Shown: piece by piece, positions 1 through 46,050 of the stretch
How positions within the stretch are numbered: position 1 is the first letter of the stretch
How the letters are laid out: each line of letters opens with the position of its first letter
Source: a bacterium
GTDB lineage: Bacteria > Pseudomonadota > Alphaproteobacteria > Rhizobiales > Aestuariivirgaceae
Reading direction: 5' to 3'
Length of the DNA: 46,050 nucleotides
Assembly (NCBI GenBank): GCA_022842165.1
Contig: JALHQC010000030.1
Location: 1,353 to 47,402, forward strand
Notes under the pieces: generated by a model
The model's input: the letters and a program-made list of their open reading frames with translations, nothing else
Database searches by the model: none
Told to the model about the DNA's origin: nothing
Translations under genes and position numbers: made by a program

Positions 1-36
1 GTAACACCCTCGAAGAAAAAGAAGGAACTGGTAGCG

Positions 37-648
37 ATGGCCTTGCGATCGCTGCCGCCCTTGGGCTGGTTGCCACAACCCCTGCGCACGCCCGCCTACA
101 AGGGACCAGGCTCGAACAGCTGGGCCGACGCCCATGCCGCCAGGACGGCCGATGAGGCTGCAGAGAACCACCAAAAGCAAGCGAAGAGCCCTGCCGCCAC
201 GGCGCGCAACGAAGCGCTGAAATGGTTTCCCCAGGATTATGTGGACGAAGTATCGCCACCGGGCCGCGACAGCCCCGAGGCCTGGCTGATCGATACTCCC
301 GATGGCGCGGCGATCGACAAGGCCGATCCCGAAGGCGCGGTGATGACGATCACCGATGGCGAAACAATTGACTTCGTGACTTGCGAGGATCTGGGCACGG
401 CCAATCTGCACTTGGCACCAGACGGTCATTCCCTCGACCGGCCCGAACCTGCAGGCGCCGAGCAATGCTGCATTACCGGCGATTTCGATGCGCTAGGCGA
501 CAGCCTCGACGGGCTGGTGAAATGGATGCGTGAAAACGACTATGACCCAGGCGTCTACGAGATTGCCTTCTACACCTGGAGCAACTCGATCCCGCTGCGG
601 TTTGACGCCGCCAGCCGCGCCTTCACCGCTGCAGGAAAGGCGAACTGA
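37..648 (+). CDS. Hypothetical protein, possibly 5'-truncated
   Basis: I do not recognise the family. The frame is open to the left window edge, so ATG 37 may not be the true start; a purine-rich GAAGGAA lies a few bases upstream of it. The 203-residue product has a basic, Pro-rich start, an acidic middle and a C-terminal part with two adjacent Cys (AEQCCITGD) and Trp/Tyr-rich segments. No membrane segment or clear motif is visible. In another frame a short reading with a hydrophobic patch ends at 155; it has poorer GC-third-position bias, so I prefer this frame. The next gene starts 3 bases after its stop. Confidence 0.5.
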   Translation: MALRSLPPLGWLPQPLRTPAYKGPGSNSWADAHAARTADEAAENHQKQAKSPAATARNEALKWFPQDYVDEVSPPGRDSPEAWLIDTPDGAAIDKADPEGAVMTITDGETIDFVTCEDLGTANLHLAPDGHSLDRPEPAGAEQCCITGDFDALGDSLDGLVKWMRENDYDPGVYEIAFYTWSNSIPLRFDAASRAFTAAGKAN

Positions 649-651
649 GCC

Positions 652-1095
652 ATGACACCGAAGATCGCCCTGACAGCTGCATTGACAGCGGCCCTGATCG
701 CCACCGCCACGCCGGCACTGGCCGGCCGCACCATCACCATAGGGCCGCGCCAAGGCGGCCATACCCATGCCTTTGTCGAGATCGCCAAGCGCTGGCACGC
801 CCGCGGCGTAAGCGTGCAATTCTATGGGCACCAGACCTCGGCCGCGGCAATCCAGCTGGCCCTGTTCCGCGCCATGGGCGGCAAGATCTGCGCCGCCCGC
901 GGCTTCTGGCAACCCCCGCAGCTGCGCTTTCACTTGTCGGCGCTGCCCGATGGCCGCCACGCCAACACGCTGCGCCACTGGTTGCCGGCCAGCACCGTCC
1001 AGAGGATCGGCAAGCTGCCGGCCCGGCCCGATCGCTTCACGGTCATAAGCCCGGCCGCATTGGGCATTCCCGACTGCAAGACCAGGAAAGGATGA
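652..1095 (+). CDS. Small exported protein of unknown function
   Basis: The 147-residue product begins with a clear Sec signal peptide: MTPK, then an Ala/Leu-rich stretch ending in TPALA around residue 24. The mature part is basic, with several His and Trp and two Cys (KICAARGFW and PDCKTRKG) that could form a disulfide in the periplasm. The family is not recognised. The start follows the previous stop by 3 bases and the next gene follows by 4, so it is part of the same transcription unit. Nothing in the sequence shows a catalytic site. Confidence 0.55.
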   Translation: MTPKIALTAALTAALIATATPALAGRTITIGPRQGGHTHAFVEIAKRWHARGVSVQFYGHQTSAAAIQLALFRAMGGKICAARGFWQPPQLRFHLSALPDGRHANTLRHWLPASTVQRIGKLPARPDRFTVISPAALGIPDCKTRKG

Positions 1096-1099
1096 GCCG

Positions 1100-1543
1100 A
1101 TGGCCAGGATCTATGTCGCCTCCAGCTGGAGGAACGAACTGCAGCCCGAGATCGTAGGCGATCTGAGGCAGGCCGGCCACTCGGTCTATGATTTCCGCAA
1201 CCCGCCGAATGGCGTCAAGGGTTTCGCCTGGAGCGCGATCGACAGCGCGTGGAAAAGCTGGACAGCCAGCGAATATCGCACGCTGCTGACCACGCATCCG
1301 ACAGCGGCGCTGGGATACCAGAACGACATGCGCGGCATGGAGTGGGCCGACACCTGCCTGCTGGTCCTGCCCTGCGGCCGCTCGGCCCACCTCGAGGGAG
1401 GCTGGTTTGCAGGACGCGGCAAGCGCCTGATCATTTTAACGCGCGACGGCGAAGAGCCCGAGCTGATGGCGCTGATGGCCAATGCCATCTGCATATCGAT
1501 GAACGAGGTTCTCCGCGAACTGCGCCGCGGTGAACGGACATGA
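1100..1543 (+). CDS. Nucleoside 2-deoxyribosyltransferase-like phage protein
   Basis: The 147-residue product starts with IYVASSWRN and carries the paired signatures ADTCLLVLPCGRSAHLEGG and EPELM near the C-terminus. These are typical of the short nucleoside 2-deoxyribosyltransferase-like proteins in phages and genomic islands. Characterised relatives exchange the base on deoxynucleosides; phage versions are thought to act in nucleotide salvage, but the substrate cannot be read here. The start is supported by AGGAAAGG about 9 bases upstream. Its stop overlaps the next start (ATGA). Confidence 0.75.
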   Translation: MARIYVASSWRNELQPEIVGDLRQAGHSVYDFRNPPNGVKGFAWSAIDSAWKSWTASEYRTLLTTHPTAALGYQNDMRGMEWADTCLLVLPCGRSAHLEGGWFAGRGKRLIILTRDGEEPELMALMANAICISMNEVLRELRRGERT

Positions 1544-1782
1544 GAAGCCGGGAGAGACTGACTGACGTCATGATGACCATCAATCCAGACGTGGCAGGCG
1601 TCTGGGCCGCCGGCCAGCTGCGCCAGGCGGCCGGCGTCATTTCAACCGGCGTCTGCACACCGGCCATGCATCAACAATTGATGAGCCGGCTCGATACGCT
1701 CTGCCTCGAAACGCGCTCCGAGCATATCCGCGAGACGGCCCGGCAAGCGCAGATCTGCTTGGGAGATTTGAACCATGGGTGA
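1540..1782 (+). CDS. Small hypothetical protein
   Basis: An 80-residue protein whose ATG overlaps the previous stop (ATGA); an alternative start is the MMTINPDV pair of Met codons at 1570. The sequence is helical in character (MHQQLMSRLDTLCLETRSEHIRETARQ) with no recognisable motif. Its end overlaps the next gene by 8 bases, which supports it as a translated part of the element's operon. Function unknown. Confidence 0.5.
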   Translation: MRSRERLTDVMMTINPDVAGVWAAGQLRQAAGVISTGVCTPAMHQQLMSRLDTLCLETRSEHIRETARQAQICLGDLNHG

Positions 1783-3004
1783 CAAGTCGAACATCGAATG
1801 GACCGACGCGACCTGGAACCCCATCGTCGGCTGCAGCATCTACTCACCCGGCTGCACCAACTGTTACGCCATGGGCCAGGCTGCACGCATTCAGCGGATG
1901 GCGGCCGCACAGGGCAAGGGCTCGCACTACACCGGCACCACCAAGGCCGTGAACGGCAATGACGTGTGGACCGGCAAGGTGCAGCAAGCGCCCGACCACA
2001 TCTGGACAGCGCCGCTCGGCTGGAAGAAACCGCGCAAGATCTTCGTCAACTCGATGGGCGATGTCTTCCACGAGTCGGTGCCCGACGTATGGATCGACAA
2101 GGTGTTCGCCGTGATGGCGCTGTGCCCGCAGCACACGTTTCAGTGCCTCACGAAGAGATCGAAGCGGATGCGGGAATACATGCTGGAAAAATGGCAACCA
2201 GCGAACGCGGTCACGCTGCCCGATGGCTTTATCATCCCAGCTGAGAAAAGTGGCGAAACACGCCGAACCCAGATTGAGCGTGCATGTGAGCCGCTGCTGC
2301 AACAATTCGGATTGGTTGATACCGAAAACGATGAACTTTGGACTGCGGATGGCAAATGCAAGGCAATGCAGTGGCATTGGCCCCTGCCGAATGTCTGGCT
2401 TGGCGTCAGCGCGGAAGACCAGACCCGCGCCGATGAGCGCATTCCCGACCTGCTGGCAACACCCGCCGCCGTGAGGTTCGTCTCGGCGGAGCCGCTGCTA
2501 GGGCCGATCAACTTCGGTCACATTAAATTCGTCGATGGAGAGACGCAATGCGGCGGATGGATGATTGCCTATGAAAGCGCCCTCAATGGCGAGCGTTTCG
2601 ATGAGTGGAATGAACCGCCCGTCAGCCATGGGCACCCCAAACTCGACTGGATCATCGCCGGCGGCGAGAGCGGCGACAAGGCCCGCCCGATGCACCCGGA
2701 TTGGGCCAGGTCGATCCGTGACCAATGTGCCGCTGCTGGCGTGGCCTTCTTTTTCAAGCAGTGGGGAGAATTCGGCCCATGCGAACTGCACCCGCCAGGC
2801 ACCGCGCGACTTTCAACCCTACTGCTCGACGGCCGTCACCTCACCGGAAAAAACGTTCTCGATCACCCCGAGGACAATAGTGGCGAGATCATTGCGCGCT
2901 TCGGCAAGTCCCGCGTCGGCCGATTGCTTGACGGCATCGAACACAACGCCATGCCCGAGAGCAGTTTAGAATGCTCACCAATAAGAACAATCTCACAGCC
3001 CTAG
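1775..3004 (+). CDS. DUF5131 (phage Gp37/Gp68 family) protein
   Basis: 409 residues. The N-terminus SNIEWTDATWNPIVGC leads into three Cys at residues 20, 27 and 30 followed by YA. This CX6CX2C arrangement marks the Gp37/Gp68 family and resembles an iron-sulfur site like that of radical SAM enzymes, although spaced differently from the canonical CX3CX2C. Further family blocks are the region around IFVNSMGDVFHESVP, the segment WLGVSAEDQ, the block FVSAEPLLGPI, the segment WIIAGGESG and the C-terminal VAFFFKQWGE. The family is common in phages and islands; its reaction is not established to my knowledge. The start overlaps the previous gene by 8 bases. Confidence 0.85.
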   Translation: MGDKSNIEWTDATWNPIVGCSIYSPGCTNCYAMGQAARIQRMAAAQGKGSHYTGTTKAVNGNDVWTGKVQQAPDHIWTAPLGWKKPRKIFVNSMGDVFHESVPDVWIDKVFAVMALCPQHTFQCLTKRSKRMREYMLEKWQPANAVTLPDGFIIPAEKSGETRRTQIERACEPLLQQFGLVDTENDELWTADGKCKAMQWHWPLPNVWLGVSAEDQTRADERIPDLLATPAAVRFVSAEPLLGPINFGHIKFVDGETQCGGWMIAYESALNGERFDEWNEPPVSHGHPKLDWIIAGGESGDKARPMHPDWARSIRDQCAAAGVAFFFKQWGEFGPCELHPPGTARLSTLLLDGRHLTGKNVLDHPEDNSGEIIARFGKSRVGRLLDGIEHNAMPESSLECSPIRTISQP

Positions 3005-3050
3005 CCCACCTATGAGATCAACATCAACGGGCAATACAAGGAAGAAAAGT

Positions 3051-3329
3051 ATGAGAAAGAACAATGCTGAAAAGACGAGTACTCCCATTCAACGCACGTC
3101 TGCCGGCCTCAGAGACGCAATCTTTGATGAAATTGACTCAGTGAGAAATGGCACCAGCAATCCTACGCGCGCGAACGCAATCGCCAAACTCGCGGGCGGC
3201 ATTGTCGAGACAGTCCGCATGGAAATCGAGGTGCAAAAGCATCTTCGAGCGCTTCCACCAGATGGCGTGAACGGAACCCAGACAACCACCGGACTCGGTA
3301 TGCCCCTCGCTCTCGGACAGGCTGCGTGA
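3051..3329 (+). CDS. Small hypothetical element protein
   Basis: 92 residues from ATG 3051, chosen because a purine-rich AGGAAGAAAAGT directly precedes it; an in-frame ATG at 3012 would add 13 low-complexity residues. The product has a basic, Ser/Thr-rich start and a helical middle (GLRDAIFDEIDSVRNG, then KLAGGIVETVRMEIEVQKHL). This pattern resembles small DNA-associated phage proteins, but I cannot name a family. The next gene starts inside its stop (GTGA overlap). Composition is AT-richer than the genes to the left. Confidence 0.5.
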   Translation: MRKNNAEKTSTPIQRTSAGLRDAIFDEIDSVRNGTSNPTRANAIAKLAGGIVETVRMEIEVQKHLRALPPDGVNGTQTTTGLGMPLALGQAA

Positions 3330-3910
3330 GTTATATCCGCATCACACACTGGTTTACCCGCTCCAAATTGGAGCGGGTACTCCTTGACGCCGGTCAATTT
3401 GCCCATGTTTCTACGGCAAAGATATCGGATTTACTGAGATTGATTGAGCAAGGTCCTTTCCCAGTCTGCTTACACGAAGGGCATGAAATAAGTGAGCTGG
3501 ATGTCGGCGGGTATCAATACTTCAACGAACGGGAAAAATTCTATAGAGCGCGTCCGATTTTTCTGCTTGTCCAGGCGCACTTTGGGTCGCTCTGTCATAT
3601 TTGCGGAGACAACACCGCTAGCCTGTGGGGCTATCGGACACTCATGGGACGGTACACACACATAGGAATGAACGATAAACCATCTGACAACTGCTATAGA
3701 TATTGCGGTTATTGTTTTGGACTCCTGCGCTATTGCCGCAGTGATTTCGACGACGTGCTCCAGTTAACCGCCGCGCTTCGAAGGCGCGATAGCGAGCTTC
3801 TTAAACGGATCCGGAAATCATCCCGACTAGTCTATCGCTTCGATCCGCGCCCTAGAGACTGCGCTGAACCCTGTCATGCCGATGTGCTGCTCGAGAAAGC
3901 AAGCCCATGA
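3326..3910 (+). CDS. Cys-rich putative zinc-binding cargo protein
   Basis: 194 residues from a GTG start overlapping the previous stop. Cys at about residues 90, 93, 123, 127, 130 and 137 form CxxC pairs (CHICG and CGYC), suggesting one zinc ribbon. No HNH or other catalytic motif is visible, so the role is unknown. The gene is clearly AT-richer than its surroundings: 22 of 60 bases are G or C in 3661-3720. That suggests a separate origin within the element. A perfect 25-bp palindrome lies in its first codons. The start is therefore not certain, but the next in-frame Met is about 100 residues downstream. Confidence 0.5.
   Translation: MSYIRITHWFTRSKLERVLLDAGQFAHVSTAKISDLLRLIEQGPFPVCLHEGHEISELDVGGYQYFNEREKFYRARPIFLLVQAHFGSLCHICGDNTASLWGYRTLMGRYTHIGMNDKPSDNCYRYCGYCFGLLRYCRSDFDDVLQLTAALRRRDSELLKRIRKSSRLVYRFDPRPRDCAEPCHADVLLEKASP
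3355..3379. repeat. Perfect 25-bp palindrome
   Basis: Arms TACCCGCTCCAA (3355-3366) and TTGGAGCGGGTA (3368-3379) are exact reverse complements around a single A. The site is 30 bases into the reading frame that starts at 3326. It could be an operator or an mRNA hairpin near the start codon. It has no T-run, so a terminator is unlikely. Confidence 0.75.
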
Positions 3911-4182
3911 CCTCGCTCCGCTTCCATGTTGAACCCCGCGATGTCCCGGCTCTTGCCGCGGCCAGGCGCATGGGTTTGACGGAAGCGGAGTTTGCACGCC
4001 TCCTGCCGCAGCTTGAGGCCCGCGGCTTTCCGAGGCCCGATCCTACCACCGGCCGCTTCGACCTCGACGCCATCGATGAATGGCGCCGGCGCCGGCATCC
4101 CGGCCTGTTCTTGACTGCGCCAGAGCAGGCGCGCGATGCTCGCGCCGTTGTCAGGTCCAGGCTGGAGGCGCTCGGCAAATGA
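3907..4182 (+). CDS. Putative excisionase-like DNA-binding protein
   Basis: 91 residues, overlapping the gene on each side by 4 bases (ATGA type). The central part reads as a helix-turn-helix: AARRMGLTEAEFARLLPQL, then RGFPRPDPTTGRFDLDAID followed by EW and a basic patch. That resembles MerR/Xis-type winged-helix proteins that select a partner or direct recombination. Position directly before the recombinase supports a recombination directionality role, but this is inference. Confidence 0.55.
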   Translation: MTSLRFHVEPRDVPALAAARRMGLTEAEFARLLPQLEARGFPRPDPTTGRFDLDAIDEWRRRRHPGLFLTAPEQARDARAVVRSRLEALGK

Positions 4183-5300
4183 ACAAGATCAGGATCCCCT
4201 ATTATGTGGTGCGGAACGGGCGCGGCTATTTCCAGGCCAAGCCCGCCATGAAGGCAATCGGCATCGCATCGCGCTGTCTGGGCCCCGATGGCCCTGCCGC
4301 CTGGGCCGAGGCGCACCGCCTGGTGGAGGACTGGAAGCGGGGCGCTGCAGGCCTTCCCGCCGTGGCCGAGCGCAAGTCCTGGCCTATAGGCTCGATCGGC
4401 TATGCCTGGGACCGCTATCGCCGCACCGAGGCCTGGAAGGCCAAGGCGGAGGCCACCCGCCGCAAGGACTGGGAATGGAGCTGGCAGTTCATCGCGCCGA
4501 TCTTCGGAGATGTGGCGCCGTCAACCGTCCAGATCGAGGACATCGAGGCGCTGCGCGGCCACATCCTGGTAAGCCGCGGGCTCCACACGGCGAACCGCCT
4601 GATCAAGACCTGGCGGGCGCTATGGAACGTCATGGCCGCCATGGGCTATTGCGAGGCGGAAGCCGATCCCTCGCGCATCATCCGCAACACCGCGCCCAAG
4701 GGCCGTTCCGCCACCTGGCGGCCGGGCGAACTGGCCCGCATCGGCAAGCGCGCGTGGCGCCAGGGATACAAGGGCCTGGCCGCCATCCTGGCCGTCTGCT
4801 GGGACACGCAGTTCGCGCCCGGCGACGTGCGCAGCCTGAAGGCCTCCCAGCTCATCCAGGACGCGCGTGGCTGGTTTTTCGAGACGAAGCGCGGCAAGAC
4901 CGGCAAGGACGTGATCGGCACGCTGTCACGCCGCTCGAGCCGCGTCGTGGCCGCCTATCTGAAAAGCCTCGGCGCCCAGCCGATGCGAGACGCGCCGCTG
5001 TTCCGTAACAGATCCGGCCAGCCCTACTCGAGCGATACTCTGGGCGATGATTTCCGCGACATGCGCGCCCTGGAATTCCCAGATGATGACCGGAAGCTGC
5101 TCGACATCCGCCGCACCGGCGCCATCGAGGCGCTGGCTGGCCAGGCCGAACCCGGTGCCATGGCCATGAAGATGGGGAACTCGATCGACAAGAACCGCCA
5201 GTTGGCCGAAACCTATCTGCCGAATCGCGCCCACACCATCCGCCAGGTCGACCAGGCTCGCCTGCGCGGCCGCCGCGCCATCAGAGAGGATGAGACATGA
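4179..5300 (+). CDS. Tyrosine recombinase (integrase), atypical active site
   Basis: 373 residues from the ATG overlapping the previous stop. The N-terminal 170 residues resemble the core-binding region (DYW-rich helices around WEWSWQFIAPIFGDV). The C-terminal half is the catalytic domain: a box I region at CWDTQFAPGDVRSL, a beta-hairpin Lys region (ETKRGKTGKD), box II at LLDIRRTGAIEA (Arg about 311) and the likely nucleophile Tyr about 346 in LAETYLPN. The usual box I Arg (normally before the G-E/D) and the box II His are not evident, and GHS is replaced by GNS. Related phage integrases share such changes, so activity is still plausible. It probably acts at the adjacent tRNA-Asp. Confidence 0.85.
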   Translation: MNKIRIPYYVVRNGRGYFQAKPAMKAIGIASRCLGPDGPAAWAEAHRLVEDWKRGAAGLPAVAERKSWPIGSIGYAWDRYRRTEAWKAKAEATRRKDWEWSWQFIAPIFGDVAPSTVQIEDIEALRGHILVSRGLHTANRLIKTWRALWNVMAAMGYCEAEADPSRIIRNTAPKGRSATWRPGELARIGKRAWRQGYKGLAAILAVCWDTQFAPGDVRSLKASQLIQDARGWFFETKRGKTGKDVIGTLSRRSSRVVAAYLKSLGAQPMRDAPLFRNRSGQPYSSDTLGDDFRDMRALEFPDDDRKLLDIRRTGAIEALAGQAEPGAMAMKMGNSIDKNRQLAETYLPNRAHTIRQVDQARLRGRRAIREDET

Positions 5301-5647
5301 GCAATGAATATGAGTTTCTAAGAGCACAAGCAGACGCCATTGAAGCAAGGCAAAAGCGAAATGCCGTGGTTGATGAAATAGCCGCCGAACGCCGCCGTCA
5401 GACGGAAGTTGAGGGCTGGACGCCAGCGCACGATGACCAGCATGTCGATGGTGCAATGGCGACGGCTGCCGCCTGTTACGCTGTTGACCAAGGCACCAAA
5501 AGCTCCCCGCCGAAAGCATGGCCTTGGCACAGATCATGGTGGAAGCCCAAGGATCGCCGCCGGGACCTGATCCGCGCCGCCGCTCTGCTTGTCGCGGAGA
5601 TAGAGCGCATAGACCGCGCGATGATAGCGGCTGCTGAGAAGCCGTGA
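5297..5647 (+). CDS. Conserved phage-type small protein
   Basis: 116 residues, starting in the integrase stop (ATGA). The signature AAERRRQTEVEGWTPAHDD plus a Trp-rich segment (WPWHRSWWKPKDRRRDL) and a helical C-terminus (AAALLVAEIERIDRA) is one I associate with small proteins of phages and prophages of alphaproteobacteria, with no known activity. It is the last gene before the attachment region. Confidence 0.55.
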   Translation: MSNEYEFLRAQADAIEARQKRNAVVDEIAAERRRQTEVEGWTPAHDDQHVDGAMATAAACYAVDQGTKSSPPKAWPWHRSWWKPKDRRRDLIRAAALLVAEIERIDRAMIAAAEKP

Positions 5648-5678
5648 ACAGGCCGAACCGGAACAAAACAGCACTAAA

Positions 5679-5712
5679 AGTCTGAAATCGTCGGATAACC
5701 GAGTCTGAAATC
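5679..5712. repeat. Two 11-bp direct repeats near the attachment site
   Basis: AGTCTGAAATC occurs at 5679-5689 and again at 5702-5712, 23 bases apart start to start, between the last element gene and the tRNA 3' end at 5747. The position fits integrase arm-type binding sites, but no functional evidence exists in the sequence. Confidence 0.4.
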
Positions 5713-5746
5713 TGGATTGCGGAGGTGCCTAAGTCTTTGAAAACTT

Positions 5747-5823
5747 TGGCGCGAGAGACGGGGCTCGAACCCGCGACCTTCGGCGTGACAGGCCGACGCT
5801 CTAACCAACTGAGCTACTCCCGC
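5747..5823 (-). tRNA. tRNA-Asp (GTC)
   Basis: Read on the minus strand, the 77-base gene begins GCGGGAG and ends CTCTCGC-G-CCA; the seven acceptor pairs form with one G-U. The D-loop (AGCTCAGTTGGTTAGAG), an anticodon stem-loop with CTGTCAC (anticodon GTC) and the T-arm GGTTCGAGCC are all present. CCA is encoded. The 3' end at 5747 faces the integrated element and is the likely attB. Confidence 0.97.
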
Positions 5824-5868
5824 ATTCCAGTGATGGGCCTGTTAAAGGAGGCCCCTACACCTGTCAAG

Positions 5869-6255
5869 CTAGGCGTTCAGCTTTTTCCCCGTCACCTCGA
5901 TCTCGATCTTCATCCGCGGGTCGGCGAGCCCCGCGGCGATCATTGTCGAGGCTGGCCTGATCTCACCAAAGTATTTCTTCAGCACCGGCCAGCAGGGCTC
6001 GAAATCCTTCGCATCGGGGAAGATGTAAGTGGCACGAACCACGTCCGCCAGCGAAAAACCGGCCTTTTCCATGGCCGCCTTGATGTTGCGCAGGGTCTGA
6101 TCGGCCTGCTGCGCCACATCTTCCGAAATGGTCATCGTCTCGTAGTTGAAGCCCGTGGTGCCGGAGACCCAGATCCACTCACCATCCACGATGGCGCGGG
6201 AGTAACCGATTTCGGCTTCGAATTTCGAGCCGGATGAAATCTGACTGCGTGTCAT
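5869..6255 (-). CDS. Rid (YjgF/YER057c/UK114) family protein
   Basis: 128 residues with the Rid fold signatures: EIGYSRAIVDGEWIWVSGTT near the start, then QADQTLRNIKAAMEKAGFSLADVV and the end block MKIEIEVT. RidA proper is an enamine/imine deaminase protecting PLP enzymes. Here the position matching the catalytic Arg of E. coli RidA (before L in VARLPKD) reads G in AAGLADP, so it belongs to the divergent Rid groups and imine deaminase activity is doubtful. The start overlaps the stop of the upstream Rsm22-like gene (ATGA), so the two are co-transcribed. Confidence 0.9.
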   Translation of the reverse strand: MTRSQISSGSKFEAEIGYSRAIVDGEWIWVSGTTGFNYETMTISEDVAQQADQTLRNIKAAMEKAGFSLADVVRATYIFPDAKDFEPCWPVLKKYFGEIRPASTMIAAGLADPRMKIEIEVTGKKLNA

Positions 6256-7223
6256 GTCCCATTCTCCTCCATTTTATCGGGGAGCCAGTCGCCCCAGCTC
6301 TTTTTCCGGATCGATCTGTAGGCTTCACGTTCACGCTTCGCAACCGCAAGGCTTTCGAGGCCACGTCCGGTGCAAAGCCTGAAGCTGGTCGCATGCTTCA
6401 GTTCGAATGGCGGCGACAGGATGCGCCCGCCGCCCGTGGGGCCGCCATTGCGGGCCAGCACCAGATAAGCGAATTTCTCATCCTCGAAGGGCAGGCTTGC
6501 GTTCTTGGCATGGATGTGCGCCCGGCTGCGGGCCAGCCTCACGCTGAAGTGGCACCAGTCACTTCCCGTGACGGGGCATGCCGCAGCATGGGTGCAAGGC
6601 GCAACAGGCACGGCGCCGGCTTTCAGGAGACCGTCACGCGCCGCCCTGAGCCGCGCAAAGCCTGCGGGCGTTCCGGGCTCCACCAGGACCAGCATAGCCC
6701 CCGCAGCCGCCCACAAGGCCGCAATGGCAGCCTCCAGGCGTCCATCCGGTATCTCCGCCAGCGCATAGGACGCGACCACCAGGTCGGCCCCCTCGCCCGG
6801 TCCCAGGCAAGCGATCTCCCCGATCCGGCAATCCGCGGCGCGCAGTGCGGAAAGCGGACTTGCCGCTGCCAGCCTTGCCGCCAAGCCCAGGAATACGGGG
6901 TTCGAATCCAGCAGCGTGAACCGCGACAGGCCGGACCATGCCGCCGCCGCAGCCCAGCTTGCCGTGCCGGGACCGGACCCGGCATCGAGCAGTGTGCGGG
7001 GCGCGAAATCCGGCCGGGCCTGCCTCACCTCATGCAGTGCCGCGCTCACCGCCGCGAAGGTCGCCGGCAGGCGCACCGCCATGTATGCGGCAAGGTCGAT
7101 CGCCGCATCGCTGCGGCCGCCTTTGCGATAGTGACTGGCAAGGCCGGACGCCCCGGCTCGCAAGCCGCCGCCCGGACCGCCAGCCAGCTCGCGTTCCACC
7201 GCAGCCTTGAGTTCGGGGGTCAT
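6252..7223 (-). CDS. Rsm22-like small-ribosomal-subunit methyltransferase family protein
   Basis: 323 residues from ATG 7223 (a TTG at 7244 is the longer alternative). A class I methyltransferase core begins with LLDAGSGPGTASWAA. It is followed by LLDSNPVFLGLA and a strand ending in LVVASYALAEIPDG. The C-terminal part has the Cys/His cluster CTHAAACPVTGSDWCHF typical of the Rsm22 family and likely to bind a metal or iron-sulfur cluster. Mitochondrial members act in small-subunit assembly; bacterial roles are poorly known. It forms an operon with the downstream Rid gene. Confidence 0.85.
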   Translation of the reverse strand: MTPELKAAVERELAGGPGGGLRAGASGLASHYRKGGRSDAAIDLAAYMAVRLPATFAAVSAALHEVRQARPDFAPRTLLDAGSGPGTASWAAAAAWSGLSRFTLLDSNPVFLGLAARLAAASPLSALRAADCRIGEIACLGPGEGADLVVASYALAEIPDGRLEAAIAALWAAAGAMLVLVEPGTPAGFARLRAARDGLLKAGAVPVAPCTHAAACPVTGSDWCHFSVRLARSRAHIHAKNASLPFEDEKFAYLVLARNGGPTGGGRILSPPFELKHATSFRLCTGRGLESLAVAKREREAYRSIRKKSWGDWLPDKMEENGT

Positions 7224-7284
7224 TTCCAGCTTTTTCAATGACAAGGCGATGTTGGCCCTCGGCCGTTAACCGCTGCCGATAACC

Positions 7285-7299
7285 TTAACCTTTCACTAA
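7285..7299 (+). promoter_or_regulatory. Candidate CtrA-like site
   Basis: The sequence TTAA, seven bases, CTAA (TTAACCTTTCACTAA) differs by one base from the alphaproteobacterial CtrA consensus TTAA-N7-TTAA. It lies about 105 bases before the coiled-coil gene at 7404 and just upstream of the minus-strand Rsm22 gene. Such short matches arise by chance, so this is tentative. Confidence 0.25.
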
Positions 7300-7403
7300 C
7301 CGAATGGCGAAAACTGGCAATATTCCGTGTACTGTGCAAACTCTCCTTCAGGGTTAGGTTCGTCTAACTTATTTATGAGCAAACCATTGCAAAGGATCGT
7401 TTC

Positions 7404-7748
7404 ATGTTCAGCATCGTGAATCTCAGTGAGGATCTTCTCACCAAGCTGCGCCAGGAGACCGACATTCTGCTTTCTGACCGGTTGATGACCCGCGACGTAC
7501 TGGAAGCCCGCGCCAACGAACTCGCGCAGAAGCGCGACGACGAACTGCGCCGCATCGAGAAGTGGGCGACCCAGCAAAAGGAACTCATCAGCGAGATTTT
7601 CGCCGCACTGATGGCCGAAACGGAAGCTGACCGCCAGCGCAACGAGAACAACCTGACGCGGATGAAGGCCGAACTCGAGACATTGTCGGCAACGCCGGCC
7701 AAGACCGTTTCATCCAAGCCGCTGCACCGCCTCCACGCCGCCGAGTAA
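7404..7748 (+). CDS. Small coiled-coil protein of unknown function
   Basis: 114 residues, highly charged and predicted helical throughout: LLTKLRQETDILLSD, then ARANELAQKRDDELRRIEKW, then ADRQRNENNLTRMKAELETL with heptad-like Leu/Ile spacing. There is no signal peptide or membrane segment. The start is preceded by AAAGGATCG. Family not recognised. It is followed 75 bases later by bacA/sbmA, separated by a strong hairpin. Confidence 0.6.
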   Translation: MFSIVNLSEDLLTKLRQETDILLSDRLMTRDVLEARANELAQKRDDELRRIEKWATQQKELISEIFAALMAETEADRQRNENNLTRMKAELETLSATPAKTVSSKPLHRLHAAE

Positions 7749-7787
7749 CACGAAATCGTGGCGTAGCAGACGGCCACACCACGTGCT

Positions 7788-7820
7788 AGGCAGGTTTTCC
7801 CCGACATGGAAAGCCTGCCT
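7788..7820 (+). promoter_or_regulatory. Stable hairpin covering the ribosome binding site of bacA/sbmA
   Basis: Arms AGGCAGGTTTTCC (7788-7800) and GGAAAGCCTGCCT (7808-7820) pair over 13 positions (one G-U) around a 7-base loop. The right arm holds GGAAAG, the only Shine-Dalgarno candidate for ATG 7823, at about 9 bases spacing. There is no T-run downstream, so it is not a standard terminator. It may control translation, for example thermally or through a ligand or small RNA; this is inference. Confidence 0.6.
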
Positions 7821-7822
7821 CG

Positions 7823-9073
7823 ATGTTCGTCTCCTTCTTCCCCTCCCCCCGCGCCTTCTTCTGGTCAGCCGCCGCCTGGTCGCTGTGCGCCATTCTTTTC
7901 TGGTTCTTTGTCGCAAGGGATGCTGGCGGTCTGATCGGGCTTGAAAGCCCGCCGGACGGAACGCCGCCCATCATCGGCGCTGCAGTTTTCTGGTCAAAAC
8001 CATTCCTGTGGTTCTATCTTTACTACGCGCTTGCCGTCGGCATTTTCGCCGCAGCATGGAGAGCAATTGCGCCCCACCCATGGTTCAACTGGTCCGTGCT
8101 CGGCACGGCGCTGATCATTTTTGTTACCTATTTTCAGGTTCAGGTCAGCGTCGCCGTCAACAACTGGTATGGCCCCTTCTACGATCTGATCCAGAAGGCG
8201 ATCAACGCGCCCAATGCGGTAACGGCATCGGAGTTTTACGTCCAGTTCGCGATTTTCGGCGGCATTGCCACCATTGCCGTCGTGGTCGGCGTGCTGAGTT
8301 ATTTCTTCATCAGTCACTACATTTTCCGCTGGCGCACGGCGATGAACAATTTCTACATGAGCCACTGGGATGCGCTGCGCGACATAGAAGGTGCTGCCCA
8401 GCGGGTTCAGGAAGACACGATGCGGTTCTCCACCACGCTGGAGGGGCTTGGCGTCAGCCTCGTGCGCTCGGTCATGACGCTGATCGCCTTCTTGCCATTG
8501 CTTGCGCAGTATTCCCTCAGCATCAAGGAAGTTCCGCTGCTTGGGGCCATCCCCTACCCTCTCGTCATCGTCGCCATCGTCTGGGCGCTGTTTGGAACGA
8601 TGCTTCTTGCCGTCATCGGCATCAAGCTTCCCGGTCTTGAATTCCGCAACCAGCGGGTCGAGGCTGCCTACCGGAAGGAGCTGGTCTATGGCGAGGATGA
8701 TCCGAATCGCGCCCAGCCGCAAACGGTCCGGGAATTGTTCGCCGCGGTGAGGCAGAATTACTTCCGTCTCTATTTTCACTACGTCTATTTCAACATCGGC
8801 CGCATCTCCTACTTGCAGGCCGACGACATCTTCGCGTTCCTGATCCTAACTCCGACGCTTGTGGCAGGCACCATCACGCTCGGCTTGGTTCAACAGATCC
8901 TCAATGTCTTCGAAAGGGTCCGCAGTTCATTCCAGTATCTGGTTTATGCCTGGCCCACCATCGTCGAGCTGTTGTCGATCTACAAGCGCCTGCGCGCCTT
9001 CGAGGCCACGCTGCGGGGCGAGGCGCTGCCCAGCCTCGACCAGGACTATATCCGCGAGTCTTCCCCCGCCTGA
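7823..9073 (+). CDS. bacA: BacA/SbmA family peptide transporter
   Basis: 416 residues, the normal length. The N-terminus [17 protein letters not shown] matches the family start, which fixes ATG 7823. About seven or eight hydrophobic segments are visible, with conserved blocks [54 protein letters not shown] and [11 protein letters not shown]. The family imports proline-rich and NCR peptides, bleomycin and microcins across the inner membrane using the proton gradient, and in rhizobia BacA also affects very-long-chain fatty acid modification of lipid A. The bacA versus sbmA naming is open. A glutathione S-transferase gene follows 10 bases later. Confidence 0.9.
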
Positions 9074-9083
9074 GAGATCGGCC

Positions 9084-9875
9084 ATGCCGAAGCCGGTCAT
9101 CCATCACATTCCCGTTTGCCCGTTCTCGCAGCGGCTGGAAATTCTCCTCGAACTGAAGCGCATGCGCGATGCGATCTGCTTCCAAGTGGTTGACATCACA
9201 CGCCCGCGCGACCCGGCGCTGCTCGCCAAGACGCGCGGCACGACGGCGCTTCCCGTCCTCGAACTGGAGGACGGCCGCATCATCAAGGAAAGCCTTGTCA
9301 TCCTCCGCTATCTGGAAGACCGCTATCCCCAAACGCCCATCGCACAGTCCGATCCCTATCGGCGCGCCATCGAAAACATGATGATCGCGATGGAGGGGGA
9401 TTTCACCGCCGCCGGTTACCGCTTCGTCATGAACCGCGATCCCGGCAAGCGGCAAGAATTCCTTGACGCCATGACGGCGCAATACGCCAGGCTCAGCGGG
9501 TTTCTCGAATGGCAGGCACCCGATGGCACGTTCCTGTTCGAGGATTTCGGCCTGGCGGAAGCCGTATTCACGCCGGTGTTCCAGCGCTTCTGGTTCCTCG
9601 GCTATTACGAGGACTATGAGGTTCCCGCCGCGCTGGGCCGCGTCAGGCGCTGGCAGGAGGCCTGCCTCGCGCATCCCGCCGCGCAGCAGGTCTCGAAGGA
9701 GGAGATCGTCAAGCTCTATCATGATTATGCCTATGGCCGCGGCAATGGCGCGCTGCCTCCGGGCCGCAGCATCTCGAGTTTCAGCTTCGAGCCTCACTGG
9801 TCGAGACGGCCGTGGCCGCCACGAAACAAGTGGGGCGACAGCCCCTCCGACCGCGAGCTTGGCCTCGTCGGCTGA
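9084..9875 (+). CDS. Glutathione S-transferase family protein
   Basis: 263 residues from ATG 9084. An N-terminal thioredoxin-like domain contains CPFSQRLEILLEL, with Cys 12 in the active-site position as in omega/CLIC-type GSTs. Next comes the TTALPVLEL cis-Pro block and the SLVILRYLEDRYP motif that binds the glutathione gamma-glutamyl part. A helical C-terminal domain follows (FLEWQAPDGTFLFEDFGLAEAVF). The C-terminal 35 residues (PGRSISSFSFEPHW onward) are an unusual extension rich in Ser, Arg and Pro. Co-transcription with bacA is likely. Substrate unknown; Cys-type GSTs often act as glutathione-dependent reductases. Confidence 0.85.
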   Translation: MPKPVIHHIPVCPFSQRLEILLELKRMRDAICFQVVDITRPRDPALLAKTRGTTALPVLELEDGRIIKESLVILRYLEDRYPQTPIAQSDPYRRAIENMMIAMEGDFTAAGYRFVMNRDPGKRQEFLDAMTAQYARLSGFLEWQAPDGTFLFEDFGLAEAVFTPVFQRFWFLGYYEDYEVPAALGRVRRWQEACLAHPAAQQVSKEEIVKLYHDYAYGRGNGALPPGRSISSFSFEPHWSRRPWPPRNKWGDSPSDRELGLVG

Positions 9876-9901
9876 TCCCGCGGCCGTCTCCCGGAACGCA
9901 G

Positions 9902-9932
9902 AGAGGCCCGCCGGTTGTCCCGGCGGGCCTCT
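9902..9932. terminator. Bidirectional intrinsic terminator
   Basis: A perfect 13-bp GC-rich stem, AGAGGCCCGCCGG (9902-9914) with CCGGCGGGCCTCT (9920-9932), closes a 5-base loop and is followed by TGTTGTGTCTT on the + strand. It lies between the convergent GST and autotransporter genes and can serve both. Confidence 0.85.
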
Positions 9933-9964
9933 TGTTGTGTCTTGGTTCGTTGTGCCTGCGTAGC

Positions 9965-12900
9965 TCAGTTCAGCTTGAAGCTGACGCCGAGGTTGCCGCG
10001 GAGCGTCTCGATGTCCTCGCCGAGGTCGCCGGACACGATGGCGTTGATCGTGATGTTGTCGTCGAGCACGAAGGTCGCATCGAGCGAGCCCGTGAACATC
10101 AGTTCGTCCTGGTCACGCGTCACGCTGGCACCCGTTCCGGTGATCGGATCGAAGGCGTCCACTTCCGTGCTGTAGTCGGCATAGGCCACACCCGCCCTTG
10201 CTGCCAGGCTGAAGCCTGAGTCCTGGGGCTGGTAGAGAAGGCCCAGGGTGGCTGCAACGCGCAGGTCCTCGGTGCCGGAGTCGAGATCGAGCCCGAAGCT
10301 GTCGGTATACTCGTCCGTATCGGTCTCGACATACTTGACCGAGAGGCGGGGATCGATCGCCCAGCCCGAGCCATCCAGGTCCATCACCGCACCGATCGTG
10401 CCGCTTAAGCCCCAGATGAAGCTGTCATAGTCCGAGGTGGCGTTGAACAACACGCCATTGGTCAGGTCGGTCTGGGCCTGGCCCGCCATGCCGGCAATGG
10501 TCAGGTAGAGGTTGTCGTAGACCGCCGAGACATAGCCGCCGCCATAGCCCGCATCGATGTCAGCCTCCGAGTCCCTTGGCCCGAAGATGCCGTTGACGCT
10601 CCCCAGGTCAGCATCCGTCCGGGCATAGGCCCCGAAGGCGCCGATCTTCCAGTTGCCGTCGATGGCGTAGTCGACGCCACCTGCGAAGGACCAGGTATCG
10701 GCATCGAACTCCGAGAAGCCATCGACCGCATCGAAGCTCGAGCGGCTGGCGGCGATCTGCGCCCAGACCGAGAAGCCGGTGGGATCGCAGAAGGTCGTCG
10801 GCGCGTCCGCCGTCGGTTGCACGCAGATGTCACGCCGCGCCACCGTGCCGTCGGTGATGCCATTGGCGACACCCTCGAGCACCTGGGAGGCGTTCAGTGC
10901 TGCGGCAACGTCAGCCTGGGCATGCGCCCCCATGGTGGCGGCGTTGATGGGTGTGGTCCACTGCAGGAATACGCCATTGCCGGGCTGGTCGACGAGCGCC
11001 ATCTCGCGGGCCGGGTCGACGGGGAGGCTGCCGGTCAGGTAGGCCGTCGAGGCGATCAGCCCGGCATTGATGCCGGGGTTGGCCAAGGCCGCCTGGCTCA
11101 GGTTGTCGACCACTGCCACCGAGCCCGAGAGGCTCAAGGGAAGCCCGGTGTTGCCGAAGCCGCCGAACATGGCAATGCCGACATCGACCGTGCCGCCCAG
11201 CGTGATGTTGTTCGAGACATCGATCTGGTCGGCATTGCCGGCCGGCGCGTCGTCACGGAAGTCCTGATTGCCCACATCATCGGCATTGAAGTCGAGGACG
11301 AGATTGGCGCTGTTGGCCAGCGTGAGGTTGCCGACGTTAATCTGGTCGTTGGCATTGAAGTCCAGCATGTCGACTTCCGAGGTGCCGTCAACAGTCAGCC
11401 TGGCGGTGTTGCCGCCCGCCTCGTCGAAGATGGTCAGCGATCCATCGTTCTGCTGCAACTCCGAGTTGAACAGGTTCAGGCTGGTGATCGTCGGCGTGCC
11501 GTCGATGTCCACTTCGGAGTTGGTGAAGTTGACCACATCCCAGCTGTTGAACTGACGGTTGAGCAGCGCACCCGCCACCTGGCCCGAGTTCAGGTTGGAG
11601 AAGCTCGCCGTGTCGGCTCCGGTGCCGCCGTTGAAGACGACGATGCCGGAGATGTCGAGGTTCTGGCCAGCGTCGGCACCATCGTGGACGACGAGGGTAT
11701 CGGCACCCGTGCCCATCTCGATGGTGTTGCCGCCGTTGAGGCCGTCGATCAGTCCGCCGAACAGGCTGACCGAGTCTGCCCCTTCGCCGGCATCGATGCC
11801 GTTCACCAGCGTGCCGCCATCGACCCGGATGGTGTCGGCACCCGTGCCGCCCAGGACCGCGCCGACGATGGTGACTTGGCTACCGATGCCGCCAGAGGCG
11901 TTGAGACCGATGTTGATCAGGTCCGCCGCCTCGCCCCCCCTCAGTTCGCCGCCGATCCGCGTCGGGTTGAGGTTCGTTCCGGCATCGACGGTGATGGTGT
12001 CAGAACCCGTGCCGCCGTCAACAAAGCCCGCCACCGTGGCGCTGCCGTTGATGGTGATGGAGTCCGCTTCCGTGCCGCCATCGACGTTCTGACCGATCTG
12101 CGAGGACTGGTTGATGAGGATCGTATCAAGACCCGCCTCGCCCAGCACCGAGCCCGTCACTGTCGAAGTATCGGTGATGGTGATCAGGTCGTTGCCGGCA
12201 TTGCCGTTGACGTCGCCGAAGATCAGCGAGGGATCGACGAAGATCGTGTCGTTGCCGGTGCCGCCCAGGACGTCTCCGCCCACGGTCGAATTGTGGATGG
12301 CGATCGAGTCGTCCTCCGTGCCGCCATCGACATTGTTGCCCACACTCGAGGCATCGATGCGGATGGTGTCAAGGCCGGCCTGGCCCAGCACGTCGTTGAA
12401 GACCGTCGAGCCGTTGGCGACCGTGATCGAGTCGTTCTCCGTGCCGCCATCGACGTTGTTGGTGACGGTGGAGTTGTCGACGTTGATCGTGTCGTTGCCG
12501 GCATTGCCGAGCACGTCGACGCCGACGGTCGAACCGTTCTGAACGCTGATAGTGTCGAGGCCCGCATCGCCTAGCACACTTCCGCCCACGCTCGAGGCGT
12601 CGACCGTGACCGAGTCGTCGCCATCAGGGTTACCAAGGAAGTCGCTGCCGCCGCTGACATTGCCGCTGACCGTCGAGCCGTTCAGCACCGCGACCGTGTC
12701 GTTGCCAGCCTCGCCGTTGACATCGCCGCCGACTGAGGACGCATCGACGGTGATCGAGTCGTTGCCGGTGCCGGTGCCGCCCCAGACCGTGCCAGCGACC
12801 GTCGAGCCGTTCTGCACCGTGACGGTGTCGTTGTCGTTATCGAAGGGCCCGCCGTCGACGTTGCCGCCAACGCTCGAAGCGTCGATCAGGATGGTGTCGA

Positions 12901-15900
12901 CGCCCGTGCCGCCGGTCACGCTGCTCAGGACCGTCGAATTGCCGGTGACCGAGACAGAGTCGTCCTCGGTGCCGCCACCGACGTCGCTGCCCACCAAGGA
13001 GGCACCCGACACCGCGATCGTGTCATTGCCAGCATCGCCCAGCACGTTGATGCCGATTGTCGAAGCACCGGTCACCGTGATGGAGTCCGCCTCAGTGCCG
13101 CCAGCAACACTAATGCCAACCGAGGAGGCAAGATCGATCAGGATCGTGTCCGCACCCGCATCGCCCAGCACGTTGCTGGCGACGGTCGAGGCGCCGGTCA
13201 CGGTGATGGAGTCATCCTCCGTGCCGCCGTTGACATCGTTGCCGACCGATGAGGCGAGATCGATCAGGATCGTATCATTGCCCGCATCGCCCAGAACATT
13301 GATTCCGACGGTCGAGGCGCCGGTCACGGTGATCTGGTCGGCATCCGCGCCGCCATCGACGCTGCCAGCGACCGAGGAGGCAAGATCGACCAGGATGGTG
13401 TCGGCTCCGGCATCGCCGAGCACGTTGTTGCCGACACTCGAAGCGCCGGTCACGGTGATGTTGTCGGCGTCGTCGCCGCCCTCGATATTGACACCAACCG
13501 ATGAGGCGAGATCGATCAGGATCGTATCCGCACCGGCATCGCCGAACACATTGTTGGCGACGGTCGAGGCGCCGGTTACGGTGATGGAGTCAGCCTCCGT
13601 GCCGCCGTTGACACTGCCGGCGACCGAGGATGCAAGATCGATGAGGATCGTATCGGCACCGGCATCGCCCAGCACATTGTTGCCGACGGTCGAAGCGCCG
13701 GTCACGGTGATCCGATCGTCTTCCGTGCCGCCATTGACATCAACACCCACCGAAGAGGCGAGGTCGATCAGGATCGTATCCGCGCCGGCACCGCCAAGCA
13801 CGAAGTTCCCGACGGTCGATGCACCGGTCACGGTGACCCGGTCGGCATCGGCACCGCTGTCGACGTTGCCGCTGACGCGCGAGGCTTGATCGATCAGGAT
13901 CGTATCGGCACCGGCATCGCCCAGCACGTTGTTGCCGACGGTCGAGGCGCCGTTGACGGTGATCGAGTCGGCGTCAGCGCCGCCATCGACGTTGAGACCC
14001 ACTGATGAGGCACCCGTGACGCTGATCGTGTCGGCGCCCGCATCGCCCAGCACCGAGTTGGTGATGGTCGAGATGCCGACGATGCTGATCAAGTCGGCTT
14101 CCGTGCCGCCGTCGACCGCGCCAGCGGAGGAGCCGTTGACGCGGATGGTGTCGGCGCCCGCGCCGCCCGCCACCGTGTTGGTGATGGTGGCAAGGCCGAT
14201 GACGCTGATCGAGTCGGCGTCAGCACCGCCATCGACGCCCGCGGCCTGCGAGCCGTTCACCGTGATCGTGTCGTTTCCGGCATCACCCAGCACATTGTTG
14301 GTGACAGTGGCCAGGCCGATGACGCTGATCAGGTCGGCTTCGGTGCCGCCATCGACATTGACGCCGACGGACGAGCCGTTGACAGTGATGGTATCGGCGC
14401 CAGCCGAGCCTGCCACCGAGTTGGTGATGGCAGCCCCCGCCAGAACCGAGATCGAGTCGGCATCAGCGCCGCCATCCACTCCGCCGGCCTGCGAGCCATT
14501 GACGTTGATCGTATCGGCACCGGCATCGCCCAGCACATTGCCGGTGACGGTTGCGAGCGCGATCACGTTGATGATGTCGGAATCCGTGCCGCCGTCGACG
14601 TTGGTTCCGACGCTGGCATTGTTGATGGTGATGCGGTCAGCACCTGCATCGCCCAGCACCGAGCCGCCGACGGTCGAAAGGGTGTTGACGTTGATGGTAT
14701 CCGCGTCCGCGCCGCCATTGACATCGACACCGATGGTCGAACTGGCGCTCACCAGAATAGTATCCGTGCCGGCATCGCCCAGCACGCTGCCCGTCACCGT
14801 CGAGAAGTCGGTGACGACCACGCTGTCATTGCCGATGCCGCCATTGACGTCGCCGGCGATAAAGGAGGGATCGATAAAGATGGTGTCGTTGCCGTCGCCA
14901 CCCAGAACCGAGCCACCGACGGTCGAGTCGAGGATCGAAATCGAATCATTGTCGATGCCGCCATCGACGTTGGTGGTGATGCTCGAGCCATTGACCACGC
15001 GAATCGTGTCATTGCCCGAGTCGCCGCCCAGGACCGAGATGCCGACCGTCGAGCCGTCGATGACGACGGAGTCATTGTCGGCACCCGCGTCCACATCAGC
15101 ACCGATAGAGGCGCCATTGGTCACGCGGATCGTGTCGTTGCCCGCATTGCCATTGGCCCCGCCAGCGATGGTCGAAGCGTCGACCACAATCGAGTCCGCA
15201 CCCGCGCCGCCGAAGATGTTGCTGTTGTTACCGATGGTGGAATTGTTGCGGAGCGTAATCGTGTCGTTGCCGTCCTCACCGGAGACGCTGCCGCCGATCG
15301 AAGCGGAGTCCATGAGGATCGAGTCGTTGTCGGCGCCGAGGCCAGCGCTGATGGCGCCGTTTACGGTCGAACCGGTCACGGTGATGGTATCGGCCGCGCC
15401 GCCCGCATCGATGGCGCCAACCGTGGAATTGCCGAGGATCGAGATCAGGTCCGTGCCGTCCGCCGTGGGATCGACCAGGACATCGTCGCCGAAGACGGTG
15501 CCGCCGACCGTCGAAGTCTGGTCGATGGTGATGGTGTCGTTGTCGTCGCCGCCGGCGACGAAGGTGGTGACCGTCGAGGTGTCGTTGACGAGGATCGAGT
15601 CATTTCCAATGCCCGTGTCGATCGACACGAACAGGCTGGGGTCGATATGGACCGTGTCGGCGCCTGCACCTGTGTCGATGATGCCGCCATTGGGGATATC
15701 GTTGAACTTGACGCTGTCGTTGCCCGAATTGTTGGTGGTGATCACCAGCGACCAGCCGCCGAGGGTGCCAGAGCCATTGCCGGCGTCATCTGTGATATCG
15801 AGGCTCCATGTGCCGAAATCGCTTGTATCGCCATTGGCGAAATCAAGCCCCGTAGCACCCTCCGAGGTATAGGTTCCCGGCGTGATGACGCCGGCAACGA

Positions 15901-16333
15901 CCGGCGCCGCGGAGATGTTCGTACCCGCGTCAGCGTCCAGCGTGTAGGTGCCGTTGAAATCATTATCGCCCTGTATGCCGGGTATGGTCGAGATCACCAC
16001 GACCACCCCGGCATTCGGCGACAGCAACGCCATGTCAATGTCCGACGCGAACGTATGGGTAAAGTTCGTCAGCACCAGATCGACGTCGGTGATGGCGCCC
16101 GTCCAGTTCACCACCTCGACCGAGGTGATTGTTGTGTTATTGTTGACGGAAATGTTCGTGAAAGTCGACGTGTAGGTGTTCACCGTCTGCGCCCGAACCT
16201 TCTCTCCATGCGCCGTCAATCCCAGCAGAGCGGCCGAAAGAACCGTCGTCGCCAGCAGGGCGCGGCGCCAGTTGCGGCCGGAGCGGAGGCTGGTTTCGTT
16301 GCGCGAGGTAGTGGAGGCTGCGGTGACCGTCAT
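9965..16333 (-). CDS. Giant autotransporter with P-domain and RTX-like repeats
   Basis: 2122 residues from ATG 16333, which is preceded by GGGGAAA; a longer frame reaches 16438. Order: extended signal peptide (Arg-rich start, LLATTVLSAALLGL, cut near residue 48); a P-domain at about 50-195 like those of proprotein convertases (SDIDMALLSPNAG, GTWSLDITDDAGNGSGTLGG); about 1350 residues of repeats with G-x-G-x-D-T-I motifs in roughly 21-residue rungs, suggesting a beta-solenoid; a linker with a two-Cys segment (DICVQP and TFCDP); and a beta-barrel at about 1848-2122 (FSVWAQIAASRSSFD to LGVSFKLN). It is probably a surface-exposed adhesin or matrix protein. The acidic repeats may bind calcium. No protease site is visible despite the P-domain. 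Confidence 0.88.
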   Translation of the reverse strand: MTVTAASTTSRNETSLRSGRNWRRALLATTVLSAALLGLTAHGEKVRAQTVNTYTSTFTNISVNNNTTITSVEVVNWTGAITDVDLVLTNFTHTFASDIDMALLSPNAGVVVVISTIPGIQGDNDFNGTYTLDADAGTNISAAPVVAGVITPGTYTSEGATGLDFANGDTSDFGTWSLDITDDAGNGSGTLGGWSLVITTNNSGNDSVKFNDIPNGGIIDTGAGADTVHIDPSLFVSIDTGIGNDSILVNDTSTVTTFVAGGDDNDTITIDQTSTVGGTVFGDDVLVDPTADGTDLISILGNSTVGAIDAGGAADTITVTGSTVNGAISAGLGADNDSILMDSASIGGSVSGEDGNDTITLRNNSTIGNNSNIFGGAGADSIVVDASTIAGGANGNAGNDTIRVTNGASIGADVDAGADNDSVVIDGSTVGISVLGGDSGNDTIRVVNGSSITTNVDGGIDNDSISILDSTVGGSVLGGDGNDTIFIDPSFIAGDVNGGIGNDSVVVTDFSTVTGSVLGDAGTDTILVSASSTIGVDVNGGADADTINVNTLSTVGGSVLGDAGADRITINNASVGTNVDGGTDSDIINVIALATVTGNVLGDAGADTINVNGSQAGGVDGGADADSISVLAGAAITNSVAGSAGADTITVNGSSVGVNVDGGTEADLISVIGLATVTNNVLGDAGNDTITVNGSQAAGVDGGADADSISVIGLATITNTVAGGAGADTIRVNGSSAGAVDGGTEADLISIVGISTITNSVLGDAGADTISVTGASSVGLNVDGGADADSITVNGASTVGNNVLGDAGADTILIDQASRVSGNVDSGADADRVTVTGASTVGNFVLGGAGADTILIDLASSVGVDVNGGTEDDRITVTGASTVGNNVLGDAGADTILIDLASSVAGSVNGGTEADSITVTGASTVANNVFGDAGADTILIDLASSVGVNIEGGDDADNITVTGASSVGNNVLGDAGADTILVDLASSVAGSVDGGADADQITVTGASTVGINVLGDAGNDTILIDLASSVGNDVNGGTEDDSITVTGASTVASNVLGDAGADTILIDLASSVGISVAGGTEADSITVTGASTIGINVLGDAGNDTIAVSGASLVGSDVGGGTEDDSVSVTGNSTVLSSVTGGTGVDTILIDASSVGGNVDGGPFDNDNDTVTVQNGSTVAGTVWGGTGTGNDSITVDASSVGGDVNGEAGNDTVAVLNGSTVSGNVSGGSDFLGNPDGDDSVTVDASSVGGSVLGDAGLDTISVQNGSTVGVDVLGNAGNDTINVDNSTVTNNVDGGTENDSITVANGSTVFNDVLGQAGLDTIRIDASSVGNNVDGGTEDDSIAIHNSTVGGDVLGGTGNDTIFVDPSLIFGDVNGNAGNDLITITDTSTVTGSVLGEAGLDTILINQSSQIGQNVDGGTEADSITINGSATVAGFVDGGTGSDTITVDAGTNLNPTRIGGELRGGEAADLINIGLNASGGIGSQVTIVGAVLGGTGADTIRVDGGTLVNGIDAGEGADSVSLFGGLIDGLNGGNTIEMGTGADTLVVHDGADAGQNLDISGIVVFNGGTGADTASFSNLNSGQVAGALLNRQFNSWDVVNFTNSEVDIDGTPTITSLNLFNSELQQNDGSLTIFDEAGGNTARLTVDGTSEVDMLDFNANDQINVGNLTLANSANLVLDFNADDVGNQDFRDDAPAGNADQIDVSNNITLGGTVDVGIAMFGGFGNTGLPLSLSGSVAVVDNLSQAALANPGINAGLIASTAYLTGSLPVDPAREMALVDQPGNGVFLQWTTPINAATMGAHAQADVAAALNASQVLEGVANGITDGTVARRDICVQPTADAPTTFCDPTGFSVWAQIAASRSSFDAVDGFSEFDADTWSFAGGVDYAIDGNWKIGAFGAYARTDADLGSVNGIFGPRDSEADIDAGYGGGYVSAVYDNLYLTIAGMAGQAQTDLTNGVLFNATSDYDSFIWGLSGTIGAVMDLDGSGWAIDPRLSVKYVETDTDEYTDSFGLDLDSGTEDLRVAATLGLLYQPQDSGFSLAARAGVAYADYSTEVDAFDPITGTGASVTRDQDELMFTGSLDATFVLDDNITINAIVSGDLGEDIETLRGNLGVSFKLN
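12970..13975 (-). repeat. Eight near-identical 126-bp tandem repeats inside the autotransporter
   Basis: Eight consecutive 42-residue units start with variants of TVTGASTVGNNVLGDAGADT and continue ILIDLASSVG followed by a GGTEADSI-type end. Each unit is two 21-residue pseudo-repeats. The bases are also very alike (recurrent GATCAGGATCGTATC and GCATCGCCCAGCAC on the + strand), pointing to recent duplication or gene conversion. Boundaries are approximate; the flanking repeats on both sides are more diverged. Confidence 0.75.
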
Positions 16334-16794
16334 CTGTATTTCCCCGTGATCGTTTTCCTGGCACAGGCGCGCCAGAATCTGAGAGTTCACATTTACACCT
16401 AGCCGATCACGTCCATGGGTTGAAGCGAAATAAGGCACCCATCCGCCCGGTTAACGACAATTCAACATGTTTTCGCCCGATTGTTGCGGAGATGCCACAG
16501 TTGATGCCGCACCGATTCCATTGAACATTCATTCAGCAACTGCCGTTGTTCCGCTAAGCCGCTGATACCACGTGCTAAAGAAGCCCATGAAGGGCAAGCG
16601 CTGCGAACGGACAAGGCTAAGGCGTCCTAACGGAAGGACAGAAAAAATTATGGCCGAAAGATGCGGCTCCGCCCCGCCGCAAGCACGGGGCCGGGCATCG
16701 GTCTTCATCAGTGCGAGCTGCGCAACATCAAGGGGCGACGGGGCATGGTCCCGGACTGCTTCACTTGCCCGGTCGGGATTCGGGCGGCCTCTGC
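16334..16794. other. Intergenic region upstream of the autotransporter
   Basis: About 460 bases without a convincing gene. Short open frames here overlap the end of the oxidoreductase gene or lack coding character. The region must carry the autotransporter promoter. The only patterned site seen is TTAA-N7-TCAA at 16451-16465, a weak CtrA-like match. I see no clear -35/-10 pair and no strong hairpin. Confidence 0.5.
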
Positions 16795-17790
16795 TCAGGC
16801 ATAGAATCTCGGCCGGGCAAGCTGCCGGACTGCCACGCTCCTGCCGGTGGTCAGCGCCTCGACGCCGGCCGCCGCAACAGCGGTCGAGCAATAACCATCC
16901 CAAGCGGAAGCGCCGATGTTGGGCTTGCCCGTGGTGACGGAATTGACCCAGGCCTGGTTCTGGCGGCGGTAGGCCTCGACGAAGCGGGGCCGCCAGTCTG
17001 CCGGGTAGACGCTGTATTGCCTGAGGCCCAGATTGACATCGGCATTGACCGGCGCGCGGAGCGAGGCCGTGCCCTTTTCGCCCACCAGTTCGCCGCGCAC
17101 GTCGTAGCCATAGGCGGCGCTGATATTGACCTCGATGTTGACGAGCTGCCCGGCAGTGGTTTCGAGAACCATGAAGACCGGCGCAGCCGCGCCGCCGGCC
17201 GGCGGGCGGAAGACGCTGATGGTGGCGATTTCGGCATCCAGCATCCAGCGCGCTGCGTCGAACTCGTGCGGGGCTGAGTTCGAGATCGCCATTTCGGCGC
17301 GGAAATCATAGGCCGGGGAGACGTTGCGATGGAAGCAGTGGAAGATCAGCGCCTTTCCGAGTTCGCCCCGCGTGAGGAGCGATTTCAATTCGGCGTAGGA
17401 TGGATCGAAGCGGCGCATGAAGCCCACCTGCACCAGGCGCTTGCCCTTCCTTTCCTCGGCGTCGAGCACGGCGAGGCATTCCCGAACATCCTGAGACAAA
17501 GGCTTTTCACACAGCACTGGCTTTCCGGCGGCGATGCAGGCGAGCGACAGGGGCGCGTGAAACGCATCCGGCGCGGCGATGACGACGGCGTCTACCGCGC
17601 TGTCGGCGATGACCGCCAGGGGATCGCTTCCGGTGTGCTTCGCGCCCGAGGCATCGGCCGCGGCGCGCGCACGGTTCTGGTCAGCGTCGCAAATCGTCTG
17701 AAGCGTGACGCCCGGAACGTCCTCCGCGAAAATCCGGGCATGATCGGCCCCCATGATGCCGGCGCCGATCAGACCGATACGAAGTGTCAT
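16795..17790 (-). CDS. Gfo/Idh/MocA family oxidoreductase, inositol-2-dehydrogenase-like
   Basis: 331 residues from ATG 17790 (GGAG 9 bases upstream; another ATG at 17802). The N-terminal Rossmann domain has GLIGAGIMGADHA for NAD(P) binding and the hallmark CEKPLS with the catalytic Lys. The substrate domain has APHEFDAARWML, carrying the His and Asp usually placed at the active site, and a C-terminal YRRQNQAWVNS segment. These features fit myo-inositol or related cyclitol/sugar dehydrogenases, but no other inositol genes are nearby, so the substrate is open. It is transcribed alone, divergent from the TRIC-channel gene. Confidence 0.85.
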   Translation of the reverse strand: MTLRIGLIGAGIMGADHARIFAEDVPGVTLQTICDADQNRARAAADASGAKHTGSDPLAVIADSAVDAVVIAAPDAFHAPLSLACIAAGKPVLCEKPLSQDVRECLAVLDAEERKGKRLVQVGFMRRFDPSYAELKSLLTRGELGKALIFHCFHRNVSPAYDFRAEMAISNSAPHEFDAARWMLDAEIATISVFRPPAGGAAAPVFMVLETTAGQLVNIEVNISAAYGYDVRGELVGEKGTASLRAPVNADVNLGLRQYSVYPADWRPRFVEAYRRQNQAWVNSVTTGKPNIGASAWDGYCSTAVAAAGVEALTTGRSVAVRQLARPRFYA

Positions 17791-17963
17791 TCCAAACTCC
17801 ATCGCGGCGTTAGCGCCGCTGCGTCAGGCCATTATGCGCGGCTCCTGCGGCGATGTCATCCGGCGGGACGATTTCCGCTACCGCAGTTTTCCCGGGCGGC
17901 GGCGGCTGGCGGCGGGAGAGGTTTTCCGGGTAAGGTGGCGGACGGCCCCTTCGCGCAGGCGGC

Positions 17964-18635
17964 ATGAACGCAGACCATCCGAGTGTGCCAGCCATGGAAG
18001 CCCTAGATGCCGTCGACCTTCTTGACTATGCTGGCGTCGGCCTGTTCGCGGCCACAGGCGCGCTGGCGGCCGCCCGCAAGCAACTCGACATCATCGGTTT
18101 CCTGTTCCTCGGCGCGATCACCGGGATCGGCGGCGGCACGGCGCGCGACCTGATCCTCGGCGTCAAGGTCTTCTGGGTCGAGCAGCATTATTTCATTCCG
18201 GTCTGCGCGGCGGCATCGGTGCTGGTCTATTTCACCGCGCATTCGATCGAGTCGCGGTTTCGCACGCTCTTGTGGCTCGATGCGGTGGCGTTGGCCGCCT
18301 ATAGCGTGTTCGGCGCCTACAAGGGCCTGCTGGTGACCGGGTCGGCCACGGTGGCGGTGGTGATGGGCATGCTCACGGGCACGTTGGGTGGTATCCTCCG
18401 CGACGTGGTAGCGGGCGAGCCTTCGGTCCTGATGCGGCAGGAAATCTATGTTGGCGCCGCAATGGCCGGCGCGCTGACATTCGTCGCCGCGGAAAGCGCG
18501 GGCCTTGCATTGCCGCTGGCTGCGGGCCTCGGTTTTCTCATCGCGCTCGGCGTCCGCAGCGGCGCATTGCTCCGCGGCTGGCGGTTTCCCGCCTATGGCG
18601 CGGGAACTCGCCGCGGCGGAGATCAGCCTCGATAG
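17964..18635 (+). CDS. TRIC-type (UPF0126/YicG) inner-membrane cation channel
   Basis: 223 residues, about seven hydrophobic segments. The internal duplication typical of the family is visible: FLFLGAITGIGGGTARDLIL in the first half and GMLTGTLGGILRDVVAGEPS in the second, each with the conserved Gly-rich, Arg-Asp turn. Homologues form trimeric K+ channels. The start may instead be ATG 17994 (MEALDAVDLLDYAG). The C-terminal RRGGDQPR tail is cytoplasmic in character. It converges on the ABC operon; the 36 bases between hold a 6-bp GC stem (18643-18661) without a T-run. Confidence 0.88.
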   Translation: MNADHPSVPAMEALDAVDLLDYAGVGLFAATGALAAARKQLDIIGFLFLGAITGIGGGTARDLILGVKVFWVEQHYFIPVCAAASVLVYFTAHSIESRFRTLLWLDAVALAAYSVFGAYKGLLVTGSATVAVVMGMLTGTLGGILRDVVAGEPSVLMRQEIYVGAAMAGALTFVAAESAGLALPLAAGLGFLIALGVRSGALLRGWRFPAYGAGTRRGGDQPR

Positions 18636-18671
18636 GCTTTCGCGCCGGAATGGCGCCGGCGGCATCGGCGA

Positions 18672-19622
18672 TCACGGCGCATTCACCAGATGGCAGGCGG
18701 CGCGGTGCCCGGCGCCGCACAGCTTCGGGATTTGCGACGAACAGGGTTCAAACGCATGGATGCAGCGCGGGTGGAAGGCGCAGCCTTGCGGAACATCTTC
18801 GGGGTTGGGCGGATCGCCGGCAAGGATGATGCGCTGCCGGCGCTCTTCGGCATCGATTGCCGGCACGGCGGATATGAGCGCCTGGGTATAGGGATGCAGC
18901 GGCTTGCCGAGCACGTCTCCGGCGGGCCCCTCCTCGACGATGCGGCCAAGATACATGACGGCCACCCGGTCGCTCACATTCTGGACGACCGAGAGATCAT
19001 GCGAGATGAAGATGTAGGACAGGCCGAGCCGCAGCTTGAGATCGGCGAGAAGATTGAGGATCTGCGACTGGATCGAAACGTCGAGCGCTGAAACCGGCTC
19101 GTCCAGCACGACGAGTTTCGGCTCGAGCGCCACGGCGCGCGCAATGCCGATGCGCTGGCGCTGGCCGCCGGAGAATTCATGCGGATAGCGCTTGCCGGCT
19201 GATGGATCGAGGCCGACGAGATCAAGAAGCCCGGCAACCTTGGCGCGGCGCTCCGCCTTGCTGCCGACGCCATGAATATCGAGCGGTTCGGCAATGATGT
19301 CGCCAACCTGCATGCGGGGATCGAGCGAGGCATAAGGGTCCTGGAAGACGATCTGGATATCGCGCCGCCGGCGCCGCATGCGGGCCTTGTCGAGACCCAG
19401 CAGGTTTTCACCTTCGAACAGGATTTCGCCGCCGGCCGGTTCGATCAGCCGCAGCAGCATGCGGGCGAGGGTTGATTTTCCGCAGCCCGATTCACCGACG
19501 ATGCCGAGCGTCTCGCCCTTCGACAGGGTGAGGCTCACATCATTGACGGCTTTCACCAAGCCCTTGCCGTCGCGCGAGGGATAATGTTTCGAAAGGCCCC
19601 TGACCTCGATCAGCGGGGTCAT
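18672..19622 (-). CDS. Peptide-type ABC transporter ATP-binding protein (DppF/OppF-like)
   Basis: 316 residues with Walker [11 protein letters not shown]-loop [12 protein letters not shown], signature [15 protein letters not shown], Walker B KLVVLDEP and switch ISHDLSVV. The C-terminal oligopeptide-transporter extension has Cys residues ([15 protein letters not shown]), which in this family can bind an iron-sulfur cluster. It is the last gene of the six-gene operon and overlaps the preceding ATPase gene by 4 bases. Confidence 0.92.
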
Positions 19623-20590
19623 GGCACCGGGTTCCAGCAGGCGGCGGACTGAGTTCCGATTGTCAGCAAAGGCGGCAGTTCGAGCCGGCAGCGATCGGTC
19701 ACCCGCGCGCAGCGCTCGGCGAAGCTGCAGCCAATGCCGCGGCGGCCCGGCGGCGGCACGAGGCCCGGAATGCTGGGCAGGCGTTCGCCCTTCCTGGCGC
19801 GGCGCGGCGATGAGGCCAGAAGCCCTGCCGTATAGGGGTGCCGCGGCCGCGCAAGGACTGACCGGGCACCGCCCGTTTCCACGATCCGGCCCGCATACAT
19901 GACAGCGATGTTGCGGCTCATCTCCGCCACCATGCCAAGATCATGCGTGATGAGCAGGATCGCCAATCCCAGATCGCGCTGGAGCGACTGAAGCAGATCC
20001 ATGATCTGGGCCTGAATTGTCACGTCGAGCGCCGTCGTTGGCTCATCGGCGATCAGCAGCTGCGGCTTGCACACGATCGCCATGGCGATCATCACGCGCT
20101 GCCGAAGCCCGCCCGAGAGTTCGTGCGGATATTGCTCGAGGCGGCGCTCCGCGTTGCCCATGCCCACCTTGCGGAGGACTTCGACGACCATGCCGGTGGC
20201 CTCCGCGTAACCGAGGCCGCGATGCAGCACCAGCACCTCGGCGATCTGCCTGCCGATGCGCTGCGTGGGGTTGAGGCTGGTCATCGGTTCCTGGAAGACC
20301 ATGCCGATCTGGTCGCCGCGAATCTTCTGCATCCGCTTTTCGGCAGCTTTCGCAATGTCCTCGCCCGCGAACAGGATGCGGCCGGCATCGATGCGCGATG
20401 GCGGGCTGGGCAGCAGGCGCATGATCGTCTGGGCGGTCACACTCTTGCCGCAACCGGACTCGCCGACGATGCCGAGCGTTTCACCCTGCGCGAGAGAGAA
20501 GCTCAGATCCTCGACGACGCGGACTGGCCCCTGCTCCGTATTGAATCCGATCGTCAGGCCTTCAACGCTCAGCAGCGCCTTCTCCGTCAT
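19619..20590 (-). CDS. Peptide-type ABC transporter ATP-binding protein (DppD/OppD-like)
   Basis: 323 residues from ATG 20590, which overlaps the amidase stop (ATGA). Walker [12 protein letters not shown]-loop [11 protein letters not shown], signature [14 protein letters not shown], Walker [14 protein letters not shown] and switch [10 protein letters not shown] are all intact. The C-terminal Cys-bearing extension is [15 protein letters not shown]. It pairs with the DppF-like ATPase to power the two permeases of the operon. Confidence 0.92.
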
Positions 20591-21534
20591 TCGAAGACGA
20601 CACGCGGGAAATAGAACGATACGACCCAGTTCGGCATGTCGACGATTTCGCTGATGCGGAGATCGCCGCACACGCTGCACAGCATGTAGGCGTCGACGGC
20701 ATTCATGTTGTAGCGCTTCGACAGCAAGTCGATCATGCCGGAAACTGCAGCCTTTGCGCCTTCCATCAGATCGGGTCCGATGCCGGTCGTCACCTCATAA
20801 CCCTTGCTGTCGAGATGGCGCGAGACGGGACCGGGCGTGGTGAAGCGCGGGAAGGCGAGATTGGCGCCCTTGATCAGTTCGAATTTCGCCGCGACTGAGC
20901 AAGGGCTTTCGATCGCCGTGCCGCAGACTTCGCCATCGCCCTGGGTGGCGTGGGTGTCGCCCACGCTGAACAGTCCGCCCGCCACCTCGACAGGCAGATA
21001 GAGTTCGGTGCCGGCCGAGATGTCGCGAATGTCGAGATTGCCGCCCATGCGGCGCGGCGGCACCACCGAGTGCTGACCGGCTTCGGCGGGAGCGAGGCCA
21101 ATCGTTCCGCAGAACGGCTTCAGCGGCACGCGCCCACCCGGGCCATACATCGCCGGCGCCAGCGTTTGCGCGTCATATTTCCAGATGTGCAGTGCCGGGT
21201 CCTTGAACTGGTCCGCCAGCAGGCCGAAGCCCGGAATATTCGCCGTCCATCCCCAGCCCGAAGGTGCAAAGTGCAGGAGCGTTACCTTGATGGCGTCGCC
21301 CGGCTGTGCGCCCTCGACATAGACCGGGCCTGCAACCGGATTGACCTTTGCGAAATCCAGCGTCGCGATATCGGCGACAGTTGACCTTTCCGTCAATTGC
21401 CCGCCGGACGAATCCACGGGATGAAACTCGATCGACTCGCCCGGCGCCACGCGCACCACAGGTTTATTGTCGCGGTTCCATCCATAATGGCACTGATGCT
21501 GGTGGATGGTGTGATTGCAGCTGTGCTTTTGCAT
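20587..21534 (-). CDS. Acetamidase/formamidase family protein
   Basis: 315 residues from ATG 21534; the frame runs to 21567 but that upstream ATG sits inside a terminator-like hairpin. The sequence HQCHYGWNRDNKPVVRVAPG at the start, the ARG-poor core with VDSSGGQLT, and later SVGDTHATQGDGEVCGTAIE and MLCSVCGDLRISEIVD blocks are those of the FmdA/AmdA family, which hydrolyses short amides to ammonia and the acid. It is embedded in a peptide-type ABC operon, between the binding protein and the two ATPases, so the transported substrate may be an amide it hydrolyses. That link is inference. Confidence 0.9.
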   Translation of the reverse strand: MQKHSCNHTIHQHQCHYGWNRDNKPVVRVAPGESIEFHPVDSSGGQLTERSTVADIATLDFAKVNPVAGPVYVEGAQPGDAIKVTLLHFAPSGWGWTANIPGFGLLADQFKDPALHIWKYDAQTLAPAMYGPGGRVPLKPFCGTIGLAPAEAGQHSVVPPRRMGGNLDIRDISAGTELYLPVEVAGGLFSVGDTHATQGDGEVCGTAIESPCSVAAKFELIKGANLAFPRFTTPGPVSRHLDSKGYEVTTGIGPDLMEGAKAAVSGMIDLLSKRYNMNAVDAYMLCSVCGDLRISEIVDMPNWVVSFYFPRVVFE

Positions 21535-21542
21535 GCCGGGCC

Positions 21543-21577
21543 CCAAGAAAAATGCGCCCTCCTCCATCGCGGAGGAG
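21543..21577 (-). terminator. Partial terminator after the binding-protein gene
   Basis: On the minus strand CTCCTCC and GGAGGAG (arms at 21571-21577 and 21559-21565) form a 7-bp stem with a 5-base loop, followed after GGCGCA by TTTTTCTT. It lies just after the binding-protein stop and before the amidase start. That arrangement suggests attenuation giving more binding protein than downstream proteins. Confidence 0.5.
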
Positions 21578-21595
21578 AGCGCGGGTTGTCGTCGG

Positions 21596-23212
21596 TTACT
21601 GTGCGTCCTTGGCGAAGATGTAGTCGTAGTTCACCGGAATATGGATCGGATCGGTGAACAGCGAGGGATCGCCGCCCAGGCGCTCGGAGTGATAGGTAAA
21701 GCGTTTCTCGTTGAAGATCGGCGCCCAGGGCGCATCCTTCAGAACGTCGTCGAAGATCGCCTTCCATTCGCCGACGCGGGCATCCTTCTGATCGTCCTTC
21801 ACCATCGCGTCGGCGTTGGTGGCGCGGGCATCGAGAGCTTCGTTGCAATATTTCGACCAGTTCCAGCCGCCTTCGACAGCGCCCGCGCAGCCAAGGATGC
21901 CATAGTAGAAATTGGCCGGATCGGGGAAGTCGGCGATCCACGCCATGCCACCGGACCAGATCATCGGCGCCTTGCCGGAGCCGCCTGCCGCGATCACTTC
22001 CGCCTGCGCCAGCGAGCGGATCTCGGCTTTGATGCCGACTGCCGCCAGATCTTGCTGAATCGCCTGCGCAATACGCGGGTTGGGATCGACGTTCATGGTG
22101 TAGAGTTCGGTCGTGATCTCGCCCGCTCCCGCCTCGGCCAGCAGTTTCTTGGCGCCTTCGGGATCGTAGGCATAGCCCTTGTTGTCCGCATTGTAGCCGG
22201 GCATCGCGGGCGGAAGCGCCTGAGAGGCCGGTGCCGCGCGGTTGTTGATGAGGCGGACGATCCGCTCCTTGTTGATCGCCATGTTCACGGCTTGCCGCAC
22301 CTTCACATTGTCGAAGGGCGCGACCTTGACGTTCATGGTGACGTATCCCGTATGAAGCTGGTTGCCCTCGGCGATCAGGTCCTTCGCGGCGGGGTCTGCC
22401 ATGATCTCGGCGAATTGCGCCGGCGGAATGCCGTCGCCCACGATGTCGATCTCGCCTTTTTTCAGGCGCAGCACGGCAACTGTCGGGTCCTGGCCGAACT
22501 CGAAGGTCACCTGATCGAGATAAGGTACGCCGGCGCGGAAATAGTCTTTGTTGCGCTCGAGCTTGATGTTCTGTCCGGGAACCCATTCCACGAACTTGAA
22601 GGCGCCGGTGCCTACGGGCTTCTTGCCCCAGTCAGCGCCCGCGGCCTCGACCTCTTCCTTCGGCACGATGTAGCCGAAGTTGATGGCCATCAGGTGCAGG
22701 AAGGTGGCATCGGGGCGCGACAGCTTGAAGATCACGGTCTTGTCGTCCGGCGTCTCGATGCCGTTCAGCGTCGCGACCTTGCCACCCGCCACATCGTCAT
22801 AACCGTTGATCATGCCGAAATAGCCGCCGCCGGGGCTTTGCGTTGCGGGGCTCACCGCACGCTCGAAGGAGTATTTCACGTCGGCCGAAGTCATCACCCG
22901 GCCGTTGTGGAACTTGACGCCGTCGCGCAGCTTGAAGGTGTAGGTCAGGCCATCGTCCGACACCGTATAGCTTTCGGCAAGATCGGGCTCAAGTTCGGTC
23001 GTGCCGGGCTTGTAGTCCATCAGACCGTCGAAGATCGACTTGATGACAGACCAGTTCTGCCAGTCATAACCGACATGCGGGTCGAGCGTCGTCAGGTCGT
23101 TGTTGAAGGTGATGGTTGCGGCACCGCCCTGCTTGGGCGACTGGGCGAGCGTCATGGGTGCGGCGGCGAGCAGCGCCACTGCAGCAACGGCGGAAATCAG
23201 CAGGCGTTTCAT
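21596..23212 (-). CDS. ABC transporter substrate-binding protein, peptide/nickel type (family 5)
   Basis: 538 residues, normal for the family. A Sec signal peptide (MKRLLISAVAAVALLAAAP, cut near LAQ at residue 24) is followed by the family 5 blocks: LDPHVGYDWQNWSVIKSIFDGL, ESYTVSDDGLTYTFKLRDGVKFHNGR and SFERAVSPATQ. It acts in the periplasm and hands ligand to the two permeases encoded just upstream. The ligand cannot be told from sequence; the operon's amidase suggests an amide-containing compound. Confidence 0.92.
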   Translation of the reverse strand: MKRLLISAVAAVALLAAAPMTLAQSPKQGGAATITFNNDLTTLDPHVGYDWQNWSVIKSIFDGLMDYKPGTTELEPDLAESYTVSDDGLTYTFKLRDGVKFHNGRVMTSADVKYSFERAVSPATQSPGGGYFGMINGYDDVAGGKVATLNGIETPDDKTVIFKLSRPDATFLHLMAINFGYIVPKEEVEAAGADWGKKPVGTGAFKFVEWVPGQNIKLERNKDYFRAGVPYLDQVTFEFGQDPTVAVLRLKKGEIDIVGDGIPPAQFAEIMADPAAKDLIAEGNQLHTGYVTMNVKVAPFDNVKVRQAVNMAINKERIVRLINNRAAPASQALPPAMPGYNADNKGYAYDPEGAKKLLAEAGAGEITTELYTMNVDPNPRIAQAIQQDLAAVGIKAEIRSLAQAEVIAAGGSGKAPMIWSGGMAWIADFPDPANFYYGILGCAGAVEGGWNWSKYCNEALDARATNADAMVKDDQKDARVGEWKAIFDDVLKDAPWAPIFNEKRFTYHSERLGGDPSLFTDPIHIPVNYDYIFAKDAQ

Positions 23213-23247
23213 CGTAAGTGTCTCCCTGTTGTTTTGTGAAAAGCATA

Positions 23248-24168
23248 TCAGCGCAGACTGATGCGCGGGTCAATGAGCGGCGATATCAGATCCGCGACGA
23301 GATTTCCGAGGATGATAAAGCAGGCGGCCACGATCGTCACCCCCATGATGATCGGGATGTCGAGGGACTGGATCGCCTGCCACATGAGCTGTCCGATACC
23401 CGGCCAGCCAAAGACATTCTCGACCACAACTACACCGGACGTGAAGATGCCGACGTCGAGGCCGATCATGGCAATGATGGGCAGTATGGCGTTGCGCAGC
23501 CCATGGCGCGTGATCACGCGCCATTCGCTCATGCCCTTGGCGCGCGCGGTGCGGATGTAATCGTTGCGCAACACCTCGATCATGGATGATCGCATCATGC
23601 GCGAATACCAGCCGCCACCGGCCAGACCCAGCGTCAGCGCGGGCAGCACCAGATGCGAGAAGCTGCCGTAGCCGCCGAGCGGAAACCAGCTCAGCACATA
23701 GGCGAAGAGGTAGAGCAGCGTGAGGCCCAGCACGAATTGCGGCGTCGACACGCTGACGAAGGACAGCGTCATCGCCACCTTGTCGGCGTTCCGCCCGCGC
23801 CGGCTTGCGGCATAGATGCCGGCGGGAATTCCGATCAGCAGTTCCGCCACGATCGCCGCCAGCATGAGCAGCAGCGTGGGTGGCAGGCGCGATGCGATGA
23901 GCGGGCCTACATCGGATTTTCGCGCATAGGAACGCCCCAGGTCGCCCTGTACCAGGCGGCCGAGATAGCGGACATATTGCTCAGGCAGCGGACGGTCGAG
24001 GCCAAGCTGCGTGCGGATCTGCTCTCGCACCGCGGGTGTTGAATTGCGGCCCGCGATCATCGCCACAGGATCGGCGGGGATCATGTAGGTGAGACCGAAA
24101 GTAACCACGCTGACGCCCAGCAGGATGAACAACGAGGCAGTAATCCGTTTTGCAAGATAGGCCAGCAT
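23248..24168 (-). CDS. Peptide-type ABC transporter permease (DppB-like)
   Basis: 306 residues from ATG 24168, overlapping the upstream permease stop (TGATG). The N-terminal membrane segment MLAYLAKRITASLFILLGVS with TYMIPADPVAMI is typical of DppB/OppB. The EAA-like cytoplasmic loop reads RTARAKGMSEWRVITRHGLRN. About six membrane segments. It pairs with the DppC-like permease. The binding-protein gene follows 35 bases downstream. Confidence 0.92.
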   Translation of the reverse strand: MLAYLAKRITASLFILLGVSVVTFGLTYMIPADPVAMIAGRNSTPAVREQIRTQLGLDRPLPEQYVRYLGRLVQGDLGRSYARKSDVGPLIASRLPPTLLLMLAAIVAELLIGIPAGIYAASRRGRNADKVAMTLSFVSVSTPQFVLGLTLLYLFAYVLSWFPLGGYGSFSHLVLPALTLGLAGGGWYSRMMRSSMIEVLRNDYIRTARAKGMSEWRVITRHGLRNAILPIIAMIGLDVGIFTSGVVVVENVFGWPGIGQLMWQAIQSLDIPIIMGVTIVAACFIILGNLVADLISPLIDPRISLR

Positions 24169-25019
24169 CAGGCGCGCCCTCGTTGCGTTGGATCCAACGC
24201 ATCGCGGAGGCCATCGCCCACGAGGTTGAAGGCCAGCGCCAGTATAAGGATCGCGGCGCCCGGAATGAAAACGAGCCATGGCGCATTGAGGAAGTAGGAT
24301 TGGCTCTCGAAGATCATCATGCCCCAGGCGGGTGTCGGCGGCTGAACGCCACGGCCCAGGAACGACAGCATCGATTCCAGCAGCACCGTTGTCGCGATGC
24401 CGAGCGTCGCATAAACGATGATGGTCGGCACCAGATGCGGCAGCAGATGCCGCGCCAGAATGCGGCCCGTCCCTGCACCGAGCGCGCGGGCGGCCTCGAT
24501 ATATTCGCGTTGGGAGAGCGAGACAGTCTCGGTGTAGACGACGCGTGCAATCTGAACCCAGTTTACCAGCGCGATGACCAGGATGACGATATTGAGGCCG
24601 GGCTTTAGGATCGCCGCCATGGCGATGGCCAGAAGCAGAGGTGGAAAGGCCATCATGAGGTCGGTCAGACGCATGATGGCCGCTCCCAGGTAACCCCGCA
24701 TGTAGCCAGCCACCAGACCAAGCGTCGTGCCGATCAATACCGCCAACCCATTGGCGACGATACCGATCATCAACGAGGTCTGCGCGCCATAAAGCAGCCG
24801 CGAGAACTGGTCCCTGCCATTCGTGTCGGTGCCAAACCAGAATGTCGCATTGGGAGGAAGGGGAGAACCCTCGAGCGTCAGCCCCTCGAAGAACTGCTCG
24901 GATGGATCATAGGGCGCAATCAGCGGTGCAGCCACAGCCGACAGCAGGAACGCTGCAATGACAAACAAACCTGCGACCGCGAGCCTGTCGCGGCGAAACC
25001 GTGTCCAGAATTCCGTCAT
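24168..25019 (-). CDS. Peptide-type ABC transporter permease (DppC-like)
   Basis: 283 residues from ATG 25019, the first gene of the operon. The start is chosen because MTEFWTRFRRDRLAVAGLF is a typical DppC N-terminus, although its Shine-Dalgarno is weak. The periplasmic FWFGTDTNGRDQFSRLLYG block and the EAA loop EYIEAARALGAGTGRILARH are clear. It has about six membrane segments. The operon order is permease, permease, binding protein, amidase, ATPase, ATPase. Confidence 0.92.
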   Translation of the reverse strand: MTEFWTRFRRDRLAVAGLFVIAAFLLSAVAAPLIAPYDPSEQFFEGLTLEGSPLPPNATFWFGTDTNGRDQFSRLLYGAQTSLMIGIVANGLAVLIGTTLGLVAGYMRGYLGAAIMRLTDLMMAFPPLLLAIAMAAILKPGLNIVILVIALVNWVQIARVVYTETVSLSQREYIEAARALGAGTGRILARHLLPHLVPTIIVYATLGIATTVLLESMLSFLGRGVQPPTPAWGMMIFESQSYFLNAPWLVFIPGAAILILALAFNLVGDGLRDALDPTQRGRA

Positions 25020-25083
25020 TGAAAGCAGGCGCCCACACTTCACCTTACGCCAGCGCTGTCGTCGCGCCTGGCAGTTCCGGGCC

Positions 25084-25112
25084 GTTATGAGTTGAAAGGC
25101 CGTTCTCCGCAA
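25084..25112 (-). promoter_or_regulatory. Weak promoter candidate for the ABC operon
   Basis: On the minus strand TTGCGG, 17 bases, CATAAC lies about 65 bases before the first permease start. Only 3 of 6 and 4 of 6 bases match the sigma-70 consensus, so this is a guess. The rest of 25020-25245 shows no gene or strong structure. Confidence 0.22.
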
Positions 25113-25245
25113 GAACTACGTCCGCACAAGGCTGCGGGACAGACAGAAATTCCTGCAGTCAGGCGCCGCTCCACAGACTGGGCCGGCCTGCAAGTCCGGG
25201 CGCTACGGCCTCGAACCCAAACCGGCACATGCCGGGACGAAACCG

Positions 25246-26379
25246 CTAGCGTTTCAGCAGGGTCTTCAGCCTCGACTTCGCTTCGCGAAGCTTGTCGTTG
25301 AATCCCGTCAGGCTTTTCAATCTCAGGGACGCGCCAGTCCTTGCGAGAGAAAACACGAGATCGGCCACATTCACGCGGTCTGGCCAGAGCGCGTCGATCA
25401 CATGGCTGCCGTTCGTCGCGGCATCGAGCCTCTGCGCCCAGCGCCCGGTAAGGAAGCTCTTGATCACTTCCTGCTCGAGCAACAGACCCGCGCCATAGCT
25501 TGCATAGGCTTCGTCGTAGGCGCCCTTCACGGTGAACCCCGTGTGGCCCGAAAACACGATCACGCCCGCGGCTATGGGCTTGCCCGCAAGCAGCAGAAGG
25601 TCCACCCGGCTGGCGTTATCGACACCCGGCGAACCGAAAGCGCGTTCGGCGAATGCCCTGGTGCCGGCATCGCAGGCCAGTGCCGTGCCGCGCTTGCCTT
25701 TCCAGCCGCCCGCTTCGAGCGCCAGGAAGGCCTGCACGGCCTGGGCGAGGTCTGGTCCCGACGTTTCGGTGCGCAGCGCGAGTTGACCCAATTCCTCAAG
25801 CCGGCGCCGATTGCGGGCCAGTTCCCTGCGGCGCTTGGCGCTGACATGGGATGCCATGTGCTCTTCAAAAGTCGGCCCGGCGCTGAGCGAGGCACGTTCG
25901 AACTGGCGCTCGAGCGCGAACGGCGCGCCGCGGGCGGCCAGAGCGCGCTGCAATGCAAGGCAAACCGGCCCGCTGCTGTTCACTTCCGGGAAAACGCACT
26001 CCGCGCGAGTGAGCATCGCGAGCGCATCGATCATGGCCGCCGCGGCAGCCTCCGTCTGCGCTGCATCGAGAAGCGGCAGGCAGTTGAATGTATAATTCGT
26101 CCGCCAGGCCGTGGCGGCAGCACTGACGCCGGGAATGGCTACCCCCTTCAAGGTCACAGGCAGCAAGGCGATCAGGCGATCGCCGTCCCACGCGGTGAGG
26201 ATACGCACATCGGCTCCGGCCGCCACCGTGTCGAGCAGCGGCAGCATGTAGTGCGGCGCATAGTAGACATTGTCTTCGGCGCTCCGCCGGCACAAGTCGT
26301 TCCATTGCGGAAGCAGGCCTGGCAGCATCGTCTGATCCATGACAATCGTCGCGATACCCGAGCCGTTACGCGTCAGCAT
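25246..26379 (-). CDS. BioF2-like (GNAT fold) acyltransferase 1
   Basis: 377 residues from ATG 26379, with GGAG 7 bases upstream. The layout follows the BioF2-like/CelD-BcsL acetyltransferase family: an N-terminal half with YYAPHYMLPLLDT and a WDGDRLIALLPVTL strand pair, a basic helix (VSAKRRRELARNRRRLEELG), then FLALEAGGWKGKRGTAL and a C-terminal acyltransferase core (GKPIAAGVIVFSGHTGFTVKGAYDEAYASYGAGLLL). Such proteins are often found in polysaccharide or cell-envelope loci and are thought to transfer acyl or aminoacyl groups. It follows a second member of the family by 19 bases. Confidence 0.75.
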   Translation of the reverse strand: MLTRNGSGIATIVMDQTMLPGLLPQWNDLCRRSAEDNVYYAPHYMLPLLDTVAAGADVRILTAWDGDRLIALLPVTLKGVAIPGVSAAATAWRTNYTFNCLPLLDAAQTEAAAAAMIDALAMLTRAECVFPEVNSSGPVCLALQRALAARGAPFALERQFERASLSAGPTFEEHMASHVSAKRRRELARNRRRLEELGQLALRTETSGPDLAQAVQAFLALEAGGWKGKRGTALACDAGTRAFAERAFGSPGVDNASRVDLLLLAGKPIAAGVIVFSGHTGFTVKGAYDEAYASYGAGLLLEQEVIKSFLTGRWAQRLDAATNGSHVIDALWPDRVNVADLVFSLARTGASLRLKSLTGFNDKLREAKSRLKTLLKR

Positions 26380-26398
26380 GTGTCGTGCTCCATTGCAG

Positions 26399-27709
26399 TC
26401 AGAACGGCAGCCGGCATTTCCTGGCAATGCCTTTCAGCCATTTTGCCCGTTCATAGAGCCTCGGGTCCGCCGCCAGGCGCGAACGCGCCATGGCGCGGAA
26501 CCGGATCATCGTCTGCAGCAGCCAGCCCTTGGCGGTGAACGCCAACGTCGATGTTTCAAGCACATGATGTTCATCGCACCATTCAGCCTTGTAGGGTTCA
26601 TCGCCCAGCGCAAGATCGAGGCGCCGCACACCGAGTTCGCTGCATTTGCTCATCAGTTCAATCAGCAGATGGGTGCCCGGCGAATGGCGCGGATCCGTCT
26701 CGCCGGTCATCGCCATCTGGTAAAGCAGCCACTCGCTGCTGTTGCGGAAACCGAATGCGACAGCCGCCGGCCCGTCGCCTGCATCAAGGGCTGCCACCCA
26801 TGTGGAATGATCGGCACCATTACTGAAGACACTGATCACGAACTCGCGCACCGCAATATCCGCAAAGGGATCCCAGTGGCCGAGCTTTTGCAGCTGGCGG
26901 GACTTGGCATCGAGACACAGGCCAATGAGGCCTTTCGCTTCCGCCTGCGTGGTGGCGATCCTGAGGCTGACGGTTCCGGCCTTCTCGAGCGCTAAGCGTT
27001 TTTCGCGCAAACGGCGCCGCGTCTTGGCGCTTCTCCGCCTGCGGAAAGCAGCTTCCCAGGTCTCGCCAGGCAGGAAATTGATGGCATGCGCGCCCGCATG
27101 ATAGGGCACGGCACCCGGCAGCAGAAAGGGATTGGCGATGCCGCCAACAAAGCGCGGCTGCTTGGGCATATAGACGAGATCGATCTTTCCGACGCGGCGG
27201 GCGATATCGCGAAGAATCTCGCCGCCATCGAGGTTCGCGAGCGCCGCTGCGTGCGCCGTACTGACAACTGGAGCGTTATAGTCGCTCTGCTGATAGGCGG
27301 ACCAGGTCAGGACGCGCGACCCATAGCGCCGGATGACCGTGAGCGGCAGGATGAACACAGGCTTGCCGGCACTGTAACCGATGGCGGTGAAGGGTTTGGA
27401 GCCAAGCTCCTCCCCGATCAGGCCTTGCCAGGCTTCAAGCCAGCCCTTTTCCTGGAATTGGGTCGAGCGGAGCGCGCCAAGTTCATTCCCGTTGCTTGAA
27501 GGTATGGAGAGAACGCCTTCCCTGACCTCGACAAAATCGATCGTCTCCTGGCCCTGTCCGGCATCCGGCGCATCATGCCGTCCGTTATCGGCGAAGCGCG
27601 GAGTATTCGCCGGCTTCTTGTGGTCGGCTGATCCAAAAGGGATGAGGCTGGGAATGTCCCCAGCCACTGGCTGAACTCGCATCAGGTCTGCGCTCGCTTT
27701 GACTGACAT
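26399..27709 (-). CDS. BioF2-like (GNAT fold) acyltransferase 2
   Basis: 436 residues from ATG 27709 (ATG at 27739 is also in frame). After a poorly conserved, Pro/Asp-rich first 60 residues come GKPVFILPLTVIRRYGSRVL and AYQQSDYNAPVV. A strongly basic helix follows (RRRRSAKTRRRLREKRLALE), then LCLDAKSRQLQKLGHWDPF and the core ending in SPGTHLLIELMSKCSELGVR with LDLALGDEPYKAEW. The last block is typical of BioF2-like/FemAB-related transferases. It is paired with acyltransferase 1; the two are diverged, suggesting different acceptors or sequential steps. Confidence 0.78.
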   Translation of the reverse strand: MSVKASADLMRVQPVAGDIPSLIPFGSADHKKPANTPRFADNGRHDAPDAGQGQETIDFVEVREGVLSIPSSNGNELGALRSTQFQEKGWLEAWQGLIGEELGSKPFTAIGYSAGKPVFILPLTVIRRYGSRVLTWSAYQQSDYNAPVVSTAHAAALANLDGGEILRDIARRVGKIDLVYMPKQPRFVGGIANPFLLPGAVPYHAGAHAINFLPGETWEAAFRRRRSAKTRRRLREKRLALEKAGTVSLRIATTQAEAKGLIGLCLDAKSRQLQKLGHWDPFADIAVREFVISVFSNGADHSTWVAALDAGDGPAAVAFGFRNSSEWLLYQMAMTGETDPRHSPGTHLLIELMSKCSELGVRRLDLALGDEPYKAEWCDEHHVLETSTLAFTAKGWLLQTMIRFRAMARSRLAADPRLYERAKWLKGIARKCRLPF

Positions 27710-27845
27710 GGTGTCCGGACAATACAATCTACATGCCACGTCTTGCCGGAACGCATTGATTGGACCTTCTCGACCCCCATTTTCGAGGCGCGTGGTTAAG
27801 AACAGGCTTCGCCGAGAAGCAGCCGGACGACCGGAGAAACGGCTC

Positions 27846-29078
27846 TCAGGACGCGTGTTCCATTGCGGTGCGATCCGGCCGCTGCCTCAGAGAAGAGGCA
27901 ATCTTCGCCGACAGCAAGGAGAACTCCCAAAGCGCTGGCTTCACATCGTCCAGCACGAAACTGTCGGAAAACTCCGTGCCGCGCAGCCACCGTACCGGCT
28001 GGACGGCAAAGTCGCCCGCGTCCCGGAGCCAGGCACCGGCATTCGCAAGGTTAACGCGTCGTAAACGTTTCAGGAGATTGTATCCGTCGAGAAGCAGGTT
28101 ACGGCTCCTCACGCCCGCCCTGTAAGGCTGTTCTTCAGGCGTAAGGCCATCGACCATCACTTCGTAGAGCCTGTTGGGATAGTCGAGCCCCAGGGCCAGC
28201 GGCAACGCCATCGACCCCCAGAACCGGGCATTGGTTTCGATCAGGATCCAGGCCCCCGTCCGCGGATCGTGCCTGAACTCGAACATGCACACGCCGGTGT
28301 GGTTCGCCCGGTCAATCACCTTGGCGCAGGCTGCCCGGAGGTCCGCGTCAACCTTTTCGCTCACACGGAACGAACTTGCCCCGCCCTGGCCTTCCCTCAG
28401 GCGGCGATGCTGGAAGGCCTGGAGGATCATGCCATCCTTGGCGAGCACCGAAACACCGACCCCCTCCCCGGCGAAGAAGCCCTCGATGATATAGTGAGAC
28501 CGCTCGGTTATGGCGCCAAGCACACGACGAACGCCGCTCTCGGTATCCGCGATCTCGACGATTTCGCGCGCCTTGTCCTTCTCGGCGAAGAATGTGCGCC
28601 GGGGCTTGAGCACCAGGGGCAAGCCAAACCTCGCGACGAGGCCTGCCGCGGTGTCGGTCGCGGTGAGGATGGCCGAAGGTGCCATCGGAATTCCCAAGCC
28701 TTCGCAAAGCCTGTGGGTCTCTTCCTTGTCGTAAAACATGTCCATCGCAGCCCGCGCCGGAATGGCAATCCGCTGATGCGGAAGCATATGACGGACGGAA
28801 TCGAGAAAGATGATGGCGGGGTCCGAACACGGCACGACCATGTCGAAGCCGTCGCGGCGCAGGAGAGCCATCAGCGCATCCCGCCAGCCCTGCTGGTCGG
28901 CATCGAAAACGGGCGCTGGATGGACTTTCGAGAGATAGCGGGACTTCAGAGATGGCGACGGGCCATAGGGAAAGGCTTCCACCATTTTTCCCGCGCGGCC
29001 GAAAGCCCGCACATTCGACAGGAAGATCCGCATGTCGTCGCCCACCACGAGCACGCGCCCGGTCTTCGCCGTCTTCAT
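27846..29078 (-). CDS. ATP-grasp domain carboxylate-amine ligase-like protein
   Basis: 410 residues. A pre-ATP-grasp Rossmann-like region (RVLVVGDDMRIFLSNVRAFG) is followed by the ATP-grasp domain at about 115-310: LPLVLKPRRTFFAEKD (nucleotide-binding Lys), YIIEGFFAGEGVGVSVLAKD and the metal-binding block CMFEFRHDPRTG with ILIETNARFWGSM. Such enzymes form an acyl phosphate and join it to an amine or thiol. Acceptor and donor are unknown. Placement between the acyltransferases and the divergent flippase suggests modification of a surface glycan or lipid precursor. A 136-base gap separates it from acyltransferase 2. Confidence 0.85.
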   Translation of the reverse strand: MKTAKTGRVLVVGDDMRIFLSNVRAFGRAGKMVEAFPYGPSPSLKSRYLSKVHPAPVFDADQQGWRDALMALLRRDGFDMVVPCSDPAIIFLDSVRHMLPHQRIAIPARAAMDMFYDKEETHRLCEGLGIPMAPSAILTATDTAAGLVARFGLPLVLKPRRTFFAEKDKAREIVEIADTESGVRRVLGAITERSHYIIEGFFAGEGVGVSVLAKDGMILQAFQHRRLREGQGGASSFRVSEKVDADLRAACAKVIDRANHTGVCMFEFRHDPRTGAWILIETNARFWGSMALPLALGLDYPNRLYEVMVDGLTPEEQPYRAGVRSRNLLLDGYNLLKRLRRVNLANAGAWLRDAGDFAVQPVRWLRGTEFSDSFVLDDVKPALWEFSLLSAKIASSLRQRPDRTAMEHAS

Positions 29079-29271
29079 CCCGAAATCTCCACACAGTCCT
29101 AGACGCTGTCATCCGCCAGAAACCCGGAGCCTGCGGTTAACCACATTCTCCGGCTGGCCGAGGCCGAGCCCGATCCTAGTGGTCCGGCATTAAGAAATTC
29201 TTGGAATAATGGTCTCGTATCAGAACTGTGGATCGAAACGTGACAGCAGCCGGACAACACGGGTTAGGGCG

Positions 29272-30579
29272 ATGACTGCGGAACCTTTCGCAGCAAAGCC
29301 GCCCATCGCTGCCCTGCGCAAGCTGCTGGCATCGGACCAGATGGCAGGCTGGGCCGGCCAAGGGCTGGTGAGCGCCGTGAACTTCGTGGTGCTGATCATG
29401 CTTGCACGCTATGCCGGTGCGATCGACGTCGGTTTCTACAGTGTGGCGTTTTCGATCCTCATCATCGCGATGGTAATGCAGGACTCGCTGGTTACCCGGC
29501 CCTACGCCATACAATTGTTCAAGCCGCCGGACGGACCAAGGGAACATGCCTATGGCGCATTCGTCTTCGGCCTGGCGCTTTCCGCCGCCACAGGGCTCGC
29601 GCTCGCCGCAGCGGCTTTCATCATGCGCCTCTACGAAGCGGACGCGAAGCTCTCAAGCCTGGCGCTCGTGCTTTCGGTGGTGGCGCCTCTTGCCATGGCA
29701 CGGGATTTCGCAAGGCGCTTCTCTTTCGCTCATCTGAGGATGCGCGAGGCGCTCGCGCTCGATGCCGGCGCGTCCGCCATCCTGTTGCCGCTGCTTGCCG
29801 TTCTGGCGTGGCGCGGCATGCTCGACGCCCTCACCGCGCTTGCCGCCATCGGCATTGCCGGAGGCCTCGCCGCGGCTATGTGGTTCTGGGCCAGCCGCGG
29901 CAGTTTCACGCGCAAAGCCGGCGCCGCGCGCAAAACAGCGGAGCTCAGCTGGTCTTTCGGCAAATGGCTGCTATCGAGCCAGATCGCGCTTCAGATTCAG
30001 GGTTACGCCGCGCACTGGATCACCCTCCTCGTGGCCGGCGCCGCCGCCACCGGCCTCTACTCGGCTTGCCTTGCCGTCGTCGCATTGGCGAACCCCTTCC
30101 TCTTCGGCCTGCTCAACCTGCTCACGCCGAAGTTCGTCCGCACACTGAGAGATGAAGGCGAGGCCGGCCTGAGACGCGCCGCGTTCCGCGATACGTTGCT
30201 GATTGGCGCCATCATGGGCGCTTTCGCGGTATTGCTGACTGCGGGCGGCGGCATCATCATGCCGCTGCTCTTCCCAGGCGAAGATTTCGCAGGCGGGCGA
30301 ACCATCCTCTCCATCCTTGCCCTGTCGTCGGCCATCTCAGCCCTGGGTGCGCCGGCAACGATCGCGCTCTCCGCCACCGAGCGCGGGCGCGCCATCGCCG
30401 GATTGTCCTTCGCCATCTGCATCCTGGGTTCGGCCGCTGTGTGGCTGCTGTTGCTGCAATGGGGCCTCTTTGGCGCGGTAATCGGCATTCTCGTCACCGA
30501 ATGCGCCGGCACGGCCGCACGGTGGGCGCTGTTCCTGTCGGGAAGCCGCATTCCGCCGGTCCACAAGGCGCCGGAGTGA
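29272..30579 (+). CDS. MOP-superfamily (Wzx-like) polysaccharide flippase
   Basis: 435 residues from ATG 29272. About twelve hydrophobic segments are visible, beginning with SDQMAGWAGQGLVSAVNFVV and including LARYAGAIDVGFYSVAFSIL, the conserved motif at which such exporters start. The central helices LLVAGAAATGLYSACLAVVAL and the late GAPATIALSATERGRAIAG fit lipid-linked-oligosaccharide flippases. It would move a glycan-lipid across the inner membrane. It is divergent from the ATP-grasp gene and is followed 5 bases later by the kinase-fusion gene. Confidence 0.87.
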   Translation: MTAEPFAAKPPIAALRKLLASDQMAGWAGQGLVSAVNFVVLIMLARYAGAIDVGFYSVAFSILIIAMVMQDSLVTRPYAIQLFKPPDGPREHAYGAFVFGLALSAATGLALAAAAFIMRLYEADAKLSSLALVLSVVAPLAMARDFARRFSFAHLRMREALALDAGASAILLPLLAVLAWRGMLDALTALAAIGIAGGLAAAMWFWASRGSFTRKAGAARKTAELSWSFGKWLLSSQIALQIQGYAAHWITLLVAGAAATGLYSACLAVVALANPFLFGLLNLLTPKFVRTLRDEGEAGLRRAAFRDTLLIGAIMGAFAVLLTAGGGIIMPLLFPGEDFAGGRTILSILALSSAISALGAPATIALSATERGRAIAGLSFAICILGSAAVWLLLLQWGLFGAVIGILVTECAGTAARWALFLSGSRIPPVHKAPE

Positions 30580-30584
30580 GTTCG

Positions 30585-31958
30585 ATGCTTGTCCGCGATT
30601 CCAGCGTTTCCCAGAACGAAGTTACGAAGCCCGCGGGCTCCGGCCAGGCGACGATGAAGGCGCCTGCCGATGCCGTCACGGCGGTCTTCGCGCTGCTGGA
30701 CCGCGAGAACATTGCCTGGTGCATTGTCCATGGCTACGATGGCCTGCCCGAAACCCGCGGCACCGATATCGATTGCATCATCGACCGCAAGGTGCCACCG
30801 GCCCGGCTCATGTCGCTCTTCGCGCGGCACGAAGGCGAGATTGGCGCCAGGCTGGTTCTGGCACGCGGCTACTTCGTGACGCTGGCCTGCACCGGTCATG
30901 ACAACATGCCCGTTCTCCTCACTTTCGATTTCTCGACTGACTATTGCTTCGGCAATCTGCTGATCTGCACGGGCGCGAGGATTCTCGAGACACGCCGGCG
31001 GCACCGCAATTTCTGGATCGCATCGGCGGAGACCGAGTTTGTCTGCGCATTGCCGCGGCTTGTCATGAAGCGGAAACTCGATGCCGGCGCCGCACAGCGC
31101 CTCACCTCGCTTTATCGCGAAGCGCCCGGTCCTTCGCGCAGCGCCCTTGCCGCACTGTGGCCGCAGCGCGCGGCGGAACTCGCGGATGCGGCGGCTTCGG
31201 GCGACTGGCACTCCGTCCTCGCGAAGGCCGAAGCCCTCCGGCGAGACGTGAAGTCCCTTTTGATCCGGCGCAATCCCGTTCATTTCGCGAAAGAAACGTT
31301 GCGGACGCAGGCCAGGCGGCTCGGCCGCCTCATTCGCCCACCCGGCATCAACGTTGTTCTCCTGGGGCCGGACGGCGCCGGAAAATCGTCGACCATCGAT
31401 GCGCTGGAAAAGGCGATGGCCCCCATCTTCGCCAAGACTGAGGTGCGGGGTTTCGCGCCCTCGCTTCGCCAATTGTTGAAGAAGCCGTCGGCGAGCACCA
31501 GCACGCCCCATGCCCTGAGGCCCCGCTCGCTGCCAACATCGCTCGTCCGCGCCGGATACTGGACGCTCTATGGCACGCTGGGTTACGCCAGCGTATACTG
31601 GGCAAAGGTCAGGTCCACGCTCGTCCTCAACGACCGGCACTACGTCGACATTCTCGTCGATCCCGTAAGATATCGCTACGGCGGCCCGCGATGGCTGTTG
31701 AAAGCCGTTTGGGCCATCATGCCGAAGCCCGACCTGATCATATTACTTAATGGCCCGCCTGAAATCCTCCAGGCGCGGAAACGTGAGCTGACGGTCGAAG
31801 AAACAGCCCGCCAATGCCGCGATTACCTGGAGCTGGTGAAGCCGATGCGGAACAGCCACATTCTCGATGCGACGCAGCCCTTCGCTCAAGTCGTCCGGAC
31901 GGCGGCAGCCCTAGTGCTCCAGCGAATGGGCCAAGCCGGGGAAAATGGTGAGCGATGA
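30585..31958 (+). CDS. Nucleotidyltransferase-like / thymidylate-kinase-like fusion protein
   Basis: 457 residues from ATG 30585. The N-terminal domain has IAWCIVHGYDGLPETRGTDI followed by DC, a pattern like the G...D-x-D active-site motif of minimal nucleotidyltransferases. A helical linker follows. The C-terminal domain is P-loop: GPDGAGKSSTIDALEKAM at about residue 260, the DRHYVDILVDPVRYRYGG block matching the DR-(Y/H) motif of thymidylate kinases, and a nucleotide-binding DLIILLNGPPEI strand. True Tmk is usually about 210 residues and unfused, so this is likely a kinase acting on a sugar, lipid or nucleotide in glycan synthesis. Reaction unknown. Confidence 0.75.
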   Translation: MLVRDSSVSQNEVTKPAGSGQATMKAPADAVTAVFALLDRENIAWCIVHGYDGLPETRGTDIDCIIDRKVPPARLMSLFARHEGEIGARLVLARGYFVTLACTGHDNMPVLLTFDFSTDYCFGNLLICTGARILETRRRHRNFWIASAETEFVCALPRLVMKRKLDAGAAQRLTSLYREAPGPSRSALAALWPQRAAELADAAASGDWHSVLAKAEALRRDVKSLLIRRNPVHFAKETLRTQARRLGRLIRPPGINVVLLGPDGAGKSSTIDALEKAMAPIFAKTEVRGFAPSLRQLLKKPSASTSTPHALRPRSLPTSLVRAGYWTLYGTLGYASVYWAKVRSTLVLNDRHYVDILVDPVRYRYGGPRWLLKAVWAIMPKPDLIILLNGPPEILQARKRELTVEETARQCRDYLELVKPMRNSHILDATQPFAQVVRTAAALVLQRMGQAGENGER

Positions 31959-32003
31959 GAGCGAGGCATATTCATGAACTTTCAGCCACTTGAAGGCATG
32001 CAG

Positions 32004-32735
32004 CTAGCGAAATAGCGCCATTGAATTCATCGATGCATTCTTACCGGTTCCCGCACCAACGGAAGGGCCGACCACCAGATTCCAGCTATAGCCACGGAAA
32101 CCCTGGCTGAACGACCATTGCCTGTTGTCTATCCCTGCGATGTGCTCAATTTCCTGACGCACTGACGCGCGAGGCTCGACCTCGAACTGGCGGAGCCAGT
32201 AGAACAAAAGCGTTTTCGACAGCCCCGGCAGAGACTCGCATTGACCGAAGTCGACAACATGCAAACGGCCATCCGGTTCAAGCAGGCGCATGGATTGCGA
32301 TAAAGCCGTCTGCCAGTTCGGGATCATCGAGAGCGCATAGGAAAAGAAGATTCGATCGAAAGTGCGAAGCCCGAACATCACAAAGGGATCTGCCTTCAGT
32401 GCGTCGCCTTGTGCAATGCGGACCCGATCCGCCAGACCCGCCTTCCAAATCGACTGACCGGCGGTTTTTAACATCTCGTCGGAGATGTCGAAGCCGAAGA
32501 CCTTCGCCTCAGGATAGGCTTGCGCCACTTTCACGAGGTTGCGGCCCGTGCCACAACCGATTTCCAGAACTGTGCCGCCGGGCGGCACGTCGAGTTCTTC
32601 AATGAGCTTTTCCCGTCCCAGCAAGTAGAATCGCCGGCTCGCATCATAAATGTGGCGCTGAAAGCGATACATCCGGTCCATCTGGCGACGGTTGGATGCA
32701 AGGCCTTCGCTGTCAGTGGGCTGGTGCACGCTCAT
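32004..32735 (-). CDS. btaB: BtaB: diacylglycerylhomoserine N-methyltransferase
   Basis: 243 residues from ATG 32735; GGAGG lies about 11 bases upstream and the gene overlaps the end of btaA by 23 bases. A class I SAM methyltransferase core starts with VLEIGCGTGRNLVKVAQ at residue 57, followed by VFGFDISDEML, IAQGDALKADP and FFSYALSMIPNWQTAL. The N-terminal MDRMYRFQRHIYDASRRFYLLG segment is typical of BtaB. The known reaction adds three methyl groups to diacylglycerylhomoserine to make the betaine lipid DGTS. Co-occurrence with btaA makes the call strong. Confidence 0.9.
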   Translation of the reverse strand: MSVHQPTDSEGLASNRRQMDRMYRFQRHIYDASRRFYLLGREKLIEELDVPPGGTVLEIGCGTGRNLVKVAQAYPEAKVFGFDISDEMLKTAGQSIWKAGLADRVRIAQGDALKADPFVMFGLRTFDRIFFSYALSMIPNWQTALSQSMRLLEPDGRLHVVDFGQCESLPGLSKTLLFYWLRQFEVEPRASVRQEIEHIAGIDNRQWSFSQGFRGYSWNLVVGPSVGAGTGKNASMNSMALFR

Positions 32736-33963
32736 AGATGTGGAAGCCTCCATAGATGCTTGATCTGTCACGAGCGGCCAGCTCGAGCGACCGCGCGTCG
32801 AGATAGTTCCATTGCGCAAGAGTATCGGCGGTGATACGGCCTGGCAGTATGGTGTTGCGGCCCGCGGTCCGGAAGATAACCCGAGCGCCGGGTGCGGCGG
32901 CGCGGGTGATGGCCGTCCACAATTCTTCCAGCTGAATGTCGTTCATCCAGTCTTGCGCATCGAGCAGCACAAGGCGGTGGGCGCTGCCGGGCTCCATCTG
33001 GTTCAATGCATCGGTGAAAGAGACATGGCGAACTTCCACACGAGCCGCACGGGCGCGCAGATTGGCGAAATTCTTTTCCTCAAGATACGGCGGCAGCGGG
33101 CCGGACGCTCCCGGCGCATAAGCGCGCCCGAAAGCCTGCCAGGCAAAATAGTTCTCCCGCAGCGGGAAATCGCATGTGAGCTTCGAAAGCCGATCCCGCA
33201 GAACGCACGACATCGGCGCGCCATCGGCGAGCGCCTCGTATTGCGCAGGCGGAATGCCGAGGCCGTAGAGCGAGACCTTCCGGTCAGTAATCCATTTCAC
33301 GAACTTGCGGTCGAACAACGGTGCAATCTCGCGTTCGAAGAAATCCCTCTGTTCTTCGATCGAGCGCGTAGCCAGTAAACCCGTCATGTCGTGCCCATAG
33401 ACCTTCGCCAAGATGTGGCCCATTCCGATGAAGCGGCCAAGCAGGCCCTTCCGGTAAATGTTAGTCTTGAACAGCGAAATGCGTCGGCGCCCGGTCAGGG
33501 TGCGGCGTTCCCAGTAATTCCGGGTTTCACCGTCGAGTTTCAGTTTCAGGAAATTGTTGTAGTCGCGAAGGTTCTGCGCTTCATCCGCCTCGCCGAAGAA
33601 GCGGTAATAACTGTCCCAGCCGGGAAGATGACGGAGCCCCGCAAGCTTCAGCCGCACCAGCGCCACATGTGCGCGGTTGAGGTCCACAGCCGTCACTTTC
33701 GCGGGATTGGCTGTCAGGTAGCTCAACACGTTGCAGCCGCCCGATGCGATCGCCACGATGTGATGATGCGGCTCGATATCCATCGCTGCGAGGTCCACAA
33801 CCGGGTCCTCCCAGATCTGCGGGTAGACCAGTCCACTGAAGGCGAGGGTAAAGAGCCGTTCCAGGACTCCTTCCTTGCTAGCCGCCTTGTTTCGATGGAC
33901 AGCCTTGCCGAGAAGCTTGAGCGCGGAAGGTTTTGTCTCGCTGCCAGAATATGCCGCCGTCAT
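32713..33963 (-). CDS. btaA: BtaA: SAM:diacylglycerol 3-amino-3-carboxypropyltransferase
   Basis: 416 residues, the usual length of DUF3419/BtaA. Family blocks are FTLAFSGLVYPQIWEDPVVD near the start, ASGGCNVLSYLTANPAKVTA with VDLNRAHVALVRLKL (SAM-binding core), and the C-terminal HRLVLLDAQDWMN. It transfers the aminocarboxypropyl group of SAM to diacylglycerol, the first step of phosphorus-free betaine lipid synthesis, which rhizobia induce under phosphate limitation. btaB overlaps its end. Upstream is a candidate Pho site shared with the divergent plcP side. Confidence 0.92.
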   Translation of the reverse strand: MTAAYSGSETKPSALKLLGKAVHRNKAASKEGVLERLFTLAFSGLVYPQIWEDPVVDLAAMDIEPHHHIVAIASGGCNVLSYLTANPAKVTAVDLNRAHVALVRLKLAGLRHLPGWDSYYRFFGEADEAQNLRDYNNFLKLKLDGETRNYWERRTLTGRRRISLFKTNIYRKGLLGRFIGMGHILAKVYGHDMTGLLATRSIEEQRDFFEREIAPLFDRKFVKWITDRKVSLYGLGIPPAQYEALADGAPMSCVLRDRLSKLTCDFPLRENYFAWQAFGRAYAPGASGPLPPYLEEKNFANLRARAARVEVRHVSFTDALNQMEPGSAHRLVLLDAQDWMNDIQLEELWTAITRAAAPGARVIFRTAGRNTILPGRITADTLAQWNYLDARSLELAARDRSSIYGGFHIYERAPAH

Positions 33964-34016
33964 GTCGCTCTCCCTGAATCAGCTTCCGCTGCTGAAACGG
34001 GCGCTAAGCAGGATTT

Positions 34017-34034
34017 ATGACACTGCGATAACGG
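34017..34034 (-). promoter_or_regulatory. Candidate Pho box for btaAB
   Basis: On the minus strand CCGTTAT (34034-34028) and GTGTCAT (34023-34017) are 11 bases apart and match the half-site CTGTCAT at 5 of 7 and 6 of 7 bases. The 11-bp phasing is that of known PhoB sites. It lies about 55 bases before the btaA start. Confidence 0.5.
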
Positions 34035-34049
34035 CAACGCGCATCTGTG

Positions 34050-34067
34050 ACGTCATCAAAGCTTCAT
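34050..34067 (+). promoter_or_regulatory. Weaker Pho box candidate for plcP-agt
   Basis: ACGTCAT (34050-34056) and GCTTCAT (34061-34067) are 11 bases apart and match CTGTCAT at 5 of 7 and 4 of 7. The site lies about 26 bases before the preferred plcP start 34093 and covers the earlier in-frame ATG 34066, which argues against that start. Confidence 0.35.
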
Positions 34068-34092
34068 GGGAGTCAGACTTAAGGTCCGGCAC

Positions 34093-34926
34093 ATGCCACT
34101 GAGCACGATGCCAATGCGATCGCCGCCGCGTCACTACCGGGCCATTTTCATCTCGGACATCCACCTTGGAACGAAGCGATCCCAGACGGATGCTCTGCTG
34201 GATTTTCTCCGGGCCACAGAGTCCGATCAGCTCTACATCGTCGGCGACTTCATCGACAACTGGTCGCTGCGGAAGCAGTGGTTCTGGGACCAGTCGCACA
34301 ATGACGTCATCCAGAAGCTGCTACGCAAGGCGCGCAAGGGCACCAAGCTCGTCTACATTCCCGGCAATCATGACGAGAATTTTCGCAACTTCGTGAACTT
34401 GAGAATGGGTCGCGTCGCGGTGCTCGAGGAAGCCGTTCATTTAGGCGCCAATGGCAAGCGCTACCTGATCCTCCACGGTGACAAGTTCGATGGCGTCGTG
34501 CGCTTCGCACCGTGGCTCGCGCATCTTGGCGACACGGCCTACGAGGTTTCAATGGCGCTCAATTCCAGCGTCAACCGCGTTCGCCGCTTCTTCCGCTTGC
34601 CTTACTGGTCGCTCTCACAATACCTCAAGTATCGCGTCAAGAAAGCCGTCGAGTTCATCTCGCATTTCGAGGATGCGGTGGTGCGCGAGGCCCGGAAGCG
34701 GAACTGCCAGGGTGTGATCTGCGGCCACATCCACACGCCCGACGATCGCTATATCGACGGCATTCATTACCTGAACGATGGGGACTGGGTGGAAAGCTGC
34801 ACGGCACTGGTCGAGCACAAGGACGGCACGTTCGAGATCATCGACTGGAACAAGGCAATGCAACAGGAGCTGGAAGACGTCTATGCGCATCCTGATCGTG
34901 ACGGACGCTTGGTCGCCGCAGGTTAA
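34093..34926 (+). CDS. plcP: PlcP-type metallophosphoesterase (phospholipase C)
   Basis: 277 residues from ATG 34093, preceded by AAGG at about 8 bases; ATG 34066 is in frame but overlaps a Pho-box candidate. All calcineurin-like metal motifs are present: DIHLG (about residue 23), GDFIDNW, GNHDENF, LHGDKFD and GHIHTPDD. Length and motifs resemble both LpxH and the phosphate-stress phospholipase PlcP. The adjacency to agt and btaAB favours PlcP, which removes head groups from phosphatidylcholine and phosphatidylethanolamine to give diacylglycerol. No signal peptide is seen, so it acts on the cytoplasmic face. Confidence 0.82.
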   Translation: MPLSTMPMRSPPRHYRAIFISDIHLGTKRSQTDALLDFLRATESDQLYIVGDFIDNWSLRKQWFWDQSHNDVIQKLLRKARKGTKLVYIPGNHDENFRNFVNLRMGRVAVLEEAVHLGANGKRYLILHGDKFDGVVRFAPWLAHLGDTAYEVSMALNSSVNRVRRFFRLPYWSLSQYLKYRVKKAVEFISHFEDAVVREARKRNCQGVICGHIHTPDDRYIDGIHYLNDGDWVESCTALVEHKDGTFEIIDWNKAMQQELEDVYAHPDRDGRLVAAG

Positions 34927-35944
34927 CGGCGTCGTCCGCACACTGAACGCAGTCATCCGCGAGCTTTCAGCCAAGGGGCACGACGTCCGCACTATCAATC
35001 CGGACAAGCGGCCGTCCTGGCCAATGCCGTTCTATCCGGAGATTTCCCTCACAAGGACATCGACCGGAGACATGATGCGCGAGATCGCCGCCATCATGCC
35101 GGACGTCATCCACATCGCCACCGAAGGACCGCTGGGATGGACCGCACGGCGCGCCTGTCTCAGCCAAGGCTGGAGGTTCACGACAGGCTTCCACACGCGG
35201 TTCGCCGAATATGCCGCGGCCCGCATTCCGCTGCCGGGCGTATTGAGTGCAGGGTGGAGGGTCTTGCGGCAATTCCACAAGCCCAGCCAGGCTGTGATGG
35301 TCCCGACGAAGTCGATCGGCCATGAGCTTGACAAGCGGCACTTCACAAATGTCAAAATCTGGACGCGCGGCGTCGACCGTTCGCAGTTCAAGATATATCC
35401 GCGCGACCATCTCGATCTGCCGCGTCCCATCGTGCTCTATGCCGGGCGGCTTGCGATCGAAAAGGGAATCGATGACTTCATGGCCCTGAAGGTAAAGGGC
35501 AGCAAGGTGCTGGTAGGAGATGGACCCGAACGCGAGAGGCTGCAGCGGCGCAATCCTGATGCGCACTTCCTCGGCTTCCGTCATGGCGAGGATTATGCCC
35601 GCACCCTGGCATCCGCAGACGTGATGGTATTCCCGAGCAAGACTGATACATTCGGCCTCGTCATGCTGGAAGCCATGGCCTGCGGAACACCGGTTGCCGC
35701 TTACAATGCGCCAAGCCCCCTCGATGTCGTGGAGCATGGCGTCACAGGTTGCTTCGCGGACAGGCTGGAAGATGCGGTCGCCTCCGCATCGCAGCTCGAT
35801 CGGGCTGGTGTCCGTGAAGGTTCCATGCATTTCAGCTGGGCAAAATGCGCCGAGATGTTCGAATCCTGGCTGGTGCCCTGCATTTCCACCGAGGCACGGC
35901 AACCATCATGGGACGCGGCCGGAACTCTCATCCACCTGCGCTAG
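34883..35944 (+). CDS. agt: Agt-type diacylglycerol glycosyltransferase (GT4)
   Basis: 353 residues from ATG 34883, which overlaps the end of plcP by 44 bases; GGAAGA lies about 8 bases upstream. Start [20 protein letters not shown] is the donor-side Gly/Val block of GT4 enzymes, and the C-terminal domain has [17 protein letters not shown] and [20 protein letters not shown] with the E-x7-E motif. In Agrobacterium and Mesorhizobium the homologous Agt makes glucosyl- and glucuronosyl-diacylglycerol under phosphate limitation. Position right after plcP supports use of the diacylglycerol it releases. Donor sugar not readable. Confidence 0.82.
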
Positions 35945-35959
35945 CCGCGGACTTGTGGG

Positions 35960-35999
35960 TTGTCATTTGGCTGCAACCTTAATGTCACATCAATGTTGT
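35960..35999 (+). promoter_or_regulatory. Candidate Pho box of the phnCDEE operon, four phased half-sites
   Basis: Four 7-base half-sites at strict 11-base steps: TTGTCAT (35960), CTGCAAC (35971), ATGTCAC (35982) and ATGTTGT (35993). They match CTGTCAT at 6, 4, 5 and 4 of 7 bases. The array sits 40 bases before the phnC start. Confidence 0.5.
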
Positions 36000-36038
36000 G
36001 GGCTGGCTGTTGTTTGCAATGCAACAGGGAACGGCCAG

Positions 36039-36851
36039 ATGCTTAGAATCGAAAACCTCGGCAAGTCTTTCAGTGGCAAGGCGGCCTTGTCCGATGTGTC
36101 AGTCGAGATTGAACATGGTTCTTTTGTCGGCGTGATCGGGCGTTCGGGTGCCGGCAAGTCCACTTTGCTCCGCTGCATCAACCGCCTCGTCGACCCCTCC
36201 GAAGGCCGCATCGATTTCGACGGCCTTGATGTGACATCACTCCGCGGCAAGGCACTCCGCGACTGGCGCTCGTCCTGCGGCATGATCTTCCAGCAGTTCA
36301 ATCTTGCAGGCCGCCTCGATGTCTTGACCAACGTGCTGATGGGCCGCATCAACTCGATCTCTACATTTCCGGCGCTGCTGAAAATCTGGCCCGAAGCCGA
36401 AAAGCTCATGGCGCTTCGGGCACTCGACAGGCTGGATCTGGGGGACTTTGCAGCCCAGCGCGCCGAGAGCTTGTCGGGCGGCCAGCAGCAGCGCGTCGCC
36501 ATTGCCCGCACGCTCGTTCAGAATCCGAAGATCATCCTGGCGGATGAACCCGTTGCCTCGCTCGATCCTCGCAACACGCAGGCCGTGATGGATGCGCTCC
36601 GCGACCTCAATGCGCAGAACGGAATCACCGTGCTCTGCAATCTCCATTCCCTCGATCTCGCCCGTGGTTACTGCTCGCGCCTCATCGGCATGAAGGCAGG
36701 CCGCGTGGTGTTTGACGGACGCCCTGAAGCCCTGACCGACGATCTCGTCGTCGAACTCTACGGGCTCGAGGCAAACGACGTGCTGGATTTCACACAAGAG
36801 GCGGCGGCACGGCGCAAGGAACAGTCAGACGACGTCAAGACTGCCGCCTGA
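36039..36851 (+). CDS. phnC: Phosphonate ABC transporter ATP-binding protein, copy 1
   Basis: 270 residues from ATG 36039. Walker [10 protein letters not shown] at 34-42, Q-loop [20 protein letters not shown] (the last part is a PhnC signature), ABC signature [14 protein letters not shown], Walker [12 protein letters not shown] and switch [13 protein letters not shown]. PhnC is about 260 residues, so length fits. It powers uptake of phosphonates or phosphate esters. The open frame extends upstream to 35694 only by chance. First gene of phnC-D-E-E with a Pho-box candidate before it. Confidence 0.93.
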
Positions 36852-36894
36852 TCCGCCTCTTCTTCAGAACAGACAACCAACAGGAGCCACCCAG

Positions 36895-37803
36895 ATGTTT
36901 ACGCGCCGCACTCTTCTGCAGGCTGCAGCCGGCCTTGCCGCCGTTGCCGCCATGGCCACCAGCGCCTACGCCGACTGGAAGGACACCTATAAGGAACTGA
37001 CCATCGCTGCGGTCCCGGATGAAAATGCCACCGGCACCGAGCGCCGCTACGAGCCGTTCATCCAGTATCTCTCGAAGCAGCTTGGCGTTCCAGTGAAGCT
37101 CCGCATCGCCAACGACTATGCCGCCGTCATCGAAGGCCAGATCGCCGGAAACATCCACATTGCCCAATATGGGCCAGCCGCCTTTGCGCGCGCCCTCATG
37201 AATGGCGCGAAGGCCGAGGCATTCGGCATGCAGGTCAACAAGGACGGCACCAAGGGATACTTCTCGGTCCTCTGGGTGAAGGCTGACAGCCCCTATCAGA
37301 AGTTTGAAGACCTCAAGGGCAAGAACCTCGGCCTCGTCGACCCGAACTCGACATCGGGCAACAACGTTCCCCGCTTCGCCATGAACAAGATGGGCATCAA
37401 GCCGGAGGAGTTCTTCTCGAACGTTGTCTATGCCGGCAGCCACGAGAACGCGATCATCGCCCTGCAGCAGGGCCAGGTTGACGCCGCCTTCAACTGGTGG
37501 AATGACGACAAGGAATCCATGCTGATGCGCATGGAGCGCAAGAACATGGCGAAGTATTCCGACTTCCGCATGATCTTCAAGTCAGACATGATCGTGAACT
37601 CTCCGGTGGCAATGCTCTCCGAGTTGCCGGACGACCTGAAAGCTTTGATCAAGGACGCTTTCTACAACGTCGAGAAAAACGATCCGGAAGCCTTCAAGGT
37701 GCTGACTGATGGTGAAGCCCAGCCTTGGGCTCCAGCCACGAATGCTGACTACGACGTCATCGTAGAGCTTAACACCTTCGTCGACACGCTCCGCAAGCAA
37801 TAG
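36895..37803 (+). CDS. phnD: Phosphonate ABC transporter substrate-binding protein, copy 1
   Basis: 302 residues; AGGAG lies 9 bases before ATG 36895. The N-terminus TRRTLLQAAAGLAAVAAMAT is a signal peptide, Tat-like because of the twin Arg. Mature blocks: PDENATGTERRYEPFIQYLS, HIAQYGPAAFARALM, FSVLWVKADSPYQKFEDLKG and LVDPNSTSGNNVPRF, matching the PhnD/PtxB family that binds phosphonate, phosphite or phosphate esters in the periplasm. The exact ligand is not readable. Confidence 0.92.
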   Translation: MFTRRTLLQAAAGLAAVAAMATSAYADWKDTYKELTIAAVPDENATGTERRYEPFIQYLSKQLGVPVKLRIANDYAAVIEGQIAGNIHIAQYGPAAFARALMNGAKAEAFGMQVNKDGTKGYFSVLWVKADSPYQKFEDLKGKNLGLVDPNSTSGNNVPRFAMNKMGIKPEEFFSNVVYAGSHENAIIALQQGQVDAAFNWWNDDKESMLMRMERKNMAKYSDFRMIFKSDMIVNSPVAMLSELPDDLKALIKDAFYNVEKNDPEAFKVLTDGEAQPWAPATNADYDVIVELNTFVDTLRKQ

Positions 37804-37813
37804 TTACTTGAAC

Positions 37814-37840
37814 CGGGGCCTGCGGCATGCGCGGGCCCCG
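37814..37840 (+). other. Hairpin between phnD and phnE
   Basis: CGGGGCC (37814-37820) and GGCCCCG (37834-37840) form a 7-bp stem around 13 bases, followed by ATCCTTTAGC. The weak T-tract suggests an mRNA-stabilising or attenuating hairpin after the binding-protein gene rather than a full terminator. Confidence 0.5.
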
Positions 37841-37856
37841 ATCCTTTAGCGGCATC

Positions 37857-38744
37857 ATGACAACAGCAACGGCAGACTCACGCAAGTCGATCGAGGCCCT
37901 CTCGTCCGCCTATGCGGCAATAGTGGCCCGCAAGCGCAAGCAGTTCCTGAGATCGGGGGCCGTTCTCGCCGTCGTCATCCTCGTCGCGGGGTGGATGGCA
38001 GAGGTCGATCTTGCCCTGTTCTTTTCAAATGTTCACAAATTCCCGAATTACATCGGCCGTATCTTCATTCTCGATTCTGGCGACCTCAAGGGGAGCCTAG
38101 TGGTCTTCGATATCCCCGGCTGGTTTTGGGGAGTCGGAAAATGGCTGAAGCTCCTCGCGGACACTCTGTTGATCGCCTATGTGGCAACATTGATCGGCGC
38201 AATCTTCGGCTTTTTCGCCTGCTTTTTCGCTGCCGGAAATCTCGGCGTGTCTACACCTATTCGCTTTGCCGTGCGGCGCTATCTCGAGTTCTGCCGCACT
38301 GTTCCGGAGCTCGTCTTTGCATTGATCTTCGTTCTGGCCTTTGGACTTGGCCCAATTGCTGGCGTTCTCGCCATCATCGTTCACACCACTGGCGCTCTCG
38401 GCAAGCTCTTCTACGAAGTGCTCGAAAACATCGACCAGAAGCCCGTTGAAGGCCTCATTTCCAGCGGTGCGTCCTGGACGAAGACGATGCGCTTTGCCGT
38501 GCTGCCGCAGGTGCTCGCCAACTTCATCAGCTATGCGCTGCTGCGCTTCGAAATCAATGTGCGTGGCGCCTCCGTCATGGGTTTCGTGGGTGCCGGCGGC
38601 ATCGGCCAGGACCTGATCGAGGCCATCCGCAAATTCTACTACCCGGATGTTTCGGCCATCCTGTTGCTCATCATCGCGACGGTTGCCGTGATCGATCTTG
38701 TGACAGAACGCATCCGCCACCGCTTCATCGCGCAAGGACACTGA
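37857..38744 (+). CDS. phnE: Phosphonate ABC transporter permease, copy 1a
   Basis: 295 residues from ATG 37857. About six membrane segments (FLRSGAVLAVVILVAGWMAE, TLLIAYVATLIGAIFGFFAC and others) and the conserved loop KPVEGLISSGASWTKTMRFA with GFVGAGGIGQDL near the end, a PhnE hallmark. The next gene is a second permease one base downstream, so the transporter is probably a PhnE1-PhnE2 heterodimer with PhnC. Confidence 0.92.
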   Translation: MTTATADSRKSIEALSSAYAAIVARKRKQFLRSGAVLAVVILVAGWMAEVDLALFFSNVHKFPNYIGRIFILDSGDLKGSLVVFDIPGWFWGVGKWLKLLADTLLIAYVATLIGAIFGFFACFFAAGNLGVSTPIRFAVRRYLEFCRTVPELVFALIFVLAFGLGPIAGVLAIIVHTTGALGKLFYEVLENIDQKPVEGLISSGASWTKTMRFAVLPQVLANFISYALLRFEINVRGASVMGFVGAGGIGQDLIEAIRKFYYPDVSAILLLIIATVAVIDLVTERIRHRFIAQGH

Positions 38745-38745
38745 C

Positions 38746-39603
38746 ATGACTGGCGACGACGGCTACAGCGCCCTTGAAGAAACCGCACTGCGCACCCGAT
38801 ACAGGTCGAGCTTCGCGCGCGATAGCCGCATGGGCTATTACATTGCTGCCGCTGCAACCGCCCTTCTTGCCTACGGCCTGTGGCATCTCGGATTCTCGAT
38901 CACCAAATTCCTGCACGGCATCGCCAACCTTGGCAATTTTGTTGTCCTCATGTTCCCTCCAAGCTGGGGCGACACTGCAAGCCTGTTCCGGTTTGTGAAG
39001 GCCCTGGGCGAAACTGTGGCCATCGCTCTACTTGGCACGATGCTCGCGGCTGCCATTGCCTTGCCGCTGAGTTTTCTCGCTGCAAACAATACCACCGTCT
39101 CCCAGATCCTGCGTTTCTTCGCGCGCCGTTCCTTCGATACGCTGCGCGGTGTCGATACGCTGGTCTGGGCGCTGATCTGGGTCAACGTCGTGGGGCTCGG
39201 TCCCTTTGCCGGTGTCCTTGCCATCGCGATCTCGGATATCGGCTCGTTCGGCAAGCTGTTCTCGGAGGCGATCGAAGCATCCGACAAGAAGCCGGTGGAA
39301 GGTGTTGTCGCCTCAGGCGGCTCGCGCCTTCATGCCATCCGCTTTGGTATCCTGCCGCAGGTCGCACCCGTGTTGATCAGCCAGTTCCTTTACTACTTTG
39401 AATCGAACACCCGCTCTGCAACCATCATTGGCATCGTCGGCGCAGGCGGCATCGGCCTGCAACTGTCGGAGCAGATCCGCACGCTGGAATGGCAGACAGT
39501 GTGCTTCATCATCATCATGATCCTGATGACCGTATCGGTGATCGACCTCATATCGACAAGACTCCGGACCGCCATCGCAGGAGACGCCCGGACGACGATC
39601 TAG
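38746..39603 (+). CDS. phnE: Phosphonate ABC transporter permease, copy 1b
   Basis: 285 residues, one base after the previous stop. Same architecture as its neighbour: LFRFVKALGETVAIALLGTM, the loop KKPVEGVVASGGSRLHAIRF and GIVGAGGIGLQL. The proteins are clearly paralogous but diverged. Its stop TAG (39601-39603) overlaps the stop of the convergent phnM paralogue through one CTAG. Confidence 0.92.
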   Translation: MTGDDGYSALEETALRTRYRSSFARDSRMGYYIAAAATALLAYGLWHLGFSITKFLHGIANLGNFVVLMFPPSWGDTASLFRFVKALGETVAIALLGTMLAAAIALPLSFLAANNTTVSQILRFFARRSFDTLRGVDTLVWALIWVNVVGLGPFAGVLAIAISDIGSFGKLFSEAIEASDKKPVEGVVASGGSRLHAIRFGILPQVAPVLISQFLYYFESNTRSATIIGIVGAGGIGLQLSEQIRTLEWQTVCFIIIMILMTVSVIDLISTRLRTAIAGDARTTI

Positions 39604-40754
39604 ACTGCGGAATAGACGAGCTTTCCGTTGCACAACACCGCAGATGGTCGCCGCCGCATCTCATGCAACACAATCAGGTCGGCGCGCAGGCCTTCTGCAA
39701 TGTAACCCCGGTCAGCCAGACCGCATGCCCTCGCCGGAGCACCACTCACAAGTTCCCAGGCGCGTTCGAGCGGCAGAGTGCCACGCTCCACCAGCGCCAG
39801 TGCGGCGGCCATCGGTGCAGGGTAATAATAGTCGGATGCCAGAATGGTGCACATCTCGCGCTTGACGGCATCCTCCGCACCAATTGCACCATTGTGACTG
39901 CCGCCTCGCACAACATTGGGCGAGCCCAGCACGATGTCGTCGCCATTGGCAGCCGCCTCTTCCAGTGTTTCCATGTTCATCGGGAACTCTGCTATGGCAA
40001 CACCCAGATTGCGATAGAACCCGCGCATCTCCACGCTCTGATCATCGTGCGACAGCATCGGAACGCCAAGATGTCGAGCCGAGGTGCTGAGGTTTTTGAT
40101 TGCAAATGCAACTTCTGTTTGACGTTCTCCGATGGCATCGAGCAATTCCCGGTAGGTGCCAATATCAACCATGGCCCGCTCCGCCGAGCCCCGCAGCTTG
40201 ATTTCCTTGCGGGTGCCCGACAACGACATAGACGTATGATCGTTGAATGCCAGCAGCGGCTTTTTCTCTCGCCGGAGAAGCGACTCGACTTCGCCGCTCT
40301 CATCGACTGCAAACGTTTCCCACCGGATATGGAGCCTGTTGTCGGAATGAAACTCCGGTTCGAGTCGGTCGAGCGCATCAATGATGCGCATTGCCTGCTC
40401 CAGACTTCTGAGACCGGGCTCCCATGACACCGTGATCCCATGATAGGCCGTCGTGATGCCGTTTGCCGCAAGCTGCCGGTCGGTTTCGAGCAGCGCCATA
40501 TCCAGCGGGAACATCGTCTTGGGCCGCGGCATGATTTGGCGCTCGAAGGCATCGCCATGGATATCGACAATACCGGGAAGGACAAGACAGCCTGTAGCAT
40601 CGATTCCTGCCACGCCATTTTGTGGCCTGCGGGCAATCTCGCTGATAACACCGCCACTGCAATGGATGTCGGCCGGCACGAGACCCTCCCCCGGAATGAG
40701 GCAGAGCCCGCCGCGTATCGTGATGTCCCGGGTCGCTCTAACGTCGAGTGGCAT
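39600..40754 (-). CDS. phnM: PhnM-like amidohydrolase, paralogue 1
   Basis: 384 residues from ATG 40754, preceded by GGAG; a further in-frame ATG at 40766 lacks a ribosome site. Amidohydrolase signatures: LPGIVDIHGDAFERQIMPRP (metal His and Asp), the Lys/Asp region ending FNDHTSMSLS, GVPMLSHDDQSVEM and GSPNVVRGGSHNG. PhnM removes diphosphate from alpha-D-ribose 1-methylphosphonate 5-triphosphate in the C-P lyase pathway. This paralogue (HGDAFER rather than HTDHLEN) differs from the one at 43832-44971 and is away from the lyase genes, so its substrate may differ. Confidence 0.85.
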   Translation of the reverse strand: MPLDVRATRDITIRGGLCLIPGEGLVPADIHCSGGVISEIARRPQNGVAGIDATGCLVLPGIVDIHGDAFERQIMPRPKTMFPLDMALLETDRQLAANGITTAYHGITVSWEPGLRSLEQAMRIIDALDRLEPEFHSDNRLHIRWETFAVDESGEVESLLRREKKPLLAFNDHTSMSLSGTRKEIKLRGSAERAMVDIGTYRELLDAIGERQTEVAFAIKNLSTSARHLGVPMLSHDDQSVEMRGFYRNLGVAIAEFPMNMETLEEAAANGDDIVLGSPNVVRGGSHNGAIGAEDAVKREMCTILASDYYYPAPMAAALALVERGTLPLERAWELVSGAPARACGLADRGYIAEGLRADLIVLHEMRRRPSAVLCNGKLVYSAV

Positions 40755-40788
40755 CTGCTTCTCCATCTATCGGGGGAGAAGTCGCCCA

Positions 40789-40811
40789 TCTTCATGACAG
40801 TGTCATGAAAC
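40789..40811. promoter_or_regulatory. Palindromic bidirectional Pho box between phnM paralogue and phnD2
   Basis: The core TTCATGACAGTGTCATGAA (40791-40809) is a perfect 19-base inverted repeat. Reading minus, GTTTCAT and CTGTCAT (7 of 7 consensus, complement of 40794-40800) are 11 bases apart; reading plus, TCTTCAT (40789) and GTGTCAT (40800) are also 11 apart. It lies 35-57 bases from phnM paralogue 1 and 42-64 from phnD2, so it could serve both. Confidence 0.6.
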
Positions 40812-40852
40812 GCTGTTGTTTGGGGTCTGCTTGCATTCAGGAGATATGCACA

Positions 40853-41719
40853 ATGAAGATCTGGAACTGGATTTCGGGCGTGGCGCTTGCCGCCGGCCTG
40901 ATGACCGCAACTGCCACGGCAGAAACGATCCGCTTCGCCGTCACCGACGTCGAAGGAATGGAACAGCTGCAGCGCGAATATGGTGCTTTCGTCGAAGAAC
41001 TCGAGAAGGCAACCGGCTTCGACGTTGAATTCACGCCCGTGAGCAACCGCACTGCCGCGGTTGAAGCAATGCGCGCCGAACAGGTTGATTTCGTGCTGAC
41101 AGGCCCTGCCGAGTATGTGGTATTCAAGGTTTTGACCGATGCCAAGCCTGTTGTTGCATGGCATCGCCCGGACTACTTCGCACAGATCGTCGTGATGGCG
41201 GATGGTGACATCAAGAGCCTTGCCGATCTCAAGGGCAAGAAGGTTGCCTATGGCGAAGTTGGCTCGACTTCCCAACAGCTCGGACCGGCGCAGGTCCTAG
41301 CCGATGCTGGTCTCAAGTACAACGAGGACTACACAGCAGAAATCATCAAGCGCAACGTCGCGATTGAAGCCATGATCCGTGGAGACGTTCAGGCTGTTGG
41401 CATGAACCTCACGCATCTCCGCTCGGTCCGCGAAAAATTCCCCGATCAGAAGTTTGCCGTGGTCGGCCGCGGTCCCGATCTTCCGAACGATATTCTGATC
41501 GTGGCTTCCTACGTCAAGCCCGAGGTCGTCGAAAAGGTAAAGTCCGCCTTCCTCGACAAGGGTTCCGAGCTGATGACCGGCGTCCTTAAGGGCGAAGACA
41601 CGAAGAAGTATGATGGCGGTTACTTTGTGCCAACCGTCGACGACAAGGACTATGACATCGTGCGCGCCATGTATGCCACCATCGGCGTTCCGAAGTTTTC
41701 GAACTTTCTGGGTGAGTAA
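40853..41719 (+). CDS. phnD: Phosphonate-type ABC transporter substrate-binding protein, copy 2
   Basis: 288 residues from ATG 40853, with AGGAG about 9 bases upstream. A Sec signal peptide (ISGVALAAGLMTATATA, cut near residue 23) precedes ETIRFAVTDVEGMEQLQREY, EFTPVSNRTAAVEAMRAEQV and DFVLTGPAEYVVFKV, typical of the PhnD/SsuA-like group. It is only distantly similar to copy 1, so a different ligand is likely. phnC2 begins directly after its stop. Divergent from the phnM paralogue across a palindromic Pho site. Confidence 0.9.
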   Translation: MKIWNWISGVALAAGLMTATATAETIRFAVTDVEGMEQLQREYGAFVEELEKATGFDVEFTPVSNRTAAVEAMRAEQVDFVLTGPAEYVVFKVLTDAKPVVAWHRPDYFAQIVVMADGDIKSLADLKGKKVAYGEVGSTSQQLGPAQVLADAGLKYNEDYTAEIIKRNVAIEAMIRGDVQAVGMNLTHLRSVREKFPDQKFAVVGRGPDLPNDILIVASYVKPEVVEKVKSAFLDKGSELMTGVLKGEDTKKYDGGYFVPTVDDKDYDIVRAMYATIGVPKFSNFLGE

Positions 41720-42502
41720 ATGAACCTTCAGGTTCAGGCTTTCGAGCCAGCGGCGGGACAAATTCCCGCCGCCATCTCCATTCGCAATCTTTCGAAGTCG
41801 TTCTCGGCTTCGAAGACCGTCTTCTCTGGCATCAATATCGATATCGCGCCAGGCAGCCTCGTGGCCCTGATCGGCGCGAATGGCGCCGGCAAATCAACCC
41901 TCCTGCGCTGCATTCCGCGCCTGATCGATCCCGATGGCGGGGAAATCGAAGTGCAGGGACAGAAGGTGCTGAGGGACGCTCGCAACCTCCGCCGCCTCCG
42001 CTCGAAGATCGGTTTCGTCTTCCAGAAGCATAATCTTGTGGGCCGCCTGTCGAGCCTCACCAACGTGATTCACGGCGCGCAAGGCCGTGGCTACGGCGTG
42101 GCCGCCTGGAACCAGGCCTTCGCATCGTCCGCAATCCGCGCCCAGGCCCTCGACTGCCTGGACCGCGTGGGGCTGGCACCAACGGCGGCACAGCGCGCCG
42201 ATTCGCTTTCTGGCGGGCAATCGCAGCGTGTCGCAATCGCAAGGGCGCTCATGCAGCAGCCCGACATCGTTCTCGCTGATGAACCGGCTGCAAGCCTTGA
42301 CCCGCAGGCCGGAGACGAAGTGATGCAGCTTTTCGTTACGCTGATGCAGATGGAGGCAAAAACCGTCGTTTTCTCCTCGCACAATCTCACGCACGCACTC
42401 CAGTTCGCCGATCGCGTCATCGCAATCGCTGGCGGCAAGATTGTGCTCGATGCGCCCAGCCGCAGCCTGGGCGAAGCTGAACTCAGAGGCCTCTATGGCT
42501 GA
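41720..42502 (+). CDS. phnC: Phosphonate-type ABC transporter ATP-binding protein, copy 2
   Basis: 260 residues. The ATG abuts the phnD2 stop. Walker A GANGAGKST, Q-loop FQKHNLVGRLSSLTNVIHG, signature LSGGQSQRVAIARAL, Walker B IVLADEPAASLDP and switch SSHNLTHAL are intact. The first 18 residues, before the ABC core, are an extension. It works with the single permease that follows. Confidence 0.92.
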   Translation: MNLQVQAFEPAAGQIPAAISIRNLSKSFSASKTVFSGINIDIAPGSLVALIGANGAGKSTLLRCIPRLIDPDGGEIEVQGQKVLRDARNLRRLRSKIGFVFQKHNLVGRLSSLTNVIHGAQGRGYGVAAWNQAFASSAIRAQALDCLDRVGLAPTAAQRADSLSGGQSQRVAIARALMQQPDIVLADEPAASLDPQAGDEVMQLFVTLMQMEAKTVVFSSHNLTHALQFADRVIAIAGGKIVLDAPSRSLGEAELRGLYG

Positions 42503-43283
42503 GCATGCGCTCCCATCCCGCTTCGAGCGGCCAAACGCGCTGACTTTTGTTCTGCTCGTCGGCACGGCCGCGTTGATCATTTCCAGCTTCGCAACAAGCG
42601 GCGTTTCCTTTGAGAAGCTTGTGCGCGGCTTTCCGGCACTTGGGCGTCTGGGCGCGCAGATGTTCCCTCCGTCGATCGAGCGGCTGGAGCCTGTGTTGTG
42701 GTCACTGATTCAGACCTTCCAGATGGCAATCGCCGGAACAGTTCTCGGCCTCATCATCAGTCTGCCTTTAGCAGTTCTCGCAGCACCCAGCCTGTCGCCC
42801 CATCCGTTCTTCGTCTGGGTGACAAGGGGCATCGTGGCATTATTCCGCACTGTCCCCGATCTGGTGTGGGCCATCGTTTTCGTCATTGCAGTGGGTCTTG
42901 GACCAGCGGCGGGCGTTCTGGCCCTGATGGTGGACACCACAGGTTTTGCCGCGCGCTTCTTTGCAGAAGCCATGGAAGAGACTGAAAAGGGACCGCGCGA
43001 AGCATTATCTGCGTTGGGCGCCAGCCGCAGCGGCATCATCTTCTCGTCCGTCATCCCGCAGGCCATGCCGTCGATGATCAACACATCGCTCTTCTCACTG
43101 GAGAAGGCGACGCGCGGTTCGGTGGTGCTGGGACTCGTGGGTGCGGGCGGAATCGGGATCGAGCTAAAGGTGTCGCTCGAGATGTTCGACTACGATCAGG
43201 CGGCGACCATCATCATCGCCATCTTCCTGTTGGTTCTGGCTGTCGAGCGTGCGTCCACTTGGGTTCGCAACCGCATTCTCTAG
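42495..43283 (+). CDS. phnE: Phosphonate-type ABC transporter permease, copy 2
   Basis: 262 residues from ATG 42495, overlapping the phnC2 stop by 8 bases. About six membrane segments, the loop KGPREALSALGASRSGIIFS and GLVGAGGIGIELKVS mark PhnE. Only one permease gene accompanies this set, suggesting a homodimer. Its last 120 bases overlap the 3' end of the convergent phnN gene. Confidence 0.92.
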   Translation: MAEHALPSRFERPNALTFVLLVGTAALIISSFATSGVSFEKLVRGFPALGRLGAQMFPPSIERLEPVLWSLIQTFQMAIAGTVLGLIISLPLAVLAAPSLSPHPFFVWVTRGIVALFRTVPDLVWAIVFVIAVGLGPAAGVLALMVDTTGFAARFFAEAMEETEKGPREALSALGASRSGIIFSSVIPQAMPSMINTSLFSLEKATRGSVVLGLVGAGGIGIELKVSLEMFDYDQAATIIIAIFLLVLAVERASTWVRNRIL

Positions 43284-43832
43284 CGTTTCAAGAAACTCAC
43301 AGAAACAATCAACGGCGTCTTGCAGCGCGCCGTTGTTCTCGATCCTTACAACTTGCACTCCTGCCGGATAGTCGGGAACACTGCGTGAAACACGCTGAAT
43401 GGCCTCCGCTTCGGTCTCACGCCCACGTGCGACGATGCGGGAGACGAGGACATCTGGTGATGCGGTGATCTCTGCAACGGTGACTTTTGGAAAACGCGCC
43501 GCAGCTACTTCAATGATAGTGCGCGAGCAATTGACAGCGACGACGCATCCAGCCCGCAGGTCGGCCTCGACCGAAGTGCCGATGCCATAGTAGTTTCCAT
43601 GTGCATTCCACCACAATGCGAATGCGTCTTCAGAAACCGCAATGGCGAACTCCATGTCTGTCATCGTCAGATGGTCTTCGGCACCTACATCGGCAAAGCG
43701 CGTCACGAAGCGTTGTGGGAACACGAAGCGGCGATCGCCTGCGAGTTCCGCCTTGGCGCCGCGCAGCACACTGTCCTTGCCTGCTCCGCTGGGACCGACG
43801 ACGAGAACCAGATGTCCCTTGCAGTCGCTCAT
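43164..43832 (-). CDS. phnN: PhnN: ribose 1,5-bisphosphate kinase with run-on tail
   Basis: 222 residues from ATG 43832, overlapping the phnM2 stop (TGATG). P-loop GPSGAGKDSVLR at 13, then RFVFPQRFVTRFAD, ALWWNAHGNYYGIGTSVEAD and the ITASPDVLVSRIVARGRETE block of PhnN, which makes PRPP from ribose 1,5-bisphosphate in the C-P lyase pathway. PhnN is usually about 185-200 residues. Here the last ~40 residues (DSQNQQEDGDDDGRRLIVVE) are low-complexity and acidic, and lie antisense to the phnE3 end, as if the original stop was lost. Confidence 0.88.
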   Translation of the reverse strand: MSDCKGHLVLVVGPSGAGKDSVLRGAKAELAGDRRFVFPQRFVTRFADVGAEDHLTMTDMEFAIAVSEDAFALWWNAHGNYYGIGTSVEADLRAGCVVAVNCSRTIIEVAAARFPKVTVAEITASPDVLVSRIVARGRETEAEAIQRVSRSVPDYPAGVQVVRIENNGALQDAVDCFCEFLETLENAVANPSGRTLDSQNQQEDGDDDGRRLIVVEHLERHL

Positions 43833-44971
43833 CACATCACCCGCTCGGCGTTCCGCCACACGCGGCGCACGATTGGCAGTTCACCGTTCAGCTTGACCTG
43901 CACGAGATCGGCGCGCCGCCGCGGCTCGATTGCACCCCGATTGTCCAGCCCCGCAGCATGGGCGGGATTGAGCGTGATCAGCCGAAGCGCCTTGGCGAGC
44001 CCCATTCCTTCGACGGTGCGGGCGAGCGTGAAGACGGCAGGCAGCAAGCTCGACGGCACGTAGTCGGACGACAGCACATCGAGATGGCCATTGGCTGCAA
44101 CCTCGGCGGCTGAGATATTCCCCGAGTGAGACTTTCCGCGCACCACATTGGGCGCTCCCATCAGAACCGCAAGCCCATTGCGATGCGCGGCCTGTGCCGC
44201 TTCCCGCGTCGTCGGGAACTCGGCAATAGTCACACCATCAGAGATGGCTTCCTCGACATGCGCCTCCGTTGCGTCATCGTGACTGGCGAGCTTCACGCCC
44301 AGCCTTTGGGCCAGTTCGAGAATCTTCTGCTTGTTCTGCGCAGCATGCCGGCCTTGCATTTCACGGCGCTCTGCGATGTAGGCATCCATCTTCTCGGGCA
44401 TGATGATCTTCTTGCCGAGGTAATATTCCTTGAACTTGTCGATCGACACGAACTGCCTGGCACCCGGCGTGTGATCCATGATCGAGATGAGGTGCAGTGC
44501 GCCGGCAGTAGCCACCAGTTCCGCCGATTCCGCAGTGTCCTCGCAAGGCAGCTCGCAGCGCAGGTGAATGAAGTGCTCGGCTCTCAGGTGCCCTGCTCCC
44601 TGCGCCTCGCAGATTGCGGCAGAGAGGGCCCTCCCGTGATGCGCCGACAGATCAGTAGGATCGAAGGTGCCTGCACGCAACGCGTCAAACACGGTGGTGA
44701 TGCCGGCTGCCGCCACCTGTGCATCATGCGCCATCACAGCCGAAACCGGAGGCCACGCGACACCGGGCCTCGGATGATAGTGGTTCTCGAGATGATCGGT
44801 GTGAAGCTCTACGAGACCGGGAATGAGATAGTCGCCGTCGAGATCTTCTGCTTCCACCGACACCCTGCCCGCGATCACTTCGAAAATCTTTCCGTCCCGC
44901 GTCACGACCGTCCCGTCGATAATTTCGTCAGGGAGTACAACCTTGGCGTTTGTAAAGATTTTCTCGGTCAT
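43832..44971 (-). CDS. phnM: PhnM: ribose 1-methylphosphonate 5-triphosphate diphosphatase
   Basis: 379 residues. Canonical PhnM signatures: IPGLVELHTDHLENHYHPRP, SIMDHTPGARQF, VKLASHDDATEAH, MGAPNVVRGKSHSGNISA and the late LSSDYVPSSLLPAVF. It overlaps the DUF1045 gene stop upstream (ATGA) and phnN downstream, giving the order phnL-DUF1045-phnM-phnN. This is the paralogue most likely to serve C-P lyase. Confidence 0.93.
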   Translation of the reverse strand: MTEKIFTNAKVVLPDEIIDGTVVTRDGKIFEVIAGRVSVEAEDLDGDYLIPGLVELHTDHLENHYHPRPGVAWPPVSAVMAHDAQVAAAGITTVFDALRAGTFDPTDLSAHHGRALSAAICEAQGAGHLRAEHFIHLRCELPCEDTAESAELVATAGALHLISIMDHTPGARQFVSIDKFKEYYLGKKIIMPEKMDAYIAERREMQGRHAAQNKQKILELAQRLGVKLASHDDATEAHVEEAISDGVTIAEFPTTREAAQAAHRNGLAVLMGAPNVVRGKSHSGNISAAEVAANGHLDVLSSDYVPSSLLPAVFTLARTVEGMGLAKALRLITLNPAHAAGLDNRGAIEPRRRADLVQVKLNGELPIVRRVWRNAERVM

Positions 44972-45657
44972 GAAGGGGCCTTTGCAGTGGAGGCTTGAAG
45001 GGGAAACCGGCGATGAACCTCGAAGGGAGCGCCGTGCTGCGGCTCCACGAACAAGGTCAACGCATCGATGGTGATGGAGCGCTCCAGAACCGAGGCGAAA
45101 TGGTCTTCAGCCACTGGCAGCACATGCTGCAATTCAGCGGGGCCGAGCCGGCGCGACAGCGTCATGTGAAACCGGAATTCCTCGAAGACATATGGATAAC
45201 CCCAGCGTTCCAAGTTCTGGTCCTGGCGGGGCGAAAGTCCGGCGGCACGCCGTTTGGCAAGTTCTTCGACTGATGCCTGCTGGCGAAATCCATCGAGATC
45301 GCGAACGCAAGCCGAGGCCAGTTGATCGACTTCCTCCGAGGACCCTGCCGGACTCAGTGCGAGGAAACCATCGATCTGCCGCAGTGCAAGAGTGACTTCG
45401 AAGCGCTGCAAGTCGTCTGCGAGCATTGCCACTGCCGCCTCGAGTGCCGAAGCTGAATACCGCTCTTTCAGTGCGAAGGGCGGCTTCAGCGTGGCATGAA
45501 ATCCGTAGCGGCGCGGCTCCGCAGTAATCTCCACGAGATCGATGGCGTTTGGTTGAGCGCAAGCTCCGCCGCTGAACGCATCGCGTCCAAGCCACTGTGA
45601 GCCCAGCTGGTGCAGCAGGCTTGGTGGCTCAGGAGCATAGTATATCGCGAATCGCAT
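44968..45657 (-). CDS. DUF1045 phosphonate-metabolism protein
   Basis: 229 residues from ATG 45657 (ATG 45681 is in frame but MRFAIYYAPEPPSLLHQLGS with WLGRDAFSG is the usual family start). It is a 2H-phosphoesterase-like (RNA ligase-type) protein: the two H-x-T motifs appear as GFHATLKPPF and FHMTLSRRLG. DUF1045 genes are found in many C-P lyase operons; they may act on cyclic phosphate intermediates, which is inference. It overlaps the phnM start and is 36 bases after phnL. Confidence 0.87.
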   Translation of the reverse strand: MRFAIYYAPEPPSLLHQLGSQWLGRDAFSGGACAQPNAIDLVEITAEPRRYGFHATLKPPFALKERYSASALEAAVAMLADDLQRFEVTLALRQIDGFLALSPAGSSEEVDQLASACVRDLDGFRQQASVEELAKRRAAGLSPRQDQNLERWGYPYVFEEFRFHMTLSRRLGPAELQHVLPVAEDHFASVLERSITIDALTLFVEPQHGAPFEVHRRFPLQASTAKAPS

Positions 45658-45693
45658 CGGAGCAGGAAACCTCACGTCCATGAACGGATGATG

Positions 45694-46050
45694 TCAGCCG
45701 AGCGCGATCTCGCGCTGGCAGGCATGCCGGCGTTCACCCTCATCGTGAAACACGCCAATCACCGCCGAGCCAGCTGCCCTCGCCTCCTCGACCAGTTCCA
45801 GCACGCGCCTGCGGTTTTCGGAATCGAGCGAAGCCGTGGGTTCATCGAGAAGCAGGATGGGAAAATGTGCCGCGAAGCCGCGCGCGATGTTCACACGCTG
45901 CTGCTCACCGCCGGAGAACGTCATGGGTGAAAGGTGCCACAGCCGTTCAGGAATGTTGAGGCGCGCGAGAAGCATGCGCGCGCGCTCCAATGCAAGCTCG
46001 GGCGCAATGCCGCGCTCGGTCAACGGCTCGGCGACGATTGTTTCGGCGGG
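45694..46050 (-). CDS. phnL: PhnL: C-P lyase system ATP-binding protein (partial)
   Basis: Only the C-terminal 118 residues are in the window; the frame is open through the right edge. Present are AETIVAEPLTERGIA, signature FSGGEQQRVNIARGFA, Walker B PILLLDEPTASLDS and switch VIGVFHDEGE, with the RRHACQREIAL end typical of PhnL. The Walker A region lies beyond 46050. Its presence shows a C-P lyase operon (phnGHIJKL) continues to the right. Confidence 0.92.
   Translation of the reverse strand, partial: PAETIVAEPLTERGIAPELALERARMLLARLNIPERLWHLSPMTFSGGEQQRVNIARGFAAHFPILLLDEPTASLDSENRRRVLELVEEARAAGSAVIGVFHDEGERRHACQREIALG

Follow-up and report, generated by a model that had tools for sequence, protein, structure and literature searches.

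Positions 32004-46050 of the window, by which we mean the whole stretch of 46,050 nucleotides analysed here, from a member of the Hyphomicrobiales, carry lipid-remodelling and phosphonate (phn) genes (Table 1). btaB and btaA diverge from the run plcP-agt-phnC1D1E1aE1b, which is followed by phnM2, divergent from phnD2C2E2, and by phnN-phnM1-DUF1045-phnL. The sequence-only reading had held that these two kinds of genes lie together with no unrelated gene between them, and the open frames and family matches confirm this. plcP adjoins genes for the synthesis of non-phosphorus lipids, with agt overlapping it, as in several relatives, and btaAB divergent from it; the 3' ends of phnN and phnE2 overlap by 120 bp. 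The start of phnC1 is probably that given in Table 1, and that of plcP is likely to lie further downstream than the listed ATG (34066), because a Pho-box-like site covers that codon.

Table 1. Genes and Pho-box-like sites of the block, with positions in the window.
Feature	Position	Strand	Evidence and remarks
btaB, betaine-lipid N-methyltransferase	32004..32732	-	SAM methyltransferase domains; name from position beside btaA, as in relatives
btaA, DUF3419 family	32713..33963	-	PF11899, 363 bits, E 3.6e-108
Pho-box-like site facing btaA	34017..34034	-	15.0 bits, rank 2 of window
Pho-box-like site facing plcP	34050..34067	+	15.6 bits, rank 1 of window; covers ATG at 34066
plcP, intracellular phospholipase C	34066..34926	+	PF00149, PF12850; true start probably 34093 or later
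agt, GT4 glycosyltransferase	34883..35944	+	PF13692, PF00534, PF13439
Pho-box-like site before phnC1	35971..35988	+	10.3 bits, rank 11 in window
phnC1	36039..36851	+	TIGR02315, 330 bits; match begins at residue 9 of stretch 36015-36851
phnD1, phosphonate-binding protein	36895..37803	+	TIGR03431, 328 bits
phnE1a, permease	37827..38744	+	TIGR01097, 273 bits
phnE1b, permease	38746..39603	+	TIGR01097, 279 bits
phnM2, PhnM paralogue	39600..40766	-	NF011987 subfamily, 421 bits, above cut-off; TIGR02318, 308 bits, below cut-off
Pho-box-like site between phnM2 and phnD2	40794..40811	-	12.6 bits, rank 7
phnD2, PtxB/PhnD-like binding protein	40850..41719	+	TIGR01098, 118 bits, above cut-off
phnC2	41720..42502	+	TIGR02315, 257 bits (256.7), just below cut-off 266.1
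phnE2	42495..43283	+	TIGR01097, 263 bits
phnN	43164..43829	-	TIGR02322, 185 bits
phnM1	43832..44971	-	TIGR02318, 466 bits
DUF1045, proposed phosphoribosyl cyclic phosphodiesterase	44968..45663	-	TIGR03223, 265 bits; PF06299
phnL, C-terminal part, cut by contig end	45694..46050	-	TIGR02324 positions 107-220

PhnC1, PhnD1, PhnE1a, PhnE1b, PhnE2, PhnN, PhnM1 and DUF1045 score above equivalog or hypothetical-equivalog cut-offs. PhnD2 falls below the PhnD cut-off and above that of the wider phosphate/phosphite/phosphonate-binding subfamily, and its closest solved structure is PtxB (5o2j, E 4e-19). PhnM1 and PhnM2 share 30% identity; the former exceeds the PhnM equivalog cut-off of 390.55 bits, while the latter passes subfamily cut-offs only and is classed as a paralogue. 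The search of solved structures returned two weak matches for PhnM2 and none for DUF1045 or BtaA. PlcP, a calcineurin-like phosphoesterase, is named by homology and context because its top NCBIfam match, of the LpxH type, scores far below cut-off (59 bits versus 134), and Agt, a GT4 enzyme, is named by context for the same reason (78 bits versus 480).

The right edge of the window is the end of the contig, which truncates phnL. Extension to the right, suggested earlier as a way of finding phnGHIJK, succeeds in part on a second contig of 3186 bp (C111), which repeats the final 119 bp exactly and bears the remaining phnL, then phnK, phnJ and phnI. The C-P lyase members found in the genome are thus phnI, phnJ, phnK, phnL and phnM, with phnG and phnH expected past the end of C111. 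As for a cyclic phosphodiesterase, the cluster has DUF1045 above its cut-off; that this protein acts as such, substituting for PhnP, is a proposal put forward in the accessible text on rhizobial C-P lyase genes (PMC8235418).

Regulatory sites were sought with a Pho-box model to which 14 of 23 relatives contributed 19 distinct sites from upstream of plcP/btaA, the window being excluded; the training sites were hand-picked from the two top matches per locus, and nine loci, L116 among them, were omitted. The plain consensus CTGTCAT-N4-CTGTCAT was dropped as too weak by itself (2.8 sites of 11 matches per shuffle). With this model, the two top-scoring sites of the whole 46-kb window lie back to back in the btaA/plcP gap. 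Among 20000 random segments drawn from positions 1-31900, none scored as high as this gap, while 102 matched the phnC1 gap and 74 the phnM2/phnD2 gap. The site before phnC1 has counterparts in G229 and G001 (14.2 bits each) and G368 (13.3 bits) and none in G370, where the best score is 4.1 bits; the site between phnM2 and phnD2 has counterparts in G019, G370, G006 and two plasmids. Sites of at least 12 bits number 8 in the window versus 2.25 in shuffles, and the specificity of the model is limited, as 7 of the 11 top window sites lie away from the promoters claimed here. No good site was seen immediately before plcP in G229, G018, G001, G011 or G019.

As far as the accessible parts of the sources go, in marine plcP neighbourhoods the gene is accompanied by btaA and btaB in type 1 and by agt in type 2, and putative Pho boxes are present (PMC4796936), and in Phaeobacter sp. 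MED193 PlcP, BtaA, PhnC/D/E, PhnI/J/L/M and DUF1045 are raised under phosphate limitation, the majority of the raised set being phoB dependent (PMC10132767). In ocean samples, plcP and phnJ both fall in abundance as phosphate rises, according to the available text of PMC6852614. The block shares gene kinds, putative Pho boxes and proposed lipid chemistry with the marine neighbourhoods, but combines both lipid branches, with btaAB and plcP pointing away from each other and phn genes coming after them, whereas the accessible part of that paper names no phn genes. Similarly, the gene kinds are those of the Phaeobacter Pho regulon, where, however, by the locus tags in the part of the paper available, plcP/btaA (17359/17364), phnI-M (17614-17649) and phnCDE (10151-10166) occupy separate loci (PMC10132767). 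The rhizobial set phnGHIJKLM, phnN, phnCDE1E2 and DUF1045 is likewise matched as far as the two contigs reach, although lipid genes beside it are not mentioned in the text available (PMC8235418). Each part is of a known kind, and their side-by-side gathering is a variant.

The Pho-box-like sites at three promoter regions and the published Phaeobacter regulon (PMC10132767, as available) lend support to the suggestion of one regulon. We consider it likely that the block is a phosphate-starvation cluster under PhoB control, whose genes are close through selection for joint control, their two halves having been joined more than once rather than transferred as a whole. From the genes, their order and the sites, all read directly from the DNA, we infer PhoB binding, co-expression, the lipids made and the compounds imported as follows. 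When phosphate is scarce, PhoB would bind the tandem boxes between btaA and plcP, one facing each way, as well as the sites ahead of phnC1 and in the phnM2/phnD2 gap. PlcP would remove phospholipid head groups, leaving diacylglycerol to be glycosylated by Agt or converted to the betaine lipid DGTS by BtaA/BtaB, and this lipid replacement would free membrane phosphorus. Meanwhile, the two ABC importers would take up phosphonates (or phosphite/phosphate), from which the C-P lyase set would release phosphorus.

The linkage had been expected to be uncommon, and this holds in the samples examined. In an order-wide sample, among the 82 other genomes for which matches to both genes were listed, plcP and phnJ lie within 15 kb of each other in 2. 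plcP matches occur in 37 of 69 family genomes, and in 6 of the 19 having both genes the two are linked, in three layouts; linkage was not seen in the other 13, several of which stop at contig edges. phn genes fall within 10 kb of plcP at 6 of 80 plcP loci, in scattered taxa. The window's own layout was not seen outside its genus, and in the paper listings and accessible text searched we found no description of plcP/bta adjoining phn genes. Such rarity would suit two independently regulated sets that adjoin by accident. Yet there are several linkage layouts, two genomes have one-strand runs with very short gaps, and Pho-box-like sites occur on both gene sets, so that we think an accidental neighbourhood improbable. 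The separation of plcP and phn genes in G001, G011 and G019, which indicates that joint position is not required, counts against the reading favoured here. Phosphorus-saving lipid genes beside phosphonate-scavenging genes are uncommon in these samples, and the arrangement appears to have arisen more than once. Genomes that fuse both sets allow one to ask whether phosphorus saving and scavenging form a single control decision, relatives in which these genes are separate providing a natural comparison.

The two one-strand genomes, G376 and G060, belong to different families and both include phnG and phnH. In each, btaAB-plcP-agt continues into phnG...N without a change of strand, the gaps being no longer than about 21 bp, and this arrangement looks like one operon; a Pho-box-like site precedes btaA. 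Since tree partners lacked the other gene, the halves were compared by identity. Against G376, G060 takes rank 2 for each of the lipid proteins BtaA, PlcP and Agt and rank 10 for both PhnI and PhnJ, in a thin comparison where several partners lack the other half; the halves therefore seem not to share one history. Similar lipid halves with phn halves of different affinity would suit separate joining. We tentatively propose, at somewhat less than even confidence, that lipid and C-P lyase genes were gathered several times in Alpha- and Betaproteobacteria, and that in G060 and G376 the same lipid operon captured different phn operons, creating a single operon, btaA-btaB-plcP-agt-phnGHIJKLM...N, preceded by a Pho box and making saving and scavenging one response.

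It had also been suggested that the trait could be transferred as a unit. The G+C content is 59.2% in the block versus 62.8% in the remaining window, 3.6 points lower, which is compatible with an acquired origin, and a phosphorus island moving between bacteria in one piece could also account for the block order common to G376 and G060, for the scattered taxa with phn genes near plcP and for the transposase genes beside the phnM2-phnD2C2E2 part on a Haematobacter plasmid. However, the window's PlcP and PhnJ both keep to their own genus in trees, so that transfer of this block as a unit is not supported. Furthermore, the G376/G060 halves rank differently, plcP matches in 34 plasmid records are all below 60% identity, and the three left neighbours contain no mobile-element match (the right border lies off the contig). 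We regard movement of the whole block as quite unlikely, and selection for joint control of separately joined halves as the better account.

The part that looks mobile is the phnM2-phnD2C2E2 module, a separate piece and the only one seen on plasmids without the remaining block. It occurs at 85% identity on plasmids of two orders, in Haematobacter massiliensis and Peteryoungia desertarenae, both predicted to be non-mobilizable. As in the window, phnM2 diverges from phnD2-phnC2-phnE2 with a Pho-box-like site between; unlike the window, phnF stands beside phnM2 (phnF-phnM2-phnDCE), and neither lipid genes nor a C-P lyase core are listed in the plasmid stretches examined. In G229, phnN adjoins phnM2 without phnD2C2E2 between them. 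The idea drawn from this, that phnD2C2E2 was inserted between phnN and phnM2, is no longer preferred, since the plasmids carry phnM2 and phnD2C2E2 together in divergent arrangement; the pattern is explained equally well if G229, G368, G011 and G366 have lost phnD2C2E2. Judged from match starts, phnN encodes 211-221 aa in four genomes that have the module, against 197-202 aa in five that lack it, which is compatible with either insertion or loss.

The window carries a real phosphate-starvation cluster, the parts of which are known and the arrangement of which is uncommon and recurring. It reads as btaB and btaA on the minus strand, then plcP-agt-phnC1-phnD1-phnE1a-phnE1b on the plus strand, followed by phnM2 (minus), phnD2-phnC2-phnE2 (plus) and phnL-DUF1045-phnM1-phnN running leftwards. 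Intergenic gaps are short and, as the sequence-only reading had held, gene calls and family matches place no unrelated gene inside. The right end of the window is a contig end, and the genome's sole PhnJ match lies on a 3186-bp contig (C111), whose first 119 bases are identical to the window's last 119 and which holds the remainder of phnL, then phnK, phnJ and phnI. The rightward extension proposed for phnGHIJK was recovered for phnK, phnJ and phnI; no contig overlapping the far end of C111 was found in this genome, and phnG and phnH lie upstream of phnI in two other genomes, G060 and G376. The window's phnN overlaps phnE2 tail to tail by 120 bp and has a longer reading frame than in relatives without phnD2C2E2. 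The left neighbours of the cluster match ATP-grasp, polysaccharide biosynthesis and thymidylate kinase families weakly.

Positions of the features discussed
Feature	Locus	Positions
Cluster	window	32004-46050
Left neighbours	window	27846-31958
phnN/phnE2 overlap	window	43164-43283
Pho-box-like site, phnL-DUF1045 junction	window	45680
phnM2-phnD2C2E2 divergent module	window	39600-43283
Same module	plasmid locus L237	6857-11399
Same module	plasmid locus L238	6859-11399
GT21 gene, G368	L207	4992-6173
GT21 gene, G229	L100	1443-2621
Layout B, G060	L101	14063-20000
Layout B, G060 (continued)	L102	1-4101
Layout B, G376	L205 + L206	

It had been suggested that the linkage may be uncommon, and it is so in our samples. 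Among 347 genomes of the order, PhnJ was found in 193 and PlcP in 281; plcP and phnJ lie less than 15 kb apart in 2 of the 82 other genomes listed for both proteins (G229, G060) and within 30 kb in 3 further ones (G202, G265, G180). Among 69 family genomes (PhnJ in 21, PlcP in 37, BtaA in 26), 19 have both PhnJ and PlcP, counting partial matches to PhnJ in G013 and PlcP in G367, and the genes are linked in six: the window's genome, G229, G368, G370, G376 and G299. btaAB is likewise present at three of these loci (the window's, G376, G299). In G370, plcP-agt-phnC1 are on a single contig, and their linkage to phnJ depends on a 141-bp identical contig-end overlap. Contig positions set the genes apart in G391 (a single contig), G388, G267, G389, G003, G001, G011 and G019; G020, G366, G378, G367 and G013, where a contig ends or a gene is partial, count in neither group. 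In none of the first 24 other relatives examined, many with short contigs, was a phn gene seen next to plcP; the only matches there were to ABC ATPases (28-45% identity). A set of 80 plcP loci was drawn from GTDB genomes, many of the loci being incomplete and three (L125-L127) judged to be of the window's family; in six, titled Alpha- and Betaproteobacteria, phn genes lie no more than 10 kb away (L131, L141, L162, L163, L193, L197), with weak matches in L193 (28-39% identity).

Three layouts account for the family linkage. In layout A (the window's genome, G229, G368, G370), plcP-agt is followed by phnC1, with a GT21 glycosyltransferase gene in between in G368 and G229; such a gene also comes next after agt in G011, G018 and G019, and none was matched in the window, G370 and G372 loci. 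Layout B, btaA-btaB-plcP-agt-phnG-H-I-J-K-L-M...N on one strand, occurs in G376 (gaps of at most 9 bp, an HD-domain gene separating phnM from phnN) and in G060, a member of family f36 (gaps of at most 21 bp, provided plcP starts at the listed GTG), facing phnC/D/E-DUF1045 head-on in both; it is a candidate single operon in two families. Upstream of btaA in G060, on the opposite strand, is a gene above the UgpC-type subfamily cut-off. In layout C (G299), phnI-J-K-L-C-D-E-DUF1045-M-N is followed by an ABC transporter, at a guess of glycerol-phosphate type, whose binding protein belongs to SBP_bac_8, and after it by agt-plcP and divergent btaAB. Published accounts describe plcP with btaAB or with agt, plus Pho boxes (PMC4796936), and a Phaeobacter Pho regulon of these parts at scattered sites (PMC10132767); no description of a lipid-remodelling set adjoining a phn set was found in the literature searched.

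The proposal of one regulon is likely to be correct, judging from predicted Pho-box-like sites at btaA/plcP, phnC1 and phnM2/phnD2. Most relatives with divergent btaA/plcP have tandem sites, and a model built from 19 of these, the window excluded, gave the window's btaA/plcP sites the two top ranks (15.6 and 15.0 bits), with phnM2/phnD2 in seventh place (12.6) and phnC1 in eleventh (10.3). Seven of the top 11 sites lie elsewhere, one of them at the phnL-DUF1045 junction; eight sites of at least 12 bits were observed vs 2.25 in shuffles. Random segments of positions 1-31900 scored as high in 0 (btaA/plcP), 102 (phnC1) and 74 (phnM2/phnD2) of 20000 draws. Counterparts score 14.2 (G229, G001), 13.3 (G368) and just 4.1 (G370) at phnC1, and 12.6 to 17.7 at phnM2/phnD2 (G019, G370, G006 and two plasmids). 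The btaA site scores 16.4 in G376 (top of its locus) and 12.8 in G060 (third), and G372 has sites in both directions; no good site was found directly 5' of plcP in G229, G018, G001, G011 and G019.

Transfer of the cluster as a unit, also proposed, is unlikely: in trees of PlcP (38 rows) and PhnJ (52 rows) the window's proteins remain within their own genus, and the halves in G376 and G060 differ in affinity. For BtaA, PlcP and Agt, G060 is second nearest to G376, behind G376's own genus, and tenth for PhnI and PhnJ; reciprocally, G376 ranks 1, 2 and 2, then 8 (PhnI) and 31 (PhnJ). Because the two are near for the lipid proteins and not for PhnI and PhnJ, the same type of lipid operon appears to have become joined to distinct phn operons, with the deep branching of PhnJ poorly resolved. 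G+C is 59.2% in the cluster vs 62.8% in the remainder of the window; the drop is smaller in G229 (66.9 and 64.5 vs 67.4 and 64.8), G001 (67.8 vs 69.3) and G368 (66.5 vs 68.8).

PhnD2 matches at E 1e-30 or better occur in 26 of the 347 order genomes. Plasmids of Haematobacter massiliensis and Peteryoungia desertarenae carry phnF-phnM2 divergent from phnD2C2E2, in the former between Tn3 transposase genes and further phnE/phnC genes, in the latter with no phn genes outside the module in the 18.8 kb listed. The two modules, from two orders, are 85.4% identical over 4521 bp and the match stops at the module borders. Since both plasmids are predicted to be non-mobilizable, it is from similarity alone that we infer movement. 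A plcP homologue, 47.6% identical, is present on Pseudomonas aeruginosa plasmids (NZ_CP137508.1, CP075839.1, NZ_CP042268.1).
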